From contig JAYKYS010000005.1 of the NCBI GenBank assembly GCA_036924285.1, forward strand, positions 8,680,001-8,744,000: a DNA stretch of 64,000 nt. The letters run 5' to 3'. A program made the translations under genes and the position numbers. The stretch comes from Asterella californica. Lineage: Eukaryota; Streptophyta; Marchantiopsida; Marchantiales; Aytoniaceae. Shown one piece after another: positions 1 to 64,000 of this stretch. The first letter of the stretch is position 1, and each line of letters starts with the position of its first letter. The notes under the pieces were generated by a model that was not told where the DNA came from, did not search any database, and worked only from the letters and a program-made list of their open reading frames with translations.

Positions 1-120
1 CCACTTCAAGTGGGTCGTAGACTTGGTGACTATGCTAGTTGGATTGTGGCAGATGAGATCTTATGTTCAAATGGCAGATGAGATCTTATGATCTTATCTT
101 ATCTTTGAAATCAAGTTGAG
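1..120 (+). pseudogene. Ty3/gypsy integrase core fragment
   Basis: The first 60 bases match, with a few substitutions, the integrase core of the full-length gypsy element in this window (around 36,890-36,950), including the first catalytic Asp region (HFKWVVDLV). The match decays through a slipped AGATGAGATC/ATCTTAT stretch and ends at 118-120 in GAG. There it joins an LTR of the same family in the opposite orientation. The fragment is cut off by the window start, so its upstream extent is unknown. It is not functional. Confidence 0.65.
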
Positions 121-1819
121 CTGCACCAGTATCACACGATTCAAACCCAAGTCCAAACAACATCCATGTACAAGCTCTTAGCTAAAGCTAGCTACCACAA
201 GTCGTACATAACCAACTAGATCTCTAACGAACTCAAAAAGAGTAAAAATCGTAGCGTAAGAATTGAAAAAGGTCTATCTGAGAACTTTTTCTTTTGGCCA
301 AATGGTCTTCAGATGTCGATAGGATCTTCTTCTCTGACTCCGCTGGCCTAAGAAACCTTCAGATCCAACTCTCGACAGCCGAGATATCATCGACTTTTGA
401 TCGCAGGTGATTGAACTTTCAAAAACTCTTCCGTGAGGCTTAAAATCACACACACCGTCCAAACGGATCGTCTGATATGATATCCATCTTCATTGGTATC
501 TAGCTACCCCGAATCCAACGAGACTCCAAACAAGCCATGTGGAGTTCTCTTCGCAAAACCACACAAGAAATTTGATCGCATGATGCAAAAAACTGACGTA
601 AATCGACTTCCTGTGGCTCAAACTCGCTTACCGCACCAAACCAACAATCCAATCCACACACGGTCTTCTCCTTTGCGTAGATGAAGACTTCATGATCACG
701 CATGCAACAAGAACGAAGAGCTTGGCTCACCGATCACGAAGAACAACCTAATCTCAGATCATAGACGATGAAAAATTGACGTAAGCGCTTCCCTGCGAAT
801 AAATTTTACTCAGAACTCTCAAGTCACCAGATGAAACTTCGTATCGTCTTCAATTTCCTAAAGAACTCGGCGTTTTGATACTAATGGATCTAAGGACAGC
901 AAGTTTGGACTCCAAAACGGCCGGAATGGTCCAACTCTCCTTCACATATCACTAAAGCCTCCAAATTCTCTTCCTTACGTCTCAATTTCTCATAGAACAC
1001 ACTCTCCGATCTGTCTCTTCACGAACCGTCTTAACCAACACGTAGCTTGCACAGATTTGAACCCAAATGACACCTTACGTGCATGCATTAGACTTCTCAA
1101 TTATCCAAATCATACACCGACAGATCGTAGAAACAAACTAGTCCTTTAAGCTGCCCCCATACGCCAGTCGTTGTACGTACAAATTTTCTCAGATAATGAG
1201 CTAGCAGGCCCCTTACGTCCTTAGTATAGCACCAAGAGCCACAAATACCCAATCAGCAATAGTAAGCTAGGGTCTCGCTTGAATTCTTCCTCCTTTCGAG
1301 TCTTGTAACTTCACCACTAGGCATCCAAATGAAGTAGACGAGGTGCCCATGGAAAATTGATAACGAGCTCTACCCATTGATGTAATGAAAGTGAAGATCC
1401 GAAGTTGCACAAAAAGCCCCATAAGCTAAGGTCTAGCTTGTTTTTCCCATCTTTTGAGTCTCATAACTTCTCCCACTAGGCGTCCAAATGAAGTAGACGA
1501 AGTGCCCATGGAAAGCTGATAACGAGTTCTACCCATTGATGTAATAAAAGTGAAGATCTGAAGTTGTGCAAAAAGCTCATAAGCTAGAGCCTTGCTTGTT
1601 TTCTCATCTTTCGAGTCTCGTAACTTCTCCACTAGGCGTCCAAATGAAGTAGACAAAGTGCCCTTCGAAAGCTGACAACGAGCTCTATCCATTGATGCAA
1701 TGAATGTGAAGAACTAAAGTTGTACAAAAAGTCTCATTTTTAGTCCCATGAGTGTATTTGGAGGGACAAGATAAGTATCAAAAATAGATTTTCAGGTAAG
1801 AGCCAGTCCCGACACGACA
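118..1819 (-). mobile_element. Gypsy LTR copy, inverted and 3'-truncated
   Basis: On the minus strand this is the same LTR family as the pair at 29,886-31,892 and 38,165-40,164. The family start TGTCGTG is at 1,819-1,813 (seen as CACGACA on plus). The three tandem repeat units of about 150 bp lie at about 1,316-1,735. The 3' portion, with the motif around the ATCGTGTGATACTG sequence, is at about 121-150. The last 300 or so bases of the LTR are missing; the break is at 118, where integrase sequence begins. The outer flank at 1,820-1,823 is ACGT, as for the other copies. Confidence 0.75.
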
Positions 1820-2409
1820 ACGTATGGTGTTGAGGTTTTGTTTTCAGTCCCTCAAGTTGGAGCAATTGGTTCTTGGTTGGTGGTGTGTTCGTGGTCGACA
1901 TTAGGTTTGTTATCACGGGACTCTCGCGAGGTTCCACGAGAGATTTCTCTAGAGTACATGGTGAGTTCACACAGAGTGGTTGTAAGTATCAGTCAATGAT
2001 ATCAGTTTCAATGACGAGAGATATCATTTTGATCTGTGTTAGTGGTACTTTTCACGTTGTTATCACATCGATCGTGTGAGATATGGACGAGATCTATGAG
2101 ACCTCGGCGATACTCAAGTGCAATGGACATCATCAAGCTTGATGATTCCATCCAAAAGTTCGACAGTTGGTGTGATATGCAACAGATGCGGAACCAACCC
2201 GTAGTTGTTTACTCCCTTCATGGCATGAAAGAGATTTTTTCAAAACTTGGAGGGGCTGCCGATGCACTGTAGTCCCTCAACAGTCTTATCGATCAACTAC
2301 CCCTCAATCTCTCAACCTCCACGATAGTAATTGATCATCGATTAAGATCCGATTAAAGACTTTTTAGACTTTCAAGATATATTGGAACAATCTCGAGTAT
2401 AAATGTTGC
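1820..2409. other. Decayed sequence between retroelement pieces
   Basis: No supportable gene. Two short open stretches on plus (1,873-2,079 and 2,036-2,272) lack recognisable motifs. The second (peptide start SMRPRRYSSAMD, ending in KLGGAADAL) could be a gag-like remnant, but this cannot be shown by eye. Confidence 0.4.
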
Positions 2410-2740
2410 TCATCAAACTTCAACGCCACTTGACGCACTTCTTTTCGTTGCAGATCTTCATCAAAGCTTTCACAATGAGCGGATGACCGTGTTCACTCTT
2501 AGCATTCCTTTCAGAGTTGTAGGCAGTTGTCATTGACAACTTCACTCCACACCTTGCAAAGAATTCACGAGCCTCATATGCATCTAGTTCTCCTTGATCT
2601 GAGTGATCTTTCTCACACATCCATATTGACAAACAACCTCTTCCAAGATAAATTTACATACCCGTTCAGTTGTCTTTGTCTCAAGCGTCCTACTCTCAAC
2701 TTGATTTGAAAGATCTACTCGAGCAAGTACCAAGTACCTC
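2410..2740 (-). pseudogene. Ty3/gypsy integrase core fragment (second)
   Basis: Read on minus, this piece corresponds to 36,930-37,160 plus 37,390-37,460 of the full-length element. It contains the second catalytic Asp region (DQGELDAYEAREFF) and the third-acid region (NAKSEHGHP), joined without interruption as TTAYNSERNAKSEHGHP. It therefore preserves the uninterrupted ancestral state of the site that carries an insertion at 37,155-37,385. It is a fragment without zinc finger or C-terminal domain, and non-functional. Confidence 0.8.
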
Positions 2741-3495
2741 ATCTGCTGTACAAAAAATATACGATTACTATATATAGTGTCCCAAGATTTCTCCTTTAGC
2801 CCATTGTAGCATAAAAGATTTCGTTTCTCAAGAAGATTACACTAGTTACGCTGCTCTAAGTTCTAAGATCTGTCCAAACTCACGAACACTCGAGATTTGT
2901 CTAGAAATCTCTTTTTCTCACAAAAACCACAAGGCTTCCAGATCCTTCAGAAGGTGCTCTGGACCTTAACATACAACTACTACTTAAAATATCACACAAT
3001 TACCCACTGAGAAGTCTGAGAAGACGATTTCTACTTCCAAGTCACGGCTTCCAATCTTCTCACGATGGCTTCCAGAAACAATTCTCGGCTTCTGGGGGTT
3101 CAATTCGGCTTCTGACATCTCCAGAAGACCGTCTCAGCTTCGTAGATGCCAAATAACTATTCCCTATCACACATTGCTCTTACAATTTCTAACAAGGTTA
3201 GACTAATCGTAGGATGTATGCCCCCTATAGCCTTTCTAGACTTTTGTCTGCAAAAACTGTCTTCTGACAACACTACAATGACATTCACATCCACTGATAC
3301 TCAATAGAAGCTTCAGAAACCCAGTAGAAGAAGATAGGAAGAGGGGAAGATGAGAGAAGAGAGAGAAGAAGAGAAAATCCAAACAAGAAAAAACAAGAAG
3401 AAAAGGAGAAATTAAGATTCCGACAAGCTTCTAGTCCGGATCTTGACTAACAACTCATCCTTGCTTGTAGTAAATTGGGAAAGAAGACCAAAGAT
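2741..3495. other. Non-coding stretch with purine-rich tract
   Basis: No gene seen. It is rich in CTTCTG/CTTCCAG/GAAGAC words at about 2,930-3,160, and has an almost pure purine tract at about 3,310-3,410. The same word usage continues through the coiled-coil ORFs at 3,500-6,640 and recurs at 40,280-40,530. This suggests the untranslated part of one retroelement family (inference). Confidence 0.4.
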
Positions 3496-4757
3496 CTACT
3501 TACAGTTACATTGTCTTCCATCGAGGATGACGTCTTCTGCTGTGGAAGAAGGCTTCCGGCTTCTTTTGTCTTCGTTCCGAGTACTCTGACTCAGGGGACC
3601 AATCTCCATGGATAGTCCGTGCGTGGATCCGAAGTGCTCCACTGGATGAGACAAGCTTGGACTCTGCACAGCTTCTAACAATCACTGCCACTCAACAAGA
3701 AGGCTTCACATGCGCAATTGGATATGAATTCGATGAAATCCACTCCCTAGAGGACATGGACAAAGCTTCTACAATCAAATCTGAAATCCAATCCCCGAGA
3801 AGAAGTTACATTGGCTTCTGGAACCTTACTCCTTCCACTTTTTGTCACTATCTCTTGACACATCAGCTTAGAAGCAGGACTGCATGATGATGCCGTTCCT
3901 TGTCTATGCTATCTACTACTGTCTACATCTTTACGATCCTCTGCTAGGAGCGGAGGTGCAGACCTACTCTATGTAACCAAAACTCTGCGCATGTAGTGTA
4001 TGTGGGTGTGTGTACTCACATGTGTGTGTAAAATCCTACATTGACATCGACTTTATATAATTTCCTTGAGTCATAAGAGAGAGATCCCTTCCAATCGCAA
4101 CTCACAGCCTAGGGAAAGATGGGGCGCTATCAGAAGACCACCACCTCCTAGGCTTCGGTTCCTCCTCTGAGTTTGAAAAGTACTTTTCTTCTCCTACCGT
4201 TGCTTATCCTGCCACATGGACTAAAAATAAAAAGAGAGTTGTCCATCTTAAAACAACAAACTCTGATTCTTACAAAAATAGCTAAGGTAATTAACAGCTA
4301 ACTACTTGTACTGTATATTCCTGATCGTCAGGTGTGATCTCCATGAGATCCTCACCTGCATGACCTTCTAATTTGTCTTCTAGCACTATGGGTGACCCTA
4401 CTGGTACCTCTGGTGCGGCTAAGATGGCATCCTCCTCAGTACTAATCATGTGCGCTTCTGCCATGGCTTCGGAAGCCAGAAGAGGTCATTGGGAAGCTGA
4501 ATTCACTTGTGCTTCGTGGCTCTTCTTCGCCACATGCTCGACACTGGAGCTGGGTGGTCTCACAGGGATCAGAGGTAGTCACCTCCTCCACTTTGAATAC
4601 TTGGGAAGCCATCTCTTCTTCCTGTCTTCCAGAAGACGTCTTGTCTTCCGGGGCCTCTTCGCTATTCTTCTCGACTTCCAACGTTGTAACCATCAAATGG
4701 ACATCGAGGTCGAACTCCTCTTTGTCGAGGTCCTCCACAATTGCTGATCCTGGTGCA

Positions 4758-5555
4758 CTAGAAGATGTAACTGCATGTTGTGAAATCGAGGGAAGATCGT
4801 AAAGAGTCTTCAGACCCTCGATCTAGGTAGCGGAACATGCTCTCCTTGCAGTCCACCAACATCTCCCTAGAAGCGTCGTCCCATGAACGAGCTAGGGTCG
4901 GAAGCTTCCTTCTCCTAGTGAAGTTGAACTTCTTCCGAAGCGCTTCCTCTGTCTGTGCTATAATCTCCTTGGCTCGGGCTTCTGCTTCTTCCCACTGCTT
5001 CTTTTCCTCTACAGCCTGGGCTTCCACGGCTTCCCGCAGTGCACTCCAAGTCGTCTTTTCCTCTGCGAGATCAGTTAACTTACCCCTGATCCGCAGAACT
5101 TCATGCTCGTACTGCTGAGGTCGCATTTGCAACTCCTGGTTGCTCTTCCGCAGCTGTGCCAACTCCTTGACCGAAGCAGAAGCTTCCGCCTTATGCTTTG
5201 TTGCAATCTTTTCTGTGGTACGGAGGTTGGCTTCCAGAGCTTCCAGCTTCTGCTTTTGGGCTTCCTCCTGTTGGATCAAGGTTCGAAGACCAAATCCAGG
5301 CTGCAGCGATTTCTCTTGAGCCATCGTGTGCTTCTCCACCAACTCCATCGCTGGTTGGATCTCCGAACTGAAGAAGGCACTGAACTCTTCCATGCGTTTT
5401 CTCGCAGAAGACAAGTTCATACCCACAAATAGATCTGAGGTGACTTCCTTGTCTTCCAGAGGCATGGATACCTCTTCCACCATAATGATCTTCTCCTTCA
5501 GTGTCCGAGAAGATGCTACCCTCAATGTCTTCCGAGGTGAAAGATCTCTTCTCAC
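4758..5555 (-). pseudogene. Coiled-coil protein, unknown (265 codons)
   Basis: This is the longest open frame of the 3.5-6.6 kb block. Residues about 1-55 are basic/mixed (MRRDLSPRKTLRVASSRTLK). Residues about 90-215 are a long Glu/Lys/Gln/Ala heptad-like coiled coil (for example EEAQKQKLEALEANLR, then ELAQLRKSNQELQ). The C-terminus has no known motif. The frame is open but its neighbours are interrupted, so it is probably one segment of a formerly longer protein. No enzymatic function can be assigned; a structural gag-like role is a guess. Confidence 0.4.
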
Positions 5556-5669
5556 CGCAAAAGCAGTCCTCTTTTCTGCGCATCCTCTGGTCGCAGTCGG
5601 AACATCAACCTAGGTCTTGAGGAGTCTTCATAAGACTCCATATGGTCGCAGAAGCTATCTTCTTGACAA

Positions 5670-6632
5670 TCATGGTGTTGGGCATGTCTTCTTGCGAATT
5701 CGACTCGGATCCGAAAAGAATGGTAGAGGAGGATGTACTCTTTCTAAGCACGCTCTTAAGATCCATCCTCTTTGGTGACGACGCGTCTTTCGTGTCGCTG
5801 GAGTCATCTTCTCACACCATAACCGTCTTCGATGAGTGTCTGGTTCTATCTGAGGCGCTAGAGTGGGAGAGGAGACATGACAAATGCTCAGTCTTCTTCT
5901 TCCAAGGTCTCTTCCTTCATATCTCGCTGTCTCGTTAGTCCATAATTGGCCAACTGGTTCTCCTTTAGGCCCCCCTTGGACACATACATATAGTAGAAGA
6001 AAGAGATGAGATGTCCTCTTGCTGGTGTGCTCAAGTACACTAACTTGGTTTGGACGTAGGTGTGGAAGAAGGTGCCCCAGTTGACAACATATCCGTCCCA
6101 AATAGCTTCCAGGAACTCCATGTCCTGGTCTCCAAGGTATGTAACCTTGGAGACGTGGTGAAGGTACAACTTCCCCAGAAGATGCTTCTTTGGCTCCCGG
6201 TAGACTTTCACCTTCCATCCATTCCTCCCATGTCTATCTTCTAGGAAGAGACGTGTAGTACTTATAGATACATGCCATTTCCTTGAGATTATCAGCAAAA
6301 TCTTCTTCTCCAGCTCATATCCACGGTTCTCTGATTCATGCCGGTGGAAAGCTCGGCGTCACCACTCCATCGTCCACAAGGATGGTCTTCCTTGGGCGAC
6401 TCCTGCCTTGACACATACACGGTTGCGAGGAGGTAATGCTACCCAGACCTCTTCTATAATACCTTGGTCCACGAGATTCTAGTCCCATGTGAAGAAGTCG
6501 AGGTCCAACTTCTTGATGAAAGGTTTGACCTCGAGAAACTCTGATTAAGATAACATCAACCCTCGAGGATGCATCGACATTGAACTTTTGTTGCACTAAA
6601 CCACACATACTTGTTGTGAGCCTAAGACTCAA
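5670..6632 (-). pseudogene. Upstream part of the gag-like coding region
   Basis: Three frames are used successively. The frame at 6,298-5,888 has the most protein-like composition: aromatic-rich, with motifs VNWGTFFHTY and SFFYYMYVSKGGL. The 6,632-6,336 frame precedes it and the 5,938-5,670 region follows it. Frame changes and stops show decay. The region has no zinc knuckle and no recognised catalytic motif. It may be the N-terminal half of the coiled-coil protein at 4,758-5,555. Confidence 0.35.
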
Positions 6633-6956
6633 TCTTTACTAGGCCCTCACAGTCCAGCTTCCACTCTCAAAATACGAATCTAGTCTTCCAGAAGACAGCT
6701 ATTTTGTCTTCTAGAATTCTAACAGTGCTTCTTAAGTACATTACGTCTTCTGAGCTATATCTAAGCAATCCTAACTAAGCAAGGCATCGCATGGATTCCT
6801 AAGAAAACATTCCACTTTGCAATTCATCTTACTTCCTAATAGACTAATGGCAGCATATAGTTTAGTTGTCACTTGACCTGGTGAGTTATTGGAGGACAAT
6901 GCACATGCGGAGGATACTCCAATACTAGAGGAGATGGAGTCCTTATCCAATATGAG

Positions 6957-8129
6957 TGGGTAGTTCCTTCAATTTTGGATGTCCCACTTTGGAGTTCGAG
7001 TTAAGAATTACAGCAGTATGTTGATCAGTTGGTACAAGAGGTTTGGAAAGAAGCTTTTGTGCCGTCAATAGAGGAGTTGAGTGATGTTCTCACTAAACTC
7101 TTGTCACTTTGTCGTCTTTTGATATCACGCTCATTGTTTGGCAATATTCTCAAGAGGGTGTGTGTGTGTTGGATCTATTGGAGAGATCATCACTAGTTTG
7201 ACAGCGATGTTGCAGGTCGGCAAACCAGTATAGCGATACTTGTATGTGGAGAGTAATGAGATAATAAGACGAGTCTCATTGTGTCATGTGGTGCGATTGT
7301 TATAGAGATACCTTGACCTACTATCAATGTCAACATTTTGAGGATACCAACAAGCGTTATTATCGAATATTTTGCTGCTAGAGACGTGGGACTTAGTACG
7401 AGAGTAAGCTCTATACATTTGATGATTGCGGGTTGGTCATGTCAGGACCATACACGTGTAAGAACAAGACATGGTCTACATGATCCACGATCTCAAATGT
7501 TCTAGGAGATATTACGGATTCTACGACATCTTCATATTCATAGTACATGTTTTCCAACATATATCTTGGAGAACATGCCATTGTTAAGTGTCATTCGTCC
7601 ATGGATGATGATGGATGTGCATCAAGTGCGGTCATGGATTAGACCGGCTGTATTGTTGGATGTAGTGAGAATGGGATCTTGTGCACATCATCCACGGTGT
7701 ATGATGGACTAACTTGTTACATAAGGAGTTGTTGAGGAGGGCATATGATGGAGGTCACGGCACACCTTGAGTTGATAGCATCTTGGATGCAAGACGAAGA
7801 TCTCAAGTAGTGAGAGATGTTGACAAGTCACTCATGGTCGTGGTGAACCTAGTGGGATAACCTAGAGCGGCATTGTCTACACTTTTGAGCCTCTTTGGTT
7901 CCCTAGACTAGTATGGGATGCTAGTTTGTAGTTGTTGATGGAGCTCAATACCGATGAGAGAGAGCGTGCGATGGGGTTTCTGACAAGTACGACGGCTGTG
8001 ACTTCGGTGTCAAAGGAAGCACGTCGTCATGTGTTGGATCAAGCAATGGACTTGAACTGCTTGACCTGGATTGTGAGCCTTGGTTTGGCTGAGCATCGTC
8101 AGATGCGATCGATAAGTATTATTGCTTGA
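6957..8129 (+). pseudogene. Retroelement-encoded C5-cytosine DNA methyltransferase (broken)
   Basis: C5-MTase motifs are seen in the canonical order. Motif I-like: VLDLF at 7,166-7,179, then a frame shift into GEIITSLTAMLQVG (7,180-7,221). Motif IV: AGWSCQD at 7,428-7,448, where the catalytic Cys is kept but the usual Pro of PCQ is Ser. Motif VI: ILENM at 7,563-7,577, for the usual ENV. Motif VIII-like: AHHPR at 7,683-7,697. A target-recognition-like stretch follows (VDSILDARRRSQVVRD). Motif IX/X: ELNTDERERAMGF then LDQAMDLNCLTWIVSLGLA (7,938-8,094). The family transfers a methyl group from S-adenosylmethionine to cytosine C5. In-frame stops at several sites and the shift in motif I make this copy inactive. 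A conserved segment upstream (DVPLW, QLVQEVWKEAFVPS) belongs to the same polyprotein. Confidence 0.85.
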
Positions 8130-8329
8130 GCGCTTTGTCTACCGAGACGACAGAGATAAAGACTGCAGGCGTCATCCGTTGGCACCATGAGATGTGACGA
8201 GAGATCAGTTGGAGATTGTAGCTAAAAGCTACGATGTCGTGGTGCGGACATGGTCGAATCTATTGATGGTGAACAGGAGAGGCTTGCTCATGATGTTGCT
8301 CAATAGCAACCAATTGCTTTGTCCTCTAC

Positions 8330-10600
8330 CTCTGATATGATAACAAAGAATACTTGGGAGCTTGAGATTGGAACCAAGCTTATAGGAGGAGAGAGACGAA
8401 GAAGACATAGTCTCCTGAAGAGTTACAAGAACTGTTTTGTCGTCACTATGAAGAATTTGGATACCTTGAATGGATCAAATTTACGGATTGAGTTGACTAG
8501 TGACACACCAATTTTTTGATGTCCTCATAGATACAGTGATATGGAGAGAGCTCTAATCCGAAGTCGGACTTAAGACTTGTTTGAGACTAGTTTGGTAGAG
8601 ATATCTTATGAAGAGTATGCATTTGTCATTGTTATGCCAACCAAGAAGGATATGTATAACAACTACACAGACAGGAGGATGTGTGGAGACTACCGTCCTA
8701 TCAATTGGTAGACGAAGTTTGATAAGTATGCCATGTCTACACTAGAAGAGATCTTTGATGCAGTCGGGCATGCAAAGGTCTTCAGTACGTTGGATCTTCA
8801 AGCAGGATACCATCAGTTGCCGATCATAGAGGAGGATAGGACGAAGACATTGTTCTGGGAGGTTGATCCTCATGGTGTCGTGATGTGAATTCTTTCACAT
8901 AGTAAATAATTCACCTCTCAGTTAGAAGTTAGTCTCTCTGGGGATCACCGTGGTATGTTCAAAAGTTACAAACAGAGTTGCAGGCGAGAAGTTACTTGGA
9001 GTTCTTCTACAAGATTTATGATACCGAGAAATGTGTCATAAAGTGAGTTCGAAAATTATATTTAAGATTTCTCTCATGTAGATTGTAGTATGTAGTATTT
9101 ATTTGCATCTTAAAATTTACAAAAAGACCATGTCTAAAGAAACTTATGGCAATTCGTGTTAGTGAAGAAAAGACGAAATACCACGCTTTAGTAGCATATC
9201 AGCTTAGAAATTGATCTCGAACCAGTTGTGAGATTGGCTTCCGTGGGTAGCTAAGTAAACATGTATGGAGGAGGTCCAAGGATCAAATCCCCTCAGACTC
9301 ACAACCGGCTTGGAGTAGATTGACCCCTTCGAGAGAATATGTGGGACATCAAGTTACCTAGGGGCGAGACACTAGATGTCCCTCAAGCGTATTGTGAATG
9401 CGAGATGCCTCCGTCTACTCTTGCACTAGTGCAGTCATCTGATGTGGATGCTAGAGAGAGATTACCGCCGGATTTCCGAAATGGATCCTATGCTAGAGGA
9501 CTAACTCGCCTTCGGGTTGTCAATGTCACTAGTACGAATTCGGTGAGACCTTCTAAGTCCTTAGGTAGCGAGATGGCATTAAAGATACTCCAAGTCGGTA
9601 CCAAATCTTTTGTAGAATATTATAAATCTAGTCATGTTATTCACTTGGGTCAAGTGATTTAACTAATACTTGAGGAGATACTTATGACGTTTTGAAGTTC
9701 AAGGGGGCTGGAGAACGACAATGATGATAACTCGGGCTCCACGTGTCAAAATGAGGTGATTCCCATGACTAGAGGTAGCCGTGGTGGAGTTACTTCGGGT
9801 GGAGGTGTCAGATGTTGACTGAACGGTCGACTCGGTGTTCGTCCGTATAGATGAATCTGCAAAGGCTTGTGAACTAGTCTTCTTTCGTGTTGGATTTTTA
9901 TTAGTGATTTATTTTTCTACTGCCATCTGTCTAGGTCATCTTTTATCCCTGCCAAGTGACAGTGAAGGTTACGTAGGGTGGAGGACAACCCAGAGGGGGT
10001 GTACTCCAAAGGAGAGAATTCTAGGATCATTATCGTAGTGTGGAGAATTGTCTTCGTGAGCAGAGATCATCGAGTAGAGAGAAATCGAATAGTTAGGAGA
10101 GGTTTTACACATAAGTTACGTTTGAAAGGAGTTTTTGACTGATCAGAGTTTTGACATCGAAGGATTGAGAGGAGAGGACAGAAACGAGTAGAGAGGAGAC
10201 CTACAACTTGTACGCACATTTTTCTGAATAGAAAACGAGAAGCTTCTAGGTGAACGTGTTGGTGCTTCGCAGGAGCAGTTTTCTGATCTCCTCCAGATCG
10301 ATATCAACGTGATGGATTATTTTCTTACGATCCGTATTCCATGTGTGGTTTTCTGCCCTCCTTTTCACGATAGTATCACAGCTAGAAGGTTCTGCCCTTC
10401 CTAGAAAACTCTCGCCTCAACAACAGCAAGGATTGTTTATATCAATGATGATTCTTACTGTTGAATAACGCACCTGCCGAGTTTCATAGAGTTATGGACA
10501 GAATCCTAACAGGATTGGATTTTGTTCGGTGTTACATTGATGACATCCTAATCTTAGTGCTATAATGGAGGAGCACGAGAGACATTTAAGTTGGTGTTTG
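8330..10600 (+). pseudogene. Gypsy reverse transcriptase, split by an insertion
   Basis: A linker with KSYKNCFVVTMKNLDTLNG precedes RT. RT motifs: VMPTKKD, RMCGDYRPIN (8,676-8,707), then VFSTLDLQAGYHQLP (8,781-8,825) with the first catalytic Asp, ending at DPHG (8,865-8,876). After the insertion the frame resumes at about 10,450 with LNNAPAEFHRVMDRIL and CYIDDILIL (10,532-10,558), which carries the catalytic DD box (YIDD, for the usual Y[V/I]DD). A TAG sits between the RPIN and DKYAM blocks. The element is clearly Ty3/gypsy by motif spacing. It is dead. Confidence 0.85.
8876..10372 (+). mobile_element. LTR-like insertion inside RT
   Basis: The RT frame is interrupted between DPHG (ends 8,876) and LNNAPAEF (about 10,450). 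The inserted block starts TGTCGTG (8,876-8,882) and has CACGATA at 10,366-10,372, the same two terminal motifs as the 2-kb LTRs at 29,886 and 38,165. The next bases (10,373 on, GTATCACAGCTAGAAGG) resemble the common plant primer-binding site that pairs with initiator Met-tRNA. So the block is best read as one LTR plus leader of a second gypsy family, truncated before its coding region. The internal sequence is not alignable by eye with the 2-kb LTR. An open frame at 9,339-9,662 has no recognised domain. Confidence 0.5.
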
Positions 10601-12350
10601 CGCAATTGAGAGCTCATGGTTTGAAGTTGCATCTTGAGAAATGTAAATTCTTCTAGGATCAAGTGGAGATCTTGGTTACACTACCTCCTCAGAGTTGAGA
10701 GTACAACAAACAAGGGTTGAGGTGATTGCACGCATTTCATGTCTTACAGATGTGAGTCGAGTTTGAGCATTTGTTGGTTTGACGAACTTATATCGTCGGT
10801 ATGTGAAAAGATTTAGTGCAATTACAAAGCCTTTGACCAAGTTAATCAAGGTGGACCAAGAGTGGCAGTGGGGAGATGAGCAAGAGCGAGCTTTTCTAGA
10901 CCTCAAGGATAGGTTGACATCTGCTCCCATCTTGAAGAGACCTATTGGGGACGTACGTTCCAACTGCATACTGATTGGAGTATGTTGGGACTTGGAGCGG
11001 TGCTTGCACAAAAGGTTGATGAGGAAGTGAGTTCGTTGTGCGTATGCTGGTTGCTCCAACAATTCGATAGAGTCAAAGTATAGTTCATACGAGAGAGAAT
11101 GTTTGGTTGTAGTGTGAGTTGTAACACACTTTCGCTGTTATTTGTTCCAGAACCTCTTTACTCTCATTAGTGATCACTAGCCGCTCAAGTGATTAATGAA
11201 GTCTGACAAACTTACGGGAAGCTTGCACGATGGGCTCTACTTCTGCAAGAGTACGACTACCAGATAGTTCATAAGCATGAGATAGCGAACAAAGATGTAA
11301 ATGGTTTGAGTAGAAATCCATGTACGAGTCAGGAGGATGATACAAGAGCTCGTATGTTGGTTCTAGATGATCATGTGACAGCTGTCATGAGTCAGGGAGT
11401 AGATGATGAGTCCTCAAATGCGAAAGATAATGATGTTCAATTGATCAACAAGACATCCATGATGATGTGATTGTTATGGAATATCTATGTATTGACGTCG
11501 TGGTGGGCACAGTAAGTGCTAAGGAGCAGATGATATTCTTCAGCGAGCCAAGAGATTTCGGTGTGAAGAGAAACACGTTCTTCAGATGTGGACAGATGAT
11601 AGAGAGCGTGTTGTACCACATTCGTCGAAGAGCACAATTACTTCCACTGTCCACGAGGAGTTGAGGTTTTTGGAGAGAAGCGCACGTATAGCTTACTCCA
11701 AGGACCATATTGGTGATACGATATGCACACCGATGTGCAACAATTTGATACGATGTGCGATCTTTGATCGAATACGAACATCATTCGTGCTCCTACTCCA
11801 TAGTTACATCCCTTACCAATTATGAAATTAGGATATGGTGGACTTTGGACTTTTTGAGACCTTTACCGTTGACATACGACATGACCGATATATGTTGGAC
11901 GGTGGAGTATTTTTCCAAGTGGATTGAGTTGGTGGTACTACTAGACAAGAAAGTGAGGATGTAGCCCATGCTTTTCTAGATCGAGTGTTGAGTCTTTTTG
12001 GTGCACCAGCCAAAGTGTTGACTGACCAGAGTATGGAGTTCCATGATGAGTTTCAGCCTTGTGTGATCAGGCGCTTATTGATCATTGTACTATATCTCGA
12101 GATCACCCTAAGGTTGATGGCTCGGCAGAAAAAGTTGTTCAAACGGTGAAGAGAGAATTGCGCAAGTATGGCTTGTAGAAGAGTAATCATGAAAATTGAG
12201 ATCTTCAGTTACCATGGTTGGCTATGGATTATAGTTTCAATCAACAAGCATCCTTTGCATCCTTCTCACAATACTTTCTGCTATACGATCGAGAATCAGA
12301 TTTTCTTGCAGTCATTCGTCGTGATTCTGCTGAGGTTGTGAATCTTGATG
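10600..12350 (+). pseudogene. Gypsy RNase H and integrase (decayed)
   Basis: The RT connection/RNase H part reads FVGLTNLYRRYVKRFSAITK, LTKLIK, WQWGDEQERAFLDLK (10,767-10,910), then YERECLVVV and a tether to about 11,300. The integrase zinc-finger region is eroded (KRTYSLLQGPYW at about 11,679-11,715). The core has VEYFSKWIELV (about 11,905-11,935), FGAPAKVLTDQS (about 11,999-12,034, second catalytic Asp) and CDQALIDHCTISRDHPK then DGSAEKVVQTVKRELRKYGL (about 12,065-12,176, third acid). Frame changes and stops occur throughout. The order RT-RNase H-IN is the Ty3/gypsy order. Confidence 0.8.
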
Positions 12351-12360
12351 ATCGAATATG

Positions 12361-12890
12361 TGAGTGAGAGTATATTCTCAACGACCTGAGATGTTTCAGC
12401 GAGTTATGTCGATGACATTTGAGAACTTGTCGATTGCTCAACATAGAGATATGTTACGGTATGCGACTATTCGAGGAGGAGGTTATCGACCATCGATTCG
12501 TAAGTTCCATCCTGACGATTACATGTCAACAAACACACCGATGACATTGGATGTGATTGCAAGACGTACTATCTTACGAGTGTGTGAGGTTTTACTGTCT
12601 ATTGTTCTCGTGTTAGAAGACCGTGATGGTGTAAGTTGGAAGTATCATGTGCGTAATTGTGCATCATGTCATCTTCTTAATATTGACGGTTCTGTGGATC
12701 AAAGCTTGGCGATTGTACGTGCAAGCTTGAGGTGTATGTTTTATGGATTTACTAGTGGAGCGATCACTATGTTGTTATATGATGGTTGTTCGAGAAGATG
12801 ACACATGTCACGTTTGACACCACCTCTCATCATAGTTTCTTAAGGACGGTGGATATGTCCTTGTTGCAATTAGCGGGGTAGCTCATTTGA
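12361..12890 (+). pseudogene. Integrase C-terminal region and PHD-like finger
   Basis: The frame at 12,364-12,801 has FENLSIAQHRDMLRYATIRGGG, a linker ending in CASCHLLNIDGSVDQSLAIV, and then a C4HC3-like finger. Its Cys/His positions are CMFY at 12,733-12,744 (second Cys replaced by Tyr), YDGC at about 12,778-12,789, HMSRL after a TGA in place of Trp, and WICPCC just before a TAG at 12,871. The spacing and the MLLYDGC and PPL-x-GRWICPxC signatures are those of PHD fingers, which in intact proteins often bind histone H3 tails. Here several ligands are lost and two stops intervene, so it is a remnant. Confidence 0.6.
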
Positions 12891-13035
12891 CCTTCACGTG
12901 ATATGGATTGCAGACAGATGATTAACGATGCGATGATGTAGCACCCGGTCTCTTGATATTCGCACTGAAGAAAGTGCATCTCACATAATTGGATCAGATG
13001 ATTATGTGGAGCTTGAGAGATCAAACCGCTAGCTA

Positions 13036-13150
13036 GGGACGATTGTGGTATACTTGTGTATGTGTATGACACTTTGTGCTTATTATGTATATGTGGTTTG
13101 TAGTTTAGACAACGATGTATGTTGTGTAGTGATGTGTATGTGCACGACAG
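13036..13150 (+). repeat. Direct repeat, copy 1
   Basis: About 110 bp of TGT/TATG-rich sequence (TGTATGACACTTTGTG, then TTTGTAGTTTAGACAACGATG) is repeated with a few differences at 13,438-13,546. The copies are about 400 bp apart and follow the PHD-like end of the gypsy element. They may be a duplication within the element's 3' untranslated region or LTR. Confidence 0.7.
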
Positions 13151-13437
13151 GTGTCATGTCATTTTCACCAGTTGTTAGTTCGACCAGACTGCGAAGTGAC
13201 ACGTGTCGTTAGTACCGTTAGCGGAGTTTCTTGAATTGAGATCACCAAGGAGTATATTTCGAGTTGGAGCTTGTAGTCTCTCACTTTTTCTCGAGTTGAG
13301 TCTTCAAGCTCTTAGCTGTGGTAGATGCGCTTAGTAAGTAGAACTAGGATTCTCACAATCACATAGTGGGTTTGGTTTGATTCGTGAGTGATATGTTGTC
13401 CGTTGGCAAGTGTTTATGCATGTGTTCTCAGATTATT

Positions 13438-13546
13438 TTGATATACTTATGTATGTGTACGACACTTTGTGTGCTTGTTATATGTATGTGATTTGTAGTT
13501 TAGACAACGATGCATGTTGTATAACGATATGTATGTGCACCACAGA
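13438..13546 (+). repeat. Direct repeat, copy 2
   Basis: Second copy of the repeat at 13,036-13,150. It shares the TTTGTAGTTTAGACAACGATG core and ATATGTATGTGCACNACAG at its end. Differences are scattered substitutions and small indels, so the duplication is not recent. Confidence 0.7.
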
Positions 13547-13759
13547 GAACAGAAGAAAATGAAGCTAAATTCAACAATGAATATGTAATAACACAGAGTG
13601 ACCAGATCCTCCATCGAGTCATGGCGTTGCAAAGGACTTTTTCTTCCCTTGTGTTTCTTTGAATTCTCATTTTATCTTTTCACTTGGATGGGAAAGTTAA
13701 GGTATGTATTTCCTTTTGTACATGGTTTACATAGTTTTTCATGTATACTAAAGAGGTTT

Positions 13760-13802
13760 GAGGAAATTAACGACCGCGTCTAAAGCGGTCGTTAATTTCC
13801 TC
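13760..13802. repeat. Perfect 18-bp stem-loop (transposon-end-like)
   Basis: Arms GAGGAAATTAACGACCGC (13,760-13,777) and its exact reverse complement (13,785-13,802) enclose the 7-nt loop GTCTAAA. The exactness contrasts with the decayed surroundings. The GCGGTCGTTAATTTCC type of sequence resembles subterminal hairpins of plant CACTA-like DNA transposons, but no CACTA end or target duplication was located, so the assignment is tentative. Confidence 0.8.
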
Positions 13803-15310
13803 CGTGTTCCGACGCGTGATCCAATGTGGCAAGCGTTTGTGGAACTCCCGAATAACGAACTATGGTTAGATGAATATGCAAAGAGTGGAGATAGATAACG
13901 ATATCTTTATTATTTGATCTTGGTGTAAGTAAGCAAAATAGAAACCTTCATAACGCAAAGTGGAGTTATACAAATCGAGAAAAGGATAAGGATAATCAAT
14001 AGTATCACTAGTCATTAGATAAAAGGGAAAAGGAAATCTACTCAAAGGAATCTTGCGTATTACATAAATTACTGAAGGGAGTGCTTTATCATCAGATTTT
14101 CACATGAATCATGTATAAATTTCTGAATGTTAACGTACCGTAGTCCCTACGTAATGGTAACCATTTTGACATTTTATTTTGAGTTTATTTATCTATCTCT
14201 CTATCAAACCCTAACCCTAATCTATCAAATTCTTCATCTTTATAACGGTAACTAAATTGTGGTATGTCAACTTCGGGAACTAAACATATCTAGTATGGTT
14301 TATCAGTTTCCCGAGCTTTTCTTTTGTACTTGACCAGTTTCGGAAACAAGATGGATGGTTTATCTTATATAAACAACTGAAAAATACAAAGAAAAATAGA
14401 CTAAATAATTCATGTAGAATCGTCCCTCCAGTTAATTAACATTCTCAAATATCTGTTTAGGTTTTGGAAGTCAATTTTAAACTACAAAGGAAGATAAGAT
14501 ATAAATAATTTATGCAAAGTAATTGCTGTAGTTAAGTAACATTTACAGTTATCTGTTTAGATCTTAAAGCAATTGAGGGTTAGTAAATTCAAACAATTGC
14601 AACTCTAGTTTGAGATATCTCTTTTCTTTTAAGTAGATTCCAACCAATTATAAAGCGCCACGGCATCATGAGCACAAACTCACCCAAGTAACTTAGGGAA
14701 CACCTTCAAAGGATATACACAACGAAATATATAGATTAAAATTTACTTTTATGGAGTTTCATTAAAAACAAACGATACAAGATGAAACATAAGAGAAAAT
14801 ATTTTAGTCGTTATCTACCTCTTTCCTAAGATGTAAGAATACTTGTATAATGTACTGGGGTCGCATGGACAAAATGGAGCGCCTATTTTACAGTAAAACT
14901 TATGTCTGTATACATATTTACTAACGCGGACAAGATTAAATCGCTGTTCCTTTATTTGGATATATTTTAAAATATTTATAACCACATTTGACAATTAATT
15001 CTCCGACTCTAATTGTCATTATATTACTCATAATATTTAATACATAACACTTCCGTCTGTTTGAATTTTAAAATAATATTTATGTACTCAAAACGTTTCA
15101 AAACGATTGTAACAAGGGATTCTAAATGAATATTACCAAACAGTTTTGTTGGATATATTGCTCTTCAGGCGGTCTTCTCTAGTTTCCATGTCTATTAATT
15201 TCGACTCTGTAGCGTCCTCGCGCTCTACTGCCTCAGATGTGTCCTTGACGCTTCCAAATGCAACAACACGAGATAGATACACTTCACGGAGGACCAAACG
15301 CTGACCAACC
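13803..15310. other. AT-rich intergenic region
   Basis: No gene, RNA or clear transposon seen. A short CCCTAACCCTAA at about 14,208 is too short to be telomeric. The base composition turns AT-rich compared with the retroelements to the left. Confidence 0.5.
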
Positions 15311-15417
15311 ACGATCAAATGCTATCTGTTGTGTTCTCGAGTTGACCTGTGAAGATGAAACAGCTGATTAGGTACGATCAAGTGCTATCTGTTGTGTTCT
15401 CGAAATGACCTGTGAAA
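15311..15417. repeat. Tandem duplication, 63-bp period
   Basis: ACGATCAAATGCTATCTGTT... at 15,311-15,355 recurs at 15,374-15,417 with three or so differences (ACGATCAAGTGCTATCTGTT). The repeated segment is about 45 bp. It lies downstream of the metallo-hydrolase gene and may be in its 3' untranslated region. The rest of 15,418-16,293 shows no supportable exon. Confidence 0.7.
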
Positions 15418-16293
15418 GTGATTCGATTCTGTTTCTTGATGCCTCAACTTGGAAAGGTCCGCTCGGCATCTTTCATGATTCCTTCCATCCAGGAATGAAC
15501 CGCGAACCTGCATTCTCTCCCGTGAATAATAGCTGCAACGTAAGGACCAATTAACGGACAGACCTACCAAACCATCTACTAGACATGAACGATATATAAC
15601 TCGTAATATAACTCGGGAAACCATGGCACTGTGCTAGTAAACTGATGTAGCAAGGCAAATCTCTGGTGTAGAAAGTAATCTTCTTCCCTTGCAGTTTGCT
15701 CTAGGTGCCTCCCAAACTTAAGATATATCATCCCTATCTTAATGTAAAATCTACCAGCAGTCTGAACGCGGCTCGTGACTTCACTGCGATGCACTTCCCT
15801 CTTGAAGTGTACAAGGTTACATTCGGTCTAGAAAGCAAAAGTTGCTGCGATGTTTGAAGGACGATTCCTTTGGAAATCCCCAAATGTGTAGTCAATCCTC
15901 CCCATCTACTTCCATTCGCAAGGAACTTCATGCGTTAATGAAGCCGATACCGTCCCACTTCAACACAAGCCACCTTGAAGTGCCTTAATATGCAACATAA
16001 CAGTCCAAAGCTCCACACAGGAACGGTGCTTCGAAGCCCACTCCGAAACAATGATGGCTCAGTTGGTATTGATCACGACCACGCTCAGTGGAGAACTGCA
16101 CTTTGCGGTGAATCTCTATAGCCTTCGTAAAGTGATGTTGATTATTCAACAATGTGTTAAAGTCCAACCTAGATTACAGGTGCAATCAAGAAATATTACG
16201 TATGCTCCCACTTTTTCTCTCACGAGGGCAGAAAAAATATCCGAACATATATCGACTCATGTATTAGATCTGCAAAAAGTCCTTCCTGTAAGA

Positions 16294-19200
16294 CTATAAT
16301 GTAACCGGTATCCTCATGCCGTCAAAACTTAACTGCAGATCCAACCCCTCCTCCTTCCCGATTTTCTCTAGGTGGGCGCTAATTCCATCATGGTCCATGG
16401 TGTGCATCATCCCTGGTCCATCCGGTATTCAGAGACTTTCAGGAACACAAGGATACAACTTTTGTCCTTGACACGGTAAGTATACTGTTCTCATGCGGTT
16501 ACATGTTTCAAGGTGAAACTGAAACATGTCACAAAAGGAGTACGTGGAACTACTTGAAGCTATCTTTCACTAATTGATGCAAAGATTTACTAGGAAAGGA
16601 ATAGAGCTTTTCCATGCCTCCAATTCTAATTTCAGTCTTTGTGAAACTCACCGGTGAAAAGGGTTCGTTGAGGCCTTATCTTCCGAACTTCCTCAAGAGC
16701 CTGAAGGACGAAGAAGTCAGGACAGCACAAGGTCTACGCTAAGCATAGCCACCATGCACGTCCATGTCCGATCTCCAAAGGCAAGAGGAACACATATTTA
16801 TACTGGCCGGAAATCTCACTTACTTAAGGCAATCCAAAGTGAGTGGTAGTGGTTCGATCTGTTCTTACAGCATCCGGACATCATAGTTGAATACATACGG
16901 TAAACAACAGAACAGAATACCACTTACTTGTGGTAACCCAAAATGGGTAGTACTGGATCGATCAGGTCTTAGAGCATCCTGAAATCATGATCAACCATGC
17001 ATCAACCAAGCTGCATGCTGGTAGGGGTAACGCAAAGGAAACTTTCGCCACCGGGAGATAGCTGATAGTTGGATCAATGTATGTACTGATGAATCCAAAA
17101 TGTCGAGTTGCTAACACGTTTACGCGCAAAAAAACTCCTTACCAGGATGAGAAGTTCACAGTTCTCAAGTGAAGGGTAAGTGTCCTCCGGAATTTCACTC
17201 ACATCACTGTCGACAAGTCCACAATACAACACGTTAGTGAACAAAACGATGGAAAACTGCCAACACCAAGACTTAACAACTGACTGAAAGGACAGTGAAA
17301 GTGGATAAATGTTACATTTTTCCACCTTATGTAGCAGACATTTCCAACTCGAAAACCAAGCGATCGATAACCCGGCCCATGCCACACAGGAAGGGGAATC
17401 ACCTGCAAAACAAAAGGGTTGACGTACTCAGGCCGTAATCAGTTTGAGGATACTCGAGAAGTTCCAGAGAGAGAGAGAGTATGCGAAGGAGAAACTCTTT
17501 AATCGCAGCTCAAGAAATAGAATCACCTTCAGGCCATGCACATAGAATGGCTCCTCTGTGATCAGCTTAAAGTGGAGCTTTGAGACGGCAGTTCCCTTTG
17601 TTATAACGCTTGGATCCACAAGATAGTAGTGGGACTTGGACATAACCTACTCAGGGACATACTCGGTAAGTCAGAACAAAAGTAAGAGAAACAAAAGGAG
17701 TAGAAGAGTAGACTACATGATAGTCCTGCAGGCTGCTAAACGTAATGGTAGGATTGCGTTCAATCTGCAACAGCAGACTAGTGAGAAGGAGGGTTTACAT
17801 CAGTTGTTCTTGCGCAATGGTGAAAGTTCAGAGACGGCAACTCATGCACATCTCGAGAGGCTAGAAAGGGCTTATAACCTCAATATCTCGTCGAGTAACG
17901 TAAATAGGAATCGATTCTTGGACATTATTGGTCCAATCTCGTAAATCATCCAACCCTGCAACAAGGAGACGACTTCAACTTTTTAAATATGGTTTAACAG
18001 AAACCATCTGATATGCAATCGGCTAAATAACTAAAGACCAATACTTCGAGACAAGGACAAGCTTGAAGCAATTTTTAGCGGTCCTGCGAATTGGTTACGC
18101 GAAGGCCAAATAAGAAACACGCTTCAAGGCTAGTCAAGTGTCCAAGAGAACATACCTCCTACGGCATCAGCATGAGAATGTGTAATGATAACTGAATCTA
18201 GGTTACGAATCCTGTAAGAGAAAACAGTAGCGAACGTATTACTTACAAGAGCTGTCCGCTCGTACGACAAAGGAGGTCCATTTTCTAACAGAGCATTCAG
18301 AGAACTCTAAATAAACACCCATAGCCCGTATTGTCAATGGAGAACAGCTTACTCAAAAATGAACTTGCAGCTTGATCTACGATGTTCATCATTTATTCTT
18401 ACAGGAGAACTCCAGAGTTATTAACGCAAAAGAATAATCCAAAGATTTACGCAAGAGCTTTAGTCCCAGAGAATAAAAAACCATTTTGTACACTGCCAGC
18501 CCGTTGAATATGTCAACAGTGAGGCAGACACTCACCCATAATGTGGGAACCACTGGAGAGCACTGTGGTAGAAGAATCTACACCATCGAGTAAAACAGGC
18601 AAATCTTCAATAAATGATCCAGAAGGCATCGACTGTGTTCTTACTCGTACACAGAAACTGAAGCTCCAAGCAGCAGAATATAGCAGTAACTAGCCTCTTA
18701 GACCTCTCTTCCGCCTATTTGAAACGCAACCGGTCAACGTTCCAAGTCCCAAACGACGAAACATAGGTGAAGAAACTCAAGAGCCCTCCCAAAACTGCAA
18801 TTCAGAGAGTCGTACTTGCCAGCATCTATAAGAATGTTACGCCTGATACCATCTGCTGCCGCGTATCTCACCACAAGACTCGTATTACGACGCCTGTTCT
18901 TGTTTCCAAGCTTCGTTGCTCCCCAACAAACCTGTATGAGACAAAGAATAGTACATGAGTTAGTCGACTAGGAAACTTCATTTGCTGTGGTATCGAGTTC
19001 CCGGACGTGCAGGAATCCCCGACAGCCCGCCTCAACAGGAACTCTTCAGCTCAGAAAGAGAATTTCACGCTTATAAGTTACTACCAGTTAAAAACACTAG
19101 ACAGGTTCAACAGGGAGGAAGAAATTAGCTATAACAGTGAAGTTGAACCCCTGTGCCAAAAATGCAGGCATGTCTTTGCCGTCTTACGCTTGTGCTATGC

Positions 19201-19752
19201 GTACACTGGCACGAACTGAGCTCAGTCATTTTCTGATTTGACAAGCGAATCCACCAAAAGATCCTTATCGTAACATTACGTATGTATGAACTACAACAGC
19301 TTCCACAAAACCGGATTCTGAGATTTGCTTACCGGGCATCGCATGGAAGTGTGAGTGAGACAGCTAACTCGGGGCACACCCTCACTTGTTCCTGTTCCCA
19401 AAAATATCAGATCCGAAGTTCTCACTTGGGAATCGTTCTCGCCATGCTGCTGTGGTACGCCTAGAACCCCATCTACGAATGCATGTGACGGAGTCACTAC
19501 AGTCTGTGAGGAAATATCCACTAGAGCTGGTTCGGACTTGGAGCGCACGTTCAGATTCCATACTCCTTTGTTCCGTCGACCAGGGGAGTTCAAGCTTTTC
19601 ACGCACTGGCCGTCGAATTGAGAATGTTTACAGCGTAGGAGCCAAGGTGGAACGGACGGCTGCAAAGAGATTGAACGTTTGTATGTTCTCTGAAACTGGA
19701 TCACAACCCGGGATGCACAAAGCGTGAAGCCGTGAACCCTCACACTCTGCAT
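16294..19752 (-). CDS. Metallo-beta-lactamase-fold hydrolase (PhnP / C777.06c type), 11 exons
   Basis: Hand-built minus-strand exons: 19752-19333, 18931-18816, 18577-18536, 18211-18156, 17955-17879, 17646-17527, 17402-17326, 17206-17143, 16978-16928, 16700-16652 and 16412-16294 (TAG). They give 396 residues, and all introns are GT-AG with conserved frame. Key blocks: IFLGTGTSEGVPRVSCLTH (start of the MBL fold), NILIDAGKFFYHSALQWFP, the metal-binding HSHAD motif in IITHSHADAVGGLDDL, HYYLVDPSVI, PLPVWHGPGYRSLGF, CYISDVSEIPEDTYP, DALRPDRSSTTHFGLPQ, RTLFTGMMHTMDHD, and a SFDGMRIPVTL end. The family contains metal-dependent phosphodiesterase-like hydrolases; the plant substrate is not known to me. 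The first 100 residues are Arg/Ser-rich and low in acids, like an organelle transit peptide (inference). The ATG at 19,752 is the first in the open frame. The frame continues upstream to about 19,880, so a further 5' exon (for example 20,275-20,103) cannot be excluded. Donors GTTATA and GTGGAA are weak. Confidence 0.9.
16824..16874 (-). pseudogene. Dead tandem copy of exon 9 in an intron
   Basis: Read on minus, these 51 bases encode DAVRTDRTTTTHFGLP followed by TAA. They parallel the functional exon at 16,978-16,928 (DALRPDRSSTTHFGLPQ), 104 bp upstream in the gene. The acceptor CAG of the real exon is CCG here, and the last codon CAA has become TAA; the donor GTAAGT is intact. It is an exon duplication that lost its splice acceptor. 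It is not usable as a mutually exclusive exon in its present state. Confidence 0.85.
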
Positions 19753-20455
19753 CTCTTCCCTTCCGTAGCGATAGGGATTCCTCTTATCTTCAGATTGAGA
19801 TGTTTTATCTCGCAGGGCAACTTTTAACAAACCTCTGATATCTTTTCCAAGAAACAGAACTGCAATCCCCTTTGGAGTGACTCACTGCTTCACGTCAACT
19901 GAGAGTATTCACATTTAATGACCTTCAATCCTCGATACAGAATGAATAACCTGCTCTCCAGTGTCTAATCGCAAAGGTACGAGGTTCAATCTATCTCTTT
20001 CTTCGTACATCGACAGCGGGCTCGTAACACTTGAATTCCTCGTCCACTTTCCGTCCTTGCCGTCCTTTGATCAATCTGCCGCTTGGTTCTTTCCACGATC
20101 CTTTAATCGGATCGGTGCAGTGTTGAGTCCAAATTGTTGCAATTCGGTATCGGCAATGCTAGGATGTAAAGAGACGGAGTGAGGGACCTGACAGGTTCCT
20201 GCCACTTCCGTTCCAGGAGAATCTTAGGAGATGCTCTTTGCCTCAGCGAAGCGGCTGCCATGAGCCACAAGCAGTCTGCTGCCGATGGAAGAATCTCCGG
20301 CGAGATGGTGGGGACCACTCGAGCGAATCATGATGAAGGCTGTTAGGGAATGGTATTCGGGAGAAACACCGTCCCGTACTGTTTTTTATGAACTCTACAG
20401 TGTTTTTATCGATTAACAAACTAATGCGCGCTTGTGTGTGATTAATTAGCTTACA
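19753..20455 (-). promoter_or_regulatory. 5' region of the metallo-hydrolase gene
   Basis: Moderately GC-rich sequence upstream of the first exon. A minus-strand open frame from ATG at about 20,261 to 20,103 begins MAAASLRQRASPKILLERK, a composition typical of organelle targeting sequences, so it could be an upstream coding exon. No TATA box or splice junction could be fixed. Confidence 0.35.
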
Positions 20456-20546
20456 AGAGTGTCTTTTTCTAATACATTAGACTAAGCAAGGATCCAAAGC
20501 ATGCGGCCAGTATTTCTTTTCTAAGGTATTAGACTAAGCAAATAAT
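20456..20546 (-). repeat. Two tandem SINE-tail-like pieces
   Basis: The minus-strand word CTTGCTTAGTCTAATG followed by A-rich sequence occurs twice here, at about 20,470-20,495 and 20,520-20,540 (GCTTAGTCTAATACC). It occurs again in the SINE candidate at 21,085-21,240. The two tail copies sit head to tail and share CATGC-type flanks. Confidence 0.5.
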
Positions 20547-21084
20547 ATCTTGCCCCACGGTCTTGTACAAGAACAGAAAAACTACAAAAATGATACAAAT
20601 ACAAAACTCAAGGAAGAGAGGAAAAACATTTCTGTTTTACTGTAGTGTACGTGGGTGGTTTCATCAATTAATACAAGTCTTAATTTATATTGAAGGAAGC
20701 GGGGAAAATCTTGTGTTCTATTGCAATGACAATCCGCGGCGGGTTTCGTGCAAGTCAAAAAAAACTCAGTGTAAATTTAAATCTCTATATTTAAAAATAT
20801 AATTTAAACTACTCTTAAATGAACAAAACAAGTGGTCTCTACAAACCAGAAAAATCATAATCACAGTGACAGTAAGTGGAACCTATTCAACTATAACTCA
20901 AGTCTTATGACGAATGAAAAAAATTTTAAAACATTAATTTAGAGCCAACCTTTCCTAAGAGAAAGATTAACTCTTAATTACGTCTCATGTACTGTTCCAA
21001 CTGTACATGAGGTGAATATACAGTCTCTACAAATATCCGCTTGTAAAGGGGAGCTGGTTGCTATTTCCTAAATCTAGAAAGAGA

Positions 21085-21240
21085 GTATTTTTTTTCAAAA
21101 CATTAGACTAAGCAAGTATCCTAAGCCTGCGATCGAGGCTGCACAGTAGGACACCGAGGATCTTAAAATAAAATCAACATCAGGATTCGAACCAAGGACC
21201 TCCTACTCCTAATCTCGAGTTCTCACCACTATGTTATTAA
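21085..21240 (-). mobile_element. tRNA-derived SINE candidate
   Basis: On minus, the head contains TAGTGGTGAGAACTC (RNA polymerase III A-box-like, about 21,235-21,220), and GGTTCGAATCC (perfect B-box, about 21,195-21,185) follows. Next comes a tRNA-unrelated body, the shared CTTGCTTAGTCTAATG block, and an A-rich end at about 21,085-21,095. A-box, B-box, body and A-tail is the SINE layout. A genuine tRNA is unlikely because no acceptor stem pairs around the boxes. No target duplication was verified. Confidence 0.55.
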
Positions 21241-23300
21241 AAAATAAAACTAAATTTTTCTCTCACACAATAATAAACGACTCTGATTCGACTTCCACAT
21301 CCTCTACCCGAGTTTCTTTCTCACCTATCCAGATTTACGCTTGCCACTGTACTTGGACAATTAATCTGGCACGAGAGAAGCTACATTCATGTGTTAATCT
21401 ATGTAAGCTTTTTTCTATTATCGTGCATTTACTACTTGATTAATTAATTAAAAAACTTTTTGCAAGTGTCAGTTTCGCTTCTGAGATGATTGAGAGTTTA
21501 CTATCATACCAGGTACTCAAACAGCGCAGTAACATTTTCTCGCACTGTGTTGCGCAGCTGGTTTACATGGAAAATTGTCTATGCGTGAATAGGTTACAAT
21601 TTTATGTAACTTTAAATAAATTAAAAAATTTTGGAAAAATTTTCTCTATTCATGATATAATAACGTAATGTGAACAAAGAATGTTAGATCAATTTTGGAA
21701 AGTCTTTGTTCACTTTTTATCATAAAAATAAATTTAACTATTAGATATAGATTTTATACTAAGCTATTAGAGAAAATTAAATTCATCTGTAAGTGTTAAA
21801 TAATAATCTCAAAGTATGTGAAATTTGTGTACACCAAGATTTGTTGCTGCGCGAATATCTTAAACTTAAGAAAGTTCACCTATGTAAATGTTATCGCATA
21901 GACAGCTGCATGGTTTGAATGGATGCTACGGTATTATTCACGTCAAAATTAGTTTTAACATTTTGCACAATCTAGTTTTTGTGGTTTCTGTATATTCTCA
22001 TGGACCTTATTATATGCATATTCACGTTGCTTATTCTCGTGGAAGTGAATCATTTCACAAGTGTAATAAATGACAAGCTTTTATAATCGCGCAGTTCTTG
22101 AATATTTACCCTATGTTCACGCAGCAGACTTCGTAATCTGGTCACGTTTTGCATTTTGAAATGCAATTAAATATTTTCTGCCCGATAATATGAAGTAGTA
22201 CGGTACTGCTAGATGTTATTAGGCAAAAACGTTCAATTTTAGTTATTTAAAATATTGTGAATCTATACTATATATGTACTATATATTCATATAAGATTAC
22301 TTTTTGAGATTTTGTTATAAAAAAATATGTAAGTGCTATAAACAAATAACTCCACTTGCAATGGAATTGCAGGGCTATATGTTAGCTATTTTCTGGATCT
22401 ATCATATTATATCTTTTCTCTCTGTTTTCAAAGATTCCATTCTTTCATTTCCGCTGCTTTTTGTCTCTTTCCAGTTTTCACCGTACCATTTCCTCTTTTT
22501 TTCTGGTTTTCATAATCTACGTGTAGCTATTCTACCGTATAGCACAAATTTATGTATTAAATTATTAAAAATAAATATTTAATAGTAATTACAACTAGAA
22601 TTGCAGAACCATCCAAACACAACCCCTAAAAACTTTCAACAAGTGCAATTCCGAAACTACAAGTTCACAAATTTTCTCACAAACACACACATCTTTCTTC
22701 CATATTTAAATTATTATATAACCTTTCCTAACAGAAGGATTCAGTCATAAAATAAACCCTTGCATATATGCCTACTCCATCAGAAGATGGAGAAAGTGAA
22801 TAAATTATATGCAAAAATGGCGCCTTTTTGTTATCAAAACCGGTAAGAATCTCATATAAAGTATCCTGAACTTTCGAAGCGGTATCTCATGTAAATTGCT
22901 CTTACCGATAGTCAAGCATAATGGCAATAGTCAAACCTGACTTCATATCATAAAGAGAAATCATCAAAATGATTTGAATGAACGATGCTGTAAATTGAGT
23001 TAACCGGACTTAGTTGCACCACTTAGACAGGTATTTTCTGGATCTTAGAGCATCTTCGGAGCATTGTAAATATGCATGCAAACTGAACTTCTGGGAACTT
23101 GTGTTCTTTTTTTTTGTTATCAGAGAATTATATAAATATTAAATAAAATATATATACTAAGTATATATAAATAATTAAAATATTCTATAGACATTATTTA
23201 TTAGTCCATGCCTGGAAACATGGAGCAAAAACCCATAAGTGTAGACTGGATTCTCGCGCTTCAGAAGATACAAGTCCGGGGTATTGTACTTATAAATATA
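21241..23300. other. AT-rich intergenic region
   Basis: Over 2 kb of AT-rich sequence. Open frames on plus (for example 21,231-21,443 and 22,304-22,582) are short, compositionally AT-driven and lack motifs. Nothing supportable was seen. Confidence 0.5.
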
Positions 23301-23313
23301 TAATTTTACTCTG

Positions 23314-23419
23314 GTATTTAATTTAATATCTAACCCTTCATGTCGGAAAGATTAGGTATTAAATTAAACAGACATGCATTTCCCCCTCTTCCGAGTTCGG
23401 AAGAGGGTGACTATGCATG
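23314..23419. repeat. Two adjacent hairpins (foldback/MITE-like)
   Basis: The first hairpin pairs about 23,314-23,331 with 23,351-23,370 (TATTTAATTTAATATCTAA against ATTAGGTATTAAATTAAACA, a few mismatches). The second has perfect 11-bp arms CCCTCTTCCGA at 23,384-23,394 and TCGGAAGAGGG at 23,397-23,407. Its outer perfect 7-bp arms are CATGCAT (23,373-23,379) and ATGCATG (23,413-23,419). Two strong stem-loops back to back in AT-rich DNA suggest a foldback transposon remnant. Confidence 0.65.
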
Positions 23420-25555
23420 CTTAATATGACGTGTAAATACCTGGGCACTGTAAACAATTCTGATAATCAGTCTTCTCCTTTGCATGGTTCGTGAGAAAAC
23501 ACGGAAAAGATGTTTCTCACTGTATATTGATCTCGTGTACCGTCACGGTAACATCCGCGTTAAATTTTAATCCAATCTTGTTCCTTTGTTTCGGAGGAGA
23601 ATGGGAACTGGATCTTCCCGTGCCGTTTTCAGTTTTCGGGTGGAGATGCTCTTCTATCGCTTTGTGTAGTTTTGATTCTTGCGTCAGCATGATCAAGGAA
23701 CTACATAGGACTCATTAAGTTCCATAACTTTAAGAAGAATAAAATTATTTCTTTTCGGTCAACTAGTTTCAGTAAAAATCTCTAAAATAAACTCGTTCCT
23801 GAATGTTTTACAGATTAATAAATATATTACTTTCTCTTTATTTTTAATATCAAAAGATACACAATATGGTTACTTATTGTTGCTATGCGTTAGCATTGCT
23901 CTACGTATATTGTGAAAAATAGAAAAACAAATTATTTTTTCTCTAATCTGTTTTACAATGTATACTGTATTTCATCGTACTGGAAGACAGTTAAAGAAGA
24001 GAGAAAGACGGAGAGAGTCGGGAAAGGAGAAAGGAAAGAGTTTAGATCTATAAAGGTGAGTTGTGAATGGTGTAAATTAACAGTGAGTGTCAAAGGTGGA
24101 ACCTTTCTGATATATTCTCCGCCAGCGGGATATTGTTACGGCTGCGGCCAAGAGGCCCCAGACCTTTCCTCCGGCAACTCCGGAGGCGTCCGCAGGAAAC
24201 ACCCGCGAGTGTTTATAATTCATATTGTTTCCAAATTGGCCGTAAGTTTTAACAGTAAGCAAGTTTAGAGAATATATATAACAATTCAAAAACACCATCA
24301 TAAACGATACACGGCACTAGACAAGTTATTCTTGGAAAACCAAAGTTTTTTCATTATGGACGTTAGAGAATCTTTTGTTTTAACTTTGACATGTACTAAT
24401 ATCTTCCCTCATGGTCTTGTACATCTCACGTTAACTGGTTCCTCTTGTCAGAAAATACATATGTCAAAATTTGGTATTATATTGTAATGAAAAGTTGATT
24501 TTATTTATTATTTATTAATGATAACATGACAAGGAGTTGCAAGCAGAACAAGACACAACCTGTAAGCAACGCGTAGACTCATGCGCTGCAGTAAATAAAA
24601 GTAAATAAAAGAACGGAGTCTGCTATCAAGAATTTATCAATTCATCCACACATTACTTTATTCCTTAACTTTCTTACCGAAATGGTTAAGCAATCATTTA
24701 ATCTAAAGCCCTCTGGCCTTCTAAGTGTATACGAGATGAATATCCTCGTCATGCTAGTATATCACCTCGGCTGAAATTGTTAATTCATGATGAAAGAAAA
24801 AGACAAACAGCTTGTCTAGTAGTGGAAATAAACTAGAGGCGCACTAAGTAAGTAGTAATTTCATTTTAGCCTTGGCAGTACACACAGTTGCGAGCAAGAC
24901 GCTAAGCTCTCACGAACAGTCCACTCTCTGCTATTCGAACTAGATCGAATGCGAGAGCTTGTGGACGTGAGCGTAGAGCCTGTATCTTCATAATTTATTA
25001 TTCAAAATGCTCCCACATCAATAAAGATCGTTGATATGGACAGCTGACCTGACAAGTTACTTTTTGGACTATCGATAGTCTGCCAGGGGTGCGGAGTCAA
25101 AGTTAAGAGGGGTGAGGTCAAGTTCGACAAACCTTCTGGGTGTGCGATCAAGTAAATTCTGCATTGATCAATATATTCACATGGACTAAACATATTTTTC
25201 TTTATAAACAGTATAGTGACAAATGTCTTCAATGGAGTCTCGAAGTCGAGAGTGCAAAAAAGGAACCTGAAATGGATAATATCATCTCTCAGCATGTCAA
25301 GAGAAAATAAATAGTCTCTTCTTGAGAGAAATAAAAACAAATTAGAAAGGTGTTTGTACCATTTGTGTCAAAATGTGCCTAAACCACTAGATCCTGATAT
25401 CCAATTTATTCACAACTCCAAATACTTCGTCTGGAAAAGTAACTACGCTCTAAAACATGGAACGAAGTGACCCCAGCAGGTGATTAATGCACACGTAATC
25501 ACCTAGTCTAGTTCGCGGTGGGGTATATCTCTGAACCCCCTATGACAAGTAGCAG
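23420..25555. other. Intergenic region without supportable gene
   Basis: Mostly AT-rich. A GC-rich island at about 24,115-24,215 (containing CCTCCGGCAACTCCGGAGG, a small inverted repeat) stands out but encodes nothing recognisable. The plus frame 23,912-24,268 crosses it without motifs. Confidence 0.45.
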
Positions 25556-27400
25556 ATGGTACAGAGTCATTAATGAGCTTTGCCTTAGCTCACTATAGAG
25601 CTCTCTTGACCACCGCCTTGGCTGTTCCAGGTTGTGTTTTTCCATCTCTAGCTGATGATACGCACATCGTAGGTCCGACGGACCAAGTCAGTGTTGTCTT
25701 TGACCACCTTGTCTCTCAATTGGCCTTGGTAGGGCTGAGGGAGAAGGTGTCAAAGTGCAAGGCTTGGTCTCCCATAGGTATACCGTCGGACCTATAGCTC
25801 CCGGAGGGATTTTTTACTCCTACAGATGGTTTACGCATCCTCGGAGTACCTGTGGGTACAGAGGACTTTGTCTCTCGATTCTTAGATGTTGTCATGGCGG
25901 AGGACGTTTTGCATATCGAGGATCTCCTTATGTTGGATGATCCTCAGGTTGTCTTTGGTATTCTTTCCTCTTCCATTGTACGACGTCCTAGTTACTTACT
26001 CCGCACAGTACCTCCATCTCTTTCCTTCATCTCACATCTTAGAGAGTTTGATAGGAAGATCGTGAGAGTGTTTGACGACATCATAGGACCGGAGACTTTT
26101 GACTGTGTGGCAGGACCTCTCGCACGTAGGCAGACATCTTTGCCAATATCGTGTGACGGGGTGGGTCTATTATCCATAGAGGAGACTGCTGCAGCAGTCT
26201 TTTTGGGTAGTTGAGCCCTCTCAGCACCTTGGCTCTGTTGCCGTTTTCTCGTGCGAGATAGACTTATTCTGGAGCGCTATGTGACATAGGTGGAGGATGG
26301 TTCTTACCCACTACAGATGTGTCTCCGTGAGACAAGAGATACAGTTTGACTCTTGAGACACGTGAGGCACACTCTAGATTTGATACCTTAGCTATCGATG
26401 GATCTCGCGGACTACAGTCTTCTCTGACGAGACACCACTTCTAGCAGGTTCTCCATGCGCTCTTAGTGGATCCTTCCATCTCACGGGATACTAGAGCTCA
26501 ACTCCGCTCTTGTTCGGACAAGGGTGCAGGCTCTTGGCTCATAGCTCGACCTTACATTAGAGCGTTCCGACTCGCACCGACTATCTTCTCTACAGCGATG
26601 AGATTTCACCTAGGCTTGGTCCAGCCTGTTGCTTCGACATTATCCACCTGCGAGTGCGATGTCTCGCTCGACACATGGGATCGTCATCTTGCTCGATGTC
26701 CTCATGGTGGAGAACGGATAGCTATCCACGATGTCATCAGAGACGTCGTGTTTGCCTTAGCACGAGAGAGCGGTCACATGACGTGGAGAGAGCGTTGGTA
26801 TGTCCTTCAGACAGGAGGATCAGTGAGAGCTGACTTGTACATGATGAGGGAGGATCAGATCTCAGTGGCTGATGTGGTTGTCACGGATCCGACACGGGAC
26901 TCAGTGGCGGCACAAGTGATCACCCATCCCCCAGGATGGACTGCAGGCGTGGCGGTAGCAGCGAAGGTGACCAAGTATAGGGATATGCAAGTGAGACATC
27001 ACTTCATTCCCTTAGCTTTGGAGATATACGGATCGTCAGGCTTGGAGTTCAACGTCTTTCTGAGAGATTGTGCTAGAGTCTATCATGAGAGGCGCCAGGG
27101 GGTATCACTTTCTCTTTCTTTTTGCACCACGTTTTTTAGGCAGAGAGTTTTCATTGCTCTACAGAGAGCTTTAGCAGGCGCCATTCACAGAAGAGCAATC
27201 GCAGTAGGTGATGCTTCTTCAGGTGCACCAGTTGTTTGCAGACATACTGACTTTCTGGTCTCCGACATTATAAGTGCGACAGGCGATTTTAGAGCTACTG
27301 ATAGCAGGACTTAGCCCCGCTGTTCTTCCCTTCGGGGTGGTTGTTGCTTGGCCCGGCGGGTCCTCTTTTCCCTTGTAAGACTTGATGAGATCTTCCCATC
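25556..27400 (+). mobile_element. Non-LTR retrotransposon, 5'-truncated, with restriction-like endonuclease domain
   Basis: One coding direction. The RT palm (25,573-25,797) has ALAHYRALL and the catalytic box FPSLADDTHIVGP (ADD in place of YADD), then GLREKVSKCKAWSP. A single in-frame TAG at 25,795 interrupts. The same frame continues as GLRILGVPVGTEDFVSRFL to about 26,214. A stop-containing stretch follows, and then a 282-codon frame (26,466-27,314). That frame carries a zinc-binding CECDVSLDTWDRHLARCPHGG and the block GSVRADLYMMREDQISVADVVV, which fits the PD-(D/E)XK pattern of restriction-like endonucleases, such as those in the R2 group of LINEs. RT fingers and everything upstream are missing, as expected for truncation during target-primed reverse transcription. 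The 3' untranslated end is at about 27,315-27,400. Confidence 0.75.
26466..27314 (+). pseudogene. LINE C-terminal zinc finger and restriction-like endonuclease
   Basis: A 282-codon open frame. Residues about 62-80 hold C-x-C then H-x4-C-x-H (CECDVSLDTWDRHLARCPH). Residues about 118-140 hold the endonuclease-like RADLY...DVVVTDP, and residues about 170-185 read YRDMQVRHHFIPLALE. In this family the domain nicks target DNA to prime reverse transcription. Upstream stops separate it from the RT, so it cannot be made as a full protein. It is the best-preserved part of the element. Confidence 0.7.
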
Positions 27401-29420
27401 CGTTTGCTAGTCATTGCTTTGCGTTCTACTAATGATAACCATCGAAGTCTTCACAATAAAGAAGACAGAAGAAAGATAAAGGGGAGTGAAGCACAATGAA
27501 ATGTAATGATTAAAGATGCAGATTGTGAAGAAATGGAAACTGGTATTGATCATCGCTTTAATTGATTCATTCAGTTGACCATTCCTATGAAAGTAATAAG
27601 AATATGGTCTTAAACCTTTCGCTGATCTAAGCATGGACTTGCCTTGTACTTCAAATTAAAATAAACACACGGTTGATGACGTGATTGAGCTGGAATCTAC
27701 TGTTCCAATAGGTGTGGAATACACTATCATTGTTCTCACAAGTGTGGAATCCTATATCATGTCTGAAGCGTGTAGATTGAGAATGACTTTCTTCCGGAGT
27801 TAAGAATGAGCTCGTTACGAGGAGGAAGTTGCTTGACGAGCTCTATCATCGAATAAATCTGATTATCCGAATTGCTTTTACAATATGGTTGTTCTAACGT
27901 CTGCTTCCATTTTCCTTGCACGGTTCTACCTCGCATAAATCACTTTACTGCTCTTGCACATCGCACGGTCAGTCCCCAGCTCCCAGCACGTAACTGTTCT
28001 TTCCTTGGCTATTTTCCACCATTTATCTGATGGGCAGATATATTTTGATCGGTCCTCTGATTGGAAGATAAAATTGATGTCATCTCGCGAGTATATAGTT
28101 TGACAGATCACTGTATTAACTGGACTAAGATGTATGTGTGTAAGTAAATAATTTACCTCGTTGTTATTCATTTAAAGACATGACGAGGAAGTCCATGAGA
28201 TTGAAATCATAATTTGTACTAGGTCTGAACGATGGACATGTTGACAGTCATATTGTTCGCCTGACTCGATTGCAAAGCAACCAAGCTTGCTTCTTAACAT
28301 GTACATGGTCGTGTTTGAGATCATACTCACTAACATTGGCCGAGGATGCTGTCTCATCTATCATCCACCATTGGTCCAGTCCGTGATGCCGGATAATTGG
28401 AGGATTCCTGTTAACGGATTTATACTAAAGAGTTTGTTTTATTATGACCAGATGAGAGAAACGGCATCGATATGAATTCCAATGATTATAACTTGATAGT
28501 TTACTTACAACGTCTACGAACGTAAATCCATGTTGATGTTGATAATCGACCTCTTCATTGTCAAAAAAGTCAATCTCAATGACATGTGCATCCCAAGCGT
28601 CTAGCTGAACGTGTCGCTGGAAGATGACAAGCAGGATATGAGGAGAAAAATAGAAAAAGTGGATAGGTTCAATGCGGGTTGACTTCAAGGAGTAATAAAC
28701 TATAAGCGGTTAGAAAAATAGTAAGTAAAGGTTTAGATAAATAAATAATAGAATATATATACAAATAATAATCTATTGATAAATATTTGAATTTATAACT
28801 GACTTTATTACACTCGTCGAAAAGATGATATGCAAGGTGTTACTCGTGAATTACACCAATACGCAAGAGTCTATTGTACACAGATTCGAACATACAAGCA
28901 TTTAGATATAGTGCACAAGTTTTTCATAATATTGTAAATCCTCTTTATACATAATTCTCTTGTACACTTGATTGATCGATCAAAGAATTCGATCCTCTGA
29001 GGCAAAGCTATAATATAGTTTAGCGACACGCGGTTAGACCGTTAGGCCAAGATAAAGAACTTCCTAACTGTCTAACAACCAGATGTATCCGGACATCAAC
29101 CATAAAGGATAGCAATCCAGGTTCGTCCGTATCTGATTATAACACTGGATTTACAATGCGTATCTTCACAATCTTATCGTATCTATCCGGACTAACTCCC
29201 GTACTTATCCGTAACACAATTCTGGATGATATCTCCAGATTCTCCTATAAAATTTGTAAGTGAAGACCAAGATAACATTTACTCTTTTTTCTACTTGATG
29301 ATTATCCTCAATCATCTGTCTCCTTATCTACCAAATCGTCTTGATCATTCTGGATTTTTGATCGCAAAAGATCCGATTTCTAAATCATTTCTTCCTCTCT
29401 GTCCTCGTGTAATCCGTTGG
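27401..29420. other. Intergenic region without supportable gene
   Basis: AT-rich sequence with short motif-less frames on both strands (for example 28,425-28,688 minus). No RNA gene or transposon end was recognised. Confidence 0.45.
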
Positions 29421-29500
29421 ACGATCTCTCGTAGCTCTTCCCCATGATCCCCCTCTAGATCCATTAAGTCCATCAACTCGTATAGTGCTCGGACAAGAGT

Positions 29501-29880
29501 TCAGATATCCGTCACTGTATTGATGCTTGTTCTGGTTGCAAGTATCAACTCCTCCCATAATCGATTAAGAGCTTCATCTTGCTCTGTGATATGCAGATAG
29601 GTTAGGAATAACTCATGCATCAAGTTGAATATCCACATCTGGGTGTTGTCCGTGAACATTTGGTATTGTTCTCGCAAGGGAAGCGATAACTTAGCGAGTT
29701 TTTTCTCGATATCAAAAATTTTGTCCACTCTAATCTTCTGTCTTTGATTTATCGTGTTTCTGTAATCACATACTGTTCTCCTAGCTCGTTTAGACATCCG
29801 AATCAAGTACTCATCTTCAGCTGTACTTAACTCAACATCCTTATCCGAGTCTCCTCGTATCTTGTGGTGCCCACAGTTTG
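29501..29880 (-). pseudogene. Unrecognised helical ORF fragment
   Basis: A minus-strand frame open from about 29,880 to 29,501, predicted mostly helical (KIFDIEKKLAKLSLPLRE, HITEQDEALNRLWEELIL). It runs into the ACGT at 29,882-29,885, where the large gypsy element inserted, so it is interrupted by that element. Its sense continuation would lie beyond 40,168, but I could not identify it there. It could be a gag-type remnant or host sequence; the function is unknown. Confidence 0.35.
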
Positions 29881-29881
29881 C

Positions 29882-29885
29882 ACGT
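29882..29885. repeat. Target-site duplication, left
   Basis: ACGT immediately before the 5' LTR; the same four bases follow the 3' LTR at 40,165-40,168. Alternatively, a 5-bp ACGTT duplication could be counted if the first T of the LTR is shared. Confidence 0.7.
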
Positions 29886-31892
29886 TGTCGTGTTGTGGAC
29901 CGGCTCCTACCTAAAATTTAGACTTCGATGCTTGTCGCTCCAAAGACACTCATGAGAAAGACAAGCTAGGCCCTAGCTTACGGGCTTTTGGCATCATTTT
30001 GGATCTCTATTTTCATCGCATAGATGGATAGAGCTCGTTGTCAGCTTTTCATAGACACTTTGTCTACTTCGTTTGGATGCCTAGTGGAGAAGTTACAAGA
30101 CTCGAAAGATGGAGAAAACAAGCTAGATCCCAGCTTACAGGTTTTTGGCACAACTTCGGATCTTCGCTTTTATCATATCAGTGGATAGAGCTCCTTGCCA
30201 GCTTTTCATAGGCACTTTGTCTACTTCGTTTGGACGCCTAGTGGAGAAATTACAAGATGGAGAAAACAAGCTAGGCTCCAGCTTATCGGCTTTTGGTACA
30301 ACTTCGGATCTTCACTTTCATCACATAGATGGGTAGAGCTCGTTGTCAGCTTTCCATTGGCATCTTGTCTACTTCATTTGGACATCTACTGGAGAGGTTA
30401 TGTAATTAGAAAGAAGGGAAAATCAAGCTAGGCCTTAGTTTACTTGCTGATTGGGTATTTGCAGCCTCAGGCGTTATATTAAAGATGCAAGGGGCCTGCT
30501 TCCTCATTATTGGAGAGAACTGGTACGTATAGAGACTGACGTAAGGGGACAGCTTAAGGGGTCAGCTTGTTTCTACGATCTGTCGGTGGACGTTTTGGAG
30601 AATTGAGAAGTCTAATACACGCGCGCAAGGTGTCATTGGGTTCAGATTTGTGCAAGCTACGTGTGGGTTAAGACGGTTCTTGAAGAGACGGATCGGGGTG
30701 TGTGTATTGGGAGAAATTGAGACGCAAAGAAAGGATTTTTGGGAGCTTCAGTGATCTGTGAAGGAGAGTTGGACCGTTCAGGCCGTTCCGGAGTCCAAAC
30801 TTGCTATCCTTAGATCCATCGGGATCAGAACAACGAGTTCTTCAGGAAATTGAAGACGATACCAAGTTTCATCGGACGGTTTGGGAGTTCTGAGTGAAAT
30901 TGGCTCACAAGGAAGCGCTTGTGTCAAGTTTTTATCGTCTGCGACCTGAGATTGGGTTGTTCTTCACAATCGGTGAGCCAAGCTCTTCGTTCTTGGTGTC
31001 TACTCGACCAAGGAGTCTTCATCTACGCATAGGAGAAGACAGTACGTGGATTAGATTGTTGGTTTGGATGAGGTGAGCGAGTTTGAGCCGCAGGGAGTCT
31101 ATTTACGTCAAATTTTGGCAACCTGCGACCAAATTTCTTGCATGGTTTTGCAAGGGGAACTCCAAACGACTTCTTTGGGGTCTCGTTCGGTTCATGATAG
31201 CTAGATCTACTTGTAAGAGAAGACATATATCAAATCAAGCGATTCGGTTTGAGCGGTGTGTGCGGTTTGAAGCTGTAGGGAAGAGTTTTTGAAGGTTCAG
31301 TCACCTGCGACCAAAACCGACGATATCTCGACTGTCGAGAGTTGGATCTGAAGGTTTCTTGGGTCAACGGAGTCAGGGAAAGAGACCCTATCGACATCTG
31401 AAGATTGTTTGACGAAAAGAGAAAGTTCTCAAATAGGTCTTTTTTGGTTTCTTCGCTACGGGTTTTGCTCTTTTGAGTTTGATAGAGATCTAGTTGGCTA
31501 TATACAGCTTGTGGTAGCTAGCTTTGGCTAAGAGTTTGTACATGGATGTGGTTTGACTTGGGTTTCAATCGTGTGATACTGATGCAGCTCTTTTTGTTAG
31601 CAAAGGGAAATTTCTCTTGCTTTGAGCTACGCTTCGGTGGTTTTGGGTCAGGGTTGTGATTCAAGGGTTTGTTTTAGGGGCTTGAAGCATGTTACAGATC
31701 ACTCTGGTCTGTTTCTCAGTTTTGTGCTCTTAGGAGAAAGATCCGACTGTGTACGTACATTTGGAGTTGGAATATATTGCAGCACTCGTTTTCGTGGTTG
31801 TCTTTCTCTATCTTGTCTCTGTTCAGCACACAACATTCAGCACACAACCTCGCATTTTCCTGGACATCATTCATACAATATCCGACACGATA
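29886..31892 (+). repeat. 5' LTR of the full-length gypsy element
   Basis: 2,007 bp, from TGTCGTGTTGTGGACC to ATATCCGACACGATA. It contains three tandem units of about 148-157 bp starting near 29,963, 30,119 and 30,267 (each beginning CAAGCTAG), plus a partial fourth near 30,424. One unit lacks about 9 bp (ACTCGAAAG) compared with the others. The motifs for promoter and polyadenylation were not resolved. Confidence 0.92.
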
Positions 31893-31912
31893 CGGTGGTG
31901 AACTCGACGTGA
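31893..31912 (+). other. Primer-binding region after the 5' LTR
   Basis: The sequence right after the LTR (CGGTGGTGAACTCGACGTGA) is where the tRNA primer should pair. It does not match the initiator-Met type TGGTATCAGAGC, so another tRNA is used. Which one cannot be told without a tRNA search. Confidence 0.45.
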
Positions 31913-31967
31913 AGGTCTGGGGTGGAATTTCTTCTGTGTGTGAACTTTGAAGAAGAGATTGGCAGTC

Positions 31968-33014
31968 ATGAGTGGGGATGGGAAAGATGATGGAGATAGA
32001 GCTAGTGGTCCAAGTGGGTTGCCGAAGGTGCAGCTGGATCCGACGACTGCATCGATGTTCCATGCTTTCACTATGTTCTTACGGCAGCAACAGCCTGATG
32101 AGCGGAAGGAAGCTTTGGCAACAAAGGCGCTACAAGCGATAATCAGCAGGATTGACCAGTTTGATGGAAGAGATGTCTCAAGATATCTGAGGCATTATGT
32201 GAAGGAGATGGAGCTGAACCGGGTATCAGAAGATGAGATGATTGAGACGTTTGAGTTAGCAGCAGCTCCAGAGATTAGAGATCATGTTAAAATGCTAACG
32301 AAGCATTTTAACAAGGATTGGGAGACATTTGCTCGTGCCTTGATGGATGAGTACTTCTTGGAGGACCCTGATCGAGTCACCAAGAAGTCATTCTTGGAGT
32401 GGGTTGAGCAACCAAAGAAGGGTTTACAAGCTACTGAGTTGCTCAGAGAGTTTGAGAAGCAGTTTTCACGGCTGACCAAGATGGAGAAGTTGACGTTGCA
32501 GTCCAACAAGACAGAGCTATTTCTTTGGGCTGCAGATGAGAAGTTGCAGGAGAAGCTAGAGGTACTTCTGGAAGACCGGGAGGAGGACGATGGATTGATC
32601 AGTAGTTGGAAGAAGGTTGAGGAAACTGTTGGTCTGCTTACCAAGAGGGAGCGGAGACGAGAGAAGGTTCATGTTAGGAGACTGGCGCCAACACCTACAG
32701 CTGTAACACCTGTTCCTGTAGTCCGACCAATGGTTCCTGTTGCTAGACATGTAGTATCAGTTGCTCTAGTTGCTCCAGTTGTTCCATTTGTTCAGGCACC
32801 TATGGTATCTCCGGAGAAGGATGATTCAAACCTTGAGGAGATTTTGCGTGGAATAAGAGATCTGCAGATCAAGCTCACAAGATTGGAAGAGAAGAGGTCT
32901 ACAAGCGGAGCAAGATCGATTGAGAAGCAAGGCTGGATCCAGCGGTGTATCTGGTGCGATGATACCGATCACCCATGCAGAGATTGTAAGGAGTTCATTG
33001 ATATCTTACAGTAA
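31968..33014 (+). pseudogene. Gypsy gag polyprotein with CCHC zinc knuckle
   Basis: Starts at ATG 31,968 (MSGDGKDDGDRASGPSG) and gives 348 residues to a TAA at 33,012-33,014. A helical capsid-like region (about residues 30-215) contains QFDGRDVSRYLRHYVKEME and TRLTKMEKL-type helices. A Pro/Val-rich linker follows. Near the end is CIWCDDTDHPCRDC, an exact C-x2-C-x4-H-x4-C zinc knuckle for RNA packaging. After the stop the same frame continues (33,096-33,485; 33,501-34,043), so the TAA probably interrupts a longer gag-pol frame. Confidence 0.85.
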
Positions 33015-33095
33015 GGGGTGATCTTCTAGAAAGATGGGAAGGTAGCGCTGAGGGATATTGGTGCACTTCTTCAGACCAACTTTGGTAGAGGAGGG

Positions 33096-34043
33096 ATGAA
33101 GAAGTTGGTTGAGGACCACTTATCAGCGCAAGCAGTTGCAATGGTGGAAGCTGGAACCTATGGGACAAGAGTTGAGGATCAAGCTGAGAGAGGTTTTAAC
33201 GGGCAAGTTGAGCCGAGTGGATTGTGGTCATCTGCCATCTCCATGAAACAAAAAGGAAAGATGACACGTGAGACGTTGCTGAGAACAGCTGCTACGATCC
33301 GGAAGGATATTGGATGGGAGGATCCGATAGAAGCTCTATCGGTGCATGCTTACATCACCAAGAATCAACACGAAGCGTTGTTGGAAGAGAAGAGAAGGCG
33401 AGATTCAGAGAATGCAGGGGAAGGAACTTCTTCCAAGAGACAGACTCGAGGGGAGAAGGTTCGTCAAGAGCTTCGAGATGCATGAGCTCAAGATCTATCG
33501 ATGGATGATGCTCCTTCTCCATCGAAAGAGAGAGCAAAGGAGTTTCAGAAGGAGAAGGGTAAGCCGGCTGCATACAAACTACAGTCGGACATCGAGGCTT
33601 CAACAGACTTGAAGGGAGTCTTGGAAGATCGCATTCTGAATGCGAAGGTGGAGTTTACCTTGAGAGAAGTGTTGGGCCTTGCTAAGCGTGAGTTTCATGA
33701 TGTCATCGTCGATGTCATCAAACGGAAGCGACAGATTACGGGTGAGACTGGTTTATCACATGCCTTGGATACTAGGATGTCTGTGGATGAGGAGACAGAG
33801 CTTGCAAAGTGCAATGTTTATTCTTCAGAGGAAGAAAAAGATCGAAGGCGCAGGGTATATTTTGAGGATGAAGAGGAGGATGAGAAACAAAGCTCGAGTC
33901 ATTACAGTCTTAGTCATTGGGCTCGAGCTACAACGGAGACGTTGGTGAGAATCAGAGACTTGGATGAACCGGTGGTTGCTCTGATCGATCATGGATCAGA
34001 AATCAACATCATGTCGAAGGAGTTGTACAAGAGGAAGAAGTGA
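33096..34043 (+). pseudogene. Gag-pol spacer and aspartic protease
   Basis: Two open stretches in the gag frame (33,096-33,485 and 33,501-34,043), separated by one TGA. The spacer includes QKEKGKPAAYKLQSDIEAS, which recurs in a fragment at 60,044-60,244. An acidic stretch follows, then VVALIDHGSEINIMSKELY. In that block the catalytic Asp is in D-H-G-S, the variant of the retroviral-type DTG/DSG box seen in this branch of gypsy elements. A TGA at 34,041 ends the frame. Confidence 0.75.
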
Positions 34044-34100
34044 TCGATCGACACAGAGCATGGGTGGGTCGTAAGAGCAGCCAACAACACAAGAGGAGAC

Positions 34101-35600
34101 TTGTATGGAGCTTGTCCAGACATCAGAGTGCGCGTAGGTGATGTTGCTATCGAGCAAAACTTCTTTGTTCAAGAAGCAACATCATACCCGCTTATTCTTG
34201 GTCAACTTTTCATCATAGCAACTCGGATGGAGACAAAGGTACTGGACAACGGATCTGCTTATGCTAGGATTCGAAGTCAAGATGAGACGAGAGCGATACA
34301 ATTCTTGAATGTACCGTCCAATCACGAGCGCAATCGAGATCATCTGAGGGAGAAACCACTTCCAAGGGTGAGTGAAGAGTTCAAGGATTTTCGTTGAGTA
34401 CGACTATAGAGCGGGATTGTGATGGTGTGCAGGAGAAGATACTCTCGCTTGATGGAGATAGTGTTTTTTGTACATGGTTTGTTGGGTTTTCAGAGTGTGG
34501 GATTGCTAATTACAAGAAGATAGAAGAGATGAGGAGAAAAGAACAAAAACGTTTGCGTGATGTTGAGTTGATGATGAAAGAGTTGGGTGTGCTAGAAGGG
34601 GATGAATGGATTTTTGGTGTTTATGAAGAGGATGGGTTGGAGGATCCTTTGCGAGAGATCATGTCTATTGGATGGGAGGATATGGATAAGGTTGTGCAGA
34701 TTCATTCAAGGGAGGTCTATTCGACGATCGAATCATTCCGTGCACCGGAGGTTCGAGTTGAGATAAGGTACAAGATAGTGGATAAGAAGATAAAGTCAAT
34801 TGCTGGTCCTTTGCTAGATGATACTAACCAACAGATGGATCGGGCTTCAAGAGAGAAGAGTTTGAGAGATCCTGCAATGATAGGACACAAGTTCACGAAG
34901 AAGACCTTGAAGAGCTGAAGATTGGATCTGATGGTCTCTTCTACCAGAAGAGAGGATGTGCTTCAAGGAGATGCTTTCACGACATGGGAAAGAATTTGCC
35001 TTTGAACCACATGAGATTGAGTGTGTAGACCCGTACGTTGTTACCCCGATGGTTATCTTCACGGTATCGCATGTGTCATGGAACCTGAGACCAATTCCAG
35101 TACCGCGGGCTCACTTGCCTAAACTAGTGGAGTTGCTGAAGGAGAAGACGCGGATGAAGATCTTGGAGCCGTCGTTTGAACCGTATTCGAGCAGATGGTT
35201 TACAGTGTCTAAGAAGAATGGATCGCTGCGGTTCATCCAAGACATGCAACCGGTGAACGCAGTAACAATCAAAAATGTTGGGGTGGGACCGATTGTGGAT
35301 GAGTTTGCTGAAGCGTTTGCAGGAAGAGCAATTTACTCAATGGGAGATCTTTACTCAAGGTATGATCAGTTTCAACTAGCGGAGGAGAGCAAAAGCTTCA
35401 CGACAATGAGGACACCTTTGGGGTTGGTTAGGATGTGTACCTTATCATAGGTAGCTATCAACTCGGTAGCACACATGATGAAGGGGATGAATCGAGTTCT
35501 AAGGGACTTCATCCTTGAAAAGACGATGCCGTTCTTGGATGACATCCCCATCAAAGGATGTGTACATGATGAGAAGGATGAAGCATTAGACCAGAGAGGG
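34101..35600 (+). pseudogene. Gypsy reverse transcriptase
   Basis: The protease tail (PLILGQLFI, 34,190-34,215) and a variable linker precede the RT. RT blocks are KEKTRMKILEPSFEPYSSRW, FTVSKKNGSLRFIQDMQPVN, IYSMGDLYSRYDQFQLAEES (catalytic Asp), FTTMRTPLGLVRMCTLS, then a stop, AHMMKGMNRVLRDF and FLDDIPIKG with the catalytic DD. A TAG at 35,448 separates the last two blocks. Domain order and motifs are those of Ty3/gypsy. Not functional. Confidence 0.88.
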
Positions 35601-35869
35601 TGTCGGCGATATGTCAAAGATCACATAGCAGACTGTGAGAAGATCCTATCTCGACTTGAGGAAGTTCATCTCACGCTGTCAAGTATGAAGTCTACATTTG
35701 AGGTTAGAGAAGTCTTGATCGTTGGTCATTTGTGTGGATCTTTTGATCGGAAGCCAGACCCGAACAAAGTGGATGCAATTGGGAGGATGAAGGAGGTTTG
35801 CAACTCGTTGACAAAAGTAAGAAGAATTTTGGGTGCTTGTGTATTCTATCACATTTGGATTCCTCATAA

Positions 35870-36534
35870 TGCGCATGTGACAGATTCATTATATGGGTTG
35901 TTGCGTAAGGGTCATAAGTTCAGATGGGAGGAAGAGCATACTGATGCGGTGCGGAAGCTGAAGTTTTTACTATCATCTCCTCCAGTTTTGGGAAGGATTG
36001 ATTGCAAGGGTGCCAGGCCGGTGGTTCTTATTGTAGATACAAGTCCAATTGCAATCGGATGGGTAGTAGGATAGGATGATGAGGATGGAGACAGATTTAC
36101 GATTAGGTTCCGAGCGAAGGTGTCAAGTGCTCGACAACGTGCTTATCCGCAAGTGGGATATTGTTTCAGTCATGAAAACTGAGAAAGAGTATTTGATTGG
36201 AGCAGTAGTGGTGGTTGAAATTGATTGCTTGTCGTTGTTAAGGATGATCATGAATTGTTCAACTCCTGATATTACGATGTTACGATGGATCGCATATATC
36301 AAGTCGTTGAACCCAGAGTTTAGACATATCGCAAGGAAGAATAATCCGATGACGAATATGTTATCTCGAGCTCGATATGATGGGGAGGATGAGATGATTG
36401 AAGACATTGACCACGTGGATGCAGAGTTCTATTCGATTGCACAGACAGGAAGGGAAGATGAGTTATTTGTTGAAGGGTTGTATGATGGTGATTTGCTTGA
36501 TATCGGGAGGTACCTTAGTACGATGGTTAAGTAG
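35870..36534 (+). pseudogene. Gypsy RNase H region
   Basis: KFRWEEEHTDAVRKLKFLL and VVLIVDTSPIAIGWVVG (first acidic residue of RNase H) end at a TAG at 36,072. After a frame change there is FTIRFRAKVLSARQRAYPQ-type sequence (with VGYCF), and later a tether (36,245-36,534) with MLRWIAYIKSLNPEFRHIA, the spacer before integrase. The frame changes at about 36,070 and 36,180 break it. Confidence 0.7.
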
Positions 36535-36579
36535 ATAGGTTGGACGAATTAGAGGTTTCGGAGAGTTCGAAGAAAAGCC

Positions 36580-37620
36580 TACAACTTCATGTTGCAGGAT
36601 GGGTTCCTTTGGAAGCGACCAAAGCAGAAAGGTGGGGTACCGCTACGAGTGATTTGCAACAATGAAGATCAACAGAAGTTGCTCAAGGCGTTCCATGAGA
36701 GTCTTTGGGCTGGACATCGAGAGATTTGGGCAACTTTTACAAAGATGAAAGAGCGGTATTGGTGGAAAAACATGTACATGGATGTTGTATCTTTGTGGAG
36801 TCTTGTTTGACATGTCAGATGTATTCGAACATCCGACATCGTGACGGATTACACCCGACTTATCCGTTGGCAATCCACTTCAAATGGGTGGTAGACTTGG
36901 TGATTATGCCGGTTGGATTGTGGCAGATGAGATACTTGGTACTTGCTAGAGAAGATCTTTCAAATCAAGTCGAGGGTAGGGTGCTTCGGACAAAGACAAC
37001 TAAAGGGGTATGTAGATTTCTCTTGGAAGAGATTATTTGTCGATATGGATGTGTGGGAAAGATCACTGCAGATCGAGGAGAGTTAGATGCACATGAGGCT
37101 CGTGAATTCTTTGCAAGGTGTGGGGTGAGGTTGTCACTGACAACTGCTTACAACATCCTATTCTTTTGTTATCCCAAATTTTATTAAGTGGAACAACTAG
37201 CAACACCAGTTCAAATTCAAACAATAATTTATAAAAGAATCTCTGACCGCGTGCCTGTTGAAGAATGAGCCGGCGACTCTCAATTTCAAGAAAAAAATAA
37301 AAAAATATCGAGATGATTGAAAAAATGGTTGGAATAAACAATTTATATTCGTTTTATTGAAGCTGTTGTCGATTCGGAATACCGCCCGAAGGGAATGCCA
37401 AGAGTGAACATGGTCATCCACCCATTGTGAAGACTTTGATGAAGGCCTGCAACAGAAGGGTGCGCGAGTGACCTCGACTCTTATCATTTGCGTTATGGGC
37501 AGATCGAACGACGCATAGCTCAGTGACAGGTTATATGCTAGTGGAACTCATCATAGGTCAGAAACCTATCATGTCGATTGAAGAACACGTTCTGACATGG
37601 AGTGTGTTACCTTGAGAAGA
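36580..37620 (+). pseudogene. Gypsy integrase, split by a 230-bp insertion
   Basis: The zinc-finger part has FHESLWAGHRE (two His) and ESCLTCQMYSN (two Cys). The core has WVVDLVIMPVGLWQMRYLV (first Asp), GKITADRGELDAHEAREFF (second Asp) and LSLTTAYN, ending at 37,154. After the insertion, GNAKSEHGHPPIVKTLMKA (third acid, about 37,391-37,450) continues the protein. Frame shifts occur at about 36,810 and after 37,470. The IN fragment at 2,410-2,740 shows the undisrupted order. Confidence 0.85.
37155..37385. other. Insertion containing a plastid 23S rRNA fragment
   Basis: This block of about 230 bp interrupts the integrase reading. Positions 37,241-37,279 (39 bases) match the conserved plastid 23S rRNA segment CCGCGTGCCTGTTGAAGAAT with its GAGCCGGCGACTC continuation, apparently without mismatch (from memory of plastid 23S). 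The flanking AT-rich parts (37,155-37,240 and 37,280-37,385) are not 23S and may be other plastid pieces; this is unproven. It is best read as nuclear plastid DNA captured during break repair. Confidence 0.75.
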
Positions 37621-37624
37621 CAAT

Positions 37625-38077
37625 TTGACTAGAGAAGAGCTTCTTGCGGTTCGAATTAGGCAGTTAGAGAGAAGACCTGAGGATATCCAAGCTGCTTTGG
37701 ATAGGCTGCGAGAAGCACGAGTGAAGAACAAAGTCAGATTTGATCAGCGACATCGTTTGAGACCTAGGGAAATTAAGGAAGGTGATTGGGTGTTAGTCTA
37801 TGCCAACAGTCTAGACAACCAGCAAAGTGCACTCCGGAAGTTTTCCAGGCGATGGTTTGGTCCGTATATGGTGAAGAAGGTTCATGACAACACAACTTAC
37901 GTCCTGCAAGAGTTGGATGGAACGAGCTTGAAGGTACCAGTGGCAGATAAATGTGTCAAGATTTTCAAAAAGAGAGATGAAGAGATCGATCTAGCAGATA
38001 TCTTGACAGAGTTTCAGTTTGAGGATGAGGATTATGCAGAAGACCTTGAAGGTGAGGTTGGCTACGATGGGAAGTAG
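37625..38077 (+). pseudogene. Integrase C-terminal GPY/F-type domain
   Basis: A 150-codon open frame with a helical part (LAVRIRQLERRPEDIQAALD, then VRFDQRHRLRPREIKEGDWV) and the SH3-like GPY/F block RRWFGPYMVKKVHDNTTYVL. It ends in an acidic tail. In gypsy integrases this domain helps bind DNA or direct integration. It carries no chromodomain. It is well preserved compared with the rest of pol. Confidence 0.8.
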
Positions 38078-38151
38078 GACGATAAGACGATGAACGTGCC
38101 GATCCACTCCTTGGTTGGTATCTCTGGTGCATACCAAAAGATGCACAGGTT

Positions 38152-38164
38152 CAGAGGGGATGGA
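38152..38164 (+). other. Polypurine tract
   Basis: CAGAGGGGATGGA lies immediately before the TGTCGTG start of the 3' LTR. This is the expected position and composition for the plus-strand primer in gypsy reverse transcription. Confidence 0.65.
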
Positions 38165-40164
38165 TGTCGTGTCGTGGACCGGCTCCTATCTGAAATTCAG
38201 ACTTTGATGCTTGTCGCTCCTGAGACATTCATGAGAAAGACAAGCTAGGCCTTAACTTACGGACTTTTGGCATCATTTCGAATCTCTATTTTCATCGCAT
38301 AGATGGGTAGAGCTCGTTGTCAGCTTTTCATAGGCATTTTGTCTACTTCGTTTGGACGCCTAGTGGAGAAGTTACAGGACTCGAAAGATGGAGAAAACAA
38401 GCTAAGCCTCAGCTTACGGGCTTTTGGCACAACTTCGGATCTTCGCTTTTATCGCATCAGTGGATAGAGCTCCTTGTCAAGTTTTCATAGGCACTTTGTC
38501 TATTTCGTTTGGACGTCTAGTGGAGAAGTTACAAGACTTGAAAGATGGAGAAAACAAGCTAGGCCCTAGCTTACGAGCTTTTGGCACAACTTCGGATCTT
38601 CACTTTCATCACATAGATGGGCAGAGCTCGTTGTCAGCTTTCCATGGGCATCTTGTCTACTTCATTTGGACACCTATTGGAGAGGTTATGTAATTTGAAA
38701 GAAGGGAAAATCAAGCTAGACCTTAGTTTACTTGCTGACTGGATATTTGCAGCCCCAGGCGTTATATTAAAGATGCAAGGGGTCTGCTTCCTCATTATTG
38801 AAGAGAACTGGTACGTACAGAGACTGACGTAAGGGGACAGCTTAAGGGGTCAGTTTGTTTCTACGATCTGTCCGTGGACGTTTTGGAGAATTGGGAAGTC
38901 CAATACACGCGCGCAAGGTGTCATTGGGTTCAGATCTGTGCATGCTACGTGTGGGTTAAGACGGTTCTTGAAGAGACGGATCGGGGTGTGTGTATTGGGA
39001 GAAATTGAGACGCAGAGAAAGGATTTTTGAGAGCTTCAGTGACTTGTGAATGAGAGTTGGACCGTTCAGGCCGTTCCGGAGTCCAAACTTGCTATCCTTA
39101 GATCCATCAGGATCAGAACAACGAGTTCTTCAGGAAATTGAAGACGATACCAAGTTTCATCAGACGGTTTGGGAGTTCTGAGTGAAATTGGCTCGCAGGG
39201 AAGCGCTTGTGTCAAGTTTTCATCGTCTGCGACTTGAGATTGGGTTGTTCTTCGCAATCGGTGAGTCAAGCTCCTCGTTCTTGGTGCCTACGCGACCAGG
39301 GAGTCTTCATCTACGCATAGGAGAAGACAGTACGTGGATTAGATTGTTGGTTTGGGTGAGGTGAGCGAGTTTGAGCCGCAAGGAGTCCATTTACGTCAAT
39401 TTTTTACAACTTGCGATCAAATTTCTTGCGTGGTTTTGCAAGAGGAACTCCAAACGGCTTCTTTGGAGTCTCGTTGTGTTCATGATAGCTAGATCTACCT
39501 GCCAGAGAAGACAGATATCAGATCAAGCGATTAGTTTGAGCGGTGTGTGCGGTTTTAAGCCGTAGGGAGGAGTTTTTAAAGGTTCAGTTACCTGCGACCA
39601 AAAACTGACGATATCTCGACTGTCGAGAGTTGGATCTGAAGGTTTCTTGGGCCAACGGAGTCAGGGAAGGAGACCCTATCGACATCTGAAGACTGTTTGA
39701 CGAAAGGAGAAAGTTCTGAGATAGACTTTTTTCTGTTTCTCCGCTACGGGTTTTGCTCTTTTGAGTTTGATAGATATCTAGTTGGCTATATACAGCTTGT
39801 GGTAGCTAGCTTTGGCTAAGAGCTTGTACATGGATGTGGTTTGGAATTAGGTTTCAATCGTGTGATACTGGTGCAGCTCTTTTTATTAGCAAAGGGAAGT
39901 TTCTCTTGCTTTGAGCTACGCTTCGGTGGTTTTGGATTAGGGTTGTGATTCAGGGGTTTCTTTTAGGGGCTTGAAGCAGGTTCTCAATTTTGTGCTCTTA
40001 GGAGAAAGATCCGGCTGTGTACGTACATTTGGAGTTGAAATATATTGCAACACTCATTTTCGTGGTTGTCTTTCTCTGTCTTGTCTCTGTTCAGCACACA
40101 ACATCTCCACAGCCAGGAACCTCACGTTTTCCTGGACATCCTTCACGTAATATCCGACACGATA
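38165..40164 (+). repeat. 3' LTR of the full-length gypsy element
   Basis: 2,000 bp, collinear with the 5' LTR. The three tandem units begin near 38,241, 38,398 and 38,557, with a partial one near 38,712 (spacing 155-159 bp). It ends CACGATA at 40,164 and is followed by ACGT (40,165-40,168), the right target duplication. Confidence 0.92.
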
Positions 40165-41494
40165 ACGTTTTAGAATTTTTCAAAATATTTAAGTTAACGT
40201 CGTGTATATATAATTGAATTAATCTTGTTACTTAAGTTTACCATGTGCTTAGCGAAAAGATGAACTTAAGATGGATTTTTGAGAAGAAGTCGACTTCTTC
40301 CGGAAGCCGAAAGACCGACGTCTTGCCGGAAGATGTCTTTTGGCTGACAAGGCACTTACCTAAAACACAGGCAGCTGAGGAGTAGATAGAGAAACCACCA
40401 AATCAGAGAAGAGATCGGAAACCCCATATCCTTTTTCTCCCTACTCAAATTCAAACACATCGAGGAAGTCATCAGAGGTGCGCGAACGAAGAATTGCAAT
40501 GAGAGATTGTGAGGAGGATCGTCTTCCAGCAGGAAGAAAGCTCGAAGTAGAAACAAACATGATTTCTCAAGGATTGTGGGATTTGAAACTCAAGAATCAA
40601 AGATTGGAGCTTCAGGCTGCAAGCAGCAGAGCTTGAAGTATTGTGCAAGGGCAGGGTCTTAGCAAGGAGAAGTCACTCGTGAGTTGACAGCAATCGAACC
40701 ATTCACATCAGAACATGCGTAGAAGACGTTTGGAGATTGATGCAAAAGCACAACGCATTCTACTAGCACATTCTGAGGTTTTTTCTCGCTTCTTTTCTCT
40801 TCTCATCATCTTATCATTTCTGTTCTTATGATTCCTTCTTCCTTGATTGCTTGCAGGAAGCCTACCTACTCCCTTCCTCTCTTCTGAAATTTCCCCTGAA
40901 TGGATTGTAGGCAGAAGCGTTGTCCAATTTCTGACAGCCTTCTTCTCAATCTCACTTCTCCAAATCGAATTTGATCTTCCCCTCCTCTGTCTCGAAACTC
41001 TTTATTTCTGCCCATCTATTTCTCTATCCCATTGTGCTTCTGTCCTCAAAATCCATGGACAGAAGACTTGTTTTAATGTTTGGATATTTTCAGAAGCTGA
41101 ATTTGAATTCACATCAAGTAGTATGGATTTGATTTGAATTGCGAGAATCTTGATGTGAATCCAGAGTGGAATTGTGACAATAGATAAAACATTTCAGTTT
41201 CGATGATGAACTATAAACCAAAACGAATAGGGAGAAAACCAAAAGAGATTTTGATGATAATGACAAAATGCTCCATGAAGATTGAGGTCCACATAACTTT
41301 TCTTTGCATTTTTACCTTCAGATATCTCTAGAGGAATAGAAGCGAAAACAAGCTCGCTTTGAGAAAAAAATAGAGATTTTGACACAATTCAGAATCATCT
41401 AATAATTAAAAATAATGGTTTGCTTTCCACAATCGATTGATATAGTTTGCTTATAGTGACTCGAGTTCGTCCCTACATCTTGAAGTTTCAAAAA
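40165..41494. other. Flanking repeat-like DNA with palindrome
   Basis: No intact gene. An 18-bp perfect palindrome GAAGAAGTCGACTTCTTC lies at 40,283-40,300, in sequence with the same CTTCCGG/GGAAGCC/GAAGAC words as 2,930-6,640. A short helical frame (LWDLKLKNQRLELQAAS, about 40,570-40,635) supports a relationship to that coiled-coil element family (inference). Confidence 0.4.
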
Positions 41495-41498
41495 ACGT

Positions 41499-43090
41499 AT
41501 ATCTCGATCTCCATAATTCCTAGTTTGATGCTAGGCATTATTGTTCTAAAGCCGCTCATAGGACTAAAAATGAGTTTTACACAACTTTCGAATCTCCAAT
41601 CTCAATGCACCAAGTGGTAGAGCTTGTTGTAAGCTTCATATGTCTACTTCATTTACTTCATTTGGACACTCAATGGTAAAATTATGAGGTTCGAAAGATG
41701 AGAAAATCAAACAAAACTTTAGCTTGTCGGTGCTGATTGAATATTTACGGTTCCTGGCGCTATACTAAGGGTGCAAGGGGGTACTTGATCATTATCTATG
41801 CAAAAGTGATGTTATTGTGAGCTGACATAAGGGGTCAACTTAAGAGATTAGTTTGTATCTACAACTTGTTAGAGGACAGTTCGGGAGATTGAGAGGTCCA
41901 ATGCATATGCACAAGGTGTCATTTGGTTTCAGATATGTGCAAACTGTGTGTTGGTTAAGATGGTTTGTGAAGAGATGGATCATGATGTGTGTTCTGAGAG
42001 AAATTGAGACACAGGGAAAGAAAATTAGAGTGCTTTTGTGACATGCGAAGAAGAGTTGGACCGTTCTAGTCGTTTCAGAGTCCAAACTTACTGTCCTTGG
42101 ATCCATCAAGATTAGAACACCATGTTCTATAAGAAATTAAAGACGACTTGAAGTTTCATCAGATGGTTTGGGAGTTGTGAGAGAAATTAGCTCGTAAGGA
42201 GACGCTTACGTCAGATTTTTCTTCGCTTGCGACTTGAGGTTGGATTGTTCTTCCTGTTCGGTGGTGAGTGAAGTGAGCTGCAAGGGAATGATTTACGACA
42301 GTTTTTTCCCTTTCTACGACCAAATTCTCATCGTTCTTCACAAGAGGAACTCAAAACTATTTATTGGTATGTCGTTGAGATCAAGATAGCCAGATCTACC
42401 TATAAGAGAAGATGAATCTTAGATCAAGTGGTCCGTTTTGTGGGTGTACGTGATTTTAAGTCACAAGGAGGAGGTTTTGGAGGTTTGATCATCTACAACA
42501 AAAAATCAGAGAAACCTCGACTATCGAGAGTCGGATCTGAATGTTCTTGGAGCCGATGGAGTAAAAAAAGAAGACCCTATCGATATCTGAAGATCATTTG
42601 ACAAAGTGAGGAAATTCTCAGATAGATCTTTTTCGATTCTTTCATTATGGTTGTAGTCTTTTTGGACTCGTTAGAGTTCTAGTTTGTTGTGTGTGGCTTG
42701 TGGTAGCTAGGTTTAGCTAAGGATTTGTACATGGATGTTGGTTGGATCAAGGTTTGAATCATGGTGATACTGTTGCAAAGCTTTTTGTTAGCAAAAGGGG
42801 CGTTTATCTTATTTTGAGCTATGCTTCTGTAGTTTAGGTTTAGGTTGGGATTCACAGACTTGTTTTAGGAGGTTGAGTGCAGATTACAGACCACTCAGGT
42901 CTGTTTCTCAGTTTTGTGTTCATAGAGAAAAAGAAACGAGAGTGTATATAAAGTAAGGGTTCGTATATCTTGCGGAGATTTTTCTCATGGTTGTTTCTCT
43001 CTCTTTCTTATCTCTGTTCAGCTCACAATATCTCTACAACCAGAACCTTATGTTTTCCTAGACAACTTTCATGCACAATACGATATGATA
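41499..43090 (+). mobile_element. Solo LTR, older relative of the 2-kb LTR
   Basis: Collinear with the 3' LTR from the AGTTTGATGCTAGG region (about 41,520) to the end ACGATATGATA at 43,090. It has many substitutions and only about one of the three tandem units, which accounts for its shorter length of about 1.6 kb. ACGT flanks both sides (41,495-41,498 and 43,091-43,094). The exact left border is inferred from that ACGT, because the terminal TGTCGTG has eroded. No internal domain follows, so it is a recombination product (solo LTR). Confidence 0.75.
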
Positions 43091-43094
43091 ACGT

Positions 43095-46000
43095 CATACG
43101 GATGATGGATCGAAATTACCGAATGCTCTTACGGAAAGAGCGATGTTGCTCGAAGAAAATAAGACGAGATCATTACTCATAAGGTGGTTACTCAAGCCTA
43201 GAATCCTTTCTTGGAAATTCTCAAAAGTGTAACAAAGAGACCTATATGGTTCACATGTCATACGTATGGATTGACAGTGTGAGAAGGACTCGAGTAACTA
43301 AATGTCTTCAAAATTACTTGAGAATTTCTTCACCATAGTAGATTAAGCTCTGCTCGCAAAAGAATTGCTCAAGCTGCGACGATGAAAAAATTTGCTAAAG
43401 CAAGAATCTTGTAGTCCGTTAAGCGATATATTTGTAAGATAGATACTCATAGCTTGGAAGCAAGAATCTTTTAGCAACGTAAACAAAGATAATTCGTTAG
43501 TCAGAGGATTTTTTTTAAACAAAAAGCAGCTGCGCCTATCATTCTTGGGTTATACCTTCAAAGTACGAGTTTGTGGATATAAGATGAATTCATATGTTGG
43601 ATTTGATGTGGATGACCAAGACCTTGGAAATTTCATCAAAGCCAAAGAGAACAAACTTCTTTATCTCTTTGTTCAATATCCTCCGACACTGCGAATTCAC
43701 AACTCGAAGATCATGGATGCAATAATCAACTCTATCAAAACGTACGATTGTTAGCACCTGATGGGACACTCCTCGACCCATGACCATGATCATTTATTGC
43801 TCAGACCGTGATACAGTTCATGAAAATGATTACAAAGCATTTCAAGCGTTACATTCTAGTTCACTTACCATCTTGAAATTCTGCAGCTTTCAGTGTAATT
43901 GAAAGAAGACGAATCTAACATCATGCAAATCTTATTCTTCAGGACTATACTTGAAAAGTTCTCACTGCCTATGGTCAATGGCAATAATCCTCCGTAGCTT
44001 AAAAGTATCTATGATATTAGATAGCTGTAGCATAAATGTGCCATGTGGGACTTTCCAGAGCATGATGCTAGCTTGGGTGGAACTGCTAGAGGAAGCTCCT
44101 AAGTTGACATGATTCCTTGTCCTGATTAAACACAAAAATTGTTCATCATGTGCACTCATCATCAATGTGAGATATGTAACTTGAAAGATCACCGTGTGAG
44201 TGTGAGTGATGACTTTGTCTCACACCTTAAACAGAATGAGACAAGGATGCCCTTGGGTCTCTCTACTGCTCACATGTGCTGTGGAACCTTTAGCATTAAA
44301 TTATGAACTTCAACGCCCGTGGTATTATGCTCTCTCTGCTGAAAAACCTCAAATATAATGGAACGGTTAGAAGACATATTTTGCTCGTTTGAACCAGTCT
44401 TAGAAATGAAAATAAATCTATAGGTATTCCATTAAGCTCCTCTCAATCTACTTCTAAACCAATCACATTGGACATAAAATCGGTACAAGATGAATCAACT
44501 AGACTATTAGGTATTATGGTCAATCAACTGTATGAACCAAATAGCACATGGAAAGACCTTTTTTATGAATTTACTTCTACAATTGTATTGTGAAAAATGA
44601 AGAATTTTAATACTATAGGTAGAGTCTCAACAACTAACTCTATATTACCTCCAAAATTAGATTTGTTGCTGCTCAAGTCTCCCTTGTAAAAGACATTTCA
44701 TTATGAAGATTCACTCAAACCAACCGAGCAGTGAAAATTATAGAGTCAAACAAACACTCTTCTCCATTGTGCGCCAACTATTTAATGGGAGTCAACTAGC
44801 CAAATCAAGACGATACACGCTAAATAGATTGCACAAATGCAAACGAATCAATCCAGAAAATGGAGAACTCTCTCTAACCCGTTCGTCTTAACACCTCATG
44901 AAGTAATCTATTTTAATCGCTTCATTAGAGATGACAAATAAAAACTGTTTTGCAAGTTATCCATAGATAGACCAATAATAGAAAATAATTTCCTCGGTGT
45001 CATACTATTTCGAGAAGTTTCTAACCAATATTTGCAACCAGTCGAGTAAAAACATTAGGGCTCCCCAGCTGCTAGATGTTCTAAGTTGATCAAAACGGAA
45101 TTCTTAATACATGGCATTTAGCGCTAATGCACAATACTTAGACTTCTTGCAAGAGATATGAATGAACTATATTGTCTCGACTTTCAAAGCTAAATAATCC
45201 AAAAATAGTATACAAAATCACTAAAGACATATCATATAAATATTAAGTAGACCAATACCAGATTGATGTAATAACCAAACCATGATATCACTCACTGTAA
45301 CTAAAATTTGGGTGAGTAAGGTCATGCGATCCCAACTCTGGTCTTCATAAGGTTTCCCGGCAATCACCTTTGTAAGTTTGAATACATAACAAACGTTTCA
45401 CTGGAAAATCTTGATATATCTCAAATCAAAGTATATAAGATGAAACCATGAACTCCATGAATGTTCTGTACAGATTTCTCAGACAAGGTCTAGAAGGAGA
45501 ATCTTCATTTCTACCTTTAGTGTAATAAATGAAAGATTCAAGCGAACTCTCAAAGTCAGCTGTCTTCGACCTTAGTACATTCAAGATCATATTTTAGATA
45601 AATTATTTTATAACTGATCCCTAAGACGTTGTTAGCAAACGAATTCTCAAATTTGATCACCAAATAGATATATTCGAAGAACACTATCTTTTGTATTGTA
45701 CTAAAGCTCGCGATGTTTGGAAATTGATGATGGAAATCTTTGCTACCCATGTTTTCATGAACCTGGATTTGCTCATTCTAAACACAAGTTGTTTGGATTC
45801 CGTCCACATATTCTCATACTGAAGCTGCAGTTTAGAATCTTTCAATGTAAGACGTAACTCACACTCTAAAAATTTTCAACTAACAACACACAAAATATAT
45901 AAAATCTAGTATAATTCTAGAATGTGCGCTCGATAACTTATAAAATTCCGCTTTGAAGTATTGAGACAAGACCTTTACACATGAGACTTGAATAAGTAAC

Positions 46001-46623
46001 TATCCACCTATCCTTTTAAAGAATTTAAAATTTCTCACTGAAAGATCATCCGTAAACTACTTCTATAAACAACAAAAGGCAACTCAGATTTAACGAATAG
46101 TGTTCCTCTCTCCTTTAAGAAAAGGGGGTAGCTAGGTGCAATTCCTAGTCGGATTTTGGTGTGCTTTTGAGCCTCAAGGGGAGGCTCCTGCCTCTTCCTG
46201 TGGACACCCACTTCCTCCCCGCGGGTCAGGGAAAAAAGAAGAACAAGCAACGAACTTGAGTTTTGACTGTTTAGGAATTAGATGACAAGGTCTACTTTCC
46301 TCTTACGTGCAGGAATTGTTTTCAACATAGGGATAACCCTAAAACCCCATCTTCCCGAGTCAACCCCCGGTATTATTACTATCTACGGACACATGTCCGA
46401 CAGACGTTCAACAGAGAACCTGTGCTGACTGGACACCGCCAACTTTACTGACAACAACTCCACTTATAAGGCTCTTCGATGTATGTTTATCCGTAAGCCT
46501 TCACCTCCCCAAAGGACAATTGTGTAAAGAACAAATGAATAACAGATCTGCCGATAACTGAAAATGAATGGACAGAACTGTCGACACCGTAGACAGTTCT
46601 ACCTGAAGACATAAAACAATGGG
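43095..46623. other. Decayed sequence, possible old LINE remnant
   Basis: No intact gene. The plus frame 43,545-43,754 is short and motif-less. Around 44,370-44,690 the plus strand reads GIPLSSSQSTS, LGIMVNQLYEPNSTWKDLF and IGRVSTTNSILPPKL with stops. This spacing is reminiscent of the thumb region of LINE reverse transcriptases, but the catalytic box was not found. A GC-rich patch at about 46,100-46,245 holds GAGCCTC...GAGGCTC as a small hairpin; its origin is unknown. Confidence 0.35.
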
Positions 46624-49009
46624 TTAATCCAAACGCTTGAGTCCGTCTCGGATGGCTTGCTGGAAAGTCTTGTTGTGTAGGATGAAAGAAGAGACATGAC
46701 CACCAGTTACCCACCGCACCTCCGACTCAGGCCATGCATTATGTAGCTGTTGCACTGAGTGCCTCGGAATGTACCCATCATCCTGAACAAAAGGACTTGT
46801 CATTAGTAATTTCGCCAGTAGCAGTTATGGATCTCCTGGAAAAGCGATTTTCTCACGCTGGAAGGCAGTGTGTCCAGAAGATAAACAACTACTCTTCCTC
46901 TCTTATCAAGGATCATCGGGGGAGTCTAGCACAAACCTAAAACCTAAACGATGAATAAATGCACTTAAATGTTCTGCTTAACAACTTCATCGTGGGGATT
47001 TCCTCTAAATTATACCTAAATGGAACAGTTTGACGGTAAACTTTACATTCCTCACTGCGACAGAAATAAGGCATCTCCTAGCAATACTTGGAAAGTAACG
47101 AAGACGTCTGGATCATGTTCGAAAACACTCACCGTAGCTGCTACAAATATGACAGCTCTCGGGTTTTTGGGGACAGGGAACTTTGTCACATCTGTGAGGG
47201 AGAGAATGGTACGCATACGCTCCCTTGCTTTCTCCAGGGTCATGCCTGCTGCAGCAGCTTCATCTTTCATAAGTGCGTCCCATGCTGTTCCGTACTGCAA
47301 AATGCCCTCACAGAATGCTGCAGCTGCAGAGTGAGGAGCTAGTAAGGGCACTACGGCTAACGGTGTCGGATGCAAGGAACCCACCATAGCCGCATGAACG
47401 CCCCCTGCTCACAAAATGTACTCATCAGAATACTTTCTGTAGAAGAGGTCCCTTGTTCATCAACATAAGAAATTCACGGGGACCCAGAGCATAGTGTTTT
47501 CGGACGTACTCAGAATATATCCGCTTATAGGAAATGCAGACACAACACAAAAGAGAAAATGTGTTCTACAAACGGCTTTCTAGACATACCCATGCTGAGC
47601 CCACACACTCCAAGCCTCTCATAACCTTCCTCTTGATTCAGCCAGTGCAGAAGCGCTCGGGATTCTTCAATTGTGGCCCTCCCAAGGAGCAGCAAGTCAC
47701 TCACACAGAGTAACCTTGCTCCTCGCTGTCCTTTGGGACGTCGATTTCCATAGTAAGGGCTGGACCCACAAGAATTCAACAGCCATTCTTACATACGGTA
47801 CCTTAACAAAACAGCGTTCAACGCCTCTTCCTTCTCCCTGGTGAAAATGTCGTGGGTACTTCTATCAGTGTGACAAACTGACTGACGACCTAGCCACGTT
47901 TCCACCACTAGAATTTCCTTGGTACAATGAAAAGCGAGTTCCTCGAAATAATGCCGGCCAGTCCCGTTCTAGAAGCAATATTTTCTTTGTTCTCGATAAC
48001 TTGATAGGTGTCTGCACTGCAGCTATAAAGACACTCAGCAATTTTTCTGGATCCCTTTCCCAGTTTACGGGGGCCTTTCTTATACGCCTGAAAAGAAGTC
48101 TGTGGAGCTCATGCGAGAACTGCATAACGTGCCCTTACCTTTCAAGGACCAAGGTGGAGATATTATCTTTCAATAAAGGACCGCCCAACCTCAGTCTCCT
48201 CTCAAATCCGTGGTCTCCTGTGCCTGTAGTTTCAGACGATATCCGGTTAGACTCTGAACTTCCCTGATAAAGAGCTCCAACTCGCGAGGTTATGACGTCA
48301 GAGAGGCCCTACCTAGGTTGCCCAGAGAGAGGAGCATCAGTTATTGATAAATTGTCAGTCGACTTTTCACAATATTTTCAGTGTTCAGTTACAACATTTG
48401 CTTCTAAGGTAGTGATAGACGGGCCATACTTTAAATGGTATTCGTGGAAAAGCTAGCTAATTGTGCACTCGTTCGCTGGCCATGACAGAAGCTTCCAACT
48501 GAAGTTGCACAGATCAGACTAGATTTGCAGTACTAGTCGCCAGACTGACGCCACATTAACCTGGATCCTTAAGCAAGTTTTGACAAGGTTCAGACAAGCA
48601 GCAACCTAAACAGAAGAGTACCTGCAAGGTGCACTACACATGAACCTTTGTGACGCGGAACATTCTTCGGGGTAAGGAACCGAACGCGAGCGGTTTGACA
48701 CTCGAATGGAAGAGCTCGTCTAACGAAGTCCTCGCAAGGAGTACTAAAAATCCCTTCCTGCAATATGGCATTGCGAGACTCCCAGACAGTTTTCCAGATG
48801 GGACGGACGGCTGGCGGGGGCCAATGCTGAGCCGATACTTGTTGCAATCCCTGCTGAAGCAGCTGTCTCGTTATCTCTTCAAATAATACCATATTCTGAC
48901 CTCCCCAACCCCCTGTGAAAAACTGCGGAGCCAAACGCAATCTGTGCATAATTGCTCCATAGAGATGATCCAACAAGTAGTGAGCAAAGCCTAGATTGAC
49001 CGCCACCAT
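46624..49009 (-). CDS. ABHD18/DUF2048-type alpha/beta-hydrolase, 5 exons
   Basis: Hand-built minus-strand exons: 49009-48622, 48223-48139, 47759-47590, 47404-47133 and 46782-46624 (TAA). They total 1,074 bases, 357 residues, with all junctions GT-AG and frame-consistent. Blocks: LLDHLYGAIMHRLRLAPQFF, FECQTARVRFLTPK, HLAGTGDHGFERRLRLGGPL, SPYYGNRRPKGQRGARLLCV, VSDLLLLGRATIEESRALLHW, GVCGLSMGGVHAAMVGSLHP, AVVPLLAPHSAAAAFCEGIL, FVAATDDGYIPRHSVQQL and EVRWVTGGHVSSF. The nucleophile Ser lies in the GLSMGG elbow (split by intron 3), the likely acid is in the DDGYIP block, and the likely His is in GGHV. The length fits the plant family. Substrate and compartment are unknown to me. The start at 49,009 is the first ATG in frame; a GTG or TTG 30 bases upstream is not needed. 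Confidence 0.92.
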
Positions 49010-50310
49010 TTTCCGCTTCTCACAAGCTCCAACTAACAATCAAACTCAGGACAAAATCATTTCCTGCTTTCGGATCTACTGCGGTTGTGAGAATATCCTT
49101 CACCCTGTCATCTCTGCAAGCACATCCAGGCTCGCCTTCTTTCGAAACGACCCTACAATCATAAATTTTCGTAACCGCGAAACACTGTCTAATCACCAAA
49201 CCTTTGACTTCTTCCTCCTTTTATCTTGATTCTCCGCTGTACAATCTCCCTTCCTCAGCATTCATTCCGGACGGCAGAATATGATCGAGGCTAAGCATAC
49301 GACGTGAGATTTGTAGTCAGCCGAGAAACTACTTGGCACTCGTCATCGAACTCGCATTTACGGCAAATGATCTACTTTCCCCAAAATGTCTCCCTCGGCC
49401 CGTCTCTCTGCGGGGAAGGGTAGCTAATCAAAGTAGCCAAAGGAGACCCACAGCCGACAGTCCCCTAATCGCGCGTCGAAAGTCGAGACGAGGAGAGCGG
49501 AGTGGTCGAGTGCGTGCGCAAGCTACTGTACCGAATGAGCGAAGGGGTGATGACGTAGCAACACGAAACTTCATCCAACCGGACACTTTGGAAGGCGTGC
49601 GCCTTCTGCCTGGCCTACTCATCGCCCACCGGCAAGCATCGTTGCCGTTCAACCCTGTCACCGGATAAGTCTCGTCTCTGCTTTCCCCGATCATCTCATC
49701 TCATCATTCTTCCGCTCCACTCTCTCTCCGCCGGGAATCCGCCCTATCTGGTCGGCCTTGTCCGTTTCCTTTCCACCACCCCGAGAAGACCTCGACGGTG
49801 AATCCAGTCCATCGTCAGAATGAGGGGAAATAGCGTAAGAGACAATTGGGGAAAACCCCGTCAGAAGCTACCGTCGTCGGTTCTTGGCCAATCCGGAGGC
49901 AGACAATGTGAGCACAGATGGCTCCTCCCTCGGGACAAATCCAGTTCATCTACTCGGAGCAGTTAGGATTCTTGGTCACAAGGAAGTGCCAGGAACTCCG
50001 TTTGCAGGCCAATTACGTTACTTTAGCGTACTTTAGAAGTCACATGCAGTTAAATTACGGTACTGTCCCCTCAGCTGAGTCTGTCTTCTAGTAGAGTATG
50101 TCGGCATCGTCCTCGCGACACGCAAGTTTGACATTTTCGGTTACAGAACCCTCCGTAGATCTCCGTAAAACGTAAACGTCAGGAAAATTTCGCGATGTGA
50201 GTGCAGCCTGAGTTTCGCTCGGCAAAAACCCTCTCGACTCCTTCTCCTCTCGCTCGTGTGCTCTCTCGCTTCGTCGTGAAGTAAAGGTAAACGCTTTCCG
50301 AATCAAACGA
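49010..50310 (-). promoter_or_regulatory. CpG-rich upstream region of the ABHD18-like gene
   Basis: The sequence upstream of the start becomes CpG-rich at about 49,390-49,660 and again at 50,100-50,290. Pyrimidine-rich runs at about 49,690-49,780 would be purine-rich on the gene's strand. Overlapping open frames on both strands here are a composition effect and show no protein motif. This is probably the promoter and 5' untranslated region (inference). Confidence 0.4.
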
Positions 50311-51153
50311 GTGTCATTCGCTCACAAACAGCGGAATCGCATTGATCTGATCAAGAGCGAAGGTGTTTTAAAAGCTAACAGAAAGTATGTAACGAGTTGG
50401 AAACAAGCACCACCAAATTCAACTCACAGAACATCTGGCAATTTCTTCCGACATGGTTACTACCGTATGGAACAAAAGCTACTACTACAAAATGGTTGTC
50501 TTCTCATCAAGAAGAGATGTACCTATTTGCTAGCATCAAAGAAGAGGTCGGTTCCTGCGGGATACGCAGTGTATGGATTTGCGTTTCTTGGAATACCAGC
50601 TCTCGAGCTGTCAAAGTTCAAACCAAAACAACAGCGTTCAGATAGGTCGAAATTTAACACGAGTTAACATGGTATGCTCTGCTCCAGGAAATGTTCAAAC
50701 TTCCGTCACTCCGTACGAACTTCGAAAGCAGTTAGAGCATCTCTAACGTGTTAGTTGGGGCGTCGCTCCCCGTAGAGAATCTGATGGAGTTTCCGATATA
50801 AAGCGAAAGTATCATAACGAAGTTCGTTTCCATAATAAAACCACGACGGATAAAATTGACAAAGGGATCCACCAATTTACGGTAGGTTGTTGATAAAATG
50901 GATTCCATCTTTGAATCTTCTCAATCGTATCCTCAAGACAACCAAACAGAATCATACGGGGCGAATGATGGGCGACAGAAATTAACTGCCACAAGTCATA
51001 AACGCTTGTAACTACCTGTAAGAAAGTCCATCCCACGATTTAAAGTGACAACTATAACGATAACTGAACTAAAGACGATACTGCAAATCAACGTAGCAGA
51101 GTTTCCAATAAATGAAATTCCTGCGATTTCAGAAGTGACTGTCCATGATAAAG
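50311..51153. other. Intergenic region without supportable gene
   Basis: A plus frame at 50,311-50,667 has no recognisable motif and a second frame overlaps it. Nothing else was seen. Confidence 0.4.
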
Positions 51154-51173
51154 GGGTACCTCCGGAGGTACCC
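51154..51173. repeat. Perfect 20-bp palindrome
   Basis: GGGTACCTCCGGAGGTACCC equals its own reverse complement with no loop. It stands in otherwise AT-rich intergenic DNA, and no flanking terminal repeats were found. It could be the centre of a former foldback element or a symmetric binding site. Confidence 0.85.
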
Positions 51174-51864
51174 TGTAACAGTTTTTAAGGATGACTGTAA
51201 GCAGTCTGTTGCCGCAGAAGAGGGGGTAGATGGAGTGTTACGAATATGGGAGAGATGGAGGACTACTAACATTAAGAGTGTTCATGCTAGATAGATATAT
51301 TATGATCCATAGTGGAGAAACCGAGGAGAACAGATGGGTGACATGACCCGAAAGTAAGAGACTAGAAAGAGGAAGAAAGGAGAAAAAAAGTGGGAAAATA
51401 AGAGCTGAGGGTTTAGGTCTAGCAAGGTTTCTGAAACTCCCTCTTCTTTGTATTTTGGTGTGGTTATATGTATGATACACCATCTTCCTTCGTGGACTAT
51501 CATGCAAGGGATTTGATAAACCACGATTGGTTGATAAACTATGATATTTCTATATTAATTTGATAAATTATGATTTTTAAACGGTATTTCTATCCACGCA
51601 GTTAAATCGTTAGATCTCCTCATAAAACAGTAGAGACTTTATATTTCCTTTACCCTTATGTTGCAGCAGTCACGATATACATAAACATTCCACTCTCCTC
51701 AATTTACCTCGAGGAAAGGTTTAGGACTGAGAAGCTATGACTACTAACTTCCACAGAATAGAGAATAAAGAGAAATATAAAGTTTCGACAGTTTTGCGAA
51801 GGGATCTAACGGTTAAACTGAATTTCTAGAAATATCATTTCTATCGAATTCACATATAAAGATC

Positions 51865-51950
51865 ATGGATTATCAAATGTCTTGCTTGATAATCCATTAA
51901 GGAGGATGATGTATTATAAATAAAACTACTCTAAAAAAAAAAAAAACTTT
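51865..51950 (+). repeat. Stem-loop followed by an A-run
   Basis: Perfect 12-bp arms ATGGATTATCAA (51,865-51,876) and TTGATAATCCAT (51,886-51,897) flank a 9-nt loop. About 40 bases later comes a run of A's (about 51,935-51,949). Hairpin plus A-run resembles the 3' end of a short retroposon, but no polymerase III boxes were seen upstream. Confidence 0.5.
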
Positions 51951-52905
51951 ATGTTTCCAAAATACTGTACAATTCCATCCTGCTTTTTGGGTATTTTTCA
52001 TTTTCAAGTTGCAAATTTTGCAAAATGAACCGTTTGATATTTATTCCATGAACCTTTATTAACTTGTAACTTTCTAAATTCTACTTTGTAAATTCAACTC
52101 AATGCAATTCCCATCGCAGGTGCAGCCCTTTGTTTCATATGGTAACGGTTCAGTGCTCAAGCGTAGCATAAGCAATGTAGTTAATGCCATCTATTAATTC
52201 AACTTCACTAGTTTGATAACACATGAAGTAAAGGAGAAAGCGAGGATCAAGGAGAAAATGCAGAAGAGTAAATATACACCCAATACAATCTGCCCAGCGA
52301 ATGATCACAAATGTGAAATCTTGTTCGCTAACAAGGAACATGATGGTGAGCATGTAGTCAAGCCGCCGTATGAGGAGGCTAACATTCGTACAATCTCTCA
52401 AAGGTACCAAATTAATCTATAAACTAGATACTATAATATATTCACTATTATCTAGATACTAAAGACGACTATTTAGTATCTTTCGGTGATATTGATCCGA
52501 CAATTCTGAGTACAAGAAAACAGCCCCGATCAGCGTTAAAACTTGTACGAGGCTAATTGAGTGAGTGCAAGAGTGAATGATCTATGATGCTGTCCCGGAG
52601 GAAGTGGGGCAGGAAAGGAAAGATGTTCCCAAACGAACCAAATCGAAGGGTTATTTCCAAAAATATGGTGTACAGAGCACTTGAGTGTCCCGTATCGTCA
52701 TGGATACCTTTGCGGAGTGAGGAGTACGAAGTGAAGGTCAAAGAGCGCATGAAGAGCGTTTCTGTCAGTGACGAAACCAGAGTTGAGCTGGCTGCAGACC
52801 AGCGTACTCACTCCAGGATAAGCCCTGCTTCTGCTAATAAAATTGCAGGCAGAATGAATGTCATTGACAAGCTTGAGTTGAAGAAATGAACCATCTTTCC
52901 TAAGT
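51950..52905. other. Intergenic / 3' flank of GMD copy 1
   Basis: No gene supported. Hairpin AGATACTAAA...TTTAGTATCT lies at about 52,455-52,483. The plus frame 52,584-52,889 runs antisense to the likely 3' untranslated region of the GMD gene and has no motif. Confidence 0.45.
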
Positions 52906-53985
52906 TCAAGGTTGTTGCTGGGGAGCAATATGGCCATGGTCGGCGAGGACCTGCTCCCTCTTCGCGGCTTCGAAATCGGCGTCTACCATCATAGCCACTA
53001 GCTGCTTGAAGTTGACCTTCGGGTTCCAGCCGAGTTTCTCTCTTGCTTTGGCAGACGAACCTCTGAGGTTGTCCACTTCAGAAGGTCGGAAGTAACGTGG
53101 ATCAACTTCGACATAATGCTTCCAGTTTAGGCCCAGGTATCCGAAGGACTCCTCGAGAAATTCCTCGACCGTGTGAGAATCTTCTGTTGCAACGACGTAA
53201 TCATCGGGCTTTTCTTGCTGTAGCATAAGCCACATAGCCTCGACGTAGTCCCCGGCGAATCCCCAATCTCTAGAAGCCTTTAAGTTACCTAGGTACAATT
53301 TGCTCTGCAGACCGACCTTGATTCTGCCCAAAGCTCTGGTGATTTTACGCGTTACAAAGTTCTCTCCTCGACGTGGAGACTCGTGGTTGAACAGAATGCC
53401 ATTGCAGGCGAACATGCGATACGCTTCTCGGTAGTTGACAGTGTACCAGTGAGCGGCTACTTTGGAAACAGCATAAGGGCTGCGAGGATGGAAAATAGTG
53501 TTCTCATCTTGAGGAGGAGGAGTGGCACCGTACATCTCAGAAGAACCAGCCTGATAGTACTTGACTTGCCTTCCTGTAGTTTCGATGTGGACTCTCACTG
53601 CCTCCAGGAGCCTCAAAGCTCCAGTGGCGACGACATCGGCCGTGTAGTCCGGGTTTTCGAACGACACTCCGACATGCGATTGGGCACCGAGGTTGTACAC
53701 TTCATCGGGGCAAATGCTATCGACCCACTTCCTTAAAGCAGATGCGTCCGTCAGGTCTCCGTAGTGAAGCTTCATGCGCGCGCTGGACTTGTGCGGGTCG
53801 ATGTAGATGTGCTCGAGGCGCTGCGTGTTGAAGTTCGATGAGCGGCGGATAATGCCATGAACTTCGTAGCCCTTGGACAGTAGGAATTCGGTCAAGTATG
53901 ACCCATCTTGCCCTGTGATGCCAGAGATCAGGGCCTTCTTGAATGGAGCATCAGCACCAAATGGCTTCGTCCCGTTGTCTGCCAT
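52906..53985 (-). CDS. GMD1: GDP-D-mannose 4,6-dehydratase, copy 1
   Basis: An intronless 359-residue protein starting at ATG 53,985 ([10 protein letters not shown]). The open frame extends 8 codons further upstream only through a TTG. It is an extended short-chain dehydrogenase. The NADP-binding glycine motif [10 protein letters not shown] is at about residues 22-31, followed by [32 protein letters not shown] and [21 protein letters not shown] carries the catalytic Glu, and YAVSK carries the catalytic Tyr and Lys. [17 protein letters not shown] and [19 protein letters not shown] complete the set. It converts GDP-D-mannose to GDP-4-keto-6-deoxy-D-mannose in the cytosol, the first step to GDP-L-fucose for cell-wall and glycoprotein fucosylation. 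Length and absence of introns match plant GMD/MUR1 genes. It is head to head with the second copy at 57,836. The C-terminus ends in a Gln/Pro run. Confidence 0.97.
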
Positions 53986-56900
53986 AATTAAATTTTGTGT
54001 CTCTGGCAATCGAACAAGTCCACCACTTCAGTTTTCGTCTGACAAACTTCAATCTAACACCTAGCAGCGCAGATATTATGCTGACTACGCAGGCAGTAAT
54101 ACAGAAAGTCACCCAACTTCATGGCATGGCATTTCAATCGTACTCATATTCAAATAATCAGACACGAAATCTCCTCTTACTATGTTTGCCACTTAACAGT
54201 TGAAACTCAAGATCAGCTTGGGTTCAACTCTATGAGTGGCTTGGCTCAAATGGGCTGTCATCTGTGATTTCGGGTGCTACATATACTTCCCTTTTCAGTC
54301 CTCTGGTCGTACACGCTGGTCACGTGGATAAACATCAGAGTGAAAATCTTCATCTGACGTGCCAACGTTTCCACGTATTCTTCAGGAGACAGAGCACTGA
54401 TTCTGCTGCAAGATGCTTTCGACATGCATGCTGTATGCTGGACCTCGGGCATGGGAGTTTCATGATGAGATTCGTATACGCAGTAAACAGCTAATTATAA
54501 GTAAGCTTACGGGATGCAGGTGAACAAAAGTCCAGCCCTCCTTTGTGTTTGGAAAGACCTGATTTACAAGCAGTGAGGCTCACTGTGGTCCTGTCCTCTA
54601 GATCTGATCCTGCGGCTGCCTCGCCATTTTTAGTGCCATGAATCGATCGTGGTCATGAGTTCTTCCTACGGTCTCTCGTGGCTCTAGTCTGCGTGTCAAC
54701 GAGATACATACGGAAAGACTGCCGTACGAGCTCCCTCCTCAAGAACCGAGATCGTGCATAGAACCTTTGATCGCTGATCACGAACATTCCCAAGACCTTC
54801 AATCAAAGATCCAAGAAGGGGGTTCTACGGGCCTACGAGCTGCTGCAGATGGGCCTTCATGATCAGGTTCATCAATCTCAAGTAAGCAGAGCAAGCAAAA
54901 GCGAAGAATGGGTGAGCAAGAAAACACTAAAAGGCGCTATTTGCCCTCAATGGCGATGGGAATTCTTGATATCCACTCCATCGCTTCACGTAAGAAACGC
55001 CGCTCTGCATCGGCGCCAGCCTAGCCAGCTTAGCCTTGAATCTGTTGGTTTATGGGTTCGTTATCGCTGATGATCCACAGCGGACGCTTACTGATCAACT
55101 ACTTTGACTCCGAGCCGGATGTAGTTTTAGTTGGCAGCCTTTCGTGTGTTTGAACGATGATTAAATCGCACACATGCAAATATATACGCATCCGGAGATC
55201 AATTGCATAGCATGACTGACGAGCAGAGAGGAAGTCGTTACCCTCCAATCTATCAGATCCTAAAACCGAAAGCCGCTATATAGGTCCAAACTTCAAAGGA
55301 TGCAGACCACGTTTGTGTAATCGACTTTCCAATGTGGTGAAGAAATCTAACACTGTAGATTTTGAGCATTGATAACATTGTTTAACATCGATAACATTGA
55401 AGAATCCTTAATTTGTCCTCAACATACATGCTCATGTTAATTTGCGGACAGCTACGTTCCTTTCATGAGTAGAAGATCATTCCTTTACCTCTCTCTGATT
55501 TCTGCAGTTCCCTTTCAGTCTACAAGGCTTAGCCATCAAAGAACGAACTACTTAAACTAAGCATGGGACAGTATTAGTCTTCAACGCTTCAGGCTAGCGT
55601 TACTGCGGCTATCCGTCATTCTGCTTGTTGGCCTTCGGCAACGTCGCCTGAACTCCAAGATCTCGCGATATGGATCTCAGTCAACATGCTTATGTGTCGT
55701 TTGATCAACGGCCTGCGAACCGTCCTTGTGGATAGCATAGAGAAATCGATGCGAAGACGAATTTGAGTATGAAACCTGTAACTACCACCAGCAGACGGCC
55801 ACACGTTTCGCCTTCCCTTAAACGAAACGTTTGAAGAGAAAGAGCAACATGCGGGAAAAACAGGAGCCAATGTACGAAGGCACGGTCACTCGTTGAAAAG
55901 CTTACAAGCCTTAGGTCAGATTATACACAGTGGTCATTGATTCATTTTGAAACTCCGTGCTTACTAACCTTTCTTGTGATTCTATACAGGAGTCACAAAA
56001 ATGCTCTGAGGCTCGGGAAGTTAGTTCTTAAGGATCTTAAATTTCTTGGAACCGATCGTCTCCTTGTGGCGGAATCGCAAACGCACTCCATGTCGGGCAG
56101 ATCTGCAGATGCAACGTTTCAGGACACGAAATTCTAGCTCTTAATCACACCAACTTCAAGACCGACACTAACACCCTTGGAAGGACGAATGCTATAATTG
56201 CGTATCGGGGGCTAGTACCGTATGGGTTATTCAAGGCTAAAATCGAATTTGGATATGGTATGATTTCGTATGTTCCTACTGCACAACGCAAATAAAGAAA
56301 ACTTTGGGAGACCTCTACGGTACAGGACGTGCATTAACTTTGCAAAGTACCCCGATCGTAATCTCATGCGCGTTGCAAGCCTGGTTGGGTGCGACCTGGC
56401 AGGCATCTACTGGAATTGATCGAGTTTAATGAACGTAACTGTGAGACACGAGCAGGTGAGAACAGCAGCAGCTACGTACCTGTTACCTTCAAGAGGTGTG
56501 ACCAGAGTACTCCAGAGCATGGCTGCAGGGGGAGCAGGAGAGAAATGAGACGTCAAAGAGTGTGCACGATCAAGGTACGCAGACTTCAGAGAGCTTGGGA
56601 ACGCGGCAAGGAATACGCCTAGAGAAACAAGATTTACTGGAGGCAAGAGCACGTTATAATTATGGCCTGCATCGAGAGAGGATTCATGAGAACGTGCACT
56701 TTCCGTGGCCGTGCCTACTCTTTTGTCGCGCTCTTACTTCGTGTCCACTGTTGTGGGCGCTGCTGTTCGAACCTTCATGTTTGATTTCTCACCTTCCGAT
56801 GCTAATCTGACGGTGCAGAAAATTTTCTTCTGATCTTTTCTCTATTTTGACTCTAATACCCTGAGGCTGCCAGTAATTATCGGGACTAAACGTTAAGAGA

Positions 56901-57835
56901 AATCACACTTGATTCTGAGTGTATATGAATCCATCGACCCGGGACAGTTGCTTACACGTGAAAGAATGTTGTTCTGAGCAGGTCAAGAGTTCCCCTCGAA
57001 TAGCAGGAGGATTCTGTCAAGAGTTCTACGTGACATCGGCGATACCGTCCTTCTTTAAGCTGTTGGGTGACTTTTCTTCCGTGTCATGGACTTCTGGATC
57101 GATGATTTTCATGATCATGTTCATCGCTGGCAAATTAATATAGCGGTTCTGAAGTGCATACATGAAATGAGGACGAGAGACCTCCAACGAATTAAACTCC
57201 AAGGTTAACTTTGCAGTGTCTGAGTTGCGTCGTTGAGGCAGAAGTTCATAATATGCATAATCATGTTTTGGCCTCTCCTGTTTACTCCTCATAGAAATTC
57301 AACACGAAGCTGGGAGTCACTGAATTTCGGTGCTGAGGCAGAAGTTCAGATTAATCATGTTTTTGGCTGATTTCACCAGCCTTTCTTTACTCACGGCTTT
57401 GCGACTCTCACTTCGCTTGCTTGTCAACAGCACTTGATCGGTTTTACCTCTCCCTAGCTACCTCTCTCAGAGCAGACTCTCCTCTCTACGACCATAAAAG
57501 CATCTTTTTATGTGCTATGTACGAACCAAGGACTCCAGAATGTTGAAACTCAAAACCCGAAAGCTTCGTTGAATATCTACTGCTTATCGTGTACCCATCT
57601 AGCAAGCACGAGAAGAAATACAGGCCCTCAGACAGCGCTAGCATGGTGCTTCCGACATCGAGAATCCGTATTTATCCACAATCTTCACTTCCTCTGTGGC
57701 ATCAGAACCGGTACCGTCCGCGTACGTGAATATCTAATCTGTTAGCATGGTTCGTGTCTTGGTGGTCTTTGAATCGACTCGAGGAAATGTGTTGTTTGAT
57801 GGACCAGGTTAGCTGAATCAACATCAGCCACGAAC
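53986..57835. promoter_or_regulatory. Intergenic region between divergent GMD genes
   Basis: 3.85 kb between the two start codons, presumably holding both promoters and any 5' untranslated introns. No coding exon is supported. Short frames (for example 55,616-55,870 minus and 56,389-56,622 plus) lack motifs. A sequence resembling a splice acceptor (GATGGACCAG, then GTTAGCTG) ends about 25 bases before the copy-2 ATG. It may mark the 3' end of a leader intron (inference). I saw no obvious inverted repeat extending the gene duplication into this region. Confidence 0.4.
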
Positions 57836-58897
57836 ATGGCGGAGGTACCTGCTGTGCCTATCAAGAAGGCGCTCATCACGGGTATCACGGGACAGGACGG
57901 TTCATACCTGGCAGAATTCCTGCTGAGGAAAGGTTACGAGGTACATGGCATCATCCGTCGTTCATCGAACTTCAACACGCAGCGACTTGAGCACATTTAC
58001 ATAGACCCGCACAAGTCCAGCGCGCGCATGAAGCTGCACTATGGAGATCTGACTGACGCATCTGCATTGAGGAAATGGGTCGACGGCATCTGTCCAGACG
58101 AGGTGTACAATCTGGGAGCCCAGTCTCACGTCGGAGTGTCGTTCGAGAACCCTGACTACACAGCCGATGTCGTGGCCACAGGAGCTTTGAGGCTCCTCGA
58201 GGCAGTGAGAGTTCACATCGAGACCACCGGCAGGCAAGTGAAGTACTACCAGGCAGGATCTTCGGAAATGTACGGAGCCACTCCTCCTCCTCAAGATGAG
58301 AACACTCTTTTTCATCCCCGCAGTCCGTATGCGGTTTCCAAAGTGGCCGCTCACTGGTACACTGTCAACTACAGAGAGGCATACGGATTGTTCGCCTGCA
58401 ATGGCATTCTATTCAACCACGAGTCTCCGCGCAGAGGAGAGAACTTCGTCACCCGTAAAATTACCAGAGCCTTGGGAAGAATCAAGGTCGGTCTCCAAAA
58501 TAAACTATATCTTGGGAACCTGAAGGCTTCCAGAGATTGGGGATTCGCCGGAGACTATGTGCAGGCCATGTGGCTCATGCTACAGCAAGACAAACCTGAT
58601 GACTACGTCGTTGCAACAGAAGATTCTCACACCGTCGAGGAATTCCTGGAAGAGTCCTTCGGATATGTGGGTCTCAACTGGAAGGATCATGTTGAAATCG
58701 ATCAAAGGTACTTCCGGCCGTCTGAAGTGGACAACCTGAGAGGTTCATCTGCAAAAGGCAGAGAGAAACTTGGCTGGCAACCGACGATCAACTTCAAGCA
58801 ACTAGTTCATATGATGGTTGCTTCCGATTTGGAGGCAGCTAAGCGCGAGAAGGTGTTGGCTGAGCACGGTCATATCTCACCCCAGCAGCAGCCCTGA
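57836..58897 (+). CDS. GMD2: GDP-D-mannose 4,6-dehydratase, copy 2
   Basis: An intronless 353-residue protein starting at ATG 57,836 ([16 protein letters not shown]). It has the same motif set as copy 1: [63 protein letters not shown]. It differs from copy 1 mainly at the N-terminus, in the linker before it, and at scattered surface positions (for example KDHVEID against KHYVEVD, and [13 protein letters not shown] against [13 protein letters not shown]). All catalytic and cofactor residues are present. It catalyses the same dehydration step toward GDP-L-fucose. The nucleotide sequences differ at many third positions, so this is an old duplicate kept by selection and not a recent copy. Confidence 0.97.
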
Positions 58898-60043
58898 AGT
58901 CCTCTCTGAGAAACTCTGAGATCAGTGATTCTTCCGTGAATTATGAAAGCGGGATTTGAGCTGAGGTCTCGGAGATTTGGATTTTACCATTTCTAGCTTG
59001 ACTAGAAGCCATCAGCAGGAGACAACTTGTAGCAGCTGTTCAAAACTAGATGAATTTACTCCTCGTCAAGTGTGCAAAGAAAGAAGCAGTTAGTGAATAT
59101 GTGTGTGGCTCGGCAGTAGAGGAATTCTTCACAAGCCCTCATGACCATTTACCGATCATGACACTAGGGAATCAGGTTCACATGATGCAGAAAGTGCATC
59201 ACAGCAAGGTTAAAAGCCGCCAATTTGTGAGTGAGCGGAATGAGGTGGGACTTCAGGCAATAATTTCATTTACGCAGACACAAAGAATCCGCCACAGTAG
59301 CGCTTTAGGAGCCACCTGCTGTTCATGTCAGATGCGATTCGCCTGTCTCCAAAATTTTACCAGTTACCGTCCATGTTAGTCTATTTCAGAAACTCAGATT
59401 CCTTCAGGCATTTGCAAATAGTACGGTCCCATACTCAGTATCAGATGTCACCAATAATGTTTGCTGGAACCAAAATTTAATGTTTCTTAGTAGCAATGAT
59501 CAAGTTGAAGGTATTCATGTCGAGACATGTGACATCAACAAACTTCCGTATGATGACAGATGCAATCTAACGAACAGTTGTAGCAACGATTCTACACTCG
59601 CCCTATACAAATAAAACTAAATACACAAAGAATACACTCCCCAGATTTGAGAGGTGCAGATGGAAGGACAGTTTTGATACAGTTTGTACCTCATGAAGAT
59701 GGATTTGAGAGGTGCATGAGTTGAAGGGGGCTGCACCAAGTCCCCATTATGCAGAAAAGTACTCCATATTTACTCCTTTGCCAGTATAAACGCGTGGCTG
59801 TTTCCATTGTACCAGAAATTATATATGAACAAGCTACTAATTAGAACTTGAATCCCAGTTGCAAGGTTATAAGGTATACAAATCAGCATACGCATTAAAA
59901 CAAAAATCAAGCTGATGGCTCCATAAATTGCACAAAAGCTCAAGCTGAACTTCTACGTATACAGACAGATTGAATCACCCATCTACATGTGAAGAATTTG
60001 CCGTGGAAAATGGTTTAGCATCATACTGGAGATCTTATGAACA
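58898..60043. other. 3' flank of GMD copy 2
   Basis: No gene supported. The plus frame 59,050-59,379 lies in the probable 3' untranslated region and has no motif. GGATTTGAGAGGTGCA-type sequence occurs twice (about 59,645 and 59,700), a short local duplication. Confidence 0.45.
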
Positions 60044-60244
60044 TCACGTAGAAGATGCTTTAATATCCTGATATTGGGCAATAGGTCTTCTACATACATT
60101 CCTCATAGTTTGTTTGAATCCTACATTCTTGAGATCACTAGAAGTTTCTATGTCTGCTGCAAACTTGTAAGCCGGTCCCTTCTCTTTCTCTTGGGCAGTA
60201 AACCGTCTACCAGTAATCGTTGGCTCTTGTTGAGATCTATGCAC
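60044..60244 (-). pseudogene. Gypsy gag-pol spacer fragment
   Basis: The minus-strand reading AQEKEKGPAYKFAADIETSSDLK closely parallels the spacer of the full-length element at 33,550-33,615 (QKEKGKPAAYKLQSDIEAS). About 80 bases are clearly related; the rest is unrelated or eroded. It is an isolated scrap of the same family. Confidence 0.6.
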
Positions 60245-60897
60245 GTTAAAAATAATAACTAAATAATATGGTTTTCAGTTTTGGAAGTTCTAAATTTATT
60301 ATTAAATTATCTAATATTTGGATATCAATAGTCTAAATATTAAAATCAAAAAACTCCAAGTATGTGTATGAATTTCAATAATACTTTTTCTATGATAACA
60401 AAATGTATGTACTCGTTGGATATAACAAATATGTACATACCACAACATAAGATGTAGATGCCTGAATAACAAGTGAATGATTATCAATGAAGTTTAAATT
60501 AAATTAAATTAATCATTAGATACTATTAAATTAATCATAAATATATATTGATATACTATTATGACAAACGATTCCAGAATCCATATTTAATTCAAATTAA
60601 CAATTTAAGAACGCAAAATAATCATTTTTTTCTTTCGTCGAGTGAGGGATGAGAATAAAAGTGCATGTCGAATTTTCCATCCCCCCTATTCATTTCCTTT
60701 CTGTTCTCTTTAAATCCTTTAAATTCTCGTCCTCTAGTTTGTCTTTTAAATCATATCCCCCCTACTCATTTCTTTTCCACTCCTTTATATTTATACGGTC
60801 ACCTCTAGTGTGCTAGAGGATTTTTAGTATTAAATTATTTATGAATATATTTAAAATATAATATATTGATATAAAATTATTAAAAGAAGTCTGGAAT
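60245..60897. other. AT-rich region without gene
   Basis: Very AT-rich. CCCCCCTA(T/C)TCATTTCNTTTC occurs twice (about 60,680 and 60,755), a small tandem duplication of about 75 bp. No coding potential was seen. Confidence 0.45.
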
Positions 60898-60902
60898 TCA
60901 TG

Positions 60903-60978
60903 TGAAACTTGTCCTAGTCAGCCAGAGGATGATAATGGTGCAGGAAAAAAATGCATAAAAATGTATATTTATCTACTT
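60903..60978 (+). repeat. Inverted duplication, left copy
   Basis: GTGAAACTTGTCCTAGTCAG and the following bases to about 60,978 (TGCATAAAAATGTATATTTATCTACTTTG) match, with an internal length difference, the reverse complement of 62,392-62,470. Both copies keep the same open frame (KLVLVSQ...KCIKMYIYLL), so a coding segment was duplicated in opposite orientation about 1.4 kb apart. Confidence 0.75.
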
Positions 60979-61849
60979 TGTGAGTCCGGGTTTAAGTTAC
61001 ATTGGTTAGATGACTTGAACATCAAAGATAAATAGACAGCTACCAAAATTGATAAAATGAGTGATACAAAATTGTATGAAACATAAATCACCATGAAATA
61101 CGTGATTGAAAATAATTAATTACCACAACAGGTTTAAAGAAAACTTAAGCAATTTACAAAAGTTACTCCAATATGGAGTAAAGATCACTCCGATATGGAA
61201 TAATTTATTTTGAATAAAAGAACAAATTTATAAAAGAATTTATTGTTAACTTTCTTGTGGAAAAGATAACTAGGTTCGAAGATATCATACTGATTTCGAG
61301 GTTTTGATCCTCCTTCCATTGATAATGCTCGAGCCTACGATAAACTTGTAAGGGAGGTTAATCGAATAATTGATCTAAAGATTTTAAAATTGACAAATGA
61401 AAGAAAAAGAATATTTTCTCTTTTTGTTATTTCAGATAGCTTTCTATCGTCTAGTCTAGGAGGGAACTCGTATCTATCACTCTCCGATATTTTATTTTTT
61501 TAGGATGCACCACAATCAATATTCTGAATTTACTCTAGGTCTACTGTCTTCCAGAAAGATAGAATGTACAAAAGCTGGAATGTCGATACTAGACGGAAGT
61601 TTTTCTAAATATGACCACAAGAGTTTGAGAAGATAATCATCGTATGTAGATAATCACCATAATCTACATACGTTTTCGGATGTACAGAAGATCATAAAGG
61701 ATTCAATATTGTCATTTGAGGTTCATGATCTATCACTAAGGTGTTAAACACATTATTCTTGAGATATTTTTCCCAAATGGATTGAATGTTTTTGAGGTAT
61801 ACATGTTTGGATATTTTATTTGAAGTCTTACGTGTATCAATGGAAATAA

Positions 61850-62470
61850 CTAAACAATGTCGACCGTACTAGACAAACTGAAGGTTTCTCTGTTCACCAT
61901 CGTTAACAGAAAATTCACTTGGTACTTCATGTTGTTCTTCAAATCATGAGACCATATCAGGATATCGAAATATCGAGAACATTTTGATAAAACCCAATCT
62001 GCAAGAAGACATTTCCAGCATACATATTTTCCCACCGTGTCTGTGATGAGCAACTCGTTATGATCGCAAGAATGTTGAAGGTCCGCTGATAAAAGTAAAC
62101 CCTCCAGAGAGAAAACAAGTAATTTTTGTGGCATGTAGATCATACCTAGCACGAAGTTATGTCCATCCTTACTACACAGTTTTGTGGATGGTCCAATAGC
62201 ACCGGTTGCGATGGTAATCGCTGACTGTTCTTTTGAAGATATCAAGGTTTTCCTCCGTTGAAGAAAAAATTCACCTGCAAACTTAATACAAGCGGGAACA
62301 TTATCAACATGTATAATACAGCAACCAAGATGACTACAATTTTTAGCATCACAAAAGTATTCAACGGAGAACAACTTTGAGCTTTTGCAAGACTCTCGAA
62401 GTAGATAAATATACATTTTTATGCATTTTATCATGCTCCATTTTATCTGGCTGACTAGGACAAGCTTCAC
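61850..62470 (-). CDS. Unrecognised 206-codon ORF with Cys/His-rich spacing
   Basis: The longest open frame at this end of the window. It opens at a GTG; the first ATG is at about 62,434 (MIKCIKMYIYLLRESC). Cys/His residues cluster twice. The first cluster is FCDAKNCSHLGCCIIHVDNV (about residues 40-59). The second is SCDHNELLITDTVGKYVCWKC (about residues 134-154), a C-x-H...C-x2-C spacing that could bind zinc. Between them are GEFFLQRRKTLISSKEQSA and LGMIYMPQKLLVFSLEGLLL. I do not recognise the family. The context (inverted duplication at its 5' end, AT-rich DNA, acidic ORF fragments upstream on the same strand) suggests part of a transposon or a decaying larger gene. Function unknown. Confidence 0.4.
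   Translation of the reverse strand: MKLVLVSQIKWSMIKCIKMYIYLLRESCKSSKLFSVEYFCDAKNCSHLGCCIIHVDNVPACIKFAGEFFLQRRKTLISSKEQSAITIATGAIGPSTKLCSKDGHNFVLGMIYMPQKLLVFSLEGLLLSADLQHSCDHNELLITDTVGKYVCWKCLLADWVLSKCSRYFDILIWSHDLKNNMKYQVNFLLTMVNRETFSLSSTVDIV
62392..62470 (-). repeat. Inverted duplication, right copy
   Basis: Partner of 60,903-60,978. It covers the first 26 codons of the ORF at 61,850-62,470. The two copies differ by a short indel (PEDDNGAGKK against IKWSM) and substitutions. Confidence 0.75.
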
Positions 62471-62569
62471 GCTCTTCTGAGCAAGACGCCTTTACATGAG
62501 ATACAACCTGAACCGCTTCTATATTGACTCAACTGTCTCTACAGCTTGTATACTTTTTTTCATTCTGAA

Positions 62570-62766
62570 AAATAATTGGCTCTATAGCTGCAGCTACGGC
62601 TTGAACGTCGACCTCCACATTCTCATCAGTTTTTACATCAACGATCTTTGGGTCTGCAGTAGTAGAATAAACAAGAAACAACTGGCTCTATAGCTGCAGC
62701 AACGGCTTGAACGTCTCTGCCTTCCTCATTCTCTTCAACGACCATTAGTCTGTAGTAGTAGAATGG
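62570..62766 (-). repeat. Tandem duplication encoding a repeated peptide
   Basis: Two units of about 110 bp (about 62,570-62,675 and 62,680-62,766) share GGCTCTATAGCTGCAGC and GGCTTGAACGTC. On minus both read DVQAVAAAIEP (followed by VVS or IIF), preceded by acidic residues (VVEENEEGR, KTDENVEV). The frame is preserved between units, which suggests a coding repeat of a larger protein, although stops separate the units. Confidence 0.65.
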
Positions 62767-63205
62767 TCAACTTGACTGCAGAAGCCTTCAACAACATCTG
62801 AGGAGCATTTAACATCTGTTCTACATGTTAGTCTTCTCTACACTTGGTTTCTCAAGGCCAGAGCTAATATCAGCATTAAGAGCACCAACGGTTCTCTCTA
62901 TGAGTACGGTTGGAAATAGTACACTATGAAAGTCTATTGTTTTCCCTACCTCACGACTATGATTGTCTACATACAGGCTCTTAGTCTCAGTTGTAACCCC
63001 TTTGAAAAGTGTACTGATCTTCTTTTGAGAATATGTTGTCATGATAGGCTGTCTTGGTGGTTCCTGAGTTTCACACAAACATTTCCAAACGGAGATTTAG
63101 ATTTCATATATCCTTTAAACTTAGTCTAAGATAAAAGTTGAGAATACAATGAAATAAATATTTTGGAACAGAGGTTTAGACTTAAAAAATATTTGCAAGT
63201 GAGAG

Positions 63206-64000
63206 TTAATGACATTTCCACTGTGTCTTTAGAATCCTCGATTTTGAATTCGAGTCTTTAACAAAAAGTATTAAAATAAGGACTAGAAATTTGCTAAGTC
63301 TACTCGGAAGCTCTTCTTTGTCCTCTTCGTCCTTGTCATCGCTGCTCTTGTCACTGTCAGTCTTAGTGGCATTTTCATCTTGTCCGAGATCTCCGTCATC
63401 GCCTTTTCTATTGTCAGCACCTTCACCTTGTGACAAGAGAAAAGATATTCTTTCGTATCGGGATATTAGATTGAGCTGAACCGCCGCCTTGCTGATAGTT
63501 CTCAAAACCATGCACATAAGCATTGGACCCAAGCATGAGAAGTTTTCCTTCCTTTACTTCTTTGCTGCCCTCCTCTTCTTCGACTTCTTCATCATCTTGA
63601 ATATTTTCCAAAGCGTTATCTTTTTTCTCTTCTACTAGTTCTATTGGTCTAGATGAATACCGATCTGCGTACATCTTCATCCACAATGAAGTGGACAGAC
63701 TATGGATAAGTAGACTATGTATAAATGAACTCAAAAATCTATACTCATCGTTATTCTTTGCAAATGAAGCAACCTGTCTATCCAACCTCAAGCCAACTCG
63801 CAAGCCTATCTCCCTTGTGAAAATATCCACTATTATACTCCCTTTGTCTGATCACCTTAGTATCAGCTCTTGGATATCCGAATTCCTCTTGCAGAATGGA
63901 TGAACAAGATCTGTTTTAACCTTCAGCTTCTCGTCTTCGTCAGCCAAGTTCCAAAAAGGTGCTATATGCAACGTGTTAATTAGCTCCTCATCCTGACATC
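63206..64000 (-). pseudogene. Acidic ORF fragments continuing past the window
   Basis: On minus, a frame enters from beyond 64,000 (DEELINTLHIAPFWNLADED), meets a TGA at about 63,855, and continues in the same frame as FTREIGLRVGLRLDRQVASF, FLSSFIHSLLIHSLSTSLWM, then a highly acidic stretch (EDDEEVEEEEGSKEVKEGK-like) to 63,423. An adjoining frame (63,532-63,206) is also acidic (NATKTDSDKSSDDKDEEDK). A globular head followed by an acidic tail is seen; no family is recognised. It may belong with the ORF at 61,850-62,470 to one decayed transposable element or gene. Confidence 0.4.

What the first reader, a model, noticed from the sequence alone, without database searches (positions are those of the whole stretch)
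6957..8129. Cytosine DNA methyltransferase carried inside a Ty3/gypsy polyprotein
C5-MTase motifs I, IV, VI, VIII, IX and X appear in order directly upstream of, and from motif IV on in frame with, a gypsy RT. AGWSCQD (7,428-7,448), ILENM (7,563-7,577), ELNTDERERAMGF and LDQAMDLNCLTWIVSLGLA are the clearest. Capture of DNMTs by retrotransposons is established for dinoflagellates and charophyte algae (de Mendoza and colleagues, 2018, from memory). Finding it here, with MTase placed before RT, would extend it to this plant's lineage. Such an element could methylate its own copies or the host genome.
Basis: partly seen in the sequence, partly recalled or inferred. Interest (0 to 1): 0.88.

Follow-up and report, generated by a model that had tools for sequence, protein, structure and literature searches.

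The report
Retrotransposon carrying its own DNA methyltransferase
The window holds a decayed copy of a 10-kb plant retrotransposon that encodes a DNMT3-type cytosine DNA methyltransferase; the same genome holds some 1,500 full or partial copies of its family, some with intact reading frames and signs of selection on the enzyme, which would likely be used to methylate the element's own DNA.

Summary
Window 1909-13545 is an old, broken copy (coding pieces 72-80% identical in DNA to a young copy) of a ~10.0-kb element with a Ty3/gypsy-type Pol, order Gag-PR-DNMT3-[TAG]-RT-RNaseH-IN-PHD. The genome holds 1,519 sites with the element's ORF1/ORF2 junction. Eight young copies have a 1,370-aa ORF1 (ORF2 1,041 aa in 7 of 8), DIRS-like split repeats (A1...B1-A2-B2), TGT...ACA ends and 4-bp target duplications. 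The methyltransferase lies before an in-frame TAG in a tobamovirus-type leaky context (TAG-CAR-YYA in 42 of 42 copies, and in the relic), so it would be made with Gag, and RT only by read-through. A relative's predicted structure matches DNMT3A/3B best; catalytic motifs are kept in 47-55 of 57 copies, and shared variants are depleted of amino-acid changes (pN/pS 0.08-0.44 against 0.78 for singletons). Relatives occur in Marchantia, Sphagnum and chlorophytes; in the algal clade the enzyme sits between RNase H and integrase. The tree fits one capture of a DNMT3 and one relocation. Decay patterns show no extra CG methylation compared with a control gypsy, so self-methylation stays inferred. A DNMT3-bearing gypsy is known from Klebsormidium; this is a new variant.

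The parts
1909..2267 (+). remnant of the Gag N-terminus of the relic element
   Evidence: tblastn with ORF1 of young copy L021: residues 4-126 at 1909-2264; blastn L021 2381-2597 at 2058-2267, 72%
6847..7102 (+). end of the protease region and linker ahead of the methyltransferase
   Evidence: tblastn ORF1 867-1051 from 6847; blastn from 6869, 73% over 2,074 columns
7103..8135 (+). DNMT3-class C5 cytosine methyltransferase domain, decayed, frames 2/1/3/1/3
   Evidence: tblastn with P0003 and ORF1; PF00145 18.7 bits, under the cut-off of 22; homologues to E=5.7e-56
8304..8312 (+). in-frame TAG with CARYYA context (TAG CAA CCA) between ORF1 and ORF2
   Evidence: sequence; same place as TAG CAG TCA in the young copies
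8307..8876 (+). start of ORF2: reverse transcriptase, first part
   Evidence: tblastn ORF2 1-190, 69%; RVT_1 on a piece of it, 18.3 bits, under the cut-off of 29.6
8877..10422 (.). insertion that interrupts the reverse transcriptase of the relic (not part of the element)
   Evidence: L021 is continuous at 6895-6898 while the window jumps from 8875 to 10423
10423..12738 (+). reverse transcriptase (rest), RNase H, integrase (H2C2 and core), decayed
   Evidence: tblastn ORF2 188-1040 in pieces; domains named on the young copy's ORF2
12739..12867 (+). remnant of the C-terminal PHD finger of the integrase ORF
   Evidence: tblastn ORF2 868-1040 at 12355-12867; PHD PF00628 at residues 996-1040 of ORF2, E=6.7e-11; start computed from these
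13042..13150 (+). terminal repeat B1
   Evidence: blastn with the B repeat of L029; 85.6% identical to B2 in the window's self-comparison
13151..13434 (+). terminal repeat A2
   Evidence: blastn L029 7-538 at 13024-13545, 70%
13435..13545 (+). terminal repeat B2 and 3' end of the element
   Evidence: blastn with B of L029; element end defined on 8 young copies

Best explanation
Window 1909-13545 is a decayed copy of a retrotransposon with a Ty3/gypsy-type Pol that encodes a DNMT3-class cytosine methyltransferase, which would likely methylate the element's own new DNA copies. Shown: the domain order Gag-PR-MTase-TAG-RT-RH-IN-PHD (Gag and PR recognised by eye), split direct repeats, 4-bp target duplications, many young copies, conserved catalytic motifs and signs of selection on the enzyme. 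Inferred: ribosomes stop at the TAG most of the time, giving Gag-PR-MTase, and read through sometimes to give the Pol extension; the enzyme is therefore packed with Gag in large amounts into the particle in which cDNA is made; it methylates that cDNA before the PHD-bearing integrase inserts it. The new copy would arrive already marked, which would hide it as host-like DNA or keep it quiet enough not to harm the host. Likelihoods: identity and architecture 0.97; read-through 0.85; catalytic activity on DNA 0.75; own cDNA as the main target 0.4.
Against: No methylation, expression or particle data. C-to-T decay in the element (CG 3.95, CHG 5.20, CHH 2.69 times the A/T transition rate) equals that of a control gypsy without MTase (3.64, 4.85, 2.61), so there is no footprint of extra CG methylation. 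The Klebsormidium element's DNMT showed no activity in yeast, which its authors call inconclusive (PMC5890265 section 10). The 57 copies are related, not independent, and 42 came from a list ranked by protein score. 18 of 20 junction-sampled copies are not intact in the MTase region. The algal relatives carry the enzyme inside Pol and P0055 has no stop, so Gag-level dosage cannot be general for the family.
Confidence: 0.6

Rival explanations
1. The enzyme's target is host DNA: element-made DNMT3 adds methylation around insertion sites or in general, changing host chromatin in the element's favour; cDNA is incidental.
For: The integrase ORF ends in a PHD finger, a fold that reads chromatin in other proteins (recalled), and copy number could give dosage (1,519 junction sites). 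SymbioDIRS DNMTs methylated yeast DNA (PMC5890265 section 10).
Against: Nothing here measures host methylation. No CG excess even in the element's own decay.
Confidence: 0.2
2. The MTase has become a non-catalytic part of Gag/Pol (nucleic-acid binding or RNA methylation) and is conserved for that.
For: KnitGypsy-Dnmt3 gave no methylation in yeast (called inconclusive there); the element's home is an RNA-packing particle; no CG footprint.
Against: SAM and catalytic motifs are kept (AGWPCQG in 51 of 57, LENVP in 52 of 57 copies) and the DNMT3 fold is complete in the model of a relative.
Confidence: 0.17
3. Two or more separate captures of DNMT3 by related gypsy elements (bryophyte and algal) rather than one capture and a move.
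For: The enzyme sits at two different places: PR|RT in bryophyte-type and RNaseH|IN in 103 of 189 proteins with a placed MTase. Only two DNMT3 rows, both on long branches, root the tree.
Against: The element MTases in the tree form one side of a 100/99 branch against host and human DNMT3, with the algal order one clade (100/99) joined to PR|RT-order P0055 and P0064 (99/98). The RT tree separates the orders too.
Confidence: 0.25
4. Artefact: an MTase fragment and an RT fragment lie together in the window by separate insertions.
For: The copy is broken and hits PF00145 below cut-off.
Against: Eight young copies carry both ORFs in one unit with ends and target duplications; proteins named from Riccia (P0009) and Marchantia (P0017) run from MTase into RT.
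Confidence: 0.01

Closest known systems
KnitGypsy-Dnmt3 of Klebsormidium nitens (de Mendoza et al. 2018, PMC5890265; sections 9-11 and passages read)
   Same: Gypsy-type coding domains, DNMT3-class enzyme, intronless multicopy, DIRS-like repeat arrangement (Fig. 4 legend), purifying selection on the DNMT
   Different: There the DNMT is described in the Pol polyprotein ORF and as an acquisition of the K. nitens lineage. Here it is ahead of a conserved leaky TAG on the Gag-PR side; a PHD finger, TG/CA ends and 4-bp TSD are seen ('PHD' does not occur in that paper's main text); relatives span liverworts, mosses and chlorophytes. No hit was named as K. nitens, so kinship by sequence is untested.
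SymbioDIRS-Dnmt3 / SymbioLINE-Dnmt of Symbiodinium (same paper)
   Same: retroelement with a captured cytosine DNMT; SymbioDIRS-Dnmt3 enzymes methylate CG in yeast; SymbioDIRS has the A-coding-B-A-B repeat order
   Different: tyrosine-recombinase or LINE elements, not a DDE-integrase gypsy Pol
DIRS1-like retrotransposons (PMC3266345, passages read)
   Same: terminal repeats that are not simple LTRs; a methyltransferase domain in Pol
   Different: tyrosine recombinase and no target duplication; PMC5890265 describes the DIRS-class enzymes reported earlier as Dam-like adenine MTases. Here: DDE integrase, 4-bp TSD, C5 enzyme
Type I stop-codon read-through of tobamoviruses and others (PMC5382211, passages read)
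   Same: UAG followed by CARYYA between two in-frame ORFs
   Different: a retrotransposon; read-through not measured
Human DNMT3A/DNMT3B catalytic domains (PDB)
   Same: best fold and sequence match, same motif order
   Different: about 20-26% identity in the structural alignments; fused to Gag-protease

Membership tests
DNMT3-bearing retrotransposon with gypsy-type Pol (the kind first described as KnitGypsy-Dnmt3) | DNMT3-class C5 methyltransferase | tested here: met
DNMT3-bearing retrotransposon with gypsy-type Pol (the kind first described as KnitGypsy-Dnmt3) | MTase in one element with RT-RNaseH-IN | tested here: met
   same two ORFs in 8 of 8 ten-kb copies, domains on L021, ends and TSD
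DNMT3-bearing retrotransposon with gypsy-type Pol (the kind first described as KnitGypsy-Dnmt3) | DIRS-like split repeats | tested here: met
   A1 294 bp; B1 109 - A2 294 - B2 109
DNMT3-bearing retrotransposon with gypsy-type Pol (the kind first described as KnitGypsy-Dnmt3) | purifying selection on the DNMT | tested here: met
   pN/pS by allele count, Fisher p=5e-5; not a Ka/Ks test on a full set of copies
KnitGypsy-Dnmt3 itself (the named family) | DNMT in the Pol ORF | tested here: not met
   in-frame TAG separates ORF1 (with MTase) from ORF2 in 42 of 42 copies
KnitGypsy-Dnmt3 itself (the named family) | sequence kinship to the K. nitens copies | not tested
Ty3/gypsy (Metaviridae-type Pol) | RT-RNaseH-IN order with DDE integrase | tested here: met
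   RVT_1, RT_RNaseH, Integrase_H2C2, rve in order
Ty3/gypsy (Metaviridae-type Pol) | two like LTRs at both ends | tested here: not met
   5' end A only, 3' end B-A-B; TGT...ACA ends and TSD are as in LTR elements
DIRS order | tyrosine recombinase | tested here: not met
   no such Pfam family in ORF1 or ORF2 of L021 at E<=0.1; rve present
DIRS order | no target-site duplication | tested here: not met
   4-bp duplication in 8 of 8 copies
DRM (domains rearranged methyltransferase) | motifs VI-X ahead of I-V (recalled) | tested here: not met
   order I, IV, VI, VIII, IX, X
Type I UAG read-through | UAG-CARYYA between in-frame ORFs | tested here: met
   42 of 42 copies; relic TAG CAA CCA
Type I UAG read-through | measured extension product | not testable with these tools
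   needs translation assays

The most novel reading that the evidence does not exclude
A DNMT3 captured once, deep in the green lineage, has ridden a gypsy-type retroelement from chlorophyte algae to liverworts and moved once from between protease and RT to between RNase H and integrase. In bryophytes a leaky UAG fixes it to the Gag side, so that every particle carries many copies of the enzyme and the element writes 5-methylcytosine on its own cDNA before a PHD-guided integrase inserts it: a parasite that pre-marks itself.
Probability: 0.3. Interest if true: 0.92.

Novelty: new variant of a known kind. Interest (0 to 1): 0.74.

Why it matters
Retroelements are main targets of DNA methylation, yet this one carries an enzyme of the kind that lays it down, shows signs of selection to keep it, and has recently multiplied in this genome. 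The published cases (2018 paper) were one charophyte and the element families of Symbiodinium. If the family is shared by chlorophytes, mosses and liverworts, the capture is old and successful, not a curiosity, and Marchantia polymorpha (closest named relatives 70-73% identical over the MTase region) gives a tractable plant in which to ask what a retrotransposon gains from methylating DNA. The combination of gypsy-type integrase, 4-bp duplication and DIRS-like repeats also bears on how split-repeat elements replicate.

Tried and rejected
CG footprint: I expected self-methylation to leave an excess of CG transitions; 15 junction-sampled copies plus L002 against 12 control gypsy copies show none. 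Reported as evidence against. An earlier form of the script failed on the control.

First structure job with a 16-row alignment gave pLDDT 37.7 and was not used; the 54-row job is the one cited. A viral-contig scan for the algal type gave no relative. Ten paper searches listed no title or abstract start that reports a DNMT-bearing gypsy in bryophytes; only open-licence PMC papers are held and I read passages of few. A 2025 paper (PMC12344493, passages) says DNMT3s embedded in 'LTR Copia and DIRS' elements were reported in 'streptophytes and dinoflagellates'.

The tail behind the MTase showed high pN/pS (2.1 for shared variants) in the unfiltered 62-copy set; that set held rearranged copies, so I draw nothing from it. 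In that unfiltered set the MTase core gave 0.99 for singletons and doubletons and 0.64 for all shared variants (p=8e-4). The 1,500 nt before the MTase showed 352 singletons in 22 copies, suggesting misaligned flanks; not used. In the 20 junction-sampled copies only 2 were free of stops and gaps over 1,323 nt, and 5 (L062, L063, L067, L069, L072) were dropped as rearranged: most of the sampled copies are decaying. The script classed P0077 as MTase-RT-IN on a match that starts only at the end of RNase H; I regard it as doubtful.

Full report
CHECK. The frame-3 read-through scores 18.7 bits against PF00145, under its cut-off of 22, but protein relatives reach E=5.7e-56 (22 hits), and tblastn places them over 7103-8135 in frames 2, 1, 3, 1, 3. 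Named hits come from Marchantia paleacea, M. polymorpha, Calypogeia, Riccia and Sphagnum. Two of them (P0009 Riccia, P0017 Marchantia) run from MTase into RT (letters; placements).

OWN GENOME. The window lies in a 516.7-Mb assembly of 773 contigs. With relative P0003, 111 of 4,318 first-look candidates were scored. All 111 match nearly full length at 78-79% identity, 91 without a stop; by my count of the listing 39 of those have open frames of 1,367-1,382 aa. A junction pattern (two mismatches allowed) occurs 735 + 784 = 1,519 times and its backward control 0 times. At 10 kb each this is at most about 15 Mb, or 3% of the genome, if every one were full length (arithmetic, upper bound). The host is inferred to be a bryophyte, probably a liverwort, because the nearest named proteins are Marchantia (73% over residues 900-1310); no tool named it.

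ARCHITECTURE. Eight copies were read over 10 kb (L021-L028) with their tails (L029-L036). All eight have an ORF1 of 1,370 aa; ORF2, in the same frame after one stop codon, is 1,041 aa in seven, and in L024 it holds one further stop. In L021 the stop is TAG. ORF1 of L021 shows two CCHC knuckles and a protease-like LLDSGAQ by eye, then PF00145 (34.8 bits). Its ORF2 has RVT_1, RNase H, integrase H2C2 and rve, and a C-terminal PHD finger (E=6.7e-11). The terminal repeats are split: A1 (294 bp) at the 5' end and B1-A2-B2 (109-294-109) at the 3' end, A1/A2 being 99.66-100% identical. Ends are TGTCAC...ACGACA, with a 4-bp target duplication in 8 of 8 copies. L021 is 10,006 bp. So the element inserts as DDE-integrase elements do, although its repeats resemble those of DIRS-type elements. 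The legend of Fig. 4 in de Mendoza et al. (PMC5890265) says of KnitGypsy-Dnmt3 that its repeats have the structure of a DIRS element and its domains are typical of Gypsy.

THE RELIC. Against L021/L029 the window holds pieces of Gag (1909-2267), PR end and MTase (6869-8135), RT (to 8875), then RT to PHD (10423-12867) and B1-A2-B2 (13042-13545), at 70-81% DNA identity (73-80% for the three long coding pieces, 72% for the Gag piece), broken by insertions at about 2268-6846 and 8877-10422. Its B1 and B2 differ by 14%, whereas in the three young tails compared with themselves they are identical. Its nearest MTase sibling over the full stretch is 81% identical (43 matches, 40 of 2,070 candidates scored). 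It is an old, dead copy.

STOP CODON. In 42 of 42 copies the junction is TAG CAR YYA: TAGCAGTCA 40, TAGCAATCA 1, TAGCAGTTA 1. The relic has TAGCAACCA. Of 100 junctions listed (all without mismatch outside the three open bases) 96 have TAG, 2 TAA, 2 AAG. UAG-CARYYA is the type I read-through motif of tobamoviruses and others (PMC5382211 passages). Marchantia proteins P0025 and P0026 end 72 aa after the MTase match (73 here), and P0040-P0050, P0052 and P0053 end 79-128 aa after it (from the coordinates; for metagenome proteins a contig end was not excluded); P0055 is one 2,358-aa frame without a stop. The copies are related by descent, so this counts as conservation, not as 42 independent events.

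SELECTION. With variants polarised on the real copy L002, pN/pS in the MTase core of 57 copies (62 less 5 dropped) is 0.78 for singletons, 0.44 for doubletons, 0.34 for 3-5 copies and 0.08 for more (173/73, 44/33, 28/27, 4/17 N/S; Fisher singletons against shared p=5e-5). The 42 protein-ranked copies alone give 0.63 against 0.13 (p=1e-4); the 15 junction-sampled copies with L002 give 0.72 against 0.39 (p=0.017). In 22 copies RT gives 0.32 against 0.06, MTase 0.37 against 0.14. This is what one expects if the enzyme is kept functional in the lineages that multiply, though many copies decay: 18 of 20 junction-sampled copies have a stop, a gap or a rearrangement.

RELATIVES AND HISTORY. MTase-region searches gave 55 and 215 hits (120 listed), among them Marchantia, Sphagnum fallax, Haematococcus lacustris, Monoraphidium neglectum and Chromochloris (the last recognised from a JGI code), many with RT, RNase H, integrase and PHD in one protein. 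Of 189 proteins with a placed MTase, 103 have RT-MTase-IN order and 12 MTase-RT order (one of these, P0077, doubtful); of the other 74, 46 match neither side of Pol, 18 are MTase-IN and 10 RT-MTase. The algal name for the RT-MTase-IN order rests on the few named chlorophyte members; most are metagenome proteins. In the 18 multi-domain cases seen the MTase falls between RNase H and integrase. In a careful tree of 39 rows the element MTases stand on one side of a 100/99 branch against host and human DNMT3; the algal order is one clade (100/99) joined to PR|RT-order P0055 and P0064 (99/98). A larger quick tree agrees on the algal clade (99). In the RT tree the five bryophyte-type rows are one group (100). 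This fits one capture and one move. It rests on two long DNMT3 outgroup rows, one of them partial, so several captures are not excluded. The 2018 paper calls the K. nitens case an independent acquisition in that lineage; whether KnitGypsy falls in this clade is untested.

FUNCTION. The enzyme would be translated with Gag and protease, and RT only by read-through. That would put many enzyme copies in the particle during cDNA synthesis; the 2018 authors proposed that cDNA is methylated upon reverse transcription for DIRS elements. The test I could run does not support a CG-methylation footprint: transitions relative to A/T sites are CG 3.95, CHG 5.20, CHH 2.69 in the element (15 junction-sampled copies plus L002) and 3.64, 4.85, 2.61 in 12 copies of a gypsy family without MTase. 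Both look like general plant-type methylation. A mark set once on cDNA and then merged into host methylation would leave no extra footprint, so the result does not refute the idea.

VERDICT. The finding is real and the reading of it right in kind. It is a new variant of a known kind, with three features that I saw in none of the papers listed or read: the Gag-side enzyme ahead of a conserved leaky stop, DDE-type 4-bp duplications on a split-repeat element with an MTase, and a relocation of the enzyme between two green groups.

Noticed in passing
window 29886-40164: A second gypsy-type element in which no MTase was seen, with about 2-kb LTRs 91.6% identical; its RT gives 3,549 first-look candidates in the genome, 40 scored. 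Used as control.
   Followed up: partly
window 52906-54027 (-) and 57800-58897 (+): Two GDP-mannose 4,6-dehydratase genes in inverted orientation, 84% identical in DNA, each one uninterrupted frame.
   Followed up: no
window 2268-6846 and 8877-10422: Two insertions split the relic; the first holds minus-strand frames (the 283-aa one has no Pfam match) and small antisense fragments of the control gypsy family.
   Followed up: no
window 118-1704: An antisense LTR-like piece of the control gypsy family next to the relic's 5' remnant; no 5' A repeat of the relic was matched.
   Followed up: no
L089: Host DNMT3-type gene with at least one intron, 37% identical to the human DNMT3A piece over its residues 3-110.
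   Followed up: partly
L029 126-142 (B1|A2 junction): The B1-A2 junction holds a palindrome (GACAGCTGTC), like a joint of the two element ends plus two bases; may bear on how the split repeats are made.
   Followed up: no
L001-L076, MTase region: Decayed copies share stop positions in the MTase (one site in 6 of 57 kept copies), either parallel decay or multiplication of broken copies helped in trans.
   Followed up: no
decay spectra of both families: In both retroelement families transitions are commonest at CHG, then CG, then CHH sites, suggesting strong CHG methylation in this plant.
   Followed up: partly
P0073: An algal-type RT-MTase-IN-PHD polyprotein is filed under a 'Minisyncoccia bacterium' MAG, most likely a binning error.
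   Followed up: no
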